This document shows, in pieces, positions 1 through 43,811 of a stretch of 43,811 nt of DNA. The position numbers were made by a program, and so were the translations under genes. The notes under the pieces are model-generated. The model was given only the letters and a program-made list of their open reading frames with translations. It searched no databases and was not told the DNA's origin. This DNA is from Crocinitomicaceae bacterium (GTDB taxonomy: Bacteria; Bacteroidota; Bacteroidia; Flavobacteriales_D; Crocinitomicaceae): the NCBI GenBank assembly GCA_030730025.1, contig JANQWC010000012.1:145368-189178 (forward strand). Direction: 5' to 3'. How positions within the stretch are numbered: position 1 is the stretch's first letter; every line of letters starts with the position of its first letter.

Positions 1-127
1 CCTTTTTAAAGCCATCATTATTTTACCCATATTTGGATTGCTGACCTTCATGGTAATGAAAGCAAGTTTTGATGAGAAGGTAAAGGAGTTGTCGGGATTT
101 ATTCAGGTTGAATTGAAAAAACACTAA
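1..127 (+). CDS. C-terminal fragment of a membrane protein (cut by window edge)
   Basis: An open frame runs in from the left edge (reading from base 2) and stops at TAA 125-127, giving about 41 residues. The visible part is one hydrophobic segment (AIIILPIFGLLTFMVM) followed by a charged tail ending ELKKH, as expected for the last transmembrane helix and cytoplasmic tail of an integral membrane protein. The family cannot be named from this fragment. A weak hairpin with a T-run follows the stop, which supports this being a true gene end. Confidence 0.6.
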   Translation, partial: LFKAIIILPIFGLLTFMVMKASFDEKVKELSGFIQVELKKH

Positions 128-133
128 TTCTCG

Positions 134-159
134 CAAGTGTAAGTAAAAATACTTGTTTT
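134..159 (+). terminator. Weak Rho-independent terminator after the membrane-protein gene
   Basis: A 7-bp stem, CAAGTGT (134-140) with ATACTTG (149-155), includes one G-T pair and an 8-nt loop, and is followed by TTTT (156-159). It lies just after the stop at 127 and before the 3' end of the opposing toxin gene. The stem is AT-rich, so efficiency is uncertain. Confidence 0.4.
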
Positions 160-168
160 CAAAAGTTA

Positions 169-420
169 TTAGATATTCCTTCTATGACCAAGATCCAAGA
201 CTTCAACTATTAAAACAATATCATTTACAGTGTAGATAATTCTATACTCCGCAACTCTGATTCTGTATGCTTCTCGACCTTTAAGTTTTTTATAACCCGC
301 TGGTCTTGGTTCAATGGCAAGCTTATAGATAGACTCTTTGATTTTCGAATAATAAGGGTCCTGAATTTTTTGAAGCCTCTTAATTGCGCTTCGATTGATG
401 ATTATTTGATAACCCTTCAT
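169..420 (-). CDS. RelE/ParE-superfamily toxin of a type II toxin-antitoxin pair
   Basis: The 83-residue basic protein shows the RelE/ParE pattern: an N-terminal beta strand (YQIIINRSAIKRL), a helical hairpin (QKIQDPYYSKIKESIYKL), then KKLKGREAYRIRVAEYRIIY and the C-terminal strand VEVLDLGHRR. Family members are mRNA interferases (RelE) or gyrase poisons (ParE); the sequence does not clearly decide which. The RVAEYRIIY and GHRR segments are where RelE-type toxins carry functional basic residues. Its ATG overlaps the antitoxin stop (ATGA, 417-420), so the two genes are translationally coupled with the antitoxin first. The family is clear; the cellular target is inferred only. Confidence 0.88.
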   Translation of the reverse strand: MKGYQIIINRSAIKRLQKIQDPYYSKIKESIYKLAIEPRPAGYKKLKGREAYRIRVAEYRIIYTVNDIVLIVEVLDLGHRRNI

Positions 421-626
421 TTCTTCGAACGTTGCTTTTCAATTAAGTCGAAAGCTTCGTCAATAGGGATTGAGGGTGAATTTGCTGCTTTAGCGGCATC
501 AAATAATTTGATGTCATCGAGTTCTTCCAAATCCTCCATAATGGCATCAAAATCTTTTATTGGAAGAACAACCGAAATTTTTCTTCCTTTTTGATCAGTA
601 ATAAAATGTGGATGAACTGCACGCAT
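417..626 (-). CDS. RelB/Phd-like antitoxin partner of the RelE/ParE toxin
   Basis: This small acidic protein has a short N-terminal beta motif (HPHFITDQKGRKISVVLPIKDF) and an acidic helical C-terminus (MEDLEELDDIKLFDAAK), the usual plan of antitoxins that bind DNA with the N-terminus and wrap the toxin with the C-terminus. The frame stays open upstream to a TTG at 674 and an ATG at 644. I chose the ATG at 626 because it places Met seven residues before the FITD motif, as I recall in related antitoxins. It precedes the toxin with a 4-base overlap. Such pairs usually autorepress, but no operator was identified here. Confidence 0.8.
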   Translation of the reverse strand: MRAVHPHFITDQKGRKISVVLPIKDFDAIMEDLEELDDIKLFDAAKAANSPSIPIDEAFDLIEKQRSKK

Positions 627-820
627 TCTGTGGATATGAATCATAAAACTATGGATTTTAAAAGTAAAAAACAACCAAAAAAAATAGTAACCTTAGAGTA
701 ACTCAAAATACCAATCAATATTTTATGCAAACCAGCACCCCCGGGTAAACCCCCTTTTTTAAATTTTTATTCAAATAATTTGAGAACCTTTGCGTTTTTA
801 GCCAAATCAAAAATCAATAC

Positions 821-2167
821 ATGAAATTCTTTATCATTCTAGCCTTTTTGCCTTTTACATTTTTAGCACAAACTGTTTCGTATGCAGACGTTGGCGTTAT
901 TGTCAATTTGAATAGCCCGGAGTCTATTGAAATTGGGAACTATTTTCAGGCGGCGCGCAACATTCCGAGCCAAAATATCATCTATGTGAATGTTCCGAAC
1001 ACGGAAGTGATCAACGACAGTGTATTTAATGTTTTGCGGACACAAATTGAGGCGAGTATACTCAATTCAGGTATTGAAAACACGCTCAACTATTTGGTAA
1101 CGACCAAAGGCGTGCCACTGAGAAGGTCGGGCATAGATTGTATTGTGAATCAAGGAAACGGCGACTGTGGAGCGGTAGATGCTGAGCTGAGTTTGATTTT
1201 AGGACCGCATGCTTCAAATATTGCCCAAAGCAATGCCTTCCTTCATCCTTATTTTAACCAAAATGTACATTTTACAAGAAGTCAATTTGGGATGTATTTA
1301 GTCACACGACTTGATGCTTTCACGGTAGGTGATGTCAAACAAATGATAGCCCGCAGCGGGCCAAATACGGCAGTTAACCCTCTAGCTTTTCAGAATATTC
1401 TAGATTTGAATGAGGCACAAGGTAATGACACTCTCTACTTTGTAGACACATACATCAATCCTGCTTTAAATGAATTTCAAATTGGAAATTGGATAACGCA
1501 AACGGATTACAATATTTCGCCAATTACCAATCAATCTAACGTACTTTCTTACCTTTCAACCGGCTTTGGCCCGCTGCCCGACTACACTCAAAATTTTGGC
1601 TTTGTACCAGGTTCTTTTGCGGCTTTAACTACCTGCTCCACTGCTGCTGCTTTCGACAGCGTGTCTAGTTCGAATGCTAACTTTACACTTTCTGATTTAA
1701 TTGCGCAAGGTTGCACCGCTGCGCACGGCTACGTCAATTGCATTTATTTTACACAATTACTTCGGGCCGATATTTTGGTCAATCGCTACTTGGATCAAAC
1801 AGCGCATTACAACTTAGCGGAGAGTTTTTACATGGCTGACCGTTTTGCCTCTTGGCAAGGTGTCATTGTCGGTGATCCAAAAACCACGCTCATCGCCGAC
1901 AACACTGCCGGTTTAACTCCAGCTACTCCATCTGTTGACAACCTATTGCTTTACCCGAATCCGAATCGGGGTGCGTTTCAAATCAAGGGAATTGATCTAG
2001 ATCGTGAAATTTCTGTTGTGATTTATTCAGTTACTGGCCAACAAATTCAAAGCATTCAAAGCATTAACGAGCAGACAACTATCGAAATTGAAAACAAAGG
2101 CGTATTCTTCGTCACTTTCTTTGAAAACGGTGCTTCTATTGGCATGAAGAAAGTTGTGGTGGAGTAA
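821..2167 (+). CDS. Exported TIGR03790-like protein with T9SS type A sorting domain
   Basis: The 448-residue protein starts with a signal peptide (MKFFIILAFLPFTFLAQ). The body resembles the TIGR03790 family: a strand/helix start (VGVIVNLNSPESIEIGNYF), NYLVTTKGVPLR, then VPGSFAALTTCSTAA, CTAAHGYVNC and a late VGDPKT motif. The layout recalls caspase-fold peptidases of the gingipain group, but no activity is proven. The last ~75 residues (LYPNPNRGAFQI ... GMKKVVVE) match the Por secretion C-terminal domain, which directs export by the type IX system and is cleaved at the surface. It stands alone. A near-consensus -7 box (AACCTTTG, 785-792) lies 28 bases upstream of the ATG. Function unknown; secretion route is well supported. 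Confidence 0.85.
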   Translation: MKFFIILAFLPFTFLAQTVSYADVGVIVNLNSPESIEIGNYFQAARNIPSQNIIYVNVPNTEVINDSVFNVLRTQIEASILNSGIENTLNYLVTTKGVPLRRSGIDCIVNQGNGDCGAVDAELSLILGPHASNIAQSNAFLHPYFNQNVHFTRSQFGMYLVTRLDAFTVGDVKQMIARSGPNTAVNPLAFQNILDLNEAQGNDTLYFVDTYINPALNEFQIGNWITQTDYNISPITNQSNVLSYLSTGFGPLPDYTQNFGFVPGSFAALTTCSTAAAFDSVSSSNANFTLSDLIAQGCTAAHGYVNCIYFTQLLRADILVNRYLDQTAHYNLAESFYMADRFASWQGVIVGDPKTTLIADNTAGLTPATPSVDNLLLYPNPNRGAFQIKGIDLDREISVVIYSVTGQQIQSIQSINEQTTIEIENKGVFFVTFFENGASIGMKKVVVE

Positions 2168-2207
2168 AAAACAGGTTTGCTTCGGTAAATTTCCTGAATA
2201 ATAATTG

Positions 2208-2215
2208 TACCTTTG
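2208..2215 (+). promoter_or_regulatory. Bacteroidota -7 box (TACCTTTG) of the DUF4160/DUF2442 pair
   Basis: A perfect TAnnTTTG box. The -33 region is weak (TTTG at 2176-2179, spacer 28, longer than usual). Because it overlaps an upstream in-frame ATG at 2205, the expected transcript starts after that codon, which supports the ATG at 2244 as the true start. Confidence 0.55.
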
Positions 2216-2243
2216 TAGGTACATTTGTGGAAGATCATTCCAC

Positions 2244-2525
2244 ATGGCACCAATACTTGAATCATTATATGGGCTTCGTATCGAAATCTATAGTCGCGAA
2301 CACCTCCCTGTACATATCCATGTAAAATACGGGGAGAAAGAAGCGTTGATAGATGTCGGAAGTTCTAAAATACTCAGGGGTAACATCCCACGTCGGAAAT
2401 TAAAAATTGTCGAAGTGTGGTTAAACAATGAGGGTCGAAGAGCATTAATTGAAAAGAATTTCTATGAATTGAACCCACATTTGAAATTCAATAATACAAC
2501 AACAGGAGAAAATGAAAAAACGTAG
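2244..2525 (+). CDS. DUF4160 domain protein, first gene of a putative toxin-antitoxin-like pair
   Basis: From the ATG at 2244 the protein has 93 residues and carries the DUF4160 signature near its N-terminus: MAPILESLYGLRIEIYSREH then LPVHIHVKYGEKEA, with the conserved HxPxHxHV-type histidines, and later RRKLKIVEVWLNNE. An in-frame ATG at 2205 would add 13 residues but lies inside the predicted promoter. The last 14 bases overlap the next gene. DUF4160 proteins commonly sit beside DUF2442 proteins, as here, and the pair is suspected to act as a toxin-antitoxin or stress module. The biochemical role is unknown. Confidence 0.8.
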   Translation: MAPILESLYGLRIEIYSREHLPVHIHVKYGEKEALIDVGSSKILRGNIPRRKLKIVEVWLNNEGRRALIEKNFYELNPHLKFNNTTTGENEKT

Positions 2526-3054
2526 TAATTCCTTCAGGGGTCTACCCAAAATTCTAAAGATCAACCATATAGATCCAGAGAATTTAATGCTCTCCGTCCT
2601 CTTTAACAATGGCGACAACCGTATACTTGACTTCAAGCGCATTTTTAACAAAGACTGGAAAATCCAAACAGCTGATATTGAATATCCCCTAATGAAACCT
2701 CAAGAATTTCAAAAGGTAGCCTTAGTTAATAATACGCTTTCTTGGAAAAACATCAAACCCTATTTGACAAACGAACATGGCGAGCAAGTTGCTACTGTTT
2801 ATGATGTTGGTGCCGACGTTTTGTACGGTTTGAGCACTGAAGATGCTGAACGCACTCAAAGTATCGGTGCTTTGTTTAAGAGTTGGCGTATTGCCGCTCA
2901 ACTTACCCAAGATGAAGTGGCACAAAAAGCTGGCACATCAAGGACCTACATTTCAAAACTTGAAAACGATACCCAAGCAATTGAGCTCAAAACACTAAGC
3001 AAAATTGTCGAGGCCAGCCTAGGCAAAAAACTTGTTTTAAGTCTTCAATCTTAA
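2512..3054 (+). CDS. DUF2442 domain fused to XRE-type helix-turn-helix
   Basis: The 180-residue protein has two parts. Residues ~15-100 match DUF2442 (DNRILDFKRIF, YPLMKPQEFQKV, NTLSWKNI, GADVLYG). Residues ~119-177 form an XRE/Cro-like helix-turn-helix (FKSWRIAAQLTQDEVAQKAG, SRTYISKLEND, LKTLSKIVEASLGKKL). The HTH suggests DNA binding and probable autoregulation. The gene overlaps the DUF4160 gene by 14 bases, so the two are coupled. By analogy with two-gene toxin-antitoxin systems this would be the regulator/antitoxin side; that is inference. Confidence 0.85.
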   Translation: MKKRSNSFRGLPKILKINHIDPENLMLSVLFNNGDNRILDFKRIFNKDWKIQTADIEYPLMKPQEFQKVALVNNTLSWKNIKPYLTNEHGEQVATVYDVGADVLYGLSTEDAERTQSIGALFKSWRIAAQLTQDEVAQKAGTSRTYISKLENDTQAIELKTLSKIVEASLGKKLVLSLQS

Positions 3055-3069
3055 CAAACACATCCACAC

Positions 3070-3942
3070 TCAATACCCACCAGCGCCGCCAGCAATTTGC
3101 TCAATTGGGTGCCAAGTGGTTTTGATCTCTTGGAAGTCTGAGATGTAGTGAAGGCCTTGGGCTGTGGTGGCGCTCAAATCTGTTGTGTAGAGCTTGCAGC
3201 GCTTGAGGTTATCTACCGCGGCTTCTTGTGCGGCGATACTTAATGCTGAAGGAAGCGGAGCCAAACTGAGTGCATTGACATCCATGTGTCCGGCAAGTGT
3301 TGGCAGCATCTCCCCTACTTCGCCTGTTAATATATTGACCACTCCGCCTGGAACATCGGAGGTAGCGAGTACTTCGGCAAAGGTGATGGCACACAAGGGT
3401 TGGTTTGTGTTGGCAAGGACAACAACTGTGTTTCCACCGATGATAACTGGTAAAATTTGAGAAATCAGGCCGAGAAGTGCAGTTTGTTGACACGCCACCA
3501 CTCCCACCACACCCATTGCTTCTGGCGTTGAGAAATTGAAATGTGGGCTAGACACAGGATTTACGCTAGAAATCAGTGCTTGGTATTTATCGGCCCAACC
3601 CGCGTAATACACGCAGCGATCTATGGCTTGTTGGACTTCGCTTTGCGCGGCACTCAGGCTTGCACCCATGCTTTGCAATTCATTGACGAACAAAGTTTTG
3701 CGGTCTTCGAGCATTTCCGCCATGCGGTAGGCAATTTGGCTGCGGTTAAACGCTGACCTTCCTGCCCAAGCAGCTTGTGCCTTGCGTGCGGCCTGCACTG
3801 CATTGCGGACGTCCTTGCGAGATGCCAAGCAAGCATTGGCTACATGGCTGCCATCTGCGGCCAGTACAGGATAGGTTCGGCCGCTTTCGGTTCGCGGAAA
3901 CTGACCGCCAATGTAGAGTTTGTATGTTTTGAGGATTTCCAT
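3070..3942 (-). CDS. Truncated, catalytically empty aldehyde dehydrogenase-like protein
   Basis: The 290 residues align with the N-terminal cofactor-binding part of aldehyde dehydrogenases (KLYIGGQFPRTESGR, AVQAARKAQAAWAGRS, YYAGWADKYQ, GGNTVVVLANTNQPL, PGGVVNILTG). It stops before the region that carries the catalytic cysteine. Other active motifs are lost: PWNFP reads ACQQT, KPAE reads ANTN, and no LELGGKS glutamate segment exists. The end, IAGGAGGY, is clean, with no leftover catalytic domain in another frame between 3070 and the next gene. Its start overlaps the stop of the full enzyme (TAATG at 3942). It is probably a non-catalytic partner of the neighbouring dehydrogenase, like the second domain of two-domain ALDH16 proteins. 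Confidence 0.85.
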   Translation of the reverse strand: MEILKTYKLYIGGQFPRTESGRTYPVLAADGSHVANACLASRKDVRNAVQAARKAQAAWAGRSAFNRSQIAYRMAEMLEDRKTLFVNELQSMGASLSAAQSEVQQAIDRCVYYAGWADKYQALISSVNPVSSPHFNFSTPEAMGVVGVVACQQTALLGLISQILPVIIGGNTVVVLANTNQPLCAITFAEVLATSDVPGGVVNILTGEVGEMLPTLAGHMDVNALSLAPLPSALSIAAQEAAVDNLKRCKLYTTDLSATTAQGLHYISDFQEIKTTWHPIEQIAGGAGGY

Positions 3943-5390
3943 TAGTTCTTGAATTTGAGGTAGGCACTGAGGCCATGGCGGCCACCCTCGCGGCCAAAGC
4001 CACTTTCTTTGTAACCACCAAAAGGTGAAGCTGGGTCGAATTTATTGTAGGTATTGGCCCAAACCACACCGGCGTGCAATTGGCTACTGAGACCGAAAAT
4101 ACGCGCGCCGTTGGCCGTCCAGACGCCTGCAGCTAATCCGTAGGGCGAATTATTGGCTTTTTGAACCACTTCTTCCATGGTGCGGAAAGTTTGGATGGTG
4201 AGCACGGGGCCAAAAATCTCTTCTTGGGCAATGCGTGCGCTTTGCGCAACATCGGTGAATAATGTTGGTTTACAATAAAAGCCTTGACTCGGAAGCGTGC
4301 AATCAGGCTGATACATTTCCGCACCTTCGGCCAAACCGATAGCGAGGTATTTTTCGATGGTTTCTAGTTGCTTTTTTGAGTTAATAGCACCGATATCGGT
4401 GTTTTTGTCGAGCGGATTGCCCACATAGATACTTTGTAAACGGAACTTCAATTTGGCGACCACTTGCTCTGCGATGGATTCTTGAACAAAAAGTCTTGAA
4501 CCCGCACAACACACATGGCCTTGGTTAAAGAAGATCGAGTTGATGATGCCCTCTACGGCTTGGTCTATCGGTGCATCTTCGAGCAGGATATTTGCAGACT
4601 TACCGCCGAGTTCGAGCGTGACTTTTTTAGGGGTGCCAATGCAAGCTTTTTGGATTTGCTTTCCAACGGCTGTACTGCCAGTGAAAGCAATTTTATCGAC
4701 GTCTGAATGCGCCACAAGTGCAGCACCGGTATCTCCGTATCCTGTGACGATATTGACTACGCCTGCTGGCAAGCCTGCCTCTTGGCAAATTTCAGCGAAT
4801 TTGAGTGCCGTGAGGGAGGTGGTTTCGGCAGGTTTGAGTACCACGGTATTGCCACAAGCCAAAGCTGGAGCTACTTTCCAAGCCAGCATGAGCAGCGGAA
4901 AATTCCAGGGTGTGATTTGACCCGCAACCCCCAAAGCTTCGAATTGCTGACCCGCAAAGGCTTCTTGTAGTTTATCGGCCCAGCCAGCGTAGTAAAAGAA
5001 ATGATTGCACGCCAACGGAATGTCGATGTCTCTGGACTCTCGAATGGGTTTGCCGCCATCTAGTGTTTCCATGATAGCCAATTCTTTGGCTTTTTCTTGC
5101 ATGAGGCGCGCAATGCGAAACAAATACTTGCCGCGCGCTGCACCGCTGAGTTTGGACCACACGTTTTCGTAAGCCGAACGCGCCGCACTTACCGCTAAAT
5201 CAATATCGGTAGCGTTGGCCCAAGCGATTTTGGCTAAGTGGCTTTCATCGGCCGGATTCACGGTAGCAAAATACGTTCCGGAGGCTGGTGCTTGCCATTT
5301 GCCATCGATAAAAAGTTCGTATTGCGGCTTGATTTGGACCTGCGCTGCAGATTCCAATGAAGGTTCGAGGTTCCAAGTTGGGTTGCTCAT
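3942..5390 (-). CDS. NAD(P)-dependent aldehyde dehydrogenase
   Basis: This 482-residue, full-length class I/II-type aldehyde dehydrogenase oxidises an aldehyde to its acid. Visible landmarks are PWNFP (Asn163), KPAE (Lys186), FTGSTAVGK for cofactor binding, LELGGKS with general-base Glu260, FNQGHVCCAGSR with catalytic Cys294, and EEIFGPV near the C-terminus. It lies 2 bases after deoC and overlaps the truncated dehydrogenase by one base, so the three genes form one operon. The likely substrate is acetaldehyde released by DeoC; this rests on context, since the sequence alone does not fix specificity. Confidence 0.93.
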   Translation of the reverse strand: MSNPTWNLEPSLESAAQVQIKPQYELFIDGKWQAPASGTYFATVNPADESHLAKIAWANATDIDLAVSAARSAYENVWSKLSGAARGKYLFRIARLMQEKAKELAIMETLDGGKPIRESRDIDIPLACNHFFYYAGWADKLQEAFAGQQFEALGVAGQITPWNFPLLMLAWKVAPALACGNTVVLKPAETTSLTALKFAEICQEAGLPAGVVNIVTGYGDTGAALVAHSDVDKIAFTGSTAVGKQIQKACIGTPKKVTLELGGKSANILLEDAPIDQAVEGIINSIFFNQGHVCCAGSRLFVQESIAEQVVAKLKFRLQSIYVGNPLDKNTDIGAINSKKQLETIEKYLAIGLAEGAEMYQPDCTLPSQGFYCKPTLFTDVAQSARIAQEEIFGPVLTIQTFRTMEEVVQKANNSPYGLAAGVWTANGARIFGLSSQLHAGVVWANTYNKFDPASPFGGYKESGFGREGGRHGLSAYLKFKN

Positions 5391-5392
5391 GA

Positions 5393-6316
5393 TTAATCGA
5401 TTGAAAAGTAGGCGGCAGATTGGTATTTGCCAGTGAGTTGTTTTTGGTATTGCATCAGCAGGTCATTGGCCAAGCTGCTGGCGCCGAAACGATACCACTC
5501 GTTGCTGAGCCAGGCCTCGCCCAACACTTCCTTGACCAGCAGCAAATGTTGTAGTGCCAGTTTGGAGGAGGATATGCCACCTGCGGGCTTCATGCCAATC
5601 ATTTGACCTGTTTTGTCATAATGATCTTTGATAGCGCCTAGCATGGTGAGCACAACCGGAAAAGTGGCAGCAGGTTGAATTTTACCCGTAGAAGTTTTGA
5701 TGAAATCAGCACCTGCAGCAATGGCGAGATCCGAGATTTTTCTGACTTGATCGAGTGAATCTAGTTCACCTGTTTCAAAAATGACCTTGAGACGCGCAGC
5801 ACCACATAAAGCTTTGATGGCTGCGATTTCGTCGTAAACAAATTGGTAATCACCCGCTAAGAAACGACCTCTTGAAATGACCATATCGATTTCGTCGGCA
5901 CCGTTGTCTAGGGCGTAAAGCGTATCTAATTTCTTGACTTCAAACGGGGCTTGCCCAGATGGAAAAGCGGTAGAAACACTGGCTACTTTGATGCCAGAGT
6001 TACCAAGTGCTTGTTTGGCCACACCTACCATAGTTGGATACACGCATACAGCCGCAACTATCGGTAAATCTGCAGCTTGATCGTGTAAGTGCTGGGCTTT
6101 GTAACAGAGTTGACGCACTTTTGCAGGTGTGTCCTTACCCTCTAAGGTGGTGAGGTCTATCATGGAAAGCGCCATGCGCAAACCTTGTAATTTGGCTGCG
6201 CCTTTGATGCTACGGGCTTGAATGCGCGCAATGCGTTCGAGCGTTCCAATTTGGTCTATAGGCGGAGTATTAGCCAATAAAGCACTGAGTTCAAGAGGCG
6301 AGATAGATGCAAGCAT
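5393..6316 (-). CDS. deoC: Deoxyribose-phosphate aldolase
   Basis: DeoC splits 2-deoxyribose 5-phosphate into acetaldehyde and glyceraldehyde 3-phosphate in the cytoplasm, in deoxynucleoside catabolism. The 307-residue protein has all class I aldolase landmarks: DEIDMVI (Asp144), LKVIFETGEL with Schiff-base Lys177, and DFIKTSTGK with Lys207. It is longer at the N-terminus than the ~250-residue enterobacterial enzyme. It is first in an operon with two aldehyde-dehydrogenase genes, which offers a direct route to oxidise the acetaldehyde. A perfect -7 box lies only 4 bases before the ATG, suggesting a leaderless or nearly leaderless mRNA. Confidence 0.95.
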   Translation of the reverse strand: MLASISPLELSALLANTPPIDQIGTLERIARIQARSIKGAAKLQGLRMALSMIDLTTLEGKDTPAKVRQLCYKAQHLHDQAADLPIVAAVCVYPTMVGVAKQALGNSGIKVASVSTAFPSGQAPFEVKKLDTLYALDNGADEIDMVISRGRFLAGDYQFVYDEIAAIKALCGAARLKVIFETGELDSLDQVRKISDLAIAAGADFIKTSTGKIQPAATFPVVLTMLGAIKDHYDKTGQMIGMKPAGGISSSKLALQHLLLVKEVLGEAWLSNEWYRFGASSLANDLLMQYQKQLTGKYQSAAYFSID

Positions 6317-6318
6317 GA

Positions 6319-6340
6319 CCCAAAGTTAAAAAAACTTGGG
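6319..6340 (-). promoter_or_regulatory. deoC promoter box inside an imperfect inverted repeat
   Basis: On the minus strand TAACTTTG (bases 6328-6321) matches the Bacteroidota -7 element and is followed by GGTC and the deoC ATG. The box lies in an imperfect inverted repeat, CCCAA-A-GTT with AAC-TTGGG (6319-6340). The symmetry could be an operator or the 3' hairpin of the upstream gene; no clear -33 TTTG was found. Confidence 0.5.
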
Positions 6341-6350
6341 CACCTAAGGT

Positions 6351-6689
6351 TTAATCTTCCTCGTCGTCGGAAGCTTCGTCATCGGCGAAGTCATCTTCTT
6401 CTTCATCGTCGTCGTCGAGGTCGTCGTCTTTGAGGTCGTCTGGTTTGTCAAAGTCGTCTTCGAAGTCATCTTCTTCTGCAGCGGGTTTAGCTTTGGGCTG
6501 AATTTTGTTGATCTTCACTAAATAGATGACTTCATCGGTCTCCCAAACGAGGGCGTCTAGTACCTCTCCAGTTGGGGTCTTGATGGAGGTCAGGTGGTTG
6601 ATATACCCATCCGGAAAATCGCGGAGGATTTGTTTTTTCTGCTCGATGGTGAGCTTGTCGTAACTGATGATTGCTCTTCTTTTTGACAT
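6351..6689 (-). CDS. Conserved small protein with long Asp/Glu-rich tail
   Basis: A 112-residue protein of unknown function. Residues 1-65 form an ordered-looking domain (KRRAIISYDKLTIEQKKQI, DFPDGYINHL, KTPTGEVLDALVWETDEVIY) that I recall from many Bacteroidota hypothetical proteins. Residues ~70-112 are almost entirely Asp and Glu, a highly acidic, probably disordered tail. Such tails can mimic nucleic acid or regulate binding to basic partners, but nothing here proves that. A good promoter with both -33 and -7 elements lies just upstream, divergent from radA. It sits 34 bases before deoC. Confidence 0.8.
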   Translation of the reverse strand: MSKRRAIISYDKLTIEQKKQILRDFPDGYINHLTSIKTPTGEVLDALVWETDEVIYLVKINKIQPKAKPAAEEDDFEDDFDKPDDLKDDDLDDDDEEEDDFADDEASDDEED

Positions 6690-6712
6690 AGGATTGACAA
6701 CTATTTACAAGG

Positions 6713-6742
6713 CAAAATTATATTTTTTGATATAGTGGCAAA
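6713..6742 (-). promoter_or_regulatory. Bacteroidota promoter (TTTG-N18-TAATTTTG) of the acidic-tail gene
   Basis: Read on the minus strand, TTTG (6742-6739) is followed after 18 bases by TAATTTTG (6720-6713), close to the TTTG-N19-TAnnTTTG consensus. The gene start is at 6689, which leaves a leader of about 20 bases. Confidence 0.65.
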
Positions 6743-6836
6743 CAACAGATTAAAAAATCTTTAAAAAAATAAATTTCTTTTCAGTATTGTTACTGATTAA
6801 GTACTTAAAAGCCAGCATCAGACAAGCTTTTTTGAA

Positions 6837-6844
6837 TACCTTTG
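6837..6844 (+). promoter_or_regulatory. -7 box (TACCTTTG) of radA
   Basis: A perfect TAnnTTTG element 18 bases before the radA ATG at 6863. It covers an in-frame TTG at 6842 that could otherwise be taken as the start, so it argues for ATG 6863. No clear TTTG is present at -33. Confidence 0.6.
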
Positions 6845-6862
6845 TCAAAAAGCAAAAGTTTC

Positions 6863-8221
6863 ATGTCTAAAGCAAAAAGCGCGTTTTTCTGTCAAAATTG
6901 TGGTCACGAAACACCAAAATGGCTCGGCAAATGCCCTGGTTGCAAAGAATGGAACACCTTCGTAGAAGAGCGCACAGAAAAAATGCCCAAACACGTCGTG
7001 AGCTTTTCCAAATCGTCGCAAGCCCAGCAAGCCGTCCTGATTCAAGAGGTTCAAAAAAGCGAAGAAAGCCGCATTGCACTCCACGATTTTGAGCTCAACC
7101 GGGTGCTTGGCGGCGGTATTGTTCCGGGTTCTATCAACCTTCTAGGCGGCGACCCCGGCATCGGAAAATCCACACTTTTGCTGCAATTGGCCATCAAAGA
7201 ACAACTCAAAGTACTTTATGTATCTGGTGAAGAAAGCGAGCAGCAAATTCGCATGCGCGCCGAACGCTTGGGCCTAGACAATCCCAATTGCTACTTACTC
7301 ACCGAAACCAACCTACAGCAAGTATTGGTCCAGGCAGAACAAATTCAGCCCCAGCTACTCATCATCGATTCTATTCAAACACTTTATACCGATAGCGTTG
7401 AAAGCTCGCCAGGCTCTGTGGTTCAGGTCAGGGAATGCACGGCCAATTTGCTGCGCTTTGCCAAACAAACCGATATTCCGATATTCTTGATCGGACACAT
7501 TACCAAAGACGGCACTATTGCAGGTCCGAAAGTCTTAGAACACATGGTCGACTCCGTTTTACAATTCGAGGGAGACCGCCATCACATTTACCGCTTGTTG
7601 CGCAGCATCAAAAACCGCTTTGGCTCGACCAACGAGCTCGGCATTTACAGCATGCAAGGCAACGGTCTTTTGCCGGTTGCCAATCCTTCGGAAGTTTTGG
7701 TCTCCATTGGCTCTGAAGCCTTAAGCGGCGTTGCTGTGGCTTCAATGGTAGACGGCATTCGCCCGCTGCTCATCGAAGTCCAAGCATTGGTTTCATCTGC
7801 AGCCTACGGCACCCCTCAACGTTCGTCTACCGGCTTTGATGTCAAGCGTCTCAATATGCTTTTGGCTGTACTCGAAAAACGCTGTGGTTTTCGCTTGGCC
7901 GCCAAAGACGTTTTCTTAAATATTGCCGGCGGCATCAAAGTAGACGACCCCGCCATTGACCTTGCAGTGGCTATGGCCATTTTATCCTCCAACGCCGATC
8001 TCGCCATTGACAAAACCATCTCTTTTGCAGCCGAAATTGGCCTCAGCGGTGAGCTCAGACCCGTCAACCGCCTAGAGCAACGCTTGGGTGAACTCGAAAA
8101 ACTCGGCTACAAAAAAATCATCGTGTCCAAATATTCCAAAGGCATCAAAGGACACAAACACCAAATAGAAATCATCCCTTGCACCAAAATCGAAGAAGTG
8201 GTGCGTGCGGTTTTTGCTTAA
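6863..8221 (+). CDS. radA: DNA repair protein RadA (Sms)
   Basis: RadA is a RecA-like ATPase that drives branch migration and processes recombination intermediates. From ATG 6863 the 452-residue protein shows the N-terminal zinc finger (Cys10, Cys13, Cys24, Cys27), the P-loop GGDPGIGKS at ~95-103, the Walker-B region LLIIDS, the RadA-specific KNRFG motif at 250-254, and a C-terminal Lon-like domain (DVFLNIAGGIKV, AEIGLSGELRPV). Length is normal for the family. It opens a plus-strand run with rsmI 3 bases downstream. A -7 box covers the upstream TTG alternative start. Confidence 0.97.
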   Translation: MSKAKSAFFCQNCGHETPKWLGKCPGCKEWNTFVEERTEKMPKHVVSFSKSSQAQQAVLIQEVQKSEESRIALHDFELNRVLGGGIVPGSINLLGGDPGIGKSTLLLQLAIKEQLKVLYVSGEESEQQIRMRAERLGLDNPNCYLLTETNLQQVLVQAEQIQPQLLIIDSIQTLYTDSVESSPGSVVQVRECTANLLRFAKQTDIPIFLIGHITKDGTIAGPKVLEHMVDSVLQFEGDRHHIYRLLRSIKNRFGSTNELGIYSMQGNGLLPVANPSEVLVSIGSEALSGVAVASMVDGIRPLLIEVQALVSSAAYGTPQRSSTGFDVKRLNMLLAVLEKRCGFRLAAKDVFLNIAGGIKVDDPAIDLAVAMAILSSNADLAIDKTISFAAEIGLSGELRPVNRLEQRLGELEKLGYKKIIVSKYSKGIKGHKHQIEIIPCTKIEEVVRAVFA

Positions 8222-8224
8222 ACT

Positions 8225-8899
8225 ATGCCCAGACTGATCCTCGTCCCGACCCCAATTGGCAACCTAGAAGACATCACGCTTCGGTCCTTGCGCATCTTGC
8301 AAGAAACACCGCTCATTTTTGCCGAAGACACCCGCGTGACCAACAAACTTTTGAATCACTTTGAGATCAAAAAAAAGGTCTTGGCTTTTCATGCCCACAA
8401 CGAACACCGCTTTTTAGAGAAAACCGTCGAACTGATTCAACAACACGAATTTTGTGTGTTGGTATCCGACGCTGGTACGCCAGGCATCTCAGATCCTGGG
8501 TTTTTATTGGTGCGCGCTTGCGTACAGGCGGGAATTGAAGTTGAATGTCTGCCTGGGCCAACGGCATTTGTACCCGCATTGGTCGCTTCGGGGTTTCCTT
8601 GCGACAAATTTGTGTTCGAAGGCTTTCTGCCCCACAAAAAAGGACGTCAGACGCGCATTCAAGCCCTTGCCCACGAAAACCGAACTGTGGTCTTGTACGA
8701 ATCTCCGCACCGCATTGCCAAAACACTCAACCAAATGTGCGAATGGCTAGATCCACAGCGCGAGGCTTGTGTGGTCAGGGAAATCAGCAAAAAGTTTGAA
8801 ACGTATCACCGCGGTACACTCGCCGAATTACAAAGCTATTTCGCTCAACACGAGGCAAAAGGTGAAATCGTGCTGCTCTTGAAAGGCAACACCGAATAA
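8225..8899 (+). CDS. rsmI: 16S rRNA (cytidine(1402)-2'-O)-methyltransferase
   Basis: RsmI methylates the ribose of C1402 in the ribosomal P site, using SAM. The 224-residue protein has the tetrapyrrole-methylase fold signatures: LILVPTPIGNLEDITLRSL at the N-terminus, AEDTRVTNKLLNHF, LVSDAGTPGISDPGF for SAM binding, and VLYESPHRIAKTL. Length fits the family core without the optional C-terminal HTH seen in some bacteria. It lies 3 bases after radA and is probably co-transcribed with it. Confidence 0.96.
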   Translation: MPRLILVPTPIGNLEDITLRSLRILQETPLIFAEDTRVTNKLLNHFEIKKKVLAFHAHNEHRFLEKTVELIQQHEFCVLVSDAGTPGISDPGFLLVRACVQAGIEVECLPGPTAFVPALVASGFPCDKFVFEGFLPHKKGRQTRIQALAHENRTVVLYESPHRIAKTLNQMCEWLDPQREACVVREISKKFETYHRGTLAELQSYFAQHEAKGEIVLLLKGNTE

Positions 8900-8914
8900 T
8901 TGCCGGTTTTTCGC

Positions 8915-8922
8915 TATTTTTG
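8915..8922 (+). promoter_or_regulatory. -7 box (TATTTTTG) 3 bases before the delta-prime GTG start
   Basis: A perfect TAnnTTTG in the short gap between rsmI and the next gene, 3 bases before the chosen GTG. It would give an almost leaderless mRNA. No -33 TTTG is evident, so chance in a T-rich spot is possible. Confidence 0.4.
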
Positions 8923-8925
8923 AGG

Positions 8926-10044
8926 GTGCAATTTCAGCAAATCATAGGCCAAACAACCCTCAAGCAAGAACTCATCCAAGAGATCAATTCTGGCAAAATT
9001 GCACATGCCCAATTACTTCAAGGCCCTGCCGGCTATGGCGGTCTGCCTTTGGCTCTAGCTTTTAGTCAATATCTGTTTTGCACAGACCGCGGCGAAAACG
9101 ACAGCTGTGGACGCTGCCCAGCTTGCCAAAAAGTACAGCAACTCCAGCATCCAGACCTTCATTTTGTGTTTCCGGTAGTGCTGAGCATCGGCAAAACATC
9201 TGATTTATTTTTGGCCGACTGGCGTAATCAACTCCAACAATCGGCCTATTTCGATCTCTTCGACTGGACCGAACGCATCGACTCCAAACTGCGCAAGCCC
9301 ATTATTGGAACAGATGAAAGCAAAGAAATCATCCGCAAACTCAGCCTAAAAGGATACGAAGGTGGCTACAAAGTCATGATCATTTGGCAACCTGAAGAAA
9401 TGAATGCCGATTGCGCCAATAAGTTGCTCAAGATACTCGAAGAACCACCCGCCAAAACCTTATTTCTATTGGTGAGCGAGGATGCCAGCAAACTCATGAT
9501 CACGATCCAATCCCGCACACAACTCATTCGGGTACCTAAAATCAGTACCGACGACCTCAGTGCTTTTTTGCAACAAACCAAAAGTCAAACGCGCACCAAT
9601 GCCGATGCAATTGCGGCTTTTGCAGATGGTTCTGTGCTGGCCGCCATGTCTTACTTGGCCACCTCCGAAGACCAAGACCAACAGCGCAATCAATTCATCC
9701 AACTCATGCGGGTTTGTTACAAAAAAGAAGTGTTGGCCATGATGAATTGGGCCGACGACATCGCCTCAATTGGCAAGGAAAGACAAAAACTCTTTATCCA
9801 ATATGCGCTCCACATGATGCGTCAAAGCATCCTCACCAATTACATGGGCGACGTACTGACCAAAGTTTCCACCGATGAAGCAGCTTTTATAGAAAAATTT
9901 GCGCCTTTTATCTCTGGCAACAACATACGCGAATTCATGAGCACCTTTGATGCCGCCTATTTTCAGATAGACCGCAACGCCAATGCACGCATCCTATTTA
10001 CGCAACTTTGCTTTCAAACGATGCGCTACATCCATCAGGCGTAG
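8926..10044 (+). CDS. holB: DNA polymerase III delta-prime-type clamp-loader subunit
   Basis: The protein (372 residues from GTG 8926) has the AAA+ clamp-loader plan: FQQIIGQTTLKQELIQEINS, AHAQLLQGPAGYGG, a zinc module (Cys-x9-Cys-x2-Cys-x2-Cys around CTDRG ... CGRCPAC), KVMIIWQPEEMN at the Walker-B position, LLKILEEPPAKTLFLLVSE, and SRTQLIRVP carrying the SRx arginine finger. The P-loop reads GPAGYGGLPLA with no GKT, so it should not hydrolyse ATP, as expected for delta-prime rather than the gamma/tau motor. A TTG at 8920 is an alternative start, but GTG 8926 better fits the usual family N-terminus. It is followed by ricT and gldH, a familiar Bacteroidota neighbourhood. Confidence 0.88.
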   Translation: MQFQQIIGQTTLKQELIQEINSGKIAHAQLLQGPAGYGGLPLALAFSQYLFCTDRGENDSCGRCPACQKVQQLQHPDLHFVFPVVLSIGKTSDLFLADWRNQLQQSAYFDLFDWTERIDSKLRKPIIGTDESKEIIRKLSLKGYEGGYKVMIIWQPEEMNADCANKLLKILEEPPAKTLFLLVSEDASKLMITIQSRTQLIRVPKISTDDLSAFLQQTKSQTRTNADAIAAFADGSVLAAMSYLATSEDQDQQRNQFIQLMRVCYKKEVLAMMNWADDIASIGKERQKLFIQYALHMMRQSILTNYMGDVLTKVSTDEAAFIEKFAPFISGNNIREFMSTFDAAYFQIDRNANARILFTQLCFQTMRYIHQA

Positions 10045-10087
10045 TTCAAACGACTTTATTTATTAACTTTACAACAAAAAAAATCAA

Positions 10088-11263
10088 ATGGGTTGTGCGT
10101 CATGTAGTAGCGGTGGAGGAACACCAAAAGGTTGTAAAAACAACGGCACATGCAGCAGCGGCGGATGCAACAAACTCGAAGTTTTTGATTGGCTTGCCAA
10201 CATCAGCTTGCCAGCTGGTCAGAGCACCTTCGAACTTGTAGAAGTCCGTTTCAAAAATGCCCGCAAAGCTTTCTATAGAAACGCTGACCACATTTCCCTA
10301 CAAACCGGCGATGTCGTTACTGTAGATACTTCCCCAGGATGGGATATCGGCGTGGTTTCCGCCCTTGGTGAGCTCGCGCGCATCCAAGTCAAGAAAAAAG
10401 CACCCAACCTCAAAACCATGGAGTGTAAAAAAATCTTGCACATTTCCAATCAAGAGGAAATCGATAAATGGATCAAAGGCCGCACCTTAGAACGCGACCT
10501 CCTCACACAATCGCGCACCTTAGCTCAAAACCTCAAACTCGACATGAAAATCTCAGATGTCGAGTACCAAGCAGACCTCAGCAAGGCTACATTTTACTAC
10601 ACGGCAGAAAGCCGCATAGACTTCAGACAGCTCATCAAAGACATGGCCGAGCGCTTTAAAGTGCGTGTCGAAATGCGCCAAATTGGCTCGCGTCAAGAAG
10701 CCTCTCGCCTCGGCGGGATCGGCTCTTGCGGTAGAGAACTCTGCTGCAGCACTTGGCTCACCGACTTTAGATCGGTATCCACATCAGCGGCGCGTTATCA
10801 GCAGCTTTCTCTCAACCCACAAAAATTAGCAGGTCAGTGCGGCAAACTCAAATGTTGCCTCAACTACGAGCTAGACATGTACCTAGACGCCATCAAGTCT
10901 ATGCCCAAACCCGACAGCAAGCTACAGACCGAAAAAGGCGATGCCGTTCACATGAAAACAGATGTTTTCAAACGCATCATTTGGTACGCTTATAAAGGGG
11001 AAAATGGAATGGTCGCGCTAACACCTGAGCGCGTTGCAGAGATCAAAAAGCTCAACAAAGATGGTGTCAAGCCCAAAGACCTCGCCGATTTTGCACAAGT
11101 CAAAGAAAAAGTAGAAGAAATTGGTTATCAAAATGTTGTAGGCCAAGATAGCCTCACGCGCTTTGAAAAATCTTTCAGCAACAATAACAACAAAAAGAGA
11201 AGACCCAATCGCAAACCCCGCAAACCGAACCCCGGAGGGCCAAAAAATGAAAAAGCTAGTTAG
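10088..11263 (+). CDS. ricT: PSP1 domain protein RicT
   Basis: RicT (YaaT) belongs to the PSP1 family; in Bacillus it forms an iron-sulfur RicA-RicF-RicT complex acting on RNase Y-dependent mRNA processing. The 391-residue protein has the PSP1 core (FELVEVRFKNARKAFYRN, ISLQTGDVVTVDT, GWDIGVVSALGE, YYTAESRIDFRQLIKDMAERF) and the conserved cysteine clusters GSCGRELCCSTWL and GQCGKLKCCLNYE. It also has an unusual Cys/Gly-rich N-terminus with six cysteines in the first 28 residues, possibly extra metal ligands. The C-terminus is basic and low-complexity (KKRRPNRKPRKPNPGG). Its last 17 bases overlap gldH. Confidence 0.93.
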   Translation: MGCASCSSGGGTPKGCKNNGTCSSGGCNKLEVFDWLANISLPAGQSTFELVEVRFKNARKAFYRNADHISLQTGDVVTVDTSPGWDIGVVSALGELARIQVKKKAPNLKTMECKKILHISNQEEIDKWIKGRTLERDLLTQSRTLAQNLKLDMKISDVEYQADLSKATFYYTAESRIDFRQLIKDMAERFKVRVEMRQIGSRQEASRLGGIGSCGRELCCSTWLTDFRSVSTSAARYQQLSLNPQKLAGQCGKLKCCLNYELDMYLDAIKSMPKPDSKLQTEKGDAVHMKTDVFKRIIWYAYKGENGMVALTPERVAEIKKLNKDGVKPKDLADFAQVKEKVEEIGYQNVVGQDSLTRFEKSFSNNNNKKRRPNRKPRKPNPGGPKNEKAS

Positions 11264-11714
11264 TGTTTTTTTCTTATTGAGCTTGCTCACGGCAAGTTGT
11301 ACCAAGAAGGCTATTTACACCAAAGCCTATCGCTTCAAAAACGAGCAATGGACGCAAAGTGTGAAGCCCTCATTTGAAGTCGATATCCAAGACACCACCC
11401 AACTCTACGATTTCATTTTTACACTGCGCAGCACCACAGATTACGCCTACAACAACCTCTGGATTTTCTTGCGTACCACCCCGCCATTTGGCAAAAGCGT
11501 CCGCGAACCTTACGAAATCAAAACAGCAGATGCCAACGGCAACTGGATTGGCAAAAAATCTGGTACCGTCGTTGAGCACCAACTCATTTTCAAGCGCCGC
11601 AAAGTGCCCTTCAAAGGCAAATACAAATTCAAGCTCGAACAAGCCATCACCGAAAAAAGTGTAGATGAAGTGCTCGACATCAGTTTAGAGGTGAAGATAA
11701 GCGAAGCCGAATAA
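11247..11714 (+). CDS. gldH: Gliding motility lipoprotein GldH
   Basis: From ATG 11247 the 155-residue protein starts with a lipoprotein signal (KKLVSVFFLLSLLTASC), so it should be anchored by the lipobox Cys. The body follows the GldH pattern: an aromatic segment YTKAYRFKNEQW, a middle YDFIFTLRSTTDYAYNNLWIFL, the ADANGNWIGKKSG motif and a final DISLEVKISE strand. GldH is required for gliding and linked to type IX secretion in Flavobacterium. Position directly after ricT, overlapping by 17 bases, is the conserved context. An upstream ATG (11163) would put the signal sequence inside the protein and is rejected. Confidence 0.9.
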   Translation: MKKLVSVFFLLSLLTASCTKKAIYTKAYRFKNEQWTQSVKPSFEVDIQDTTQLYDFIFTLRSTTDYAYNNLWIFLRTTPPFGKSVREPYEIKTADANGNWIGKKSGTVVEHQLIFKRRKVPFKGKYKFKLEQAITEKSVDEVLDISLEVKISEAE

Positions 11715-12193
11715 TGCTCAAATTTAGATCACTTACGCCACAAGAGTTAAGCGAACTCGAAACAGAATTCAAGCATTTTCTGGTTATTAACGAACTCTAC
11801 GACGCCGAATGGCGCGAACTTGCCGCCAAGCACCCTGCAAAAGCGCAAGAGTTCATCGATTTATTTGCGGATATCGTTCTGGAAAAAGCATACACTCAAA
11901 TGCCTGGCTTACTTCAGATCGGAGATGATTTCATCACGGTTTTTGATTTGCGATACGATATCTGGAACTTCTATCATTTTCAGTGGTCAACAGCAGTCAA
12001 TCACGACGAAATTACACCAGAAAACTGGCTAGAGTTGATTGAAAAATCTTGGACTGGTCTCACCTTAAAGAAAGGATCCAAAAAAAGTTCTGAACACAAG
12101 GCTGAAGAAGTTTTTGCCCTCATTTGCAAGGGTGCTGCACCACTCCACCCCCAAATACTTCAGGATTTTCTGCAGCTCTTCAGTGCCAAATAA
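11714..12193 (+). CDS. DUF6495-like conserved protein
   Basis: A 159-residue soluble protein starting inside the gldH stop (TAATG, 11714). Its N-terminus (FRSLTPQELSELETEFKHFL, DAEWRELAAKHPAKAQEFID, FADIVLEKAYTQM) resembles the Bacteroidota family DUF6495 as I remember it. The rest (DDFITVFDLRYDIWNFYHF, LTLKKGSKKSSEHKAEEVF) is unfamiliar. Function unknown. Tight coupling to gldH suggests co-expression, not necessarily a role in motility. Confidence 0.75.
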   Translation: MLKFRSLTPQELSELETEFKHFLVINELYDAEWRELAAKHPAKAQEFIDLFADIVLEKAYTQMPGLLQIGDDFITVFDLRYDIWNFYHFQWSTAVNHDEITPENWLELIEKSWTGLTLKKGSKKSSEHKAEEVFALICKGAAPLHPQILQDFLQLFSAK

Positions 12194-12224
12194 ACAACCT
12201 TTTTTCAAGCGCAAGGCATCTTTT

Positions 12225-12256
12225 TTTGGACAATTCCGTTTATAGAACTAAATTTG
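12225..12256 (+). promoter_or_regulatory. Full Bacteroidota promoter, TTTG-N20-TAAATTTG
   Basis: TTTG at 12225-12228 is followed after 20 bases by TAAATTTG at 12249-12256, the best match to the two-element consensus in this window. The lipoprotein ATG is at 12283, giving a leader of about 20 bases. Confidence 0.75.
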
Positions 12257-12282
12257 AGTTATTGTAACCTAAACACAAACGC

Positions 12283-12933
12283 ATGAAACTGACGCGCTTT
12301 GCTTTCTTAGCCACCTTACTTTTACTGATTTCTTCAGCCTGCATCGAACACGAAGTCATTCCACCACCAACGAATAAAGTAGACCTCAACGCCAGCTTTG
12401 TTGGTTACATCAACGGTACGCAAGTGGAGCTGACGCAAAACGTCAACAACTACCTTGGTTTTGCCTTAGACACCCAAATTGTCAATGTTGCACCTATCCT
12501 TTCTAAAGTAATTTACACCACCGGAATGGCCTCAATGGCCAACCCGCAAAGTATTTCTTTGTCTTTTGGTTCACTCGAGTGGGACGCAACCGGCAGCACA
12601 ACACCTACGCTTCCGATGTTCAATGACTTTCACATGACCAACTCTGGCAATCCAGTGCCTTTCAAAGACGTCACTACCCTCGCTACCAACAGCATCAATG
12701 GCGTACAGGTTTCTTACACCGACAACACCGGCAAATTCTGGATTTCTCGCGAAACAGACCCGGGTCAAACCGCCAACTTCACTATCTTGAAGCAAGCCTC
12801 TGACGGCACCGGTGATTACTCCCTATTCGAAGTGACTTTCAGTTGTAAAGTTTGGTACGTAGATCCACAAACAGCAGTGGAAGAATCGATCCAAATTAAC
12901 AACGCCAAGCTTCGCAGTTGGTTCAAGCGCTAA
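12283..12933 (+). CDS. Lipoprotein of unknown function
   Basis: The 216-residue protein begins with a lipoprotein signal (LATLLLLISSAC, lipobox Cys at ~20). The mature part is Thr/Asn-rich and probably all-beta (NASFVGYINGTQVELTQNV, SISLSFGSLEW, FEVTFSCKVWY), typical of small surface lipoproteins in Bacteroidota. I recognise no family. It has its own strong promoter and is followed after 25 bases by the glutaminase-like gene, with which it may be transcribed. Confidence 0.75.
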   Translation: MKLTRFAFLATLLLLISSACIEHEVIPPPTNKVDLNASFVGYINGTQVELTQNVNNYLGFALDTQIVNVAPILSKVIYTTGMASMANPQSISLSFGSLEWDATGSTTPTLPMFNDFHMTNSGNPVPFKDVTTLATNSINGVQVSYTDNTGKFWISRETDPGQTANFTILKQASDGTGDYSLFEVTFSCKVWYVDPQTAVEESIQINNAKLRSWFKR

Positions 12934-12958
12934 ACTTAAGTTGAACTAAAACGCCTGA

Positions 12959-13657
12959 ATGAGTGAAGCACTCAAAATAGCAATCATAGGCGACTACAAC
13001 TTCACCTACAACTCGCACCACGCGACAAACCTTTCCTTGGACCACGCTGCCGAATTCCTCGAGCTGGAAATCAATTATTACTGGATCAAAATCAACGAGG
13101 CGCTGCAGTTCAAAAAAACTGTTTTTGAACAATACGATGGCATCTGGGTGGCACCTGGTCCTTACCTCAATCCATTTTTTTTAAATGGAATTTTCAAGCA
13201 ACTCGTCGACCTCAAAATACCGGTCTTCGCCACCGGCGACTGCTTCAAAATTTTTATTGACTACCTCATTACCGCCAATAACATGAATCCTTATGGCGAG
13301 AAACTCATCTCTGAGAACCTTGTCAATAGCAATCATTTTGAGCGCATAGACGTGCTGCCCCGAACAAGTTCAATGGAGCGCCTCTACGAAAACTGCAGCT
13401 CGGTAGAATTGAGCGCAACGCGCTATAGCATGTACCCCCAACTACTCGAACAACTCATTGGTCAGTTCATCGATATCGAGGCTGTCAATCAGTTTGAAGA
13501 CCCTGAAATCATTACCCTCAAAGCGCATCCATATTTCTTGTCTACGAGCTTTTGTCCGCAGATATCCTCGACCCGAGACCTCCCCCATCCGTTGGTTTAC
13601 ACCTTTTTAAAGATGTCTGCGCAAATAGCGGGTCTCGATTCACAGCTCCAAGAATAA
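12959..13657 (+). CDS. CTP-synthase glutaminase-domain-like protein with replaced catalytic triad
   Basis: The 232 residues align with the class I glutaminase domain of CTP synthase and the small CTP synthase C-terminal region-related (seleno)protein family: IAIIGDYNFTYNSHHATN, YDGIWVAPGPYLNP, IPVFATGDCFKIF, KAHPYFLSTSFCPQISST. In CTP synthase the nucleophile elbow is GICLGMQ; here ATGDCFK puts Gly93 at the nucleophile and a Cys two residues later (Cys95). The catalytic FHPE motif reads FCPQ (Cys199, Gln201). All three triad residues thus appear changed, so it should not act as a classical glutaminase. The FCPQ Cys matches where I recall selenocysteine in the seleno form. Possible redox or binding role; unproven. 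Its 3' end overlaps the opposing helicase gene by 18 bases. Confidence 0.82.
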   Translation: MSEALKIAIIGDYNFTYNSHHATNLSLDHAAEFLELEINYYWIKINEALQFKKTVFEQYDGIWVAPGPYLNPFFLNGIFKQLVDLKIPVFATGDCFKIFIDYLITANNMNPYGEKLISENLVNSNHFERIDVLPRTSSMERLYENCSSVELSATRYSMYPQLLEQLIGQFIDIEAVNQFEDPEIITLKAHPYFLSTSFCPQISSTRDLPHPLVYTFLKMSAQIAGLDSQLQE

Positions 13658-16600
13658 ATCCAGTTCAGTATAGTATAAAAAGGGGCGTACAGGCAAATTA
13701 AAAATGGCTTGTAGCAACTCGGCGTATGAGATGATTTGCTTCATGTGGGTGTCTTTTCTGAGGCCAGTCTTGAAATCTATCACCACCACTTCCTTTTGTT
13801 TGAGCCAAACCTTATCGGGTTGTTTGATTTGATTGATATCGGCGATGATGCGCTGCTCATTGAATTCTTCAAGCATTCCATCTTGTAGTTGTTGGGCTGC
13901 AATATGTGCCCAAAAGCGGTCAGCTGCTGCACGGAGTTCGGGAAGTTGGTCTTGGGCAATGGAACCCTCTTGCAAGGCTATCTGTATGGCCAATGGCAGT
14001 TGGTCTGCAGCAGAACAAAGAGACATCAGGCGATGAAAGGCCAGTCCGAAAAGTTGATCTGGCTCGTGCTCGATGTCGGGGGTTCTGAAAACCAAAGAAG
14101 GATACCAGAGCTGATCTGGCAGCGCCATCGGATGATAGAATGCGGTGTTTTCGGCCTCAAGTTTGGCCTTTTGGGCAGCTGTTTTCACTTGCGTGATGGC
14201 TTCTCCAGCTACATAAATGTGTTCTTCTTGGAGGTTTAGCCCAGGTAAAGAAGTGAGTTGCTCGTGAATTTGGGCACCAAAACCTTTGGCTTTGTGGTGA
14301 TTCCAAACATACAGCCTATTTTCCGGACGGGTGAGGGCAACATACAACAAATTGAGTTTGTCGAGGTAAATGGCAGCGAGTTCTTGATCTTTGAAGGTTT
14401 TAAATGCCGGAATTCCCTCCGACGGAAAAGAATAGGCCAAGCCATCGCCTGCCTGCATCAAAAATTTGGACATCCCGTAAATAACGATGCTGAAATCTAA
14501 ACTAGGCATCAGCACAACTGGAAATTCTAAGCCTTTGGCTTTGTGAATGGTCATGACGCGGATGGCTTCGGTAGATTCTGGCATTTGCAGCGCCAATTTA
14601 TCGCTGTTTTGCGCTATAAATTCGATGAACGGCAGCAGTTCTGCATTGCGATTGAGTTGGTATTGGAAGGCCACATCGAAAAAATGATGCAAGTAAGGTT
14701 CTTCGGTATCGTTGATTTGAAAACAAGCAGCAACTTTTTGAAGCAAATCAAATAAATGCTCATAGGGCATGAACAGCGCTTCTTCGGAGCCAAATTCGGC
14801 TTTGTAAAAAGCGTTTTCATCAAAGTAGCGCAATTGCTTGCCTTCCTTCTCATAAGTCTTGAAGTAAGCCATATAACTCGCGACCTCAAACTTGCCTTTA
14901 GCGCGTAAATAAGCTTCTGCCAAGCGCTTGCCGAGCGTAGGATTAGCGGGTTTTGCCCGCTTCTTGAGGTAAAGAATAAACAATTGAACCAATGGATTGG
15001 CAGTCAACAAGAGGGAATCTTGCGACACCACTTGCATGCCTACTTGGGTGAGCGCGAGGGCAATTGCGTTGCCTTTTTTATTGGTTTCGGTGAGCACACA
15101 GATATCGCAGGGTCTGAAACCATCTTGGAGTACTTGCTCAATAGTACTGCGGATTTTTTCGTGCAGTAGTTCGGCCGGAAGGTCATTGACAAGACTCTCG
15201 ATGTGCACAAAACCGGACTTGGTAGATTTGGGATTTTGATGCAACGAAGCATAGAAATCTTGGTGCTGCGGCGGCAAAGAGGCCGACAACTGCTTGAAAA
15301 GCGCATTGTTGAACTCGACAATTTGAGCTGCAGAACGGTAGTTGTCTAGTAAGCTCTTTTTTTCTGCACTGGCCTCAAAACGCGCGCTGTTTTCCGCCAT
15401 TTGAGAATCTTGTTCGGGATTGTATAAACTTGGCAAGGCGACGAATTGCTCGGCCAAACCGTTATTGAAGCGATAGATACTTTGTTTGGCGTCGCCGACA
15501 ATCAGGTTGGGACGCTCATAGGAGATGGCCTCGAGCACCAATGGAATCATGTTGACCCACTGCAAGCGGGAGGTGTCTTGGAATTCATCGAGTAAAAAAT
15601 GCTCATATCGGATCCCTAAGCGCTCATAGATATAGGGCGCTTGCTCACCTTGTACCAACTGACTGATGAGCTGATTGAACTCTGAAATGCGGATTTGTTG
15701 TTGGGCAGTCATGAGGGCCTTTGTTTGCTGCGCAACATATTGCAGCAAAGCCATGTCGTAAAAGTTTTTGCGTTGGGTCTCGACGAGTTTAAAAGCACCT
15801 AAGGCTTGGTCATAACTTGTTTCGAGTTCGAGAAGTGCGGTGTTGACCGCAGAGGGGAGGTCGTAAAAGTTCTCTTCGAGCTTTTCTTTGAATTTGGGGG
15901 CATAGAAAGACCCTTCTTTTTTACCCAAGCCCCAGTTGGGATCTTCGACAAACGCATCGATTCGCTTTTGATCGGTTGGGGTCTTGAAATGGCTTCCTTT
16001 GAAGGGAGCCGCGAGGGCAAAAACGCTGACGCACTCGGCTAAAAAGTCCGTTTTGATCCTTGCGGCATTGTCCTGAAAGTCTTTGTAGCTTTCTGGCGTA
16101 TAGGTGTTGGTGAGCAGCTGCGCGACTTCTTTGGCATTGCGCTCCTTGCTGAGTACTTCTGAGAAATGCAGTAAAGATTTTTTGAAGTCCCAGGATTCGC
16201 CTTCGGCTACTTTGGTTCTGGCGTAAGAAAGCATCCAGCGCGTTAGCTCTTGCGCATCGGGTTGCCCAAGGCGCGCAATGAGCAAATCCAAGACTTCGTC
16301 GAGTATTAATTTTTCGTTGAGCACAACCTCAAAATCGGCTGGTAAGTCGAGGTCTCGGCTGAAGGAGCGAATGAGGCGTAAATTGAATTTGTCAATGGTT
16401 GAAATATTGAAATCTTCGTAGTGGTGCAAAATACCCTGAAGTGCGCCAGCTGCGCGCTGCTGCAACTGCACTTCGGTGAGTGAGGTTTCGTCGAGGAGGT
16501 CTTTTTGGAGCGCTTTTGTTTTGGAATTGGCGCTTGCTGGATAGGCCAAACCGCTCAGGGTTTGCAAAATGCGGTCTTTCATTTCGTTGGCCGCCTTGTT

Positions 16601-16753
16601 GGTGAAGGTCATGGCGACTATATGCCGGAACTTTTGACGGTAATTGGCATCGGAAAGTAAAATCTTAAGGTACTCTAAAACAAGACGATGCGTCTTGCCG
16701 CTACCCGCAGATGCGGCATAAACGCGTAAGGCTTTGGAAGATGGTTGGGGCAT
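13640..16753 (-). CDS. UvrD/RecB-type helicase-nuclease (AddA/RecB-like)
   Basis: A 1037-residue SF1 helicase. Residues 12-21 hold the P-loop (AASAGSGKT); motif Ia follows (IVAMTFTNKAANEMKDRI); motif II is FLLDEFQDTSRLQW; VGDAKQSIYRFNNG is motif III; IRVMTIHKAKGLEFPVVLMP and LNLLYVALTRPENRLYVW are motifs V and VI. The C-terminus carries a RecB-type nuclease signature: PDKV at ~979, VVVIDFKTG at ~989-997 and QIISYAELL. So it resembles the helicase-nuclease half of AddAB or RecBCD enzymes that process double-strand breaks. No AddB-type partner is adjacent in this window. Which of the two systems it belongs to is not settled by sequence. Confidence 0.92.
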   Translation of the reverse strand: MPQPSSKALRVYAASAGSGKTHRLVLEYLKILLSDANYRQKFRHIVAMTFTNKAANEMKDRILQTLSGLAYPASANSKTKALQKDLLDETSLTEVQLQQRAAGALQGILHHYEDFNISTIDKFNLRLIRSFSRDLDLPADFEVVLNEKLILDEVLDLLIARLGQPDAQELTRWMLSYARTKVAEGESWDFKKSLLHFSEVLSKERNAKEVAQLLTNTYTPESYKDFQDNAARIKTDFLAECVSVFALAAPFKGSHFKTPTDQKRIDAFVEDPNWGLGKKEGSFYAPKFKEKLEENFYDLPSAVNTALLELETSYDQALGAFKLVETQRKNFYDMALLQYVAQQTKALMTAQQQIRISEFNQLISQLVQGEQAPYIYERLGIRYEHFLLDEFQDTSRLQWVNMIPLVLEAISYERPNLIVGDAKQSIYRFNNGLAEQFVALPSLYNPEQDSQMAENSARFEASAEKKSLLDNYRSAAQIVEFNNALFKQLSASLPPQHQDFYASLHQNPKSTKSGFVHIESLVNDLPAELLHEKIRSTIEQVLQDGFRPCDICVLTETNKKGNAIALALTQVGMQVVSQDSLLLTANPLVQLFILYLKKRAKPANPTLGKRLAEAYLRAKGKFEVASYMAYFKTYEKEGKQLRYFDENAFYKAEFGSEEALFMPYEHLFDLLQKVAACFQINDTEEPYLHHFFDVAFQYQLNRNAELLPFIEFIAQNSDKLALQMPESTEAIRVMTIHKAKGLEFPVVLMPSLDFSIVIYGMSKFLMQAGDGLAYSFPSEGIPAFKTFKDQELAAIYLDKLNLLYVALTRPENRLYVWNHHKAKGFGAQIHEQLTSLPGLNLQEEHIYVAGEAITQVKTAAQKAKLEAENTAFYHPMALPDQLWYPSLVFRTPDIEHEPDQLFGLAFHRLMSLCSAADQLPLAIQIALQEGSIAQDQLPELRAAADRFWAHIAAQQLQDGMLEEFNEQRIIADINQIKQPDKVWLKQKEVVVIDFKTGLRKDTHMKQIISYAELLQAIFNLPVRPFLYYTELDLFLEL

Positions 16754-16810
16754 TAGCTGAATTTGGGCTGAACTTTTCCTAAAATTAAGAACATTTTGAG
16801 CGTTTTGACG

Positions 16811-16818
16811 TATTTTTG
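16811..16818 (+). promoter_or_regulatory. -7 box (TATTTTTG) 4 bases before the MbnP-like start
   Basis: A perfect TAnnTTTG in the 69-base gap between the divergent helicase and MbnP-like genes, ending 4 bases before ATG 16823. Transcription would begin at or next to the start codon. It is the only clear promoter seen for the six-gene run to 23003. Confidence 0.55.
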
Positions 16819-16822
16819 TTAG

Positions 16823-17560
16823 ATGAGACCAACATTTTTAAGCATCTTTTTTGGCTTGCTGCTCGCTGCCTGTGGCGACGACACCCCCACTGTACCAAAA
16901 GCGCAGATCCAAGTCAGCATGCAACCCGTCTATGGAACTCAGCCATTCTACATGGACAGCATATACACCACCCAAGAAGGCTACAAAATTAAATTCACCG
17001 AACTCAAGTGCTATTTTACGCTATTTGGCAATGGTTCCACTGCGCTACATCAGGCCGCCTTACTCGACTACAGAGAAACCGGTAGCCTGCTTTTCAAAAA
17101 AGAAGGCGACTACGCTTTGTTCAATAACTTAAGTGCTGTTCTCGGCGTAGACAGCAGCCTCAACCACCTCGACCCAAGTGCGTTTCCAAATGAAAGCCCA
17201 CTGAATATCAGCAATGCTGGCCCAATGCACTGGGGCTGGAACCCAGGCTATATTTTTATGAATGTCGAAGGCAAGGTTGATACCATTGTAGACGCCACCA
17301 CCAACCCCGACCTCTCTTTTAGTTTTCATATCGGCACCGATACCTATCTGCAAAGCCTGCAATTCAATGCTGTCAACTGGACAGACATCGGCAACCAAAC
17401 CCGCGAATTCAAACTCAAACTGGACTTACTCGCCTTTTTAGGCCAGGGCGCGAACAGCATCAACCTCAGTACAGAAAACCTCACCCACACCGCAGCTGGG
17501 CAAGAGGCCCTTACCCAAAAAGTCATCTCCAATTTTAAAAACGCCATTAGCCCTTACTAA
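16823..17560 (+). CDS. MbnP-like copper-binding lipoprotein
   Basis: A 245-residue protein with a lipoprotein signal (LSIFFGLLLAACGDD, Cys ~17). The mature part follows the MbnP family: IQVSMQPVYGTQPFYMDSIY at the start, IKFTELKCYFTL, and the signature MHWGWNPGYIFMNVEG (Trp137, Trp139). MbnP proteins bind copper at a site that includes a kynurenine made from Trp by the partner MbnH. Candidate targets here are Trp137, Trp139 and Trp186. The MbnH-like gene begins inside this stop codon (TAATG, 17560). No methanobactin genes are visible, so the pair probably handles copper independently. Confidence 0.85.
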   Translation: MRPTFLSIFFGLLLAACGDDTPTVPKAQIQVSMQPVYGTQPFYMDSIYTTQEGYKIKFTELKCYFTLFGNGSTALHQAALLDYRETGSLLFKKEGDYALFNNLSAVLGVDSSLNHLDPSAFPNESPLNISNAGPMHWGWNPGYIFMNVEGKVDTIVDATTNPDLSFSFHIGTDTYLQSLQFNAVNWTDIGNQTREFKLKLDLLAFLGQGANSINLSTENLTHTAAGQEALTQKVISNFKNAISPY

Positions 17561-18633
17561 TGAAAAGATTGCTTATATTCTTTAGCCTATTGCTTTTGTT
17601 TAGCGCTTGTCGCAAAGACAAAACTACTTTTCAGCCCACCCCCTATGCGCTAGAAATTCCAAGTCATTTTCCCGACATGATCATTCCGTCAGACAACCCC
17701 ATGACCCAAGAAGGTGTAGAACTCGGGCGCTGGTTGTTTTTTGAGAAAAGGCTCTCAGCCAACGACTCCATGAGCTGTGCTTCTTGTCATTTGGCACAAA
17801 GCAGCTTTTCGGATCCCAATAAATACTCTACCGGCATTGATGGCATTGCAGGCAACCGCAACTCTATGGCACTCATCAACCTCGGTTGGGACAACTTCTT
17901 TTTCTGGGACGGCCGTGCAAGCACACTCGAACAACAGATCCTCGAGCCCATTCCCAACCCCATTGAAATGCACCAAAGCTGGACCGACGCCGTCTATAAG
18001 CTCAACCTAGACATCAACTACCGCAACAAATTTTACCGCGCTTTTGGCGAACCCGGCATCGACTCTACAAAAGTCACCAAAGCCATTGCGCAGTTTATCC
18101 GCACCATGATCTCCGCATCGTCGAAATACGACGTCATGTACAAATACGAAAACGGGATGTCACTCACCACCCAAGAGCAAAGCGTTTTGCAAACTGTGGA
18201 TGTCGAAGAATGGGCCGGTTACGACCTCTTCAAAAGCCTCAATGGAGCCGATTGCTTTCACTGCCACAACGGGCCGCTCATGCGCGTCAAGAAATACAGC
18301 AACAACGGCTTAGACGCCAATTTCACCGACCTCGGGCGCGGCGCAGTAACTGGCAATCCGGAAGACAACGGTAAATTTAAAGTACCTACACTGCGCAATA
18401 TTGCACTGAGCGCGCCTTACATGCACGACGGCCGCTTTCAGACCCTCGACGAAGTCATCGAACACTACTCTAGCGGGGTGCACGTCTCCCCTACCATAGA
18501 CCCACTCATCGAGTTTGCCAACCAGGGCGGCGTTCAACTGAGCGCGCAAGAAAAATACTTGCTCAAAAAGTTTTTGCTCACCCTCACCGACAACTCCTTT
18601 ATTTCCAATCCGAATTTCAAAGACCCACACTAA
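17560..18633 (+). CDS. MbnH/MauG-like di-heme c-type cytochrome (peroxidase family) lipoprotein
   Basis: The 357-residue protein begins with a lipoprotein signal (LIFFSLLLLFSAC) and contains two c-heme motifs: SCASCH (~73-78) and DCFHCH. The intervening and later segments (GIDGIAGNRNSMALINL, FFWDGRASTLEQQILEPI, KVPTLRNIALSAPYMHDGR) are typical of bacterial di-heme cytochrome c peroxidases and MauG. Next to an MbnP-like gene, the most likely role is MbnH: oxidising a Trp of MbnP to kynurenine. It overlaps that gene by one base and is followed after one base by the next. Substrate assignment is by context and known MbnP/MbnH pairing. Confidence 0.88.
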   Translation: MKRLLIFFSLLLLFSACRKDKTTFQPTPYALEIPSHFPDMIIPSDNPMTQEGVELGRWLFFEKRLSANDSMSCASCHLAQSSFSDPNKYSTGIDGIAGNRNSMALINLGWDNFFFWDGRASTLEQQILEPIPNPIEMHQSWTDAVYKLNLDINYRNKFYRAFGEPGIDSTKVTKAIAQFIRTMISASSKYDVMYKYENGMSLTTQEQSVLQTVDVEEWAGYDLFKSLNGADCFHCHNGPLMRVKKYSNNGLDANFTDLGRGAVTGNPEDNGKFKVPTLRNIALSAPYMHDGRFQTLDEVIEHYSSGVHVSPTIDPLIEFANQGGVQLSAQEKYLLKKFLLTLTDNSFISNPNFKDPH

Positions 18634-18634
18634 C

Positions 18635-20050
18635 ATGAGCGCAAGTCGTTTAACCACCGAAGACAAAGCACTAAAAGTCAACCTCACACAAGATATCTAC
18701 GGCTGTTTTGCAGAAATTGGCGCCGGTCAGGAAGTGGCAGCCAACTTCTTCAAGGCTGGCGGAAGCTCAGGCACCATCGCCTACACGCAGTCTGCCTACG
18801 ACATGAAAGTATCGGACTCCATGTACGGAGAAACCGTCCGCTACGTCTGCGAAGAGCGCTTGCTAACGATGCTACAGACTGAATTCAAGCATCTTCAAAA
18901 AATTCTGCCCATCAAAAATAGAGAAGCGCGCTTTTTTACTTTTTGTAATACCGTAGAGTCACTGAACTACCACAAGACCAATCAAGGCCAGGGTTGGGTT
19001 GGCATTAGATTTCAACTGGGGCTCAACAAAAAACCAAACGACGTCATTTTGCACATCAAAATGCACGACAACAGCCACAAAGCACAACAAGAAGCGCTGG
19101 GTATTTTGGGCGTCAATCTGATTTATGCGTGTTATTTCCAATCGGGCAATATCGACGAATTTATCGATGGCATTGTACACCGCTTGCCACCAGATCGCAT
19201 GGAAATCGACATGTTGCGCATTTCCGGGCCGGATTTCGAGGATATGGACAACCGCATTATTGCGCTCAACTTGGTCAGACGCGGCATCACCAACGCCACC
19301 ATGTTCGACCTCGCGAAGAATGTCATGCAGCCCTCTACGGCCCTCTACAAGAAAAACATCTTGCTGATGAGAGGTCGGTTCAGACCTGTGACCAAAGTGC
19401 ATATCGACATGATCGAACGCGCCAGAGCTGCTTTTGCCAAAGAACATCGCGTCAAGCCAGAACAACTCGAGGTAGTTTTTGAACTCACGCTTAAAGACCT
19501 CACCGCCGATGGCAAAATTTCAGACAAAGACTTCCTAGACCGCGCCGAATTACTTGGCTCACTCGGCTATACCGTGATGGTATCGAACTACCTCAAGCAT
19601 TACAAAATGCTCGAATACCTCTCTTCGATTGCCCGTGGCAACTTAGTTGGTGTCATTATGGGTATTTATAATTTACACATCATTTTTGACGAAAAGTACT
19701 ACGACAACCTTCCGGGTGGTTTGCTCGAAGCGTTTGGACGCGGCTTTGGCCACAACGTCAAGTTGTATATTTATCCAGCCATCAATGTCGAAGATGGCAG
19801 CTTGTATCATTTAGGGAATATCAAACTACCTGAAAACCTCATTGGCCTACTCAATTACATGCAAGCCAACGACAAAATCACGGCCTTGCAAGAATACGAC
19901 CCAAGTTTGCTGCACATCTTGTCAGACGACGTCTTGAGTAAAATCAAAGCCAACGCAAATAGTTGGGAAGACGACGTTCCTTACGAAGTAGTGAAGGCCA
20001 TCAAATTTTTTGAACTCTTTGGCTACCAGCAAAAACTGGAAACCCACTAA
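18635..20050 (+). CDS. Conserved cytoplasmic protein of unknown function
   Basis: A 471-residue soluble protein without a signal peptide. It opens with IYGCFAEIGAGQEVAANFFK and AYDMKVSDSMYG, then RYVCEERLLTML, GWVGIRFQLG, EALGILGVNLIYACYF, EIDMLRISGPDFEDMDNR, LLMRGRFRPVTKVHIDM and LLEAFGRGFGHNVKLYIYP. I recognise these blocks from a widely distributed family often misnamed TonB-dependent receptor; there is no barrel, plug or signal here. The GRFRPVT segment loosely recalls nucleotidyltransferases, but I recall homologues lacking the histidine. The function is unknown. It lies in a tight run between the MbnH-like gene (1-base gap) and the WYL regulator (TAATG overlap). Confidence 0.8.
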   Translation: MSASRLTTEDKALKVNLTQDIYGCFAEIGAGQEVAANFFKAGGSSGTIAYTQSAYDMKVSDSMYGETVRYVCEERLLTMLQTEFKHLQKILPIKNREARFFTFCNTVESLNYHKTNQGQGWVGIRFQLGLNKKPNDVILHIKMHDNSHKAQQEALGILGVNLIYACYFQSGNIDEFIDGIVHRLPPDRMEIDMLRISGPDFEDMDNRIIALNLVRRGITNATMFDLAKNVMQPSTALYKKNILLMRGRFRPVTKVHIDMIERARAAFAKEHRVKPEQLEVVFELTLKDLTADGKISDKDFLDRAELLGSLGYTVMVSNYLKHYKMLEYLSSIARGNLVGVIMGIYNLHIIFDEKYYDNLPGGLLEAFGRGFGHNVKLYIYPAINVEDGSLYHLGNIKLPENLIGLLNYMQANDKITALQEYDPSLLHILSDDVLSKIKANANSWEDDVPYEVVKAIKFFELFGYQQKLETH

Positions 20051-21057
20051 TGCCACACATTAAAAATGCCCTGATCCGTTACCGCATCATCGACCGCATG
20101 TTGCGCAACAAATACAAGCCGTATCCATCCAAAGAAGCGCTGCGGTCGGCCTGTGAAGATTCATTATTCGGCTCTGATTCAGGCGCTCATATTTGTGCTT
20201 CCACCATCGAAAAAGACCTTTTCACGATGAAAATGGAACACGACGCCCCCATTCGTTACAGCAAAAAGAATGGCGGGTATTTTTACGAAGACCCCGATTT
20301 CAGTATCAACGACGTACCGCTTTCCGAAGACGAACTGTCGTCTATCCGCTTTGCTGTTTCTACGCTACAGCAATTTAGAGAGGTGCCTTTCTTTCAGCAA
20401 TTTGGCATGGCTATTGACAAAATTGTAGACCGCGTGGCCGTGGGCGAGCAAAGCCAAGAAATGTCGAAGTATATCCAATTTGAAGCGGCGGTTTCAACTG
20501 GCGGCAACGAATACCTGCCAACGCTTTTAGAAGGCATTCAGGCACAAAAACGCGTGTGGTTTATGTACACGAGTTTTCAGCAACAGCAGTCTAAACCCAG
20601 AAAAGTGAGCCCCTTGTTTTTGAAGGAATACCGCAACCGTTGGTACCTCATTTGCTTCGACCTCCAAAAGCAAGACATCTCTACTTTTGCGCTCGACCGC
20701 ATGACCGAACTGCAACTTTTGGACGAGGCCGCGCAAATCCCTTTAGACTTCAATGCCACCGACTACTTTCGCGATGCGATTGGCATTACTGCGTTCAAAG
20801 GAGAAGCGCTGCGCATTGTCTTGAAGGCCGAGGCCATCGCCGCCCGCTACATTGAAACACAAGCCTTTCACCATTCCCAAAAACTGCTCGAAAAACAAGC
20901 TACCTACAGCATTTTTGAACTGCGTATTTTGGTAACCGAAGAATTTATACGCAGTTTACTTGGCTATGCTGGCGAGGTGGAGGTCATCGAACCGGCAAGC
21001 TTGCGCCTCACTTTACAAGAGCGCGCGCAGGCCCTACTCAAACTATATCAATCCTAA
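20050..21057 (+). CDS. WYL-domain transcriptional regulator
   Basis: The 335-residue protein has a helical N-terminus expected to bind DNA (NALIRYRIIDRMLRNKYKPY, STIEKDLFTM), then a central helical region and the WYL domain: ALDRMTELQL, KVSPLFLKEYRNRWYLIC and the final strand-helix VTEEFIRSLLGYAGEVEVIEP. WYL domains sense small ligands or nucleic acid and occur in many defence and metabolic regulators. It starts inside the previous stop codon and ends 4 bases before paaG, so it may control this operon; no operator was found. Confidence 0.88.
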   Translation: MPHIKNALIRYRIIDRMLRNKYKPYPSKEALRSACEDSLFGSDSGAHICASTIEKDLFTMKMEHDAPIRYSKKNGGYFYEDPDFSINDVPLSEDELSSIRFAVSTLQQFREVPFFQQFGMAIDKIVDRVAVGEQSQEMSKYIQFEAAVSTGGNEYLPTLLEGIQAQKRVWFMYTSFQQQQSKPRKVSPLFLKEYRNRWYLICFDLQKQDISTFALDRMTELQLLDEAAQIPLDFNATDYFRDAIGITAFKGEALRIVLKAEAIAARYIETQAFHHSQKLLEKQATYSIFELRILVTEEFIRSLLGYAGEVEVIEPASLRLTLQERAQALLKLYQS

Positions 21058-21061
21058 AAAT

Positions 21062-21838
21062 ATGTCAGCAATTATTTCACATTTTGAAGAGGGCGTCCTC
21101 ACCCTTACTTTGAACAGACCGTCTGTTTTCAATTCATTCAACCGCGCAATGGCCTTGCAATTACAAGCTGAACTCGACCGCTGTGCTTCGGATGACAGCA
21201 TCAGAGCCGTTATTTTAACGGGAGAGGGCAAAGCTTTTTGCGCCGGACAAGACCTTGCCGAAGCAACTGACCCCGAGGGGCCTGCATTGCAGCAAATTGT
21301 GGCAGAGCACTACAATCCGATTATTCTCAAAATTCGCACACTAGAAAAACCTGTCATTGCTGCTGTAAACGGCGTGGCGGCAGGTGCTGGTGCCAATATC
21401 GCCTTGGCTTGCGATATCGTTATGGCCAAAGAAAGCGCTTCTTTTATCCAAGCCTTTTCAAAAATCGGACTCATTCCAGATTCTGGCGGCACTTTTTTAT
21501 TGCCGCGTTTGGTTGGGCTGCAAAAGGCCACGGCACTCATGATGACCGGCGAAAAAGTAGCCGCCAAAGATGCCGAGCAAATGAATATGATCTACAAGGC
21601 TGTTGCCGACGAAGACTTCAGCGCAACGGTCGACAAACTCGCAAGCCAATTGGCTCAAATGCCCACCAAAGGCCTCGGCCTGACCAAAAGAGCATTGAAC
21701 CTCAGTTTGTATAATTCGTTAGAAAGTCAATTGAAAATCGAAGAACTCTTGCAAACAGAAGCTGGGCAAACCCACGACTTCAAAGAGGGCGTTACAGCCT
21801 TTCTCGAGAAAAGAAACCCTGAATTTAAAGGACACTAA
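21062..21838 (+). CDS. paaG: Enoyl-CoA hydratase/isomerase family, PaaG-like
   Basis: A 258-residue crotonase-fold protein. Landmarks are VLTLTLNRPSVFNSFNRAM, GKAFCAGQDLAE (oxyanion hole), VIAAVNGVAAGAGANIALAC, and SKIGLIPDSGGTFLLPRLVG with the catalytic Asp of PaaG-type isomerases. PaaG isomerises the ring-epoxide of phenylacetyl-CoA to an oxepin-CoA in aerobic phenylacetate breakdown; closely related proteins act in beta-oxidation. The adjacent PaaH-like gene (1-base gap) supports the phenylacetate reading, but paaABCDE are not in the window. ATG 21062 is chosen over an in-frame start at 20960 that would overlap the WYL gene by 98 bases. Confidence 0.85.
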   Translation: MSAIISHFEEGVLTLTLNRPSVFNSFNRAMALQLQAELDRCASDDSIRAVILTGEGKAFCAGQDLAEATDPEGPALQQIVAEHYNPIILKIRTLEKPVIAAVNGVAAGAGANIALACDIVMAKESASFIQAFSKIGLIPDSGGTFLLPRLVGLQKATALMMTGEKVAAKDAEQMNMIYKAVADEDFSATVDKLASQLAQMPTKGLGLTKRALNLSLYNSLESQLKIEELLQTEAGQTHDFKEGVTAFLEKRNPEFKGH

Positions 21839-21839
21839 A

Positions 21840-23003
21840 ATGAAAGAAATAATTGGTGTAATTGGCGCAGGCACAATGGGTGCAGGCATTGCCCAAGTAG
21901 CTGCCCAATCTGGGCATAAAGTTGTTTTGAGCGATACCAACCCAGAGCAGCTTTTGCGCGCAGAGCAACAAATCAAAAAAAGTATTGAGAAACTCGTTGA
22001 AAAAGGCAAGTTTACAGCTGAATCAGGCCAAGAAATCTTGCAAAACCTTCAGTTTTCGACCCAACTAAGCGAACACAGCCAAGCGAGTTTGGTCATTGAA
22101 GCAATCATCGAAAATTTGGGCGTCAAGCACCAAGTTTTTCAGCAGCTCGAACAAGTAGTAGGGCCCACTTGCGTTTTGGCAAGCAATACCTCGTCGCTAT
22201 CCATCGCCTCTATCGGCGCTTGTTTGCAAGACGCGAGCCGTTTTATGGGCATTCATTTTTTCAATCCGGCCACACTCATGCCGCTTGTGGAAGTGATTCC
22301 AGGTGTAGCTACATCTGTTGAAAACACTGAGCGCATTGAACACTTGATCACCAGCTGGAACAAAACAGTTGTGGTTTGTAAAGACACGCCGGGTTTTATT
22401 GTCAATCGAGTTGCGCGGCCTTTTTATGGCGAAGCACTGCGCATTTACGAAGAAGGTTTGGCCGACTTTGCAACCATAGATTGGGCCATGACCACAATTG
22501 GCGGCTTCAAAATGGGACCTTTTACACTCATGGACTACATCGGTAACGACATCAATTATACCGTTACTGAAACCGTCTTTGCGGCCTTTTACTACGATCC
22601 GCGCTTCAAGCCGTCTTTTACCCAGAAGCGACACATGGAAGCAGGTTTTTTAGGTAGAAAATCGGGCAGAGGATTTTACGACTACAAAGAAGTCAGCACA
22701 GCACCTGCACCTATTGAGGATCAGGTCTTAGGTAGCCAAATTTTTGAGCGCATTCTTGTGCTCTTGATCAATGAAGCGGCCGATGCGGTATTTATGCAAG
22801 TAGCGAGCCCTGCTGCCGTAGACCTCGCCATGACCAAAGGCGTCAACTACCCCAAAGGCTTGTTGGCTTGGGCCGACGAACTCGGTACTGCATGGGTACT
22901 CGAACGACTTGAATCCTTGTTTGCAGAATACGGCGAAGACCGCTACCGTCCCAATCCATTACTGCGCAGAAAAGCGCGCGAGCAAAGCAAATTTATTTTG
23001 TAA
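21840..23003 (+). CDS. paaH: 3-hydroxyacyl-CoA dehydrogenase, PaaH-like
   Basis: The 387-residue NAD-dependent enzyme starts with a Rossmann motif (IGVIGAGTMGAGIAQV), then VIEAIIENLGVKHQVF, LASNTSSLSI, MGIHFFNPATLMPLVEVI (catalytic His) and CKDTPGFIVNR. A C-terminal dimerisation domain follows (GGFKMGPFTLMDYIG, GRKSGRGFYDY), with a second helical copy at the end. It oxidises 3-hydroxyacyl-CoA intermediates, in PaaH's case 3-hydroxyadipyl-CoA. It directly follows paaG. Its stop codon is also the first part of the metK -7 box. Confidence 0.88.
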   Translation: MKEIIGVIGAGTMGAGIAQVAAQSGHKVVLSDTNPEQLLRAEQQIKKSIEKLVEKGKFTAESGQEILQNLQFSTQLSEHSQASLVIEAIIENLGVKHQVFQQLEQVVGPTCVLASNTSSLSIASIGACLQDASRFMGIHFFNPATLMPLVEVIPGVATSVENTERIEHLITSWNKTVVVCKDTPGFIVNRVARPFYGEALRIYEEGLADFATIDWAMTTIGGFKMGPFTLMDYIGNDINYTVTETVFAAFYYDPRFKPSFTQKRHMEAGFLGRKSGRGFYDYKEVSTAPAPIEDQVLGSQIFERILVLLINEAADAVFMQVASPAAVDLAMTKGVNYPKGLLAWADELGTAWVLERLESLFAEYGEDRYRPNPLLRRKAREQSKFIL

Positions 23004-23008
23004 CTTTG
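23001..23008 (+). promoter_or_regulatory. metK -7 box (TAACTTTG) built on the paaH stop codon
   Basis: A perfect TAnnTTTG whose TAA is the paaH stop. The leader to ATG 23029 would be about 15 bases, too short for a SAM riboswitch. No -33 TTTG is visible at the expected spacing. Confidence 0.6.
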
Positions 23009-23028
23009 CGACCTAATATTTGAAGCTC

Positions 23029-24285
23029 ATGGCATACCTATTTACATCCGAGTCCGTTTCAGAAGGGCACCCAGATAAAGTTTCTGATCAAATTTCAGAT
23101 GCACTCATCGATAACTTTATGGCTTTTGACCCGAGTTCAAAGGTGGCTTGCGAAACCCTCGTGACTACCGGTCAGGTGGTTTTGGCAGGCGAAGTGAAAT
23201 CTACCGTTTACCTCGACGTTCAAAAAATTGCCCGCGAAACCATTCGCAAAATTGGCTACACCAAATCAGAATATATGTTTGATGCCAATTCTTGCGGCAT
23301 CTTATCTGCGATTCACGAACAATCTTCAGATATCAATCAAGGCGTAGAGCGCAGCAATCCAGAAGACCAAGGCGCTGGTGACCAAGGCATGATGTTTGGT
23401 TATGCCACCAAAGAAACCGACAACTACATGCCATTGGCTTTAGACTTAGCGCACAAGATTCTAGAAGAGATGTCTGCGATTCGCAACAACGAAGCAGCAC
23501 TTATTCCTTACTTGCGCCCAGATGCCAAATCACAAGTAACCATCGAATATTCCGACGACAACGTGCCACAGCGCATTGATACAATTGTCGTTTCTACCCA
23601 ACACGACGACTTCGCTCCAGAGGCAGAAATGTTGGCAAAAATCAAAAAAGACATCATCGAGATCGTCATTCCGCGTGTAAAAGCCAAACTCAAGCCTGCT
23701 TTGCAAGCTTTGTTTGACGACGCCATTACATACCATATCAACCCGACGGGCAAGTTTGTCATTGGTGGGCCTCATGGCGACACCGGCCTCACCGGACGTA
23801 AAATCATTGTCGACACCTACGGTGGCAAAGGTGCGCACGGTGGTGGTGCTTTCTCTGGAAAAGATCCGTCGAAAGTAGACCGCTCAGCAGCTTACGCGAC
23901 GCGTCATATTGCCAAAAATATGGTGGCAGCAGGCTTGTGCGACGAAGTACTTGTGCAGGTTTCTTACGCTATTGGTGTAGCGGAGCCTTGTGGTTTGTAC
24001 ATCAATACTTACGGCACTTCTAAAGTAGAAATGAGCGACGGCGATATGGCCATCAAAATTGGCGAAATCTTCGACATGCGCCCATACTTTATCGAGCAGC
24101 GCCTCAAATTGCGCAATCCTATTTACCAAGAAACAGCTGCTTATGGCCACATGGGGCGTATCAACGAAGTCGTTACCAAACACTTCACCGCACCAGACGG
24201 CAGCAAAGTGAGCCGTGAAGTAGAGCTCTTCACTTGGGAAAAACTCGATTACGTAGACCAAATCAAATCGGCTTTCAGCCTTTAA
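23029..24285 (+). CDS. metK: S-adenosylmethionine synthetase
   Basis: MetK makes SAM from methionine and ATP in the cytoplasm. The 418-residue protein shows [32 protein letters not shown], the [20 protein letters not shown] loop and [19 protein letters not shown], all diagnostic. ATG 23029 is used; an in-frame TTG at 23020 would add three residues and lies just after the -7 box. It has its own promoter and ends at a strong terminator (24297-24322). The next gene, mtnA, recycles the methylthioadenosine by-product of SAM use. Confidence 0.98.
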
Positions 24286-24296
24286 TCCTTACATAG

Positions 24297-24322
24297 AAAG
24301 CCCGTTCAAACGGGCTTTTTTT
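24297..24322 (+). terminator. Strong Rho-independent terminator after metK
   Basis: A 9-bp perfect stem, AAAGCCCGT (24297-24305) with ACGGGCTTT (24310-24318), has a TCAA loop and a T-run through 24322. It lies 11 bases after the metK stop and 13 before mtnA. Confidence 0.9.
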
Positions 24323-24335
24323 ATTTACAAGTCTT

Positions 24336-25424
24336 ATGTCAACAACATTTAGAACCATCTGGACCACCCCACAGCGCGATGTAGAAGTCATTGACCAGCG
24401 CCAATTGCCACACGAGTTTGTGGTGGTGAAGCTGCAAACCTACAAAGACGCTGATTTGGCCATTCGCAACATGACCGTGCGCGGCGCACCACTTATTGGC
24501 GCCACAGCAGCTTATGGTATTTTCTTAGCCGTGCGCCAAATGGTACAGGAAGGTTTAGATGGACAGTTCTTAGATGAGGCTTTTAGTACACTGCGCGCTT
24601 CGCGCCCGACAGCCGTGAACTTATTTTGGGCGCTAGACCGCATGCGCACAGCGCTAGACAATTCTTCTGACTTTTTAGAAGCAGGCTGGACCGAAGCGGG
24701 CAAAATAGTTGAAGAAGACATCGAAACTTGCCGTATGATTGGCGTGCATGGTTTACCACTTATAGAAGCCATCGCCGCACAAAAAAATGATGAACCCGTC
24801 CAGATCTTAACACATTGCAATGCCGGTATGCTCGGTTGCATTGAGTGGGGCACGATTACCTCACCTATTTATCAAGCCGTTCAAAAAGGCATAAAAGTGC
24901 ATGTTTGGGTAGATGAAACGCGTCCGCGCAACCAAGGCGCCAACCTCACCGCCTACGAACTCACACGCCATGGCGTAGACCACACCTTGATAGTCGACAA
25001 CACCGGTGGTCACCTCATGCAACACAACATGGTAGACCTCGTCATTGTCGGAACCGATCGCACCACCAGAAACGGAGATGTGGCCAACAAAATTGGCACC
25101 TATCTCAAAGCATTAGCAGCAAAAGACAACAACATTCCATTTTATGTGGCGCTGCCCTCCACTACCCTCGACATGAGCATCCGCGATGGCCTGCGTGAAA
25201 TTCCGATTGAGGAACGCGACCAAAATGAAGTCAAGTACGTCATCGGTAAATCTGCAGCAGGCAAAATAGAACCCGTACTCATTTGCCCAGAAACAAGCCC
25301 TGCCGCCAACTACGGCTTCGATGTGACGCCTGCTCGCTTGGTGAGTGGCCTCATTACCGAAAGAGGCATTTGCGCAGCATCTGAAGAAGGAATCCTAAGC
25401 TTATTCCCGGAATATAAATCATAA
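24336..25424 (+). CDS. mtnA: S-methyl-5-thioribose-1-phosphate isomerase
   Basis: MtnA converts methylthioribose-1-phosphate to methylthioribulose-1-phosphate in the methionine salvage pathway. The 362-residue protein has NMTVRGAPLIGATAAYG, RPTAVNLFWALDRM, ILTHCNAGMLGC with the catalytic Cys, VWVDETRPRNQGANLTAYEL and IVGTDRTTRNGDVANKIGTY with the catalytic Asp, all typical. It follows metK beyond a terminator, so read-through or an unrecognised promoter must serve it. No other mtn genes are in the window. Confidence 0.95.
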   Translation: MSTTFRTIWTTPQRDVEVIDQRQLPHEFVVVKLQTYKDADLAIRNMTVRGAPLIGATAAYGIFLAVRQMVQEGLDGQFLDEAFSTLRASRPTAVNLFWALDRMRTALDNSSDFLEAGWTEAGKIVEEDIETCRMIGVHGLPLIEAIAAQKNDEPVQILTHCNAGMLGCIEWGTITSPIYQAVQKGIKVHVWVDETRPRNQGANLTAYELTRHGVDHTLIVDNTGGHLMQHNMVDLVIVGTDRTTRNGDVANKIGTYLKALAAKDNNIPFYVALPSTTLDMSIRDGLREIPIEERDQNEVKYVIGKSAAGKIEPVLICPETSPAANYGFDVTPARLVSGLITERGICAASEEGILSLFPEYKS

Positions 25425-25426
25425 TC

Positions 25427-25456
25427 TTGATTTGTTGATTGTTGATTTGTTGAATT
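25427..25456 (+). repeat. Imperfect 15-bp tandem repeat between mtnA and the esterase gene
   Basis: Two adjacent copies, TTGATTTGTTGATTG (25427-25441) and TTGATTTGTTGAATT (25442-25456), share their first 12 bases. They begin 2 bases after the mtnA stop. This could be simple slippage or a binding site; nothing distinguishes these. Confidence 0.7.
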
Positions 25457-25484
25457 AATTTCTGAACCCTTAATTACGAAAAAA

Positions 25485-26879
25485 ATGAAGCTTCACTACC
25501 TTTTCTTGTTATGCATCCTTCCATTCTTTGAAACAACATTGCATGCGCAAATACAAGGTACTTGGCACAGCAATTTTCAGGTGGCGGGCAACTCACTTTT
25601 GATGGACTTACAAATCGAAGGAGTAGGACGCGATGGCTCCGTTATTGTATCCATTCCAGATCAGCCGCAATTGAAGCCACAAACAATGGAAACCTACGCC
25701 CTTTTTTCGGACAGCCTTTGGTTCAATTGGAGTACTTTCGGCATCACCTATGCTGCCAAACTACAAGGCGATTCTTTAGTTGGAAATATGGCGCAATCGG
25801 GCCTCACTTGGAAGGCGGTCTTCTACAAGGAAGTTCAAACAATGAAGGAAGTACAAGCTAAGTTGCAAGACCCAAAAGCACCGTTTCCTTACCTTGAAAA
25901 AGAAATCGAGATTTCTACAGCAAAAAAAATCAAGATTTCGGGAAGCTTCATTTTGCCCGAATTGGAGAAATCAAGTGCCTTTCCACTCGTCGTTATGGTG
26001 TCCGGCTCAGGGGCGCAAGACCGCGACTGTCAAATATTGGGTCACAAACCCTTCTGGGTATTGGCTGATCATCTGGGCAGGAACGGCATTGCATCGTATC
26101 GCTATGATGACAGAGGCGTAGGGAAATCAGGTGGGAAATTCGAAAGCACTACACAAGTTGATTTTGCCAATGATTTGGTTGCCATTATTCGGTACTTCAA
26201 TAAAACGTATCCGAAAGCCAAGATTTATATCTACGGACACTCGGAAGGTGGCATGACCGCCCTGCGCGCCGCCGTACAGACCAAGAAGATTGCAGGAATT
26301 ATTGAAGCGGCTTCCGTGGGCACAAGTGGCAAAGAGGTACTCATTGAACAGCAATACCTCATCCCTGAAGCCATGGGTTATTCTAAAGAAGAATGTGCCT
26401 GGAACCAACGACTGTATCAAAAAGGTGCTGAAATTGCCCTCAATAGCACCAATACAACTTTTAACAAGGCATATAAAGCCTGGCTCACGCAAGTTTGGGA
26501 TAGCATTCCGACAAAACTACTAGATGGCGCATCACAAGAAGAACTCCTCACGCAAATGACGGTCTTCTTTGACCAAGAGTGGGCGCGTCAGTTTTTGGCT
26601 TTTGAGAGCAAAACATATCTCGCACAATTGAACTTGCCATTTTTAGTCATCAATGGATCTAAGGATGTTCAGGTTCCTGCGCTTTCGAATCAAGAAGGAT
26701 TCAAAAAAGCAATGAGTCCGGTATCTTTAGAGAAAAGTACTTTTTACGTTTTAGAAGGTGCCAATCATTTGTTTCAGCAGTGTAATGCATGCAACCTCGC
26801 TGAATATGCAAGCCTTGAGCAAACCCTAGACCCCACCGTTATGGATTGGGTCACAGCATGGATTCTGGCACAGCCGTAA
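25485..26879 (+). CDS. Exported alpha/beta hydrolase (esterase-like)
   Basis: The 464-residue protein has a signal peptide (LHYLFLLCILPFFETTLHAQ), an N-terminal beta-rich domain of ~110 residues (GTWHSNFQV ... GLTWKAVFY), then an alpha/beta-hydrolase fold: LVVMVSGSGAQDRD oxyanion region, YRYDDRGVGKS, GHSEGG with nucleophile Ser253, FLVINGSKDVQVPA with Asp394 and EGANHLFQ with His428. It is probably a periplasmic or exported esterase; the substrate is unknown. Its last 29 bases overlap the 3' end of the opposing LysR gene. Confidence 0.88.
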   Translation: MKLHYLFLLCILPFFETTLHAQIQGTWHSNFQVAGNSLLMDLQIEGVGRDGSVIVSIPDQPQLKPQTMETYALFSDSLWFNWSTFGITYAAKLQGDSLVGNMAQSGLTWKAVFYKEVQTMKEVQAKLQDPKAPFPYLEKEIEISTAKKIKISGSFILPELEKSSAFPLVVMVSGSGAQDRDCQILGHKPFWVLADHLGRNGIASYRYDDRGVGKSGGKFESTTQVDFANDLVAIIRYFNKTYPKAKIYIYGHSEGGMTALRAAVQTKKIAGIIEAASVGTSGKEVLIEQQYLIPEAMGYSKEECAWNQRLYQKGAEIALNSTNTTFNKAYKAWLTQVWDSIPTKLLDGASQEELLTQMTVFFDQEWARQFLAFESKTYLAQLNLPFLVINGSKDVQVPALSNQEGFKKAMSPVSLEKSTFYVLEGANHLFQQCNACNLAEYASLEQTLDPTVMDWVTAWILAQP

Positions 26880-27798
26880 GCCCATCGATATAGCCAAAAT
26901 TCTTTTCGATAATTTGCGGCATGTTTTGCTCCAAATAAGTTTTAAATGCTGCCGCCACACCACTGTGCTTCTTGCCTTTGGGCCATACCATGCGCCACAT
27001 AGATTCTAGCGGAAGGTCGGTCAATTTGGAGACGGTGAGTTGGCCCAGCTGCAGTTCGTTGCGAATACCGATCAGCGGCATGATTGAATAACCCAAACCG
27101 GCGATGAGCGCTTGCTTGACCGCTTCGTTGGACGTGAGCTCAATGTGGCGTCGAACCTGAATGTCGTGACCAGACAAGAATTCATCAAGAGCCTTTCGAG
27201 TGGCAGAGCCGGTTTCGCGCTTCACCCAAGTGATTTCTTCGAGTTCTTTGTGCCATGGACCTTTCTTAGAAAAAACAAGTGGTTCTTTGCCCACCAAATA
27301 CAATTGGTTTTTCATGCACGGAATTTCCTCTAAATTGAGTCGGTCTGGCAACACCGAAACCAATGAAAAATCGGTTTCATTGCGTTCTAAATTGAGTGTG
27401 ACGTTGGCGCGGTTGGAGACATCTAGCACCAATTCTACACCCGGATGCGCTTTCATAAAGTCCGCAAGAAGAAAAGGAATGATGTACTTGCCGGTAGAAA
27501 CGACACTAATCCGCAAGCGACCACTGAGTTGTCCTTTGTATTGCGATGTTTTATAGTTGATGGCGTAAACCTCTTCTAAAATCTTTTCTGCGGCAGCGGC
27601 AACTTCACGACCAAACTCTGTGACATATAATTTCTTGTTGACGATTTCAGTGAGTGGAATATCGAACTGATCTTGGAAATTCTTAAGCTGAATAGAAACA
27701 GCAGGCTGGGTTAAGAACAAAGCTTCTGCAGCGCGGGTAATGCTCTCCTTTTGAACAATTTTCAAAAAGATGCGGAGTTGATTGAGGGTGTAGTTCAT
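26851..27798 (-). CDS. LysR-family transcriptional regulator
   Basis: The 315-residue protein has an N-terminal winged HTH (LNQLRIFLKIVQKESITRAA, FLTQPAVSIQLKNFQDQF) and a C-terminal periplasmic-binding-type effector domain (LRISVVSTGKYIIPFLLADF, ALIAGLGYSIMPLIG). It is divergent from the three-gene run ending in an SbtA transporter, the usual arrangement of a LysR regulator and its target. In cyanobacteria LysR-type CcmR/CmpR regulators control bicarbonate-uptake genes including sbtA, so a bicarbonate-response role is plausible but inferred. Confidence 0.92.
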   Translation of the reverse strand: MNYTLNQLRIFLKIVQKESITRAAEALFLTQPAVSIQLKNFQDQFDIPLTEIVNKKLYVTEFGREVAAAAEKILEEVYAINYKTSQYKGQLSGRLRISVVSTGKYIIPFLLADFMKAHPGVELVLDVSNRANVTLNLERNETDFSLVSVLPDRLNLEEIPCMKNQLYLVGKEPLVFSKKGPWHKELEEITWVKRETGSATRKALDEFLSGHDIQVRRHIELTSNEAVKQALIAGLGYSIMPLIGIRNELQLGQLTVSKLTDLPLESMWRMVWPKGKKHSGVAAAFKTYLEQNMPQIIEKNFGYIDGLTAVPESML

Positions 27799-27881
27799 AA
27801 ATTATTTTAATGCTTGATATATTTTTATTATATATTTATATATGCAATTAATGTGCCAAATTTGCAAAAAAAATCGATTCC
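27799..27881. promoter_or_regulatory. Divergent AT-rich control region between lysR and the sbtA run
   Basis: This 83-base gap is very AT-rich. TTAATGCTTGATATA and TATATATGCAATTAA form a loose inverted repeat, a possible LysR site. CAAATTTG (27857-27864) is a one-mismatch -7 box for the rightward genes, consistent with an activator-dependent promoter. No perfect TAnnTTTG is present in either direction. Confidence 0.45.
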
Positions 27882-28166
27882 ATGATACAAGAAATTGAAT
27901 TAATTCAAAGTAGTTATCATCCTGAGGAAGCACTAGAGGTATTGGGCAACTTGATTCAACAAAAAATTGCCTACCATACCCAAAAAACGATCAGACACCA
28001 AGAAATGTTTGGAAGCCCAGACACGCAAGCCGAGCAAAGACTTGCTGAATTGCAAGCCATCAAAAAAAACCTCATCCAAGAACTCAAACAATTAGATCCC
28101 GCTACCCTGTTGCACATCAATGGCCATGTTTCCATCTCAGTTGTTACTCAGCAGCAAGCATCTTAA
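27882..28166 (+). CDS. Small helical protein upstream of DUF6671 and sbtA
   Basis: A 94-residue protein, mostly charged and predicted helical (HPEEALEVLGNLIQQKIAYH, RLAELQAIKKNLIQELKQLD), with no signal peptide or membrane segment. I recognise no family. It is first in the run divergent from the LysR gene and overlaps the DUF6671 gene by 47 bases, so the two are probably coupled. It is not a PII-like SbtB by pattern: the nucleotide-binding loops and beta-alpha-beta layout are not apparent. A regulatory or chaperone role is speculation. Confidence 0.7.
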   Translation: MIQEIELIQSSYHPEEALEVLGNLIQQKIAYHTQKTIRHQEMFGSPDTQAEQRLAELQAIKKNLIQELKQLDPATLLHINGHVSISVVTQQQAS

Positions 28167-28935
28167 GGAGCAAATTCTTCAGCCTTTGTTTGCACCCTAC
28201 GGCGTTGAATTGTTTGTTGAGAGCGGTTTTGACACCGATCAGTATGGTACATTTTGTGGGACCACGCCAAGAATGGAGGGTCCGCGGACAACTGTCAAAG
28301 AAAAATGCCTCGCAGGAATGACTTTTGCCAACAAGCGTCAAGGTCTTGCCAGTGAAGGCTCATTTGGGCCGCATCCGAGCAGTCCTTTTCTCAGCATCAA
28401 TGAAGAGTGGCTTGTGTATATTGACCTCGACCAAAACCTCGAAATATATGGCCACAGCGTCAGCATGGATCTTTGCCACCAAAAATTGGATTATCAAAGT
28501 TTGCAATTAAATGACTTTTTGAACCGAATCCAATTTGGGGCGCAAGGTTTGCTCTTCAAAGATGCCTCTACCGGCGCACTCATCCAAAAAGGCATTACAA
28601 ATGAGGAGCAACTCCAAGATTTGATCAAAGCATATCCGCAATGGGTCTTGGAAACAGAACTCAGGGCACACCTGAATCCGAAAAGACAAAAAAATATAGC
28701 CGCCGCCGGTAAAGATTTAATCGCTCGCATGCACAGCAAGTGTCCGAAATGCGCCCAACCAGACTTTTCAGTGAGCGCAACTAGTGGTCAGCTGCCCTGC
28801 AGTTGGTGCAAGCGCCCAACAAATAGCTATGCTTTTCTGGACTACACCTGCCAAAGCTGCGGCTTTGCAGAAAAGAAAATGCGGCCCGGACAGCAAACTG
28901 AAGACCCTCAATATTGCAACTATTGTAATCCCTAA
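28120..28935 (+). CDS. DUF6671-like protein with C-terminal zinc ribbons
   Basis: The 271-residue protein carries blocks I associate with DUF6671: LLLSSKHLKEQILQPLF, GFDTDQYGTFCGTTPR, CLAGMTFANKRQGLASEGSF and GPHPSSPFLSINEE. The C-terminal ~60 residues contain four Cys pairs (CPKC, CSWC, CQSC, CNYC), two likely zinc ribbons. The function is unknown. ATG 28126 is an alternative start. It overlaps the preceding small gene and precedes sbtA by 23 bases, in the same direction, which ties it to bicarbonate transport by context only. Confidence 0.8.
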   Translation: MAMFPSQLLLSSKHLKEQILQPLFAPYGVELFVESGFDTDQYGTFCGTTPRMEGPRTTVKEKCLAGMTFANKRQGLASEGSFGPHPSSPFLSINEEWLVYIDLDQNLEIYGHSVSMDLCHQKLDYQSLQLNDFLNRIQFGAQGLLFKDASTGALIQKGITNEEQLQDLIKAYPQWVLETELRAHLNPKRQKNIAAAGKDLIARMHSKCPKCAQPDFSVSATSGQLPCSWCKRPTNSYAFLDYTCQSCGFAEKKMRPGQQTEDPQYCNYCNP

Positions 28936-28958
28936 TCACTCAAATTCAAAAACAAAGA

Positions 28959-29918
28959 ATGAACTTAGACTTTTTATCGCACGACCTTAGCAACCCTACC
29001 ATCTTATTCTTTTTACTCGGCATTTTTGCTGTTATGATCAAAAGTGATCTCGAAATCCCGGAGTCCTCATTCAAATTTATTTCGCTTTACCTCTTGTTCT
29101 CGATTGGTTTTAGAGGCGGGCAAGAACTCCAACACAGCCCCTGGACCTCAGAAATTTCTTGGTCTTTGGTCTTTGGGATGGCCATTGCAGCTTGCATTCC
29201 GCTCTATAGTTTTTTCATCATCAAAAAACGCGTGGGCGTTTCAAATGCAGCAGCCATTGCAGCGGCATATGGCTCGGTGAGTGCAGTTACATTTGTGGCA
29301 GCCCTTTCTTTTTTGGAATTGCAAAACCTGGCCTTCAACGGACACATGGTAGCGGTCATGGCTTTTATGGAGTTTCCGGCTATCATTGTAGGGGTTTTGC
29401 TCTTGCGCATCTATGAAGACAACCAAAACAAATTTTCCTTACCCGAACTGCTCAGACACTCTTTGGCCAACGGCAGTGTTTTAATGATTATGGGAAGCTT
29501 GGTCATCGGTTTGCTTTCCGATAGCAAGCAAGCGGCAGATATTGCGCCTTTTACAACGGATATCTTCAAAGGATTTTTAGCGCTCTTTTTGCTTGAAATG
29601 GGCATGACAACCGCCAGACGCATCAAGTCTTTCAAGACACACGGTTGGGCCATGGCTGCATTTGCACTTTTGATTCCGGCGCTCAACGGTATAGTGGTTG
29701 CTTGGCTTTCACAGTTTGTGACGGCAGATGTCTCGAACCGTTTTGTATTTGCTGTTTTGGCAGCGAGCGCCTCTTATATTGCGGTTCCGGCAGCGATGCG
29801 CTTGGCTGCACCCAAAGCAGACCCGGGCTTGTATATTCCAATGGCCTTAGGCCTGACCTTCCCCTTTAACATCGCAATAGGGATGCCGCTTTATTACGGT
29901 GTCATCTCACTAAGCTAG
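28959..29918 (+). CDS. sbtA: Sodium-dependent bicarbonate transporter, SbtA family
   Basis: A 319-residue inner-membrane protein with about ten hydrophobic segments. Landmarks of the SbtA family are the start DFLSHDLSNPTILFFLLGIF, FLLLFSIGFRGGQEL-like GGQ region, NAAAIAAAYGSVSAVTFVAA, EFPAIIVGVLLL, and SYIAVPAAMRLAAP followed by GLTFPFNIAIGMPLYYG. SbtA takes up bicarbonate with sodium. The canonical cyanobacterial partner SbtB is absent; instead a 94-residue protein and a DUF6671 protein precede it. Its last 17 bases overlap the opposing TolC-like gene. No carbonic anhydrase was seen nearby. Confidence 0.9.
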   Translation: MNLDFLSHDLSNPTILFFLLGIFAVMIKSDLEIPESSFKFISLYLLFSIGFRGGQELQHSPWTSEISWSLVFGMAIAACIPLYSFFIIKKRVGVSNAAAIAAAYGSVSAVTFVAALSFLELQNLAFNGHMVAVMAFMEFPAIIVGVLLLRIYEDNQNKFSLPELLRHSLANGSVLMIMGSLVIGLLSDSKQAADIAPFTTDIFKGFLALFLLEMGMTTARRIKSFKTHGWAMAAFALLIPALNGIVVAWLSQFVTADVSNRFVFAVLAASASYIAVPAAMRLAAPKADPGLYIPMALGLTFPFNIAIGMPLYYGVISLS

Positions 29919-31299
29919 CTTGTAAGAACTCCCACTTGAGCCATAACTGCTCGCATTTGGCCTGGTATTCAAATACCTTTAAGGCCGCAACAAACGCAGC
30001 GCTTTCTCTCATATTGACCATGAAAAGCGAACTCTCTCCGGTCTCAAACAAATTGAGTTCTGCAGCCAACAGTTTCTTTGTGCTGGCAGCATTCTCCGTA
30101 AAGATGACTAATTGCTTTTGCGCATTGAGGTATTCGGCACGTGCAGAAAGCATCTTGGCTGTGAGCTCGGCCATTCGGTCTTGACGTTCAAAAGTAGTTT
30201 GCTCAATTTTCAGTTTGGTTTGTTGGACAGCCGCGCGTTCTTTGCGCAAAAATAAAGGCATTTGGGCCGAAACGCCCCATTTGTAATCATTGATAGAGAA
30301 TTGCGCGAGTGGATTGTATTGAATGGGTTCATTCAAGAAATTGTACTTCAATTCTATTTGCGGCTTGAGTTGTTCTTGATTGTAGCGTTTTTCAATAGCC
30401 AAGACATCGAGCTTGTAGGCGAGAATGCCTAAATAAGGATGCTGTTCGACCAAAGAATCTACAGCACCCGTGTAAATTGGCTTTGGCGCCTGACCAACAA
30501 GTGAAGCAGCAGAGAGTGGTTGCGTACTTGTATCGAGTTCTAAAGGGGTGCCATCTGACTTCCACAAATAACGATTCAAGAACGCACTCGCTACCGCCAA
30601 TTTGGCCTCTTGTTCGGCAAGTGCGGAGGCTCTAGTTTGGTATTGGATGGCCGCCTCTACAGTATCAATTACTGGGCGGTCACCGAGTTCGGCCATCTGG
30701 CGCATGGCCTCTAGCCGCACAGCACCAACAGCGAGCGCTTCTCTCAGCACCTCCCCTGCGTTGAATTGCAAATACCAATCCCAATAAGCGTAGCCCGCCT
30801 CTAAAACCAGTTCATTGAGCGCCAAGCGCTGTTCGAGCTGACTGCTTTGCAAATACACATTGGCCTTTTGCAATTCTGCACGGCGCTCATCGATGAGCAA
30901 CCCATTGCCGAGTTGTGCGCTCAAACCGCCATACCACAAGCCGTTTTGTGGCGTGAGGCCTTGCGGATCTAAATAAGCTCCCCTGTTTTGTTCCAAGCCC
31001 GTTTGCACACTCAAACCATACCAAGTTGGCACTTTGAGCTGGGCATCGGATAGGCTGTAATACATTTTATCTCCGTAGTATTTTTGGGAGAGGTCGTAAG
31101 CCAATTTCGGATCAAAACCGCCTCGGGCCTTGAGCACATAGGTTTGGGCAAATTCGGGAATGAGCTTAGCTTGCTTGGCGAGCGGATGCCCTTCGAGCAC
31201 TTGCAGCATAAAAGCCTCGGGGCGCATGATGTTTTCCTGCGACCACAAAGCATTGAGTACACAAAAAAAGAAACCTAAAATTGCGAACTTATTTCTCAT
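29902..31299 (-). CDS. TolC-family outer-membrane channel
   Basis: The 465-residue protein has a signal peptide (FAILGFFFCVLNALWSQ) and two related halves rich in long helices (QKANVYLQSSQLEQRLALNE; IEQTTFERQDRMAELTAKML), the outer-membrane-factor plan. It forms the exit duct for export systems. It is last in the TetR-ABC-HlyD-TolC operon, its start overlapping the HlyD gene by 11 bases, so all exporter parts are made together. Confidence 0.88.
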   Translation of the reverse strand: MRNKFAILGFFFCVLNALWSQENIMRPEAFMLQVLEGHPLAKQAKLIPEFAQTYVLKARGGFDPKLAYDLSQKYYGDKMYYSLSDAQLKVPTWYGLSVQTGLEQNRGAYLDPQGLTPQNGLWYGGLSAQLGNGLLIDERRAELQKANVYLQSSQLEQRLALNELVLEAGYAYWDWYLQFNAGEVLREALAVGAVRLEAMRQMAELGDRPVIDTVEAAIQYQTRASALAEQEAKLAVASAFLNRYLWKSDGTPLELDTSTQPLSAASLVGQAPKPIYTGAVDSLVEQHPYLGILAYKLDVLAIEKRYNQEQLKPQIELKYNFLNEPIQYNPLAQFSINDYKWGVSAQMPLFLRKERAAVQQTKLKIEQTTFERQDRMAELTAKMLSARAEYLNAQKQLVIFTENAASTKKLLAAELNLFETGESSLFMVNMRESAAFVAALKVFEYQAKCEQLWLKWEFLQASLVR

Positions 31300-32653
31300 T
31301 CTTGCTGGCTTTAGATTTGTTATTGGTATCGGGAACCTTGGCTTTGTAGTAATCTGGCGGGAAGCCGTTCACATTTCGCCAGAGTTCGTACCAAATAGGC
31401 ACGTCCTTGAGCAAGAGCATGGCGTAGGCACCGCCACCCACTCTCAAAGCCTCGGGCCATTTATTTTCTTTCGGATCTGGTGAGACCAGCACGCGAAACT
31501 CGCCATTTGCATTGGCAAACTGATCGATGGCAAAGACCGTTCCACCATAAGTACCGTAGCTCGTGTTGGGCCAGCCAGAGAACACAATTGCAGGCCAACC
31601 GTCGAACTGAATGCGCACGTGCTGCCCTACTTCTAGCAAGGGCAAATCCATTGGCCTGACATACATTTCTACCGCGAGGTCGTAGTTGGTAGGCATGATG
31701 GTCGCGATGGCTGTGCCTTGCTTGATGGTTTCACCAATGCCGCTAGACAATGTCTTGGCAATGCGGCCATCTTGCGGGGCTAGAATATAATACATCCCAT
31801 TTCGAATGGAGTAATTCGCCACCTGACTTTGCATTTTACTCACATCGATTTCGGCCTCATACATACTCGAGAGCGCCGTGAATTTTTCAGATTCAGCCTT
31901 AGATACTTCGTCTTGGAATTTGGTTTCCACCGCACTCAATTCCACTTTGGCTTCAATGATATCATTGCGACTCTGCAAAAACTTCTGTTGCGCACCAATC
32001 ATAGCCGCCTGTGCGCGCTGCATGGCAACCTTTCGGGTTTCCACTTCTGTTTTGGACTTGAGGTCTCTTTCGTAGAGTTTCTCGAAGCGTTCGTATTGGT
32101 CTTTGGCAATTTGGTAATTGAGGTTGGCGGCGTGGTTCTCAATGCTATCGGACTTCAGCTTGAGCTGGGCTTGCTGCGCCTTAATGCGCGCTTGTTGCAC
32201 CTTTAATTTACCCGTTGCAATGAGCGCATCTATGCGTGCGTCTAGCGCCTGTACTTTGTCGCTGTAAGAAACCACACTGAGCTCTTTGCTTTTGAGCTGA
32301 TCTTCGCTGCGGCCCACTAATTGGGGGTCAAAATAACCGTCCTTGATCTCGGAAATAAACATAATGGTGTCACCTTGCCGGACGAGGTCGCCTTCTTTCA
32401 CAAACCACTTCTCAATGCGGCCACCGATGAGCGCATTGATGGTTTGCGGACGTTGTTCAGGACGCAAAGTGAGTACTTCACCATTCGAGCGGATGTTTTG
32501 TGTCCAGGGCAAAACGAGCACCGTAAGCGAAACAACCAACAATGCATAGATGGTATTGCGCAACAACTTTTTGGGTGCCTTGTTGAGCATTTGTATGGCC
32601 ACCAGACCATCTGCCTCAATGTGATTGCGGTTGTGTGGAGAGAGATTTAACAT
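31289..32653 (-). CDS. HlyD-type membrane fusion (adaptor) protein
   Basis: The 454-residue protein has one N-terminal membrane helix (AIYALLVVSLTVLVLPW-like segment at ~34-52), a split biotinyl/lipoyl domain (GGRIEKWFVKEGDLVRQGDT; YILAPQDGRIAKTLSSGIGE), a long coiled-coil hairpin between them (IKAQQAQLKLKSDSIENHAA ... QSRNDIIEAKVELSAVET) and a C-terminal beta domain. It links the inner-membrane ABC protein to the TolC channel. It overlaps the ABC gene by 7 bases and the TolC gene by 11. Confidence 0.9.
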   Translation of the reverse strand: MLNLSPHNRNHIEADGLVAIQMLNKAPKKLLRNTIYALLVVSLTVLVLPWTQNIRSNGEVLTLRPEQRPQTINALIGGRIEKWFVKEGDLVRQGDTIMFISEIKDGYFDPQLVGRSEDQLKSKELSVVSYSDKVQALDARIDALIATGKLKVQQARIKAQQAQLKLKSDSIENHAANLNYQIAKDQYERFEKLYERDLKSKTEVETRKVAMQRAQAAMIGAQQKFLQSRNDIIEAKVELSAVETKFQDEVSKAESEKFTALSSMYEAEIDVSKMQSQVANYSIRNGMYYILAPQDGRIAKTLSSGIGETIKQGTAIATIMPTNYDLAVEMYVRPMDLPLLEVGQHVRIQFDGWPAIVFSGWPNTSYGTYGGTVFAIDQFANANGEFRVLVSPDPKENKWPEALRVGGGAYAMLLLKDVPIWYELWRNVNGFPPDYYKAKVPDTNNKSKASKNEK

Positions 32654-34281
32654 AAAATCAATTTTTCGTGGATGAGCGATACGTTATTTTCGTGGATACT
32701 GGCCAAAAGCAGCGTTCCTTTGAAGTTTTGTTGTAAATGGTTCAAAACCGCTTCTAGTTCGGTATGGGGTAGGTAATGGTTGTGGGTGTCCCAGAGCAAG
32801 ACGGCGGGTTGCGCAATCAAGGCACGACACAAAATTACCAAAGTGATCAGCTGGCGATCTAAAGTGCTCGCTTCTGGATTGAGCACTGTTTGGTACGCGT
32901 CTGTCAAGGCCAAGACGTGTTGGTCTAAACCAACTGCACGAGCCACCTCCAATACTTGTTCGACGGTATAGTTGCGTCCCATCGAAATATTCTCCAAGAC
33001 GGTGCCGTAAATCAGTTGGTCGTGGTGCGAGAGGCTGGCAATCTGCGCGCGTAAATGTTCCGGTTGCAAATTACTGGTCGGGACGCCATTGATGAGCACT
33101 TGGCCTTTATTGGGTAAGGCCATGGCGGCAATCATCAGAAATAAGCCCTGTGCCTGATTTCCTTTGAAATCTTGGATGTGATAAAACTTGCCTGCCTCAA
33201 AACGACACGTTAGGTTGCTCAAGAGCGGGGTGCGGCTCCAAGTTGTTTGGTATTCTAAGTGGTCAATTTCAATGGTGAGGGCGTCCGTTTTTTCAATGGT
33301 TAGCCCCTCTGTGGTATCTAAGGGTAAATCCGTGATTTCGCCAATTTTTTCGATTGCCGTGAGTACGTCATAAACCATCTCGAGGCTCACAATCAGTTTT
33401 TCTACTGAATTAAGAACCAATACAATGATGATTTCTGCCGCTACAAACTGACCAATGTTCATTTGCTGGTTCAACACAAGCAGGCCGCCGATAATCAGTA
33501 AAGCGAGGGCAATTAACACTTTAAAACCAATCAGGTAGATGTATTGCTGCACCAAAACCTTGAAATGCGCATCTCTCGATTTGAGATAGCCCTGCAGGTA
33601 GTCATCGCTGCGCTTCAATAAAATACCATTGCTGCCCAGGTGCTTGAACGTCATGCGGTTGCGCGCAATTTCTTCGAGCCAATTGGCCACCTTATACTTG
33701 TACTTGGACTCCTCTAAACTCGTGACAAAGCCACGCTTGGCCGTCATGCGAAAAATCCAAACGAGCAAAAGGAGAAGCGCAAACCCAAAAATGATGAAAA
33801 ACGGATGGTAAAACGAGAGCAAAATGAGACCAAAGAGGATCTGCAAAGAGGCTGCCGTAAAATCAATGAGCAATTTAGAGATGCCTTTTTGGATGGTGAG
33901 GGTGTCAAAAAAGCGGTTAGTCCATTCTGGGGCATAGCGCAGCAATAGTTCGCGCAGCTGAATTTTGGGAATGCGCGTGGCGAACTCCAACGACGAGCGC
34001 GCAAAGATGCGTTGTTGCAGGCTTTCAGTGATGCGCAGCTGTGCTATATTCATGTAGCCCGAAAATCCGATGGCAGAAACCACAAGCCCCACGAGTAAAA
34101 ACCAAGAGGTGCTCACTTTTCCAGCCTGAATAAAATTGATGATCGCCTGAATACCCAAGGGTAAGCCAAGACTCAGTACGCCACCAATAATGGCAAACAA
34201 ATAAATATCTGAGATGTCTTTGCTGTCGGGCTTAAGCAGTGCCCAAAAGCGGTCAAATGGTTTGGTGACGTCGTTATTCAT
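32647..34281 (-). CDS. ABC exporter-like protein with degenerate nucleotide-binding domain
   Basis: From ATG 34281 the protein has 544 residues: about six membrane helices (~25-290) and an ABC-type domain (~335-544). The domain keeps the fold (LLSNLTCRFEAGKFYHI, GQVLINGVPTSNL, GTVLENISMG), but the ATPase motifs are lost. The Walker A region reads QDFKGNQAQG (370-379) with no GK[ST]; the LSGGQ signature reads LDRQL (~474-478); Walker B ends LLWDTH, with Thr499 where the catalytic Glu should be. His530 of the H-loop remains. It cannot be expected to hydrolyse ATP as a homodimer. No N-terminal C39 peptidase is present. An upstream start at 34347 would overlap tetR by 74 bases and is rejected. 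Confidence 0.87.
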   Translation of the reverse strand: MNNDVTKPFDRFWALLKPDSKDISDIYLFAIIGGVLSLGLPLGIQAIINFIQAGKVSTSWFLLVGLVVSAIGFSGYMNIAQLRITESLQQRIFARSSLEFATRIPKIQLRELLLRYAPEWTNRFFDTLTIQKGISKLLIDFTAASLQILFGLILLSFYHPFFIIFGFALLLLLVWIFRMTAKRGFVTSLEESKYKYKVANWLEEIARNRMTFKHLGSNGILLKRSDDYLQGYLKSRDAHFKVLVQQYIYLIGFKVLIALALLIIGGLLVLNQQMNIGQFVAAEIIIVLVLNSVEKLIVSLEMVYDVLTAIEKIGEITDLPLDTTEGLTIEKTDALTIEIDHLEYQTTWSRTPLLSNLTCRFEAGKFYHIQDFKGNQAQGLFLMIAAMALPNKGQVLINGVPTSNLQPEHLRAQIASLSHHDQLIYGTVLENISMGRNYTVEQVLEVARAVGLDQHVLALTDAYQTVLNPEASTLDRQLITLVILCRALIAQPAVLLWDTHNHYLPHTELEAVLNHLQQNFKGTLLLASIHENNVSLIHEKLILC

Positions 34282-34942
34282 GGTCGAGGAAGCTAAAAAA
34301 TAATTGTGTATAAAAAACAGCCACCGCATCTTCTTGTTCGGAGGCATTGGTCACTTCTGGCAGGTGCTGACTAAAAAAACGCTGCTGCAAGCTGCCTTCA
34401 AGGAGCGTACTCACCAACATTTCAGGATACTTACAAGCTGGCTGATAAGCGCGCACAAGGTCGGAAATATAGCGTACAATTTCAGTGTAAATGGAATGGT
34501 AACCTGTTTGGTGGTCGCTGTCTACGGCCTTGGTTAAAAACACTTTCGGCGCTTCGTGAATGACAATATGCTGCAAGCGTTTCTCACTTGAAAAAGACAG
34601 GGAAGTGGCTTTCAAAATAAGAACTAATTCCAGTGCTTTCTCTAAACGCTCTTTCACTGAGCCACCTTGGGTTTGCAATAGCAAACGACACTCCAAACGC
34701 CCCCAATACCAATTGATCAAATACAATAGCAACTTTTGCTTGCTTGCAAAATAGCGGTACACCGATGCTTCGGTTGTGCCTACATACTGTGCGAGTTTTT
34801 TAAATGTAAACTGCTCAAAACCGAGTTCGTCTATCAAAAAAATACTGCCTTCGATGATGCGCTGCCCCAATTGCGTCGCTTGTGGGTTGCGCAACGCAAT
34901 AGCTTCAAGGACGGGAATCTGAAAACGATCTACGAGATCCAT
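34274..34942 (-). CDS. TetR-family regulator leading the export operon
   Basis: The 222-residue protein has a TetR-type N-terminal HTH (RIIEGSIFLIDELGFEQFTF, KKLAQYVGTTEASVYRYFAS, KQKLLLYLINWYW) and a helical ligand domain. It is the first gene of the operon, overlapping the ABC gene by 8 bases, so it probably represses its own operon. A palindrome overlapping the -7 box upstream is a fitting operator. Ligand unknown. Confidence 0.9.
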   Translation of the reverse strand: MDLVDRFQIPVLEAIALRNPQATQLGQRIIEGSIFLIDELGFEQFTFKKLAQYVGTTEASVYRYFASKQKLLLYLINWYWGRLECRLLLQTQGGSVKERLEKALELVLILKATSLSFSSEKRLQHIVIHEAPKVFLTKAVDSDHQTGYHSIYTEIVRYISDLVRAYQPACKYPEMLVSTLLEGSLQQRFFSQHLPEVTNASEQEDAVAVFYTQLFFSFLDHE

Positions 34943-34954
34943 AAAAGTAATTTA

Positions 34955-34986
34955 TTGCAAAAATAATAGCAACACTATTTATAAAT
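34955..34986 (-). promoter_or_regulatory. tetR-operon promoter overlapped by palindromes (candidate operator)
   Basis: On the minus strand TATTTTTG (34965-34958) is a perfect -7 box, 15 bases before the tetR ATG. It lies within TTGC-N10-GCAA (34955-34972). A second perfect palindrome, ATTTATAAAT (34977-34986), lies just upstream. A repressor bound here would block transcription, as expected for autoregulation. Confidence 0.5.
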
Positions 34987-35041
34987 GGTAGGAAACATAT
35001 AACATCTTTTTATAGACTTCATAAGCCCTTTTAGTGCAAAC

Positions 35042-35069
35042 AAAAAAGCCACCCCGAAAGGTGGCTTTT
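35042..35069 (-). terminator. Rho-independent terminator (minus strand)
   Basis: A perfect 10-bp stem, AAAAGCCACC (35044-35053) with GGTGGCTTTT (35060-35069), and a 6-nt loop. On the minus strand it ends in six T (35047-35042), so it best terminates leftward transcripts, either the glycosidase mRNA or a separate small RNA. On the plus strand only four T follow. Confidence 0.85.
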
Positions 35070-35190
35070 CCAACTGTATCGAGAGGAAAAAATTGATACT
35101 AAACCCATGCTCTGATTGAATCCTCTCTCTGTTGTAAAGTTACGGTCGTTGAATATGTAAGTCTCAGTAGTGTTGTTCCGTTGAACACTA
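35042..35190 (-). ncRNA. Possible structured small RNA or 3'-UTR element
   Basis: In the 311-base gap 34943-35253 the minus strand holds, in order, a one-mismatch -7 box (CACCTTTG, 35198-35191), a 7-bp hairpin TAGTGTT/AACACTA (35190-35168), a long-range 7-bp pairing GAGAGGA/TCCTCTC, and the terminator at 35042-35069. No convincing protein is encoded; an 81-codon frame reads through the terminator. It may be a free small RNA of ~145 nt or a 3' UTR of the upstream glycosidase gene. The hairpin abuts the box closely, which weakens the separate-promoter reading. Confidence 0.35.
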
Positions 35191-35253
35191 CAAAGGTGCA
35201 ATACATCAAGAAAAATAAGTATGAGTGAAAGCAGTGCTAAAACATGATAGTTA

Positions 35254-36114
35254 TCAGTTTCTGCGGATTCCGACAATATTGGGCAAGCGCCAAAAACGGT
35301 TGTTGTCGTCGCGCTCCCAGGTTGTGGAAACCCAAGAACCTACTTTTTCAATGCAATGGCCATTGACATCGATGAGCAAACTGGTTTCGGGGCCGCCCTC
35401 CAAATAAATGGCATCGTGGAGCCCGCCAGGCATTTGCTTCATGAAACCAATCATTTGATTGTGCGTGTAGGGCGAGCGCGTAAAAATGAGGTAAAACCAT
35501 CCTTTTTCGTCCTCGGCAGCCACGAGCATGCTACAAGACTGCACTTTCTTTTGCCAGTTCATGGGGCTGGCATTACAGTCGATCATGCGCAAGCCTTGGG
35601 CGAAGCCACTGAAATTATTTTTTTCTTGTTCCCAGTTGGCACAGGTGAGGTCGAGGACTTCTATATTGGAACGATTGGTATTGGGTTTTGGACCCAAAGC
35701 CAACATGAGGTTGAAGTTTTCAAGCAGCTTGGCGTTGTTATAATGGTCGCCAGATTGCAAGTAAGCACGGCTCTGAAGAGGTCTCGCTAAGTTGTACATA
35801 CCGGCATTGAAGGCCACGAGTAAATCAAAGGTATCTGCCCATGTGGACACATCTTTTGGGACGGAATCGAATTGGGTGGCGGTGAATAAATCAAAGCGGA
35901 ACTGCGCTGGATCCATGCGGAGAATAGACAATTTTGAATCGCCGATGAAAGATTTAACGGGCGCCGCGATTTCTCTGTACTCCATGCCTTTGGTGAGCAT
36001 GACCCAATTGGAATAATCTGGCTCAGTGTTTTCTGGCGCTGGTTGGCCGTACGAACACGCCTGCAGCAGCAAAGTAGCAAAAATGAAAACAAAAAAGCGA
36101 AACAAGGTTGACAT
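35254..36114 (-). CDS. Phosphodiester glycosidase family (NAGPA/DUF2233) lipoprotein
   Basis: From ATG 36114 the 286-residue protein begins with a lipoprotein signal (FRFFVFIFATLLLQAC). The rest matches the NAGPA-like domain: LLVAFNAGMYNL, GFAQGLRMIDCN, YLIFTRSPYTHNQMIGFM and HDAIYLEGGPETSLLI, where the family's conserved Asn, Arg/Asp and GG residues occur. Family members cleave sugar phosphodiester bonds (human uncovering enzyme) or act on surface polysaccharides in bacteria. Substrate unknown here. It has its own promoter and stands alone on the minus strand, divergent from the TPR-PD40 gene. Confidence 0.85.
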   Translation of the reverse strand: MSTLFRFFVFIFATLLLQACSYGQPAPENTEPDYSNWVMLTKGMEYREIAAPVKSFIGDSKLSILRMDPAQFRFDLFTATQFDSVPKDVSTWADTFDLLVAFNAGMYNLARPLQSRAYLQSGDHYNNAKLLENFNLMLALGPKPNTNRSNIEVLDLTCANWEQEKNNFSGFAQGLRMIDCNASPMNWQKKVQSCSMLVAAEDEKGWFYLIFTRSPYTHNQMIGFMKQMPGGLHDAIYLEGGPETSLLIDVNGHCIEKVGSWVSTTWERDDNNRFWRLPNIVGIRRN

Positions 36115-36126
36115 ATATTCTTTATT

Positions 36127-36134
36127 CAAAGTTA
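36127..36134 (-). promoter_or_regulatory. -7 box (TAACTTTG) of the phosphodiester glycosidase gene
   Basis: A perfect TAnnTTTG on the minus strand, 12 bases before the ATG at 36114. No clear -33 TTTG was found. Confidence 0.55.
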
Positions 36135-36178
36135 TGGATTTTAATAGTTTTATTTACTTTGTACTCTATTCCCTATAC

Positions 36179-37546
36179 ATGAAAGCACTACTTGTCATTC
36201 TGATCCTTCCATTTTTGAGTTTTGCGCAAGCAACTTCCAAAAAAGACCAACTCAAAGCCAAACGGATTACCACAAATGCCGTTACACTCTTCAACGAAGG
36301 CCAAAGCAGCAATGCCTATATGCTCCTCAAGCAAGCCGTAGCGCTAGACCCCACCAATGCCAACGCATTTTACTGGCTGGCCGCCACCGAATACGACCTA
36401 CGCTCTTACAACTACGCCAAAGAACACAGCGACCAAGCGCTCAAACTGCTTTCCAGCGCAGCCACACTCGACGAATTGTATTTGGCCAGTCAAATTGAAT
36501 TGGCACTCGGTCAGGCTGCTACTGCCATGACACACCTCGACAAAGCCAAAACACTCGTCAAAAAAGAAAAAGATTTTGAACTACTCGGTTTTGCAGCACT
36601 TCAACAACAATGTGTTTTCTATTTAGCACAAAAAGCCAAAGGAGTCGCTTTTCAAGGTCAAGTACTCGCTCCTGAACTCAACACCAAATACGACGAATAC
36701 GGCCCTATTCTCAGCGCAGATGGTCAGACGCTTTATTTCACCACCCGCAACCCCGACTCCAAAGGCGCCAACCTCAACCCCGACGACCAACGCTTTTTCG
36801 AAGATATCTATCAAGCCGGCACCGATTTAGACAACAACGGGCAATGGGTGCGCTACTTTGGCAATGCCGACCTGCTCAATACAGAAGGATTCGATGCGCT
36901 TTCTTACGTTTCAAAAGATGGGCTGCTTGCACTCGGCACCCTCAACACAACGGCTTCAAAGGAAGAAAGTACGCAAGGTTCTGATATTTTTGAGCTGAGC
37001 ACAGAAACACCTTTCAATTGGGACGACAAGCGCATCATCGCCGATATTCCAGAACTCAACACCAGTTATTTTGAAGGTTCGCCAAGTAAAACAGACACCA
37101 TTTGGCTCGATGAATTTACTTATTTAGAAGAACTTTATTTTGTATCGGATCGCGAAGCTGAGAAATTTGCGACCGATATTTATGTGGCCCAAAAAATCAA
37201 TGGCATTTGGCAAGCGGAGGTCAAAGCACTCGGGCGCGGCATCAATACTGAAGGCCGCGAAACTACACCTTACGTGACGCCAGACGGCCAATTCTTGTTT
37301 TTTGCCTCGGATGGCCACGCGGGAATGGGCGGCTACGACATCTTCAGTTGCAAGCGCGAGGGCAAAGAATGGTCTGCACCAGTAAACCTGGGCGCGGCCA
37401 TCAATACAACCCTAGACGACACCCACTTTCAAATTACTGCCGATCAACTTCGCGTCATTTGGGCGAGTGTCAGTGAAATCGATGGTTTGTTCAGCTACAA
37501 TTTATTTGAAGCGCCCATTGGCGTGATACAATCCACTGAAAAATAA
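36179..37546 (+). CDS. Exported TPR and PD40 (WD40-like) repeat protein
   Basis: From ATG 36179 the 455-residue protein has a signal peptide (KALLVILILPFLSFAQ), TPR-like helices at ~25-150 (AVTLFNEGQSSNAYMLLKQA, AFYWLAATEYDLRSYNYAKE) and a PD40-type propeller with the tell-tale GPILSADGQTLYFTTR, ELYFVSDR and GYDIFSCKREGKEWSAPVNL motifs. Related Bacteroidota proteins, such as T9SS PorE, continue into an OmpA-type peptidoglycan-binding domain; this one ends before it. Probably a periplasmic scaffold. It lies 4 bases before truA. An upstream ATG (36026) would place the signal peptide inside the protein. Confidence 0.82.
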   Translation: MKALLVILILPFLSFAQATSKKDQLKAKRITTNAVTLFNEGQSSNAYMLLKQAVALDPTNANAFYWLAATEYDLRSYNYAKEHSDQALKLLSSAATLDELYLASQIELALGQAATAMTHLDKAKTLVKKEKDFELLGFAALQQQCVFYLAQKAKGVAFQGQVLAPELNTKYDEYGPILSADGQTLYFTTRNPDSKGANLNPDDQRFFEDIYQAGTDLDNNGQWVRYFGNADLLNTEGFDALSYVSKDGLLALGTLNTTASKEESTQGSDIFELSTETPFNWDDKRIIADIPELNTSYFEGSPSKTDTIWLDEFTYLEELYFVSDREAEKFATDIYVAQKINGIWQAEVKALGRGINTEGRETTPYVTPDGQFLFFASDGHAGMGGYDIFSCKREGKEWSAPVNLGAAINTTLDDTHFQITADQLRVIWASVSEIDGLFSYNLFEAPIGVIQSTEK

Positions 37547-37550
37547 ATCC

Positions 37551-38312
37551 TTGCCACGTTATTTCATCTCACTTGCCTACGACGGCAGCGCTTATCACGG
37601 TTGGCAAATCCAGCCCAACGCACGTAGTGTACAAGAAGAAATACAATCCGCACTTTCTAAATTACACGGCAACCAAGCCATTGAAGTAGTCGGCTGTGGC
37701 CGCACAGATGCTGGGGTGCATGCCCAACACTATTTTTTACACACCGACCTGCCTCGCAATTGGGACCTTCAGCAACTCGTTTTCAAGCTCAACCGCATGA
37801 CTCCCCCTGATGTGGCATTTAAACAAGCTTGGGAAGTCCCTTCAGAGTTACATGCGCGCTTCGACGCCAGCAAACGCACTTATCGCTATTTTATTCATCA
37901 GCGCAAAAATCCGTTTGTAAGCGCTGCGAGTTGGTATGTAGAAAGCCCCCTAGATATCGACCAAATGAATGCAGCCGCGCAGCATTTATTGGGCACGCAA
38001 GATTTTTCGTCGTTTGCCAAAGCACATACGGATGTCAAGACCAATATTTGTGAAGTGTTTAGTGCACAGTGGCAAACCACCAACGACGGTATTTACTTTG
38101 AGATCAGTGCCAATCGCTTTTTGCGCAATATGGTCAGAGCCATTGTTGGTACGCTCGTGGAGGTAGGTTTGGGCAAAATAAAAGCCTCCGAACTGCCTGG
38201 CATCATTGCTGCCCAAGACCGCTCGGAGGCGTTTGTATCGGTGCCCGCTCAAGGCTTATTTTTGTGGGCTATTTCTTATGAAAATGCCCCTGAACTCAAT
38301 CGGGCTGATTGA
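37551..38312 (+). CDS. truA: tRNA pseudouridine(38-40) synthase
   Basis: TruA makes pseudouridine at positions 38-40 of tRNA anticodon arms. The 253-residue protein has ISLAYDGSAYHGWQIQPNAR at the N-terminus, VVGCGRTDAGVHA with catalytic Asp53, RFDASKRTYRYFIH and NRFLRNMVRAIVGTLVEVG, all typical. It uses a TTG start at 37551; no ATG or GTG nearby keeps the conserved N-terminus. It follows the PD40 gene by 4 bases and overlaps the opposing plug-domain gene by 17 bases at its 3' end. Confidence 0.95.
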   Translation: MPRYFISLAYDGSAYHGWQIQPNARSVQEEIQSALSKLHGNQAIEVVGCGRTDAGVHAQHYFLHTDLPRNWDLQQLVFKLNRMTPPDVAFKQAWEVPSELHARFDASKRTYRYFIHQRKNPFVSAASWYVESPLDIDQMNAAAQHLLGTQDFSSFAKAHTDVKTNICEVFSAQWQTTNDGIYFEISANRFLRNMVRAIVGTLVEVGLGKIKASELPGIIAAQDRSEAFVSVPAQGLFLWAISYENAPELNRAD

Positions 38313-39018
38313 TTTCCCATTCGCGGTATAAGTCGAAATAACTTTTGGTTTCTAAGATCACTGCTCCGCCAAGTGTGTCGCCAAATTTAGCCGGCAAGCC
38401 TCCTGTGTAGACCGTAATGCGACCAATGGCACAACTAGGCACGTTGAATACTTCATTGGACTTGATGCCATCTAGCACATAAATCATGTCGCCTTTGCGC
38501 GCTCCGCGAAACATGAGGCCGCCATCATCGTCTTTTTTGACATCGGAATTGGTATTGGCCACCATGTCGATGACGCTAAATTTGTCTGAGCGATTCTTGA
38601 TTTGTTTGGCAGTGAGTGTGGTTACGGGCGTTTCACCAATGCGGATGCGCGCTTGCTCGTAGCGACCACCACCTACACGCACGGCCTTGACGTCTTGTGT
38701 TTTGCGCTGAAAATATACAACACCTGCATTGCCATAAGCTTCTACAGGCACCTCAACGGTTACTTTTTCTGTGGTGTCTTTTTGAAAACAACCCACTAAC
38801 TCGTAGGTGCCGGCAGGAATACCTACAATTCGAAAACGCCCTTCTTCGTTAGACAATGCCAAATAGACGCGTCCGTTTTCGCGGATCAGGGCTTTGGCAC
38901 CGACAACGGGCTGTTGGGAATTGAAATCGATAAAGGTTCCGACGACATCACCGGTTCCAGACTGCGCAACTGTGCTTGCTGCTGTCATGAGCATCCACAC
39001 CATCATAAAGTTCTTCAT
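38296..39018 (-). CDS. Plug-only TonB-receptor-like protein with carboxypeptidase-regulatory domain
   Basis: The 240-residue protein has a signal peptide (FMMVWMLMTAASTVAQ), a CarboxypepD_reg-like beta domain (VVGTFIDFNSQQPVVGAKAL, NEEGRFRIVGIPAGTYEL), then a TonB-receptor plug (KNRSDKFSVIDMVANT, GLMFRGARKGDMIYVLDGIK, AIGRITVYTGGLPAKFGDTL). It ends right after the plug (GGAVILETKSYFDLY), with no outer-membrane barrel. It may act in the periplasm as a receptor partner or be a shortened relic. It follows fabD on the same strand by 50 bases. ATG 39024, two codons upstream, is an equally possible start. Confidence 0.82.
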   Translation of the reverse strand: MKNFMMVWMLMTAASTVAQSGTGDVVGTFIDFNSQQPVVGAKALIRENGRVYLALSNEEGRFRIVGIPAGTYELVGCFQKDTTEKVTVEVPVEAYGNAGVVYFQRKTQDVKAVRVGGGRYEQARIRIGETPVTTLTAKQIKNRSDKFSVIDMVANTNSDVKKDDDGGLMFRGARKGDMIYVLDGIKSNEVFNVPSCAIGRITVYTGGLPAKFGDTLGGAVILETKSYFDLYREWEINQPD

Positions 39019-39068
39019 AAGCATGTTTTCTCAGAAGATGCCGAGAACTTTCTGTTTCCACAAAAAAA

Positions 39069-39950
39069 TTATAAAGTGGCGCTACTTGTCGAGATTTCGC
39101 GGTCTACTTTCTTGAAAAGTCCTTGCAAAACTTTACCTGGCCCAACTTCAATAACCTCAGAGCAACCATCGGCAAGCATGTTTTGCATGATTTGCGTCCA
39201 GCGAACAGCACCTGTAAGTTGTGTAACTAAGTTGGTCTTGATTTGAGCGGGGTCGGTAACGGCTTGTGCGTTGACATTTTGATAGACCGGACAGATTGGT
39301 TGGGCAAAGTGTGTGGCTTCAATGGCTGCGGCGAGTTCTTCGCGTGCTGGCTCCATGAGTGGGGAGTGAAACGCACCACCTACCTGCAAGACCAACGCGC
39401 GTTTAGCGCCCGCTGCACTCAGTTGCGTACACGCTTCTTCTATGGCCGAAAGGCTGCCTGAAATCACAAGCTGACCAGGGCAATTGTAATTCGCTGGTAC
39501 CACAACACCATCTATACCTGCGCAAATGCGCTCCACTACGTCGTCTTCGAGACCGAGAATGGCGGCCATGGTGCTTGGGGCCAGTTCGCATGCTTTTTGC
39601 ATAGCGTCTGCACGCTTGGCTACAAGGCGCAAACCGTCTTCGAAAGTGAGTGTTTTGTTGGCTACCAAAGCAGAAAATTCGCCAAGAGAGTGACCCGCTA
39701 CCATAGCTGGCGCAAAGTGCTCGCCAAGGCAAGCTGCTAAGATCGTACTATGTAAAAAGATGGCAGGTTGGGTGACGTTCGTTTGCTTGAGGGCTTCGTC
39801 TGAGCCTTCAAACATGATGCTCTGGATATCAAAACCAAGGATTTCATTGGCTTTTGCAAATAGGGAACGTGCCAGTTCTGACTGCTCGTAGAGGTCTTTG
39901 CCCATTCCGGAGAATTGGGCTCCTTGGCCCGGAAAAACATATGCTTTCAT
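39069..39950 (-). CDS. fabD: Malonyl-CoA:ACP transacylase
   Basis: FabD loads malonate onto acyl carrier protein for fatty-acid synthesis. The 293-residue protein has YVFPGQGAQFSGMGKDLYEQ, TQPAIFLHS, the nucleophile motif VAGHSLGEFSAL with Ser88, and GGAFHSPLM with His195. Length is normal. The upstream DNA holds a 10-bp palindrome, GTAAATTTAC (39966-39975), a near -7 box. It is not next to other fab genes here. Confidence 0.97.
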   Translation of the reverse strand: MKAYVFPGQGAQFSGMGKDLYEQSELARSLFAKANEILGFDIQSIMFEGSDEALKQTNVTQPAIFLHSTILAACLGEHFAPAMVAGHSLGEFSALVANKTLTFEDGLRLVAKRADAMQKACELAPSTMAAILGLEDDVVERICAGIDGVVVPANYNCPGQLVISGSLSAIEEACTQLSAAGAKRALVLQVGGAFHSPLMEPAREELAAAIEATHFAQPICPVYQNVNAQAVTDPAQIKTNLVTQLTGAVRWTQIMQNMLADGCSEVIEVGPGKVLQGLFKKVDREISTSSATL

Positions 39951-39989
39951 GTCGTTAATTTGGGGGTAAATTTACGGAAAACCGCAAGA

Positions 39990-40835
39990 TTAGAGTTGTC
40001 CGTCGGAATGATACTTGCCTAATTTGTAGATCCGTACTTTTTGAAGGATGCCGTCTTGGTCGTAGTCATAGACCTTTCCGTCGTAAAGTTGACCATTTTT
40101 AAATTCGCCGTCCATCCAGATTTCATCGTTGTCGTTGTAGACTTTGTTGAAACCATTTGGCACAAAGCGCAAGCCTTTTGTTTTCGGGTTTGACAAGCGT
40201 GGCGGATAGACGTTTATGTTGGGTGCAGCAGCCGGTTTAGGGGTCGCTGTGTTTTGTTGGGTGGTGGCTTTTTGGAGCTTGCCGATGTCTCCGGCCGGGC
40301 TTACTTCAAAAGAATTTTGCAGCTGCCCACTTGTATTGTAGCGTGCTACCTGCCCCTGCACTTGTCCGTTTTTGACCGTATAACTCAAGGCTAACTTGCC
40401 GTTGGGATGGTAGTAACTTACTTTGCCACTTTCTTGTCCTTGGTTGTTGAAATTGGCGCGGTAAGCCAGCTGACCGTTTTCGTGGTAGCGCAAAAGCAGC
40501 CCTTTGTAACCATTGGCTTGGAAATCGCCTTGTTCGGCAATTTTTCCATTCGGATAATAGCGCGTGTAGGTGCCCTGCGGACGGTTGTTGTTGTAGGTTC
40601 CTTTGAGCTGTATGCCTCCATCCGGAAAAAATTTGGTCCAGGTGCCTTCTTTGCGGCCATTGACATAATAACCCTCCTCTACTTTTTGGGTTTTGGGGAT
40701 CTTTTTATTCGGAAAATCTTTGCCCGTAAAAGTCCATTTACCATGGCGTTCCCCATTGGCATTGCGTTTATTTTGCGCCCACGTTGCCGCGCTCAAAATA
40801 AGTAATAAACAACAAAGAGATGTCCGTAATTTCAC
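39990..40835 (-). CDS. Exported MORN-type repeat protein
   Basis: The 281-residue protein starts at GTG 40835 and has a signal peptide (LCCLLLILSAATWAQ). The body is a string of MORN_2-like repeats, each roughly YYxNGxxxGxWxxFxPDGxxxxxG (GYYVNGRKEGTWTKFFPDGG, RPQGTYTRYYPNGKIAEQGD, YHENGQLAYRANF, YYHPNGKLALSYTVKNGQ), then a tail with VYDYDQDGILQKVRIY. Databases often label such proteins YwqK-family antitoxins, but export and lack of a toxin argue against that here. Role unknown. TAAATTGG sits 4 bases before the GTG, a one-mismatch -7 box. Confidence 0.85.
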   Translation of the reverse strand: MKLRTSLCCLLLILSAATWAQNKRNANGERHGKWTFTGKDFPNKKIPKTQKVEEGYYVNGRKEGTWTKFFPDGGIQLKGTYNNNRPQGTYTRYYPNGKIAEQGDFQANGYKGLLLRYHENGQLAYRANFNNQGQESGKVSYYHPNGKLALSYTVKNGQVQGQVARYNTSGQLQNSFEVSPAGDIGKLQKATTQQNTATPKPAAAPNINVYPPRLSNPKTKGLRFVPNGFNKVYNDNDEIWMDGEFKNGQLYDGKVYDYDQDGILQKVRIYKLGKYHSDGQL

Positions 40836-40858
40836 AACGCCAATTTACGAATTTTGGC

Positions 40859-40866
40859 TAACTTTG
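40859..40866 (+). promoter_or_regulatory. -7 box (TAACTTTG) of the flavin reductase gene
   Basis: A perfect TAnnTTTG 7 bases before ATG 40874, in the 38-base divergent gap shared with the MORN gene. It predicts a leader of only a few bases. Confidence 0.55.
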
Positions 40867-40873
40867 AACTTGT

Positions 40874-41767
40874 ATGCTTAGCCTAGATCCCAAAGAACTC
40901 ACCGTCCAGCGTTTGCACCAACTTTTATTAGGTGCAATTGGCCCGCGCCCTATTGCGTTTGCCTCTACCCTAGACGCTGACGGCAACGCCAACTTGGCGC
41001 CGTTTAGTTTTTTCAATGTCTTTAGTGCAAACCCTCCCATTTTGGTGTTTTCACCAGCGCGTTCGGGTCGCACGGGGCAAAGCAAAGATACCTTCAACAA
41101 CGCCAAAGCCATTCCAGAGGTAGTGATCAACGTCGTGAACTACAATATGGTGCACCAAATGAGCCTCGCAAGCTCTCCTTACGCACCGGGCGTAGACGAA
41201 TTCATCAAAGCCGGTTTCACGCCCTTGGCCTCAGAAAAAGTAGCGCCGTTTAGGGTAGCAGAAGCGCCTGTGCAGTTTGAATGCAAAGTCAATCAAATCA
41301 TCGAGCTCGGCCAAGAAGGAGGCGCCGGCAACCTCATCATTTGCGAAGTAGTGCAGCTTCATATCCAAGAAGAACTCCTCAACGAAAACGGTCTCATCGA
41401 CCAACACAAAATCGATTTAGTCGCACGCATGGGCGGTGATTGGTACTGCCACGCCAATACGACATCCATGTTTGAAATCAAAAAACCCATCACCACTTGC
41501 GGCATTGGATACGACGCCCTGCCCCAAGACATCAAAAGCAGTCAGGTACTCAGCGCCAACGACCTCGGTCAATTGGCAGGCATTGAAGAACTGCCCAACG
41601 AAACCGACGTCAACGAATACAAATTACTCGAACTTTCCACCCTTTTTCTCGAACTAGAGCACGACGCCAGCGCCCTCGAACAAGCCTTGCATCAAAAAGC
41701 CCACGAACTGCTCGCTCAAAATTTGCTAGAAGAAGCGTGGCTCACCCTTTTATCTTTTAATAACTAA
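40874..41767 (+). CDS. Flavin reductase-like FMN-binding protein
   Basis: The 297-residue protein has the FMN-binding split-barrel pattern of flavin reductase-like proteins: GAIGPRPIAFASTLDADGNA, LAPFSFFNVFSANPPILVFS, EVVINVVNYNMVHQMSL, and APFRVAEAPVQFECKVNQII. It is longer than the ~170-200-residue core; the last ~90 residues are helical and acidic (LLELSTLFLELEHDASALEQ). The electron acceptor is unknown. It is followed after 10 bases by the DUF3127 gene. Confidence 0.85.
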   Translation: MLSLDPKELTVQRLHQLLLGAIGPRPIAFASTLDADGNANLAPFSFFNVFSANPPILVFSPARSGRTGQSKDTFNNAKAIPEVVINVVNYNMVHQMSLASSPYAPGVDEFIKAGFTPLASEKVAPFRVAEAPVQFECKVNQIIELGQEGGAGNLIICEVVQLHIQEELLNENGLIDQHKIDLVARMGGDWYCHANTTSMFEIKKPITTCGIGYDALPQDIKSSQVLSANDLGQLAGIEELPNETDVNEYKLLELSTLFLELEHDASALEQALHQKAHELLAQNLLEEAWLTLLSFNN

Positions 41768-41777
41768 CCTCAAGTCC

Positions 41778-42176
41778 ATGTTTAAATTCACAGGCACCGT
41801 TAAGGTCATCCAAGAAACACAACGCATTTCTGAAAAATTCCAAAAGCGCGAGTTCGTCGTGACCGACACCACCTCGATGTATCCACAAGATATTATTTTT
41901 CAAACCACCCAAGACAAATGTAGCTTGCTCGATCAGTTCCAAGCCAATGACAACGTCGAGGTTTCTTTTAATTTGCGTGGCCGCGAATGGACCAGCCCAC
42001 AAGGTGAAGTCAAGTATTTCAACACCATCGAAGCATGGCGCATCGAGAAACAAGGTCAAAGCCAACCAATGGGAATGCCTAGCAACGGGCCTTCTGCCAT
42101 GAACATGGGTTCTGAGCCACTTCCGGGCACTAGTTCAAACGCTGCTGCTGAAGAAGAAGACGACCTTCCTTTCTAA
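41778..42176 (+). CDS. DUF3127 protein with SSB-like acidic C-terminus
   Basis: The 132-residue protein is a DUF3127-type OB-fold (FTGTVKVIQETQRISEKFQK, REFVVTDTTSMYPQDIIF, VEVSFNLRGREWTSPQGEVK, YFNTIEAWRIEK), followed by a flexible Met/Pro/Gly/Ser linker and the end EEEDDLPF. That tail is nearly identical to the C-terminal peptide by which single-stranded DNA-binding protein recruits repair and replication enzymes. A ssDNA-linked role is likely but unproven. It ends 33 bases before the opposing ZIP gene. Confidence 0.88.
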   Translation: MFKFTGTVKVIQETQRISEKFQKREFVVTDTTSMYPQDIIFQTTQDKCSLLDQFQANDNVEVSFNLRGREWTSPQGEVKYFNTIEAWRIEKQGQSQPMGMPSNGPSAMNMGSEPLPGTSSNAAAEEEDDLPF

Positions 42177-42209
42177 GGACCTTCGCACCTACTTCCTGGC
42201 AGCAAATGT

Positions 42210-42977
42210 CTAGAATAAACCCAAAGCCAAGCCGCTTCCGAGTAAAATACTCAGCAGCTTGAGCAAATTGAATTTGTGATTTTCGGTGGTTTCAAAAATA
42301 ATAGTGGTTGAGATGTGTAAGAACATTCCAACCACTACCGCCAAAATCAGTTGTACGTTCATGCCCAACTGTTCGGTGGTAATCGCAAGACCCAACAAAA
42401 CCCCAATTGGCGTCATGAGGCCAAATGCCAATAAAATCAACCAAGCAGCACTGCGCTTGAGTTTGGTCGCCATCAATAGCGTCATGAGCGCAATGGCTAC
42501 AGGCACCTGATGAAAGATAATTCCCCACAAAAAACTACCATTAAACGGTGTAGCATCTGCCTGATCAATGCCAAATTGCAGCATGTTGCCGAGTGGAATC
42601 CCCTCAATTACCGAATGAACAGACAGTGAAATAAATAAAGTCCAAGGCATCGCCTGTCCTTTGTGGACGTGTACGTGGCCGTGCTCGATTCCGCCAGAAA
42701 AGTATTCCAAAACCAACTGAACCAAAAAGCCGAGCAAAATAAACACGCCTACTTGAAAAACGGGTAAAGCTTCGTGTCCATGATGCGCATGGCCTACGTG
42801 AGCACCGTATAATTCTGGCAACAAGTGCTGGAAAATGACGGCCAATAAAAAACCGCCACTAAAAGCCAATGCCAATTTGATGTATTGATTTTTGTTGGTT
42901 GCATTCAGATAGCTGACTATTGCACCACCTAGTACAACCGAACCAATCAGGAGGAGCTCAACGGTATAAAAATTCAT
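42210..42977 (-). CDS. ZIP-family divalent metal transporter
   Basis: The 255-residue inner-membrane protein has about eight hydrophobic segments and the ZIP signatures: a His-rich loop (GAHVGHAHHGHEA; GGIEHGHVHVHKG), ISLSVHSVIEGIPLG in helix 4 and GIIFHQVPVAIALMTLLMAT in helix 5, which line the metal path. Likely imports zinc or iron; which metal cannot be told. It overlaps the upstream methyltransferase gene by 4 bases, so the two are co-expressed. Confidence 0.92.
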   Translation of the reverse strand: MNFYTVELLLIGSVVLGGAIVSYLNATNKNQYIKLALAFSGGFLLAVIFQHLLPELYGAHVGHAHHGHEALPVFQVGVFILLGFLVQLVLEYFSGGIEHGHVHVHKGQAMPWTLFISLSVHSVIEGIPLGNMLQFGIDQADATPFNGSFLWGIIFHQVPVAIALMTLLMATKLKRSAAWLILLAFGLMTPIGVLLGLAITTEQLGMNVQLILAVVVGMFLHISTTIIFETTENHKFNLLKLLSILLGSGLALGLF

Positions 42978-43729
42978 GCTTTCTTTTTTGCAATCAGGAT
43001 CAGGCGCTCACTTGTCATTTCGTCAAAAGGTGTCAAGTGATAAGATCCGTAGGTTTCTATTATATCAAAATCGGAAGCTAAAAGCGACACAAAATCGGTT
43101 TTGGTGAGCGCCTGAACGCGCTCTGTAAACACACCAATTTGCGTCTGATCTTGTGCAGCCAGTATTTCGATTTGCTTGTATATATGGGTATCGTTGTGCC
43201 AGCGTTTGATATCAAACACCACGCCTTCACGCGCGATGGTCTCGGCTGGTTTTAAATTGGCGCAAACTTTAGTGGCATTTAAAAAATCGATCACGAGCAG
43301 ACCCTCTGAGGACAACATCGTTGAAAGTGCTTTGCAAACCGCTTGATTTTCGGCTAGCGTATCGAAATAACCAAAACTCGTGAACAAATTGAATACGGCG
43401 TCAAAAGGGGCTGTATCCATGGCCAGGCGCATGTCGTGGACCGCAAAGTGGACGTTTTTGATTCCCGATGCTTGTGCTTGAGTTTGCGCAGCTGCAATGC
43501 TGTTGGGCGCTAAATCGGCGCCCACGACCTCAAAACCCATTTGGGCGAGCGTGAGCGAATGCCGGCCTTTGCCACAGGCTAAGTCGAGCAAACGCGCAGC
43601 AGTTGGCAAGCCTAGTTTTTGGACGAGTTGATCTAAAAATAACTTGGCTTCGTTGTCGTCGCGGTGCTGATACAACAAATGATAGTAAGGGGAGTCAAAC
43701 CAAGTGGCGAACCATTCTTTTTGTGGCAT
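42974..43729 (-). CDS. Class I SAM-dependent methyltransferase
   Basis: The 251-residue protein has the Rossmann methyltransferase motif I (ARLLDLACGKGRHSLTLAQM), motif II acidic end (VVGADLAPNSI), HFAVHDMRL and a later FDAVFNLFTSFGYF. The N-terminus (WFATWFDSPYYHLLYQHRDD) is characteristic of a small Bacteroidota methyltransferase group. Substrate unknown. Its -7 box sits 4 bases before the ATG, facing the coaE promoter across a 38-base gap. The ZIP gene overlaps it by 4 bases. Confidence 0.88.
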   Translation of the reverse strand: MPQKEWFATWFDSPYYHLLYQHRDDNEAKLFLDQLVQKLGLPTAARLLDLACGKGRHSLTLAQMGFEVVGADLAPNSIAAAQTQAQASGIKNVHFAVHDMRLAMDTAPFDAVFNLFTSFGYFDTLAENQAVCKALSTMLSSEGLLVIDFLNATKVCANLKPAETIAREGVVFDIKRWHNDTHIYKQIEILAAQDQTQIGVFTERVQALTKTDFVSLLASDFDIIETYGSYHLTPFDEMTSERLILIAKKKA

Positions 43730-43733
43730 GCTG

Positions 43734-43763
43734 CAAATTTACAACTTTCTTTTCCTAATTTCG
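43734..43763. promoter_or_regulatory. Back-to-back -7 boxes for the methyltransferase and coaE
   Basis: Minus-strand TAAATTTG (43741-43734) lies 4 bases before the methyltransferase ATG (43729). Plus-strand TAATTTCG (43756-43763, one mismatch) lies 4 bases before the coaE ATG (43768). The divergent starts are only 38 bases apart, so each promoter's -33 region must overlap the other's -7 region. Confidence 0.5.
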
Positions 43764-43767
43764 GGAC

Positions 43768-43811
43768 ATGTTACAGATTGGACTGAGTGGCGGTATCGGA
43801 TCAGGAAAAAG
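43768..43811 (+). CDS. coaE: Dephospho-CoA kinase, N-terminal start only (cut by window edge)
   Basis: The last 44 bases read MLQIGLSGGIGSGK, the N-terminal P-loop typical of CoaE, which phosphorylates dephospho-CoA in the last step of coenzyme A synthesis. Only the start is in the window, so other P-loop kinases cannot be fully excluded, but the GLSGGIGSGK spacing from Met is characteristic. Confidence 0.82.
   Translation, partial: MLQIGLSGGIGSGK

Follow-up and report, generated by a model that had tools for sequence, protein, structure and literature searches.

The window, the whole stretch of 43,811 nucleotides of Crocinitomicaceae DNA that was analysed, contains a compact cluster of four genes (Table 1). 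The segment 27799-29918 consists of a spacer and three forward-strand genes, and the LysR gene lies just beyond it. Read from the ORFs, the gene for a 94 aa protein and the DUF6671 gene overlap by 47 bases in different frames, and the SbtA ORF begins 23 bases past the DUF6671 stop. The four-gene arrangement given in the initial annotation (divergent LysR, 94 aa protein, DUF6671, SbtA) is real, as the ORFs were read directly and three of them are backed by Pfam. With these four genes the window carries a minimal version of the locus; related loci often add genes for isocitrate dehydrogenase, Sua5 and dihydroorotase, and some also have biotin or carbonic-anhydrase genes. Flavobacterium omnivorum (L194) and F. 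sandaracinum (L181) are examples of carriers of the fuller locus.

Table 1. Features of the gene cluster, in window positions
Feature	Position	Strand	Remark
LysR-type regulator, 315 aa	26851..27798	-	ORF and Pfam; divergent from operon
Divergent spacer, 83 bases	27799..27881	.	Presumed LysR operator and promoter
94 aa ORF, first operon gene	27882..28166	+	Unnamed family
DUF6671 ORF, 271 aa	28120..28935	+	PF20376 match
DUF6671 N-terminal domain, residues 1-207	28120..28740	+	Modelled ITPase/HAM1/Maf-like
DUF6671 C-terminal module with eight Cys, presumed to bind zinc, residues 208-271 plus stop	28741..28935	+	
SbtA-family (PF05982) transporter, 319 aa	28959..29918	+	Pfam and PDB relative

Regulator, spacer and transporter

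The regulator is of the LysR type (Pfam LysR_substrate, 4e-37; HTH_1, 1e-15). Its nearest NCBIfam model is CbbR (NF045990), to which it is not assigned, scoring 174 bits against a cut-off of 450. LysR copies from SbtA loci of the same bacterial family are 47-100% identical to it, and three full-length copies from DabAB loci 51-56%. A shared operator pattern, which was derived from the same regions in which it was counted, occurs within 2 mismatches in 34 of 76 LysR-divergent regions versus 2 of 682 other spacers and none of 380 shuffles, and TTTG follows 16 bases on in 50 of the 52 operator-bearing LysR-divergent regions. The window's copy has diverged, differing from the shared 22-mer at 7 positions. 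TATATG (27839-27844) is separated by 16 bases from TTTGC (27861-27865), the spacing found in relatives, and the spacer is near-identical in the related locus L154. Many LysR-divergent regions have an operator-like sequence in common, and the gene group, which is widely conserved, is probably under joint control.

The transporter matches PF05982 (Sbt_1) over residues 13-316 (E 1.7e-113; 379.5 bits, cut-off 27), and its PDB relative is the SbtA protein Slr1512 (E 3.6e-26). The ligands of HCO3- docked in Slr1512 are Ser114, Tyr140, Ser324 and Ser327 (PMC8352866). Two of these positions are kept in the window protein (S108 and S272) and two are changed (Tyr140 to M134, Ser327 to A275), a pattern found across 43 full-length copies of the family including the window's, one of which has L at 134. 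Because two docked ligands are not conserved, the protein is filed here as a member of PF05982 and not as a proven bicarbonate transporter.

Another transporter can take its place. Among 62 same-family stretches with DUF6671, SbtA is found in 30 and a DabB-DabA pair in 12, 11 of these 12 also having LysR. The identity of DabA is given by PF10070 (872 bits, one copy scanned), and the CxDxR and H..C motifs are present in 12/12 copies. Six loci of the other DabA subfamily contain no DUF6671, LysR or 94 aa gene, and no PF10070 match was found in the window genome, an 81%-complete draft.

The DUF6671 and 94 aa families

The DUF6671 protein matches PF20376 with E 1.3e-50 (172.6 bits, cut-off 23.8), the profile spanning residues 62-271. 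One search returned 450 proteins at E 0.001 or better, and none was confirmed on viral contigs. The two zinc ribbons proposed earlier are borne out by eight Cys in four CxxC pairs (208, 211, 227, 230, 244, 247, 266 and 269), invariant in 59/59 full-length family copies and in all 49 sequences of the DUF6671 alignment A1; this C-terminal module, which gives weak Pfam zinc-ribbon matches, would bind metal. However, the ribbons describe only part of the protein, the bulk of which is a separate domain (residues 1-207) whose model suggests an ITPase/HAM1/Maf-like fold. Residues H14, K16, G43, F45, R51, K62, ASEGSFG at 77-83, H85, P86, E96 and D102 are invariant in A1. Homology to HAM1/ITPase by sequence was rejected, hhalign against HAM1 (PF01725) giving a probability of 0.3% (E 0.22) with 10 usable HAM1 sequences, kept by a motif filter from 30 loci. 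Of 56 families for the A1 members, the 25 displayed include neither Ham1p_like nor Maf, and a PDB profile search with A1 gave weak matches (E 0.11 or worse), mostly to zinc-binding proteins. Going by the modelled fold, nucleotide binding or processing is the most likely activity of DUF6671, which would serve pyrimidine/carbamoyl metabolism as well as uptake.

The 94 aa ORF has no credible match in Pfam (best E 0.15) or NCBIfam. Its description as helical holds for two helices, but the structure model (mean pLDDT 91.6) also predicts a strand at each end, giving a beta-alpha-alpha-beta fold. Homologues are found in 36 of 150 same-family genomes by profile and in 19 of 150 by single sequence, and the ORF is, judged by these sequence matches, a real gene family. 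All 36 genomes also have SbtA or the operon-type DabA, the latter being defined as 14 genomes scoring at least 780.7 bits (next 731.2), a boundary picked after the loci had been seen. Among the named loci, the best 80 of 588 confirmed and favouring relatives of the query, the 94 aa gene directly precedes DUF6671 and shares its strand in 38 of the 38 having it, frequently overlapping it. Exceptions to this order, outside those 80 loci, are L075 and L086, with the gene downstream, L089, with the gene on the other strand, and L136, where it follows Sua5. In G081, G127 and G139 it remains with SbtA, with DUF6671 on a separate contig. The 94 aa protein thus accompanies the transporter, and its most likely part is to adjust or assemble uptake.

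Co-occurrence was examined in the 150 same-family genomes. SbtA or one DabA subfamily is present in 58 of the 62 genomes with DUF6671 and neither is present in 83 of the 88 without it, and none of 20,000 within-genus shuffles reached this association. The four DUF6671 genomes with neither transporter are G040, G095, G119 and G148, of which G095 and G119 are fragmented drafts, and five genomes have a transporter and no DUF6671. SbtA matches were reduced from 52 to 50 genomes by removing two partial ones (G112 and G133; E 5e-4, two stops). Within 6 kb, the best 80 of 588 loci include LysR in 43 (one of them, in L171, an unrelated LysR), SbtA in 40, dihydroorotase in 40, the 94 aa gene in 38, Sua5 in 37 and isocitrate dehydrogenase in 21; at least one of LysR, SbtA, Sua5, dihydroorotase and isocitrate dehydrogenase is found in 70 of these 80, and no core gene in 10. 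A check proposed with the initial annotation, whether DUF6671 and the 94 aa family co-occur with the transporter and LysR across Bacteroidota, therefore came out strongly in its favour. A need for CO2 arising from a missing carbonic anhydrase was also considered and rejected (P 0.2 for DUF6671 and 0.59 for the transporters, 150 genomes): DUF6671 is found in 10 of 19 genomes with no PF00484 match versus 52 of 131 with one, and the window's own genome has a carbonic anhydrase by this match.

Dihydroorotases of related loci

No dihydroorotase is encoded in the window, and its genome shows a Lys-type copy only, outside the locus; the case for an isozyme is thus drawn from relatives. An Asp motif (DDG) occupies the carboxylated-Lys position in 56/56 full-length locus copies, not all of them distinct because some named loci coincide with loci of the genome sample, and aligns with PDB chain 3mpg. 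Lys was found in 13 of the 15 copies examined outside loci. The two Asp-type copies outside counted loci are on G197 contig 3, where a DUF6671 gene lies some 8 kb away, and on G065 contig 40, beside isocitrate dehydrogenase and with DUF6671 on another contig. In type-I dihydroorotases, Asp153 occupies the position of the carboxylated Lys of the E. coli and CAD enzymes (PMC3880350). In the metal-binding HxH motif, Gln stands in place of the first His (QVH) in the Lys-type and the shown Asp-type locus copies, and the locus enzymes are therefore filed by their Asp motif only and not as type-I members. Compared with Lys-type copies of the same genomes, they change the Lys position and keep the other aligned His/Asp ligands. 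We infer lysine carboxylation in Bacteroidota dihydroorotase copies, and the backup enzyme of many related loci seems to be independent of carbon dioxide. Dihydroorotase is the upstream neighbour of DUF6671 in 17 of the best 80 of 588 loci, and in none of these 17 did the retrieved sequence, at most 7 kb on each side and truncated in some, contain SbtA or DabA.

Proposed role and relation to known systems

With moderate confidence, we read the cluster as a LysR-controlled locus for inorganic-carbon limitation, present here as a minimal copy; the content of related loci suggests a programme for life with scarce inorganic carbon. When CO2/HCO3- runs short, the LysR protein would activate the divergent operon from the conserved operator/promoter, and the transporter, SbtA here and DabA/DabB in some relatives, would raise cytosolic bicarbonate. 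This would supply the HCO3-/CO2 needs of a heterotroph, namely carboxylases, carbamoyl phosphate, Sua5 and lysine carboxylation. Fuller loci would in addition supply a dihydroorotase lacking the carboxylated-Lys position, Sua5 and isocitrate dehydrogenase as a source of CO2, with biotin or carbonic-anhydrase genes in some cases. The 94 aa protein would adjust or assemble uptake and DUF6671 would act on a nucleotide. The observations behind this reading are gene content, conservation, co-occurrence, transporter exchange, the operator-like sequence, the Lys-to-Asp dihydroorotase and predicted folds.

A more far-reaching version is offered tentatively. A LysR-run CO2-starvation regulon of Bacteroidota might swap CO2-requiring enzymes for CO2-independent ones (Lys-type for Asp-type dihydroorotase), in much the way that Zur regulons exchange zinc enzymes, and combine this with interchangeable bicarbonate importers, with DUF6671 as a new nucleotide-sensing or -processing branch of the ITPase-like fold and with the 94 aa protein as a new accessory of two unrelated transporters. 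Confidence in it is lowered slightly by the two Asp-type copies outside counted loci and by the unusual metal site of both enzyme types.

The initial annotation placed the 94 aa protein and DUF6671 at the locus instead of SbtB, and no P-II match was found among the four window proteins (26851-29918; Pfam, NCBIfam). That the two jointly act as direct, SbtB-like regulators of SbtA we regard as unlikely. Their fixed order and frequent overlap in the 38 loci mentioned above would fit, as would the same-family genome G008 (L128), which lacks DUF6671 and in which SbtA is followed by a protein of weak P-II likeness (E 0.002, short of the Pfam cut-off), so that partners may alternate to some degree. 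However, both proteins are found with DabA/DabB as well, a pump unrelated to SbtA; in L141, from Bacteroidota outside the window's class, DUF6671 coexists with an SbtB-like P-II protein (PF00543, 7e-20) together with SbtA, carbonic anhydrase, isocitrate dehydrogenase and LysR; and the 94 aa gene stays with SbtA where DUF6671 is on another contig. As DUF6671 pairs with DabA/DabB and, in the 17 loci whose retrieved sequence shows no SbtA or DabA, with dihydroorotase, it is not an SbtA-specific substitute for SbtB, and neither protein simply replaces SbtB. DUF6671 might instead be a nucleotide-processing enzyme (house-cleaning or pyrimidine salvage) whose true partner is dihydroorotase, transport being a neighbour in the regulon and not its target. 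We find this unlikely, given the very tight genome-level co-occurrence with transporters and the absent profile homology to HAM1 (10 usable HAM1 sequences), and since a common fold is no proof of activity.

A backup island for zinc limitation is highly improbable, although the Zur regulons of proteobacteria include PyrC and carbonic-anhydrase paralogues (PMC2770081) and an Asp-type dihydroorotase complex was observed with one zinc (PMC3880350). The regulator that recurs is LysR, the partners that stay constant are transporters of inorganic carbon, DUF6671 retains eight Cys of its own, and the locus dihydroorotases differ at the Lys position with the other aligned ligands kept. Transport of a different anion by the PF05982 protein, in a locus that serves to balance, for instance, 2-oxoglutarate or organic acids, also appears quite improbable. 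The two changed ligands and the recurrence of isocitrate dehydrogenase (21 of the best 80 of 588 loci) would agree with this, but DabA/DabB replacement under a similar LysR and operator, a locus dihydroorotase lacking the carboxylated-Lys position, and the carbonic anhydrase or CA-like genes that some loci carry argue against it.

To our knowledge, bicarbonate sensing and supply in non-autotrophs are poorly worked out. The LysR site common to the interchangeable importers offers testable targets, DUF6671 and the unnamed 94 aa family gain hypotheses of function, and cells may face a genuine physiological difficulty when lysine carboxylation fails under low CO2, one that they meet with a backup enzyme. 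In the literature searched, no paper names DUF6671, and none joins bicarbonate, LysR, DabA and SbtA, or dihydroorotase, isocitrate dehydrogenase and a sodium-dependent bicarbonate transporter. Among the papers listed, titles and abstract openings showed nothing tying DabA/DabB to DUF6671 or the 94 aa family, and nothing on the present locus under SbtA and Bacteroidetes bicarbonate transport; a search on Flavobacteria with bicarbonate transporter, anaplerotic and carbonic anhydrase yielded a genome announcement only.

The locus resembles cyanobacterial SbtA-SbtB, for which CcmR and CmpR are the LysR regulators, in having a PF05982 transporter with a LysR regulator close by. It differs in its Bacteroidota host, in two proteins of unassigned function between regulator and transporter with no SbtB in the operon, in a LysR far under the CbbR cut-off and in the change of 2 of 4 docked ligands. 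The DabA/DabB (DAB, MpsAB) inorganic-carbon pumps are alike in that they replace SbtA in 12 of the 62 related stretches, and unlike the window, whose draft genome shows none. DUF6671 is set apart from the fold group of ITPase/HAM1, YjjX, Maf and HcgB by its C-terminal eight-Cys module and by the absence of profile homology to HAM1 (10 HAM1 sequences). Zur-controlled paralogue islands share the logic of a backup isozyme (a PyrC paralogue) beside an importer, whereas the present loci have LysR and a carbon transporter, and their enzyme is changed at the carboxy-lysine position and not by loss of zinc ligands.

The window locus and its conservation in the family

The four-gene arrangement described in the initial annotation, a lysR gene divergent from genes for a 94-aa protein, a DUF6671 (PF20376) protein and an SbtA-family transporter, was confirmed by reading coordinates, strands and the 47-base overlap between the 94-aa and DUF6671 genes directly from the window, on contig 12 of a 1.78 Mb draft genome (81% complete). 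The DUF6671 protein of L154, a stretch from a MAG named 'Cryomorphaceae bacterium', is 71% identical to that of the window.

Features of the window and of fetched stretches (L numbers, each with its own coordinates)
Stretch	Feature	Position	Strand	Remark
Window	MbnP-family, MauG-type and 471-aa protein genes	16823-20050		
Window	LysR	26851-27798	-	Divergent from the next three genes
Window	TATATG-N16-TTTGC	27839-27865		7 mismatches to the operator
Window	94-aa ORF	27882-28166	+	
Window	DUF6671	28120-28935	+	
Window	SbtA-family transporter	28959-29918	+	PF05982
Window	Export gene set	29902-34942		Overlaps the sbtA end by 17 bases
L251	Dihydroorotase and isocitrate dehydrogenase	6860-9805		Relative G065
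L252	SulP-like and beta-carbonic anhydrase genes	4098-6262		Window's genome, another contig
L067	Carbonic-anhydrase-like	6103-6612		PF00484, E 1e-6 (the one scanned of four)
L098	Carbonic-anhydrase-like	5871-6416		
L018	Carbonic-anhydrase-like	833-1324		
L139	Carbonic-anhydrase-like	2018-2575		

Among 150 genomes of the same family, DUF6671 is present in 62, DabA in 65 and SbtA in 52 (50 once two partial matches are removed). SbtA lies within 30 of the 62 DUF6671 stretches (61 fetched around DUF6671 genes, and the window itself) and DabB-DabA within 12. The DabA adjoining DUF6671 belongs to a single high-scoring subfamily, designated operon-type, and the other DabA subfamily, at the six loci inspected, is accompanied by neither LysR, the 94-aa gene nor DUF6671. 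SbtA or operon-type DabA is encoded elsewhere in 16 of the remaining 20 DUF6671 genomes, and neither in 4. The conserved neighbourhood that the initial annotation had proposed to look for is present, and goes far beyond chance: SbtA or operon-type DabA occurs in 58 of 62 genomes with DUF6671 but in only 5 of 88 without it, and 141 of the 150 genomes are concordant, against a maximum of 107 when transporter presence was shuffled within genus.

The export genes (TolC-like, HlyD-like, ABC-transporter and a TetR regulator) are oriented towards sbtA. The same set adjoins DUF6671/SbtA loci of relatives, and adjoins DUF6671 directly, without SbtA, in L059, L065 and L102. Elsewhere in the window, an MbnP-family gene is directly followed by genes for a MauG-type di-haem peroxidase and for a 471-aa protein that has no Pfam match, an arrangement resembling the MbnP-MbnH pair of copper biology.

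Locus composition and the 94-aa family

DUF6671 is rare in the phylum (11 of 375 sampled genomes, including that of the window). From the other 10, twelve loci (stretches of 9.5-11.5 kb) were retrieved. Of these, 11 include at least one of SbtA, DabA, LysR, Sua5, dihydroorotase and isocitrate dehydrogenase, and 6 include SbtA or DabA. The DUF6671 match in L143 is a mere 43-residue remnant adjoining Sua5.

Counts for named loci rest on the best 80 of 588. The fullest order in these is LysR, isocitrate dehydrogenase, 94-aa gene, DUF6671, Sua5, dihydroorotase, SbtA, with individual genes absent at various loci and no core genes at 10 of the 80. At least 6 kb is available on both sides of 54 of the 80, and 25 of these carry the 94-aa gene; SbtA is found at 22 of the 25 versus 8 of the 29 without it, and LysR at 24 versus 6. 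A second context, with dihydroorotase directly upstream of DUF6671, accounts for 17 of the 80, Polaribacter and Algoriphagus loci included, and no SbtA or DabA was found in those 17 stretches.

The 94-aa family tracks the transporter. A profile search found it in 36 of the 150 same-family genomes, all 36 with SbtA or operon-type DabA and 34 with DUF6671; it shares a contig with the transporter in 32 of 36 and with DUF6671 in 28 of 34, and is absent from all four DUF6671 genomes without either transporter. In genome G005 it follows DabB-DabA under LysR, without DUF6671. SbtA-linked and DabA-linked members fall largely into separate similarity groups, the second having 11 members, 9 at DabA. The predicted structure (pLDDT 91.6) has a strand (2-12), two helices (14-43 and 48-69) and a second strand (77-85). 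Two adjoining members of about 80 and 93 aa occur in L060, L061, L073, L094 and L109, and this pairing suggests a possible heteromer.

G054, G062, G084, G085, G100 and G290, for example, encode the locus dihydroorotase in addition to another copy. All 56 full-length locus copies carry T/S-DDG, the Asp-type motif, and 13 copies elsewhere carry GxK-xFxGSS; two outside the loci are also Asp-type. A published comparison (PMC3880350) describes type-I enzymes with Asp153 in place of the carboxylated lysine of E. coli/CAD and the lysine 'shifted upstream', and the same shift is seen here. Judged by sequence, the locus enzyme should not need CO2 for building its active site. Both types have QVH where DHO usually has HxH, and the metal site of this branch is therefore unusual. 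Sua5 at the locus is of the long form. G054, G216, G290 and others have it besides two short YrdC-type genes, and genomes of the window's genus (G000, G065, G084, G092 and G100) encode a long Sua5 away from the locus. The isocitrate dehydrogenase (about 478 aa) often precedes the 94-aa gene or DUF6671. Less frequent companions are genes for BioA, acyl-CoA carboxylase, and CutA-like and carbonic-anhydrase-like proteins. Since bicarbonate is a Sua5 substrate and biotin serves carboxylases, inorganic carbon is a common theme of these enzymes, none of which was found at the window's own locus. In L251, an Asp-type dihydroorotase adjoins a 478-aa isocitrate dehydrogenase apart from the DUF6671 locus, and a gene read as biotin-carboxylase-like lies two genes further on; the isocitrate dehydrogenase gene of the window's genome has comparable surroundings that lack the Asp-type dihydroorotase.

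LysR and the divergent spacers

The 22-base pattern CAAATATAAATAAAAATATATG occurs with up to 2 mismatches in 34 of 76 distinct LysR-divergent regions versus 2 of 682 other spacers from the same loci and 0 of 380 mononucleotide shuffles, counts that describe rather than test because the pattern was drawn from the same regions. The stronger points for a shared operator are the differing first genes behind it (SbtA, DabB, isocitrate dehydrogenase, DUF6671 or the 94-aa gene) and the fixed spacing: TTTG follows exactly 16 bases after the pattern in 50 of 52 regions (up to 5 mismatches), in keeping with the Bacteroidota -7 element. A separate pattern for the spacing alone, counted with no random background for comparison, occurs in 61 of 86 regions, by first gene 94-aa 20/22, isocitrate dehydrogenase 15/20, DabB 8/9, DUF6671 5/8, SbtA only 3/11 and others 10/16. 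The window spacer retains the spacing but has 7 mismatches to the 22-base pattern. LysR proteins of the family's SbtA loci are 47-100% identical to that of the window and three full-length copies from DabAB loci 51-56%; for six other LysR proteins from fetched loci, those of L136 and L171 among them, identity is only 22-28%.

The transporter and its possible partners

The best reading, held with moderate confidence, is a LysR-controlled locus for inorganic-carbon limitation, in which the 94-aa protein may be an importer accessory and DUF6671 may have a nucleotide-linked role. The window transporter is certainly a PF05982 member. Docking of the cyanobacterial SbtA Slr1512 (PMC8352866) gives four bicarbonate ligands, two of which are kept in the window protein as S108 and S272, and M134 and A275 differ from the other two; because just two match, bicarbonate as the transported ion is likely by context but unproven.

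In L252, a 509-aa membrane protein, SulP-like by reading, is directly followed by a beta-carbonic anhydrase, possibly a second inorganic-carbon system. Four stretches encode carbonic-anhydrase-like proteins (163-185 aa) next to DabA or SbtA, and in L067, L098 and L018 their genes take the usual 94-aa place between transporter and DUF6671. A 165-aa protein of similar look in L068 has no Pfam match. CutA1-like proteins of 103-149 aa occur in ten DUF6671 loci (L060, L061, L074, L077, L078, L082, L085, L089, L100 and L105), nine of them with SbtA; against PF03091, that of L089 gives E 6e-6 and that of L100 falls below the cut-off. Since CutA and PII share a fold, these proteins could be analogues of SbtB.
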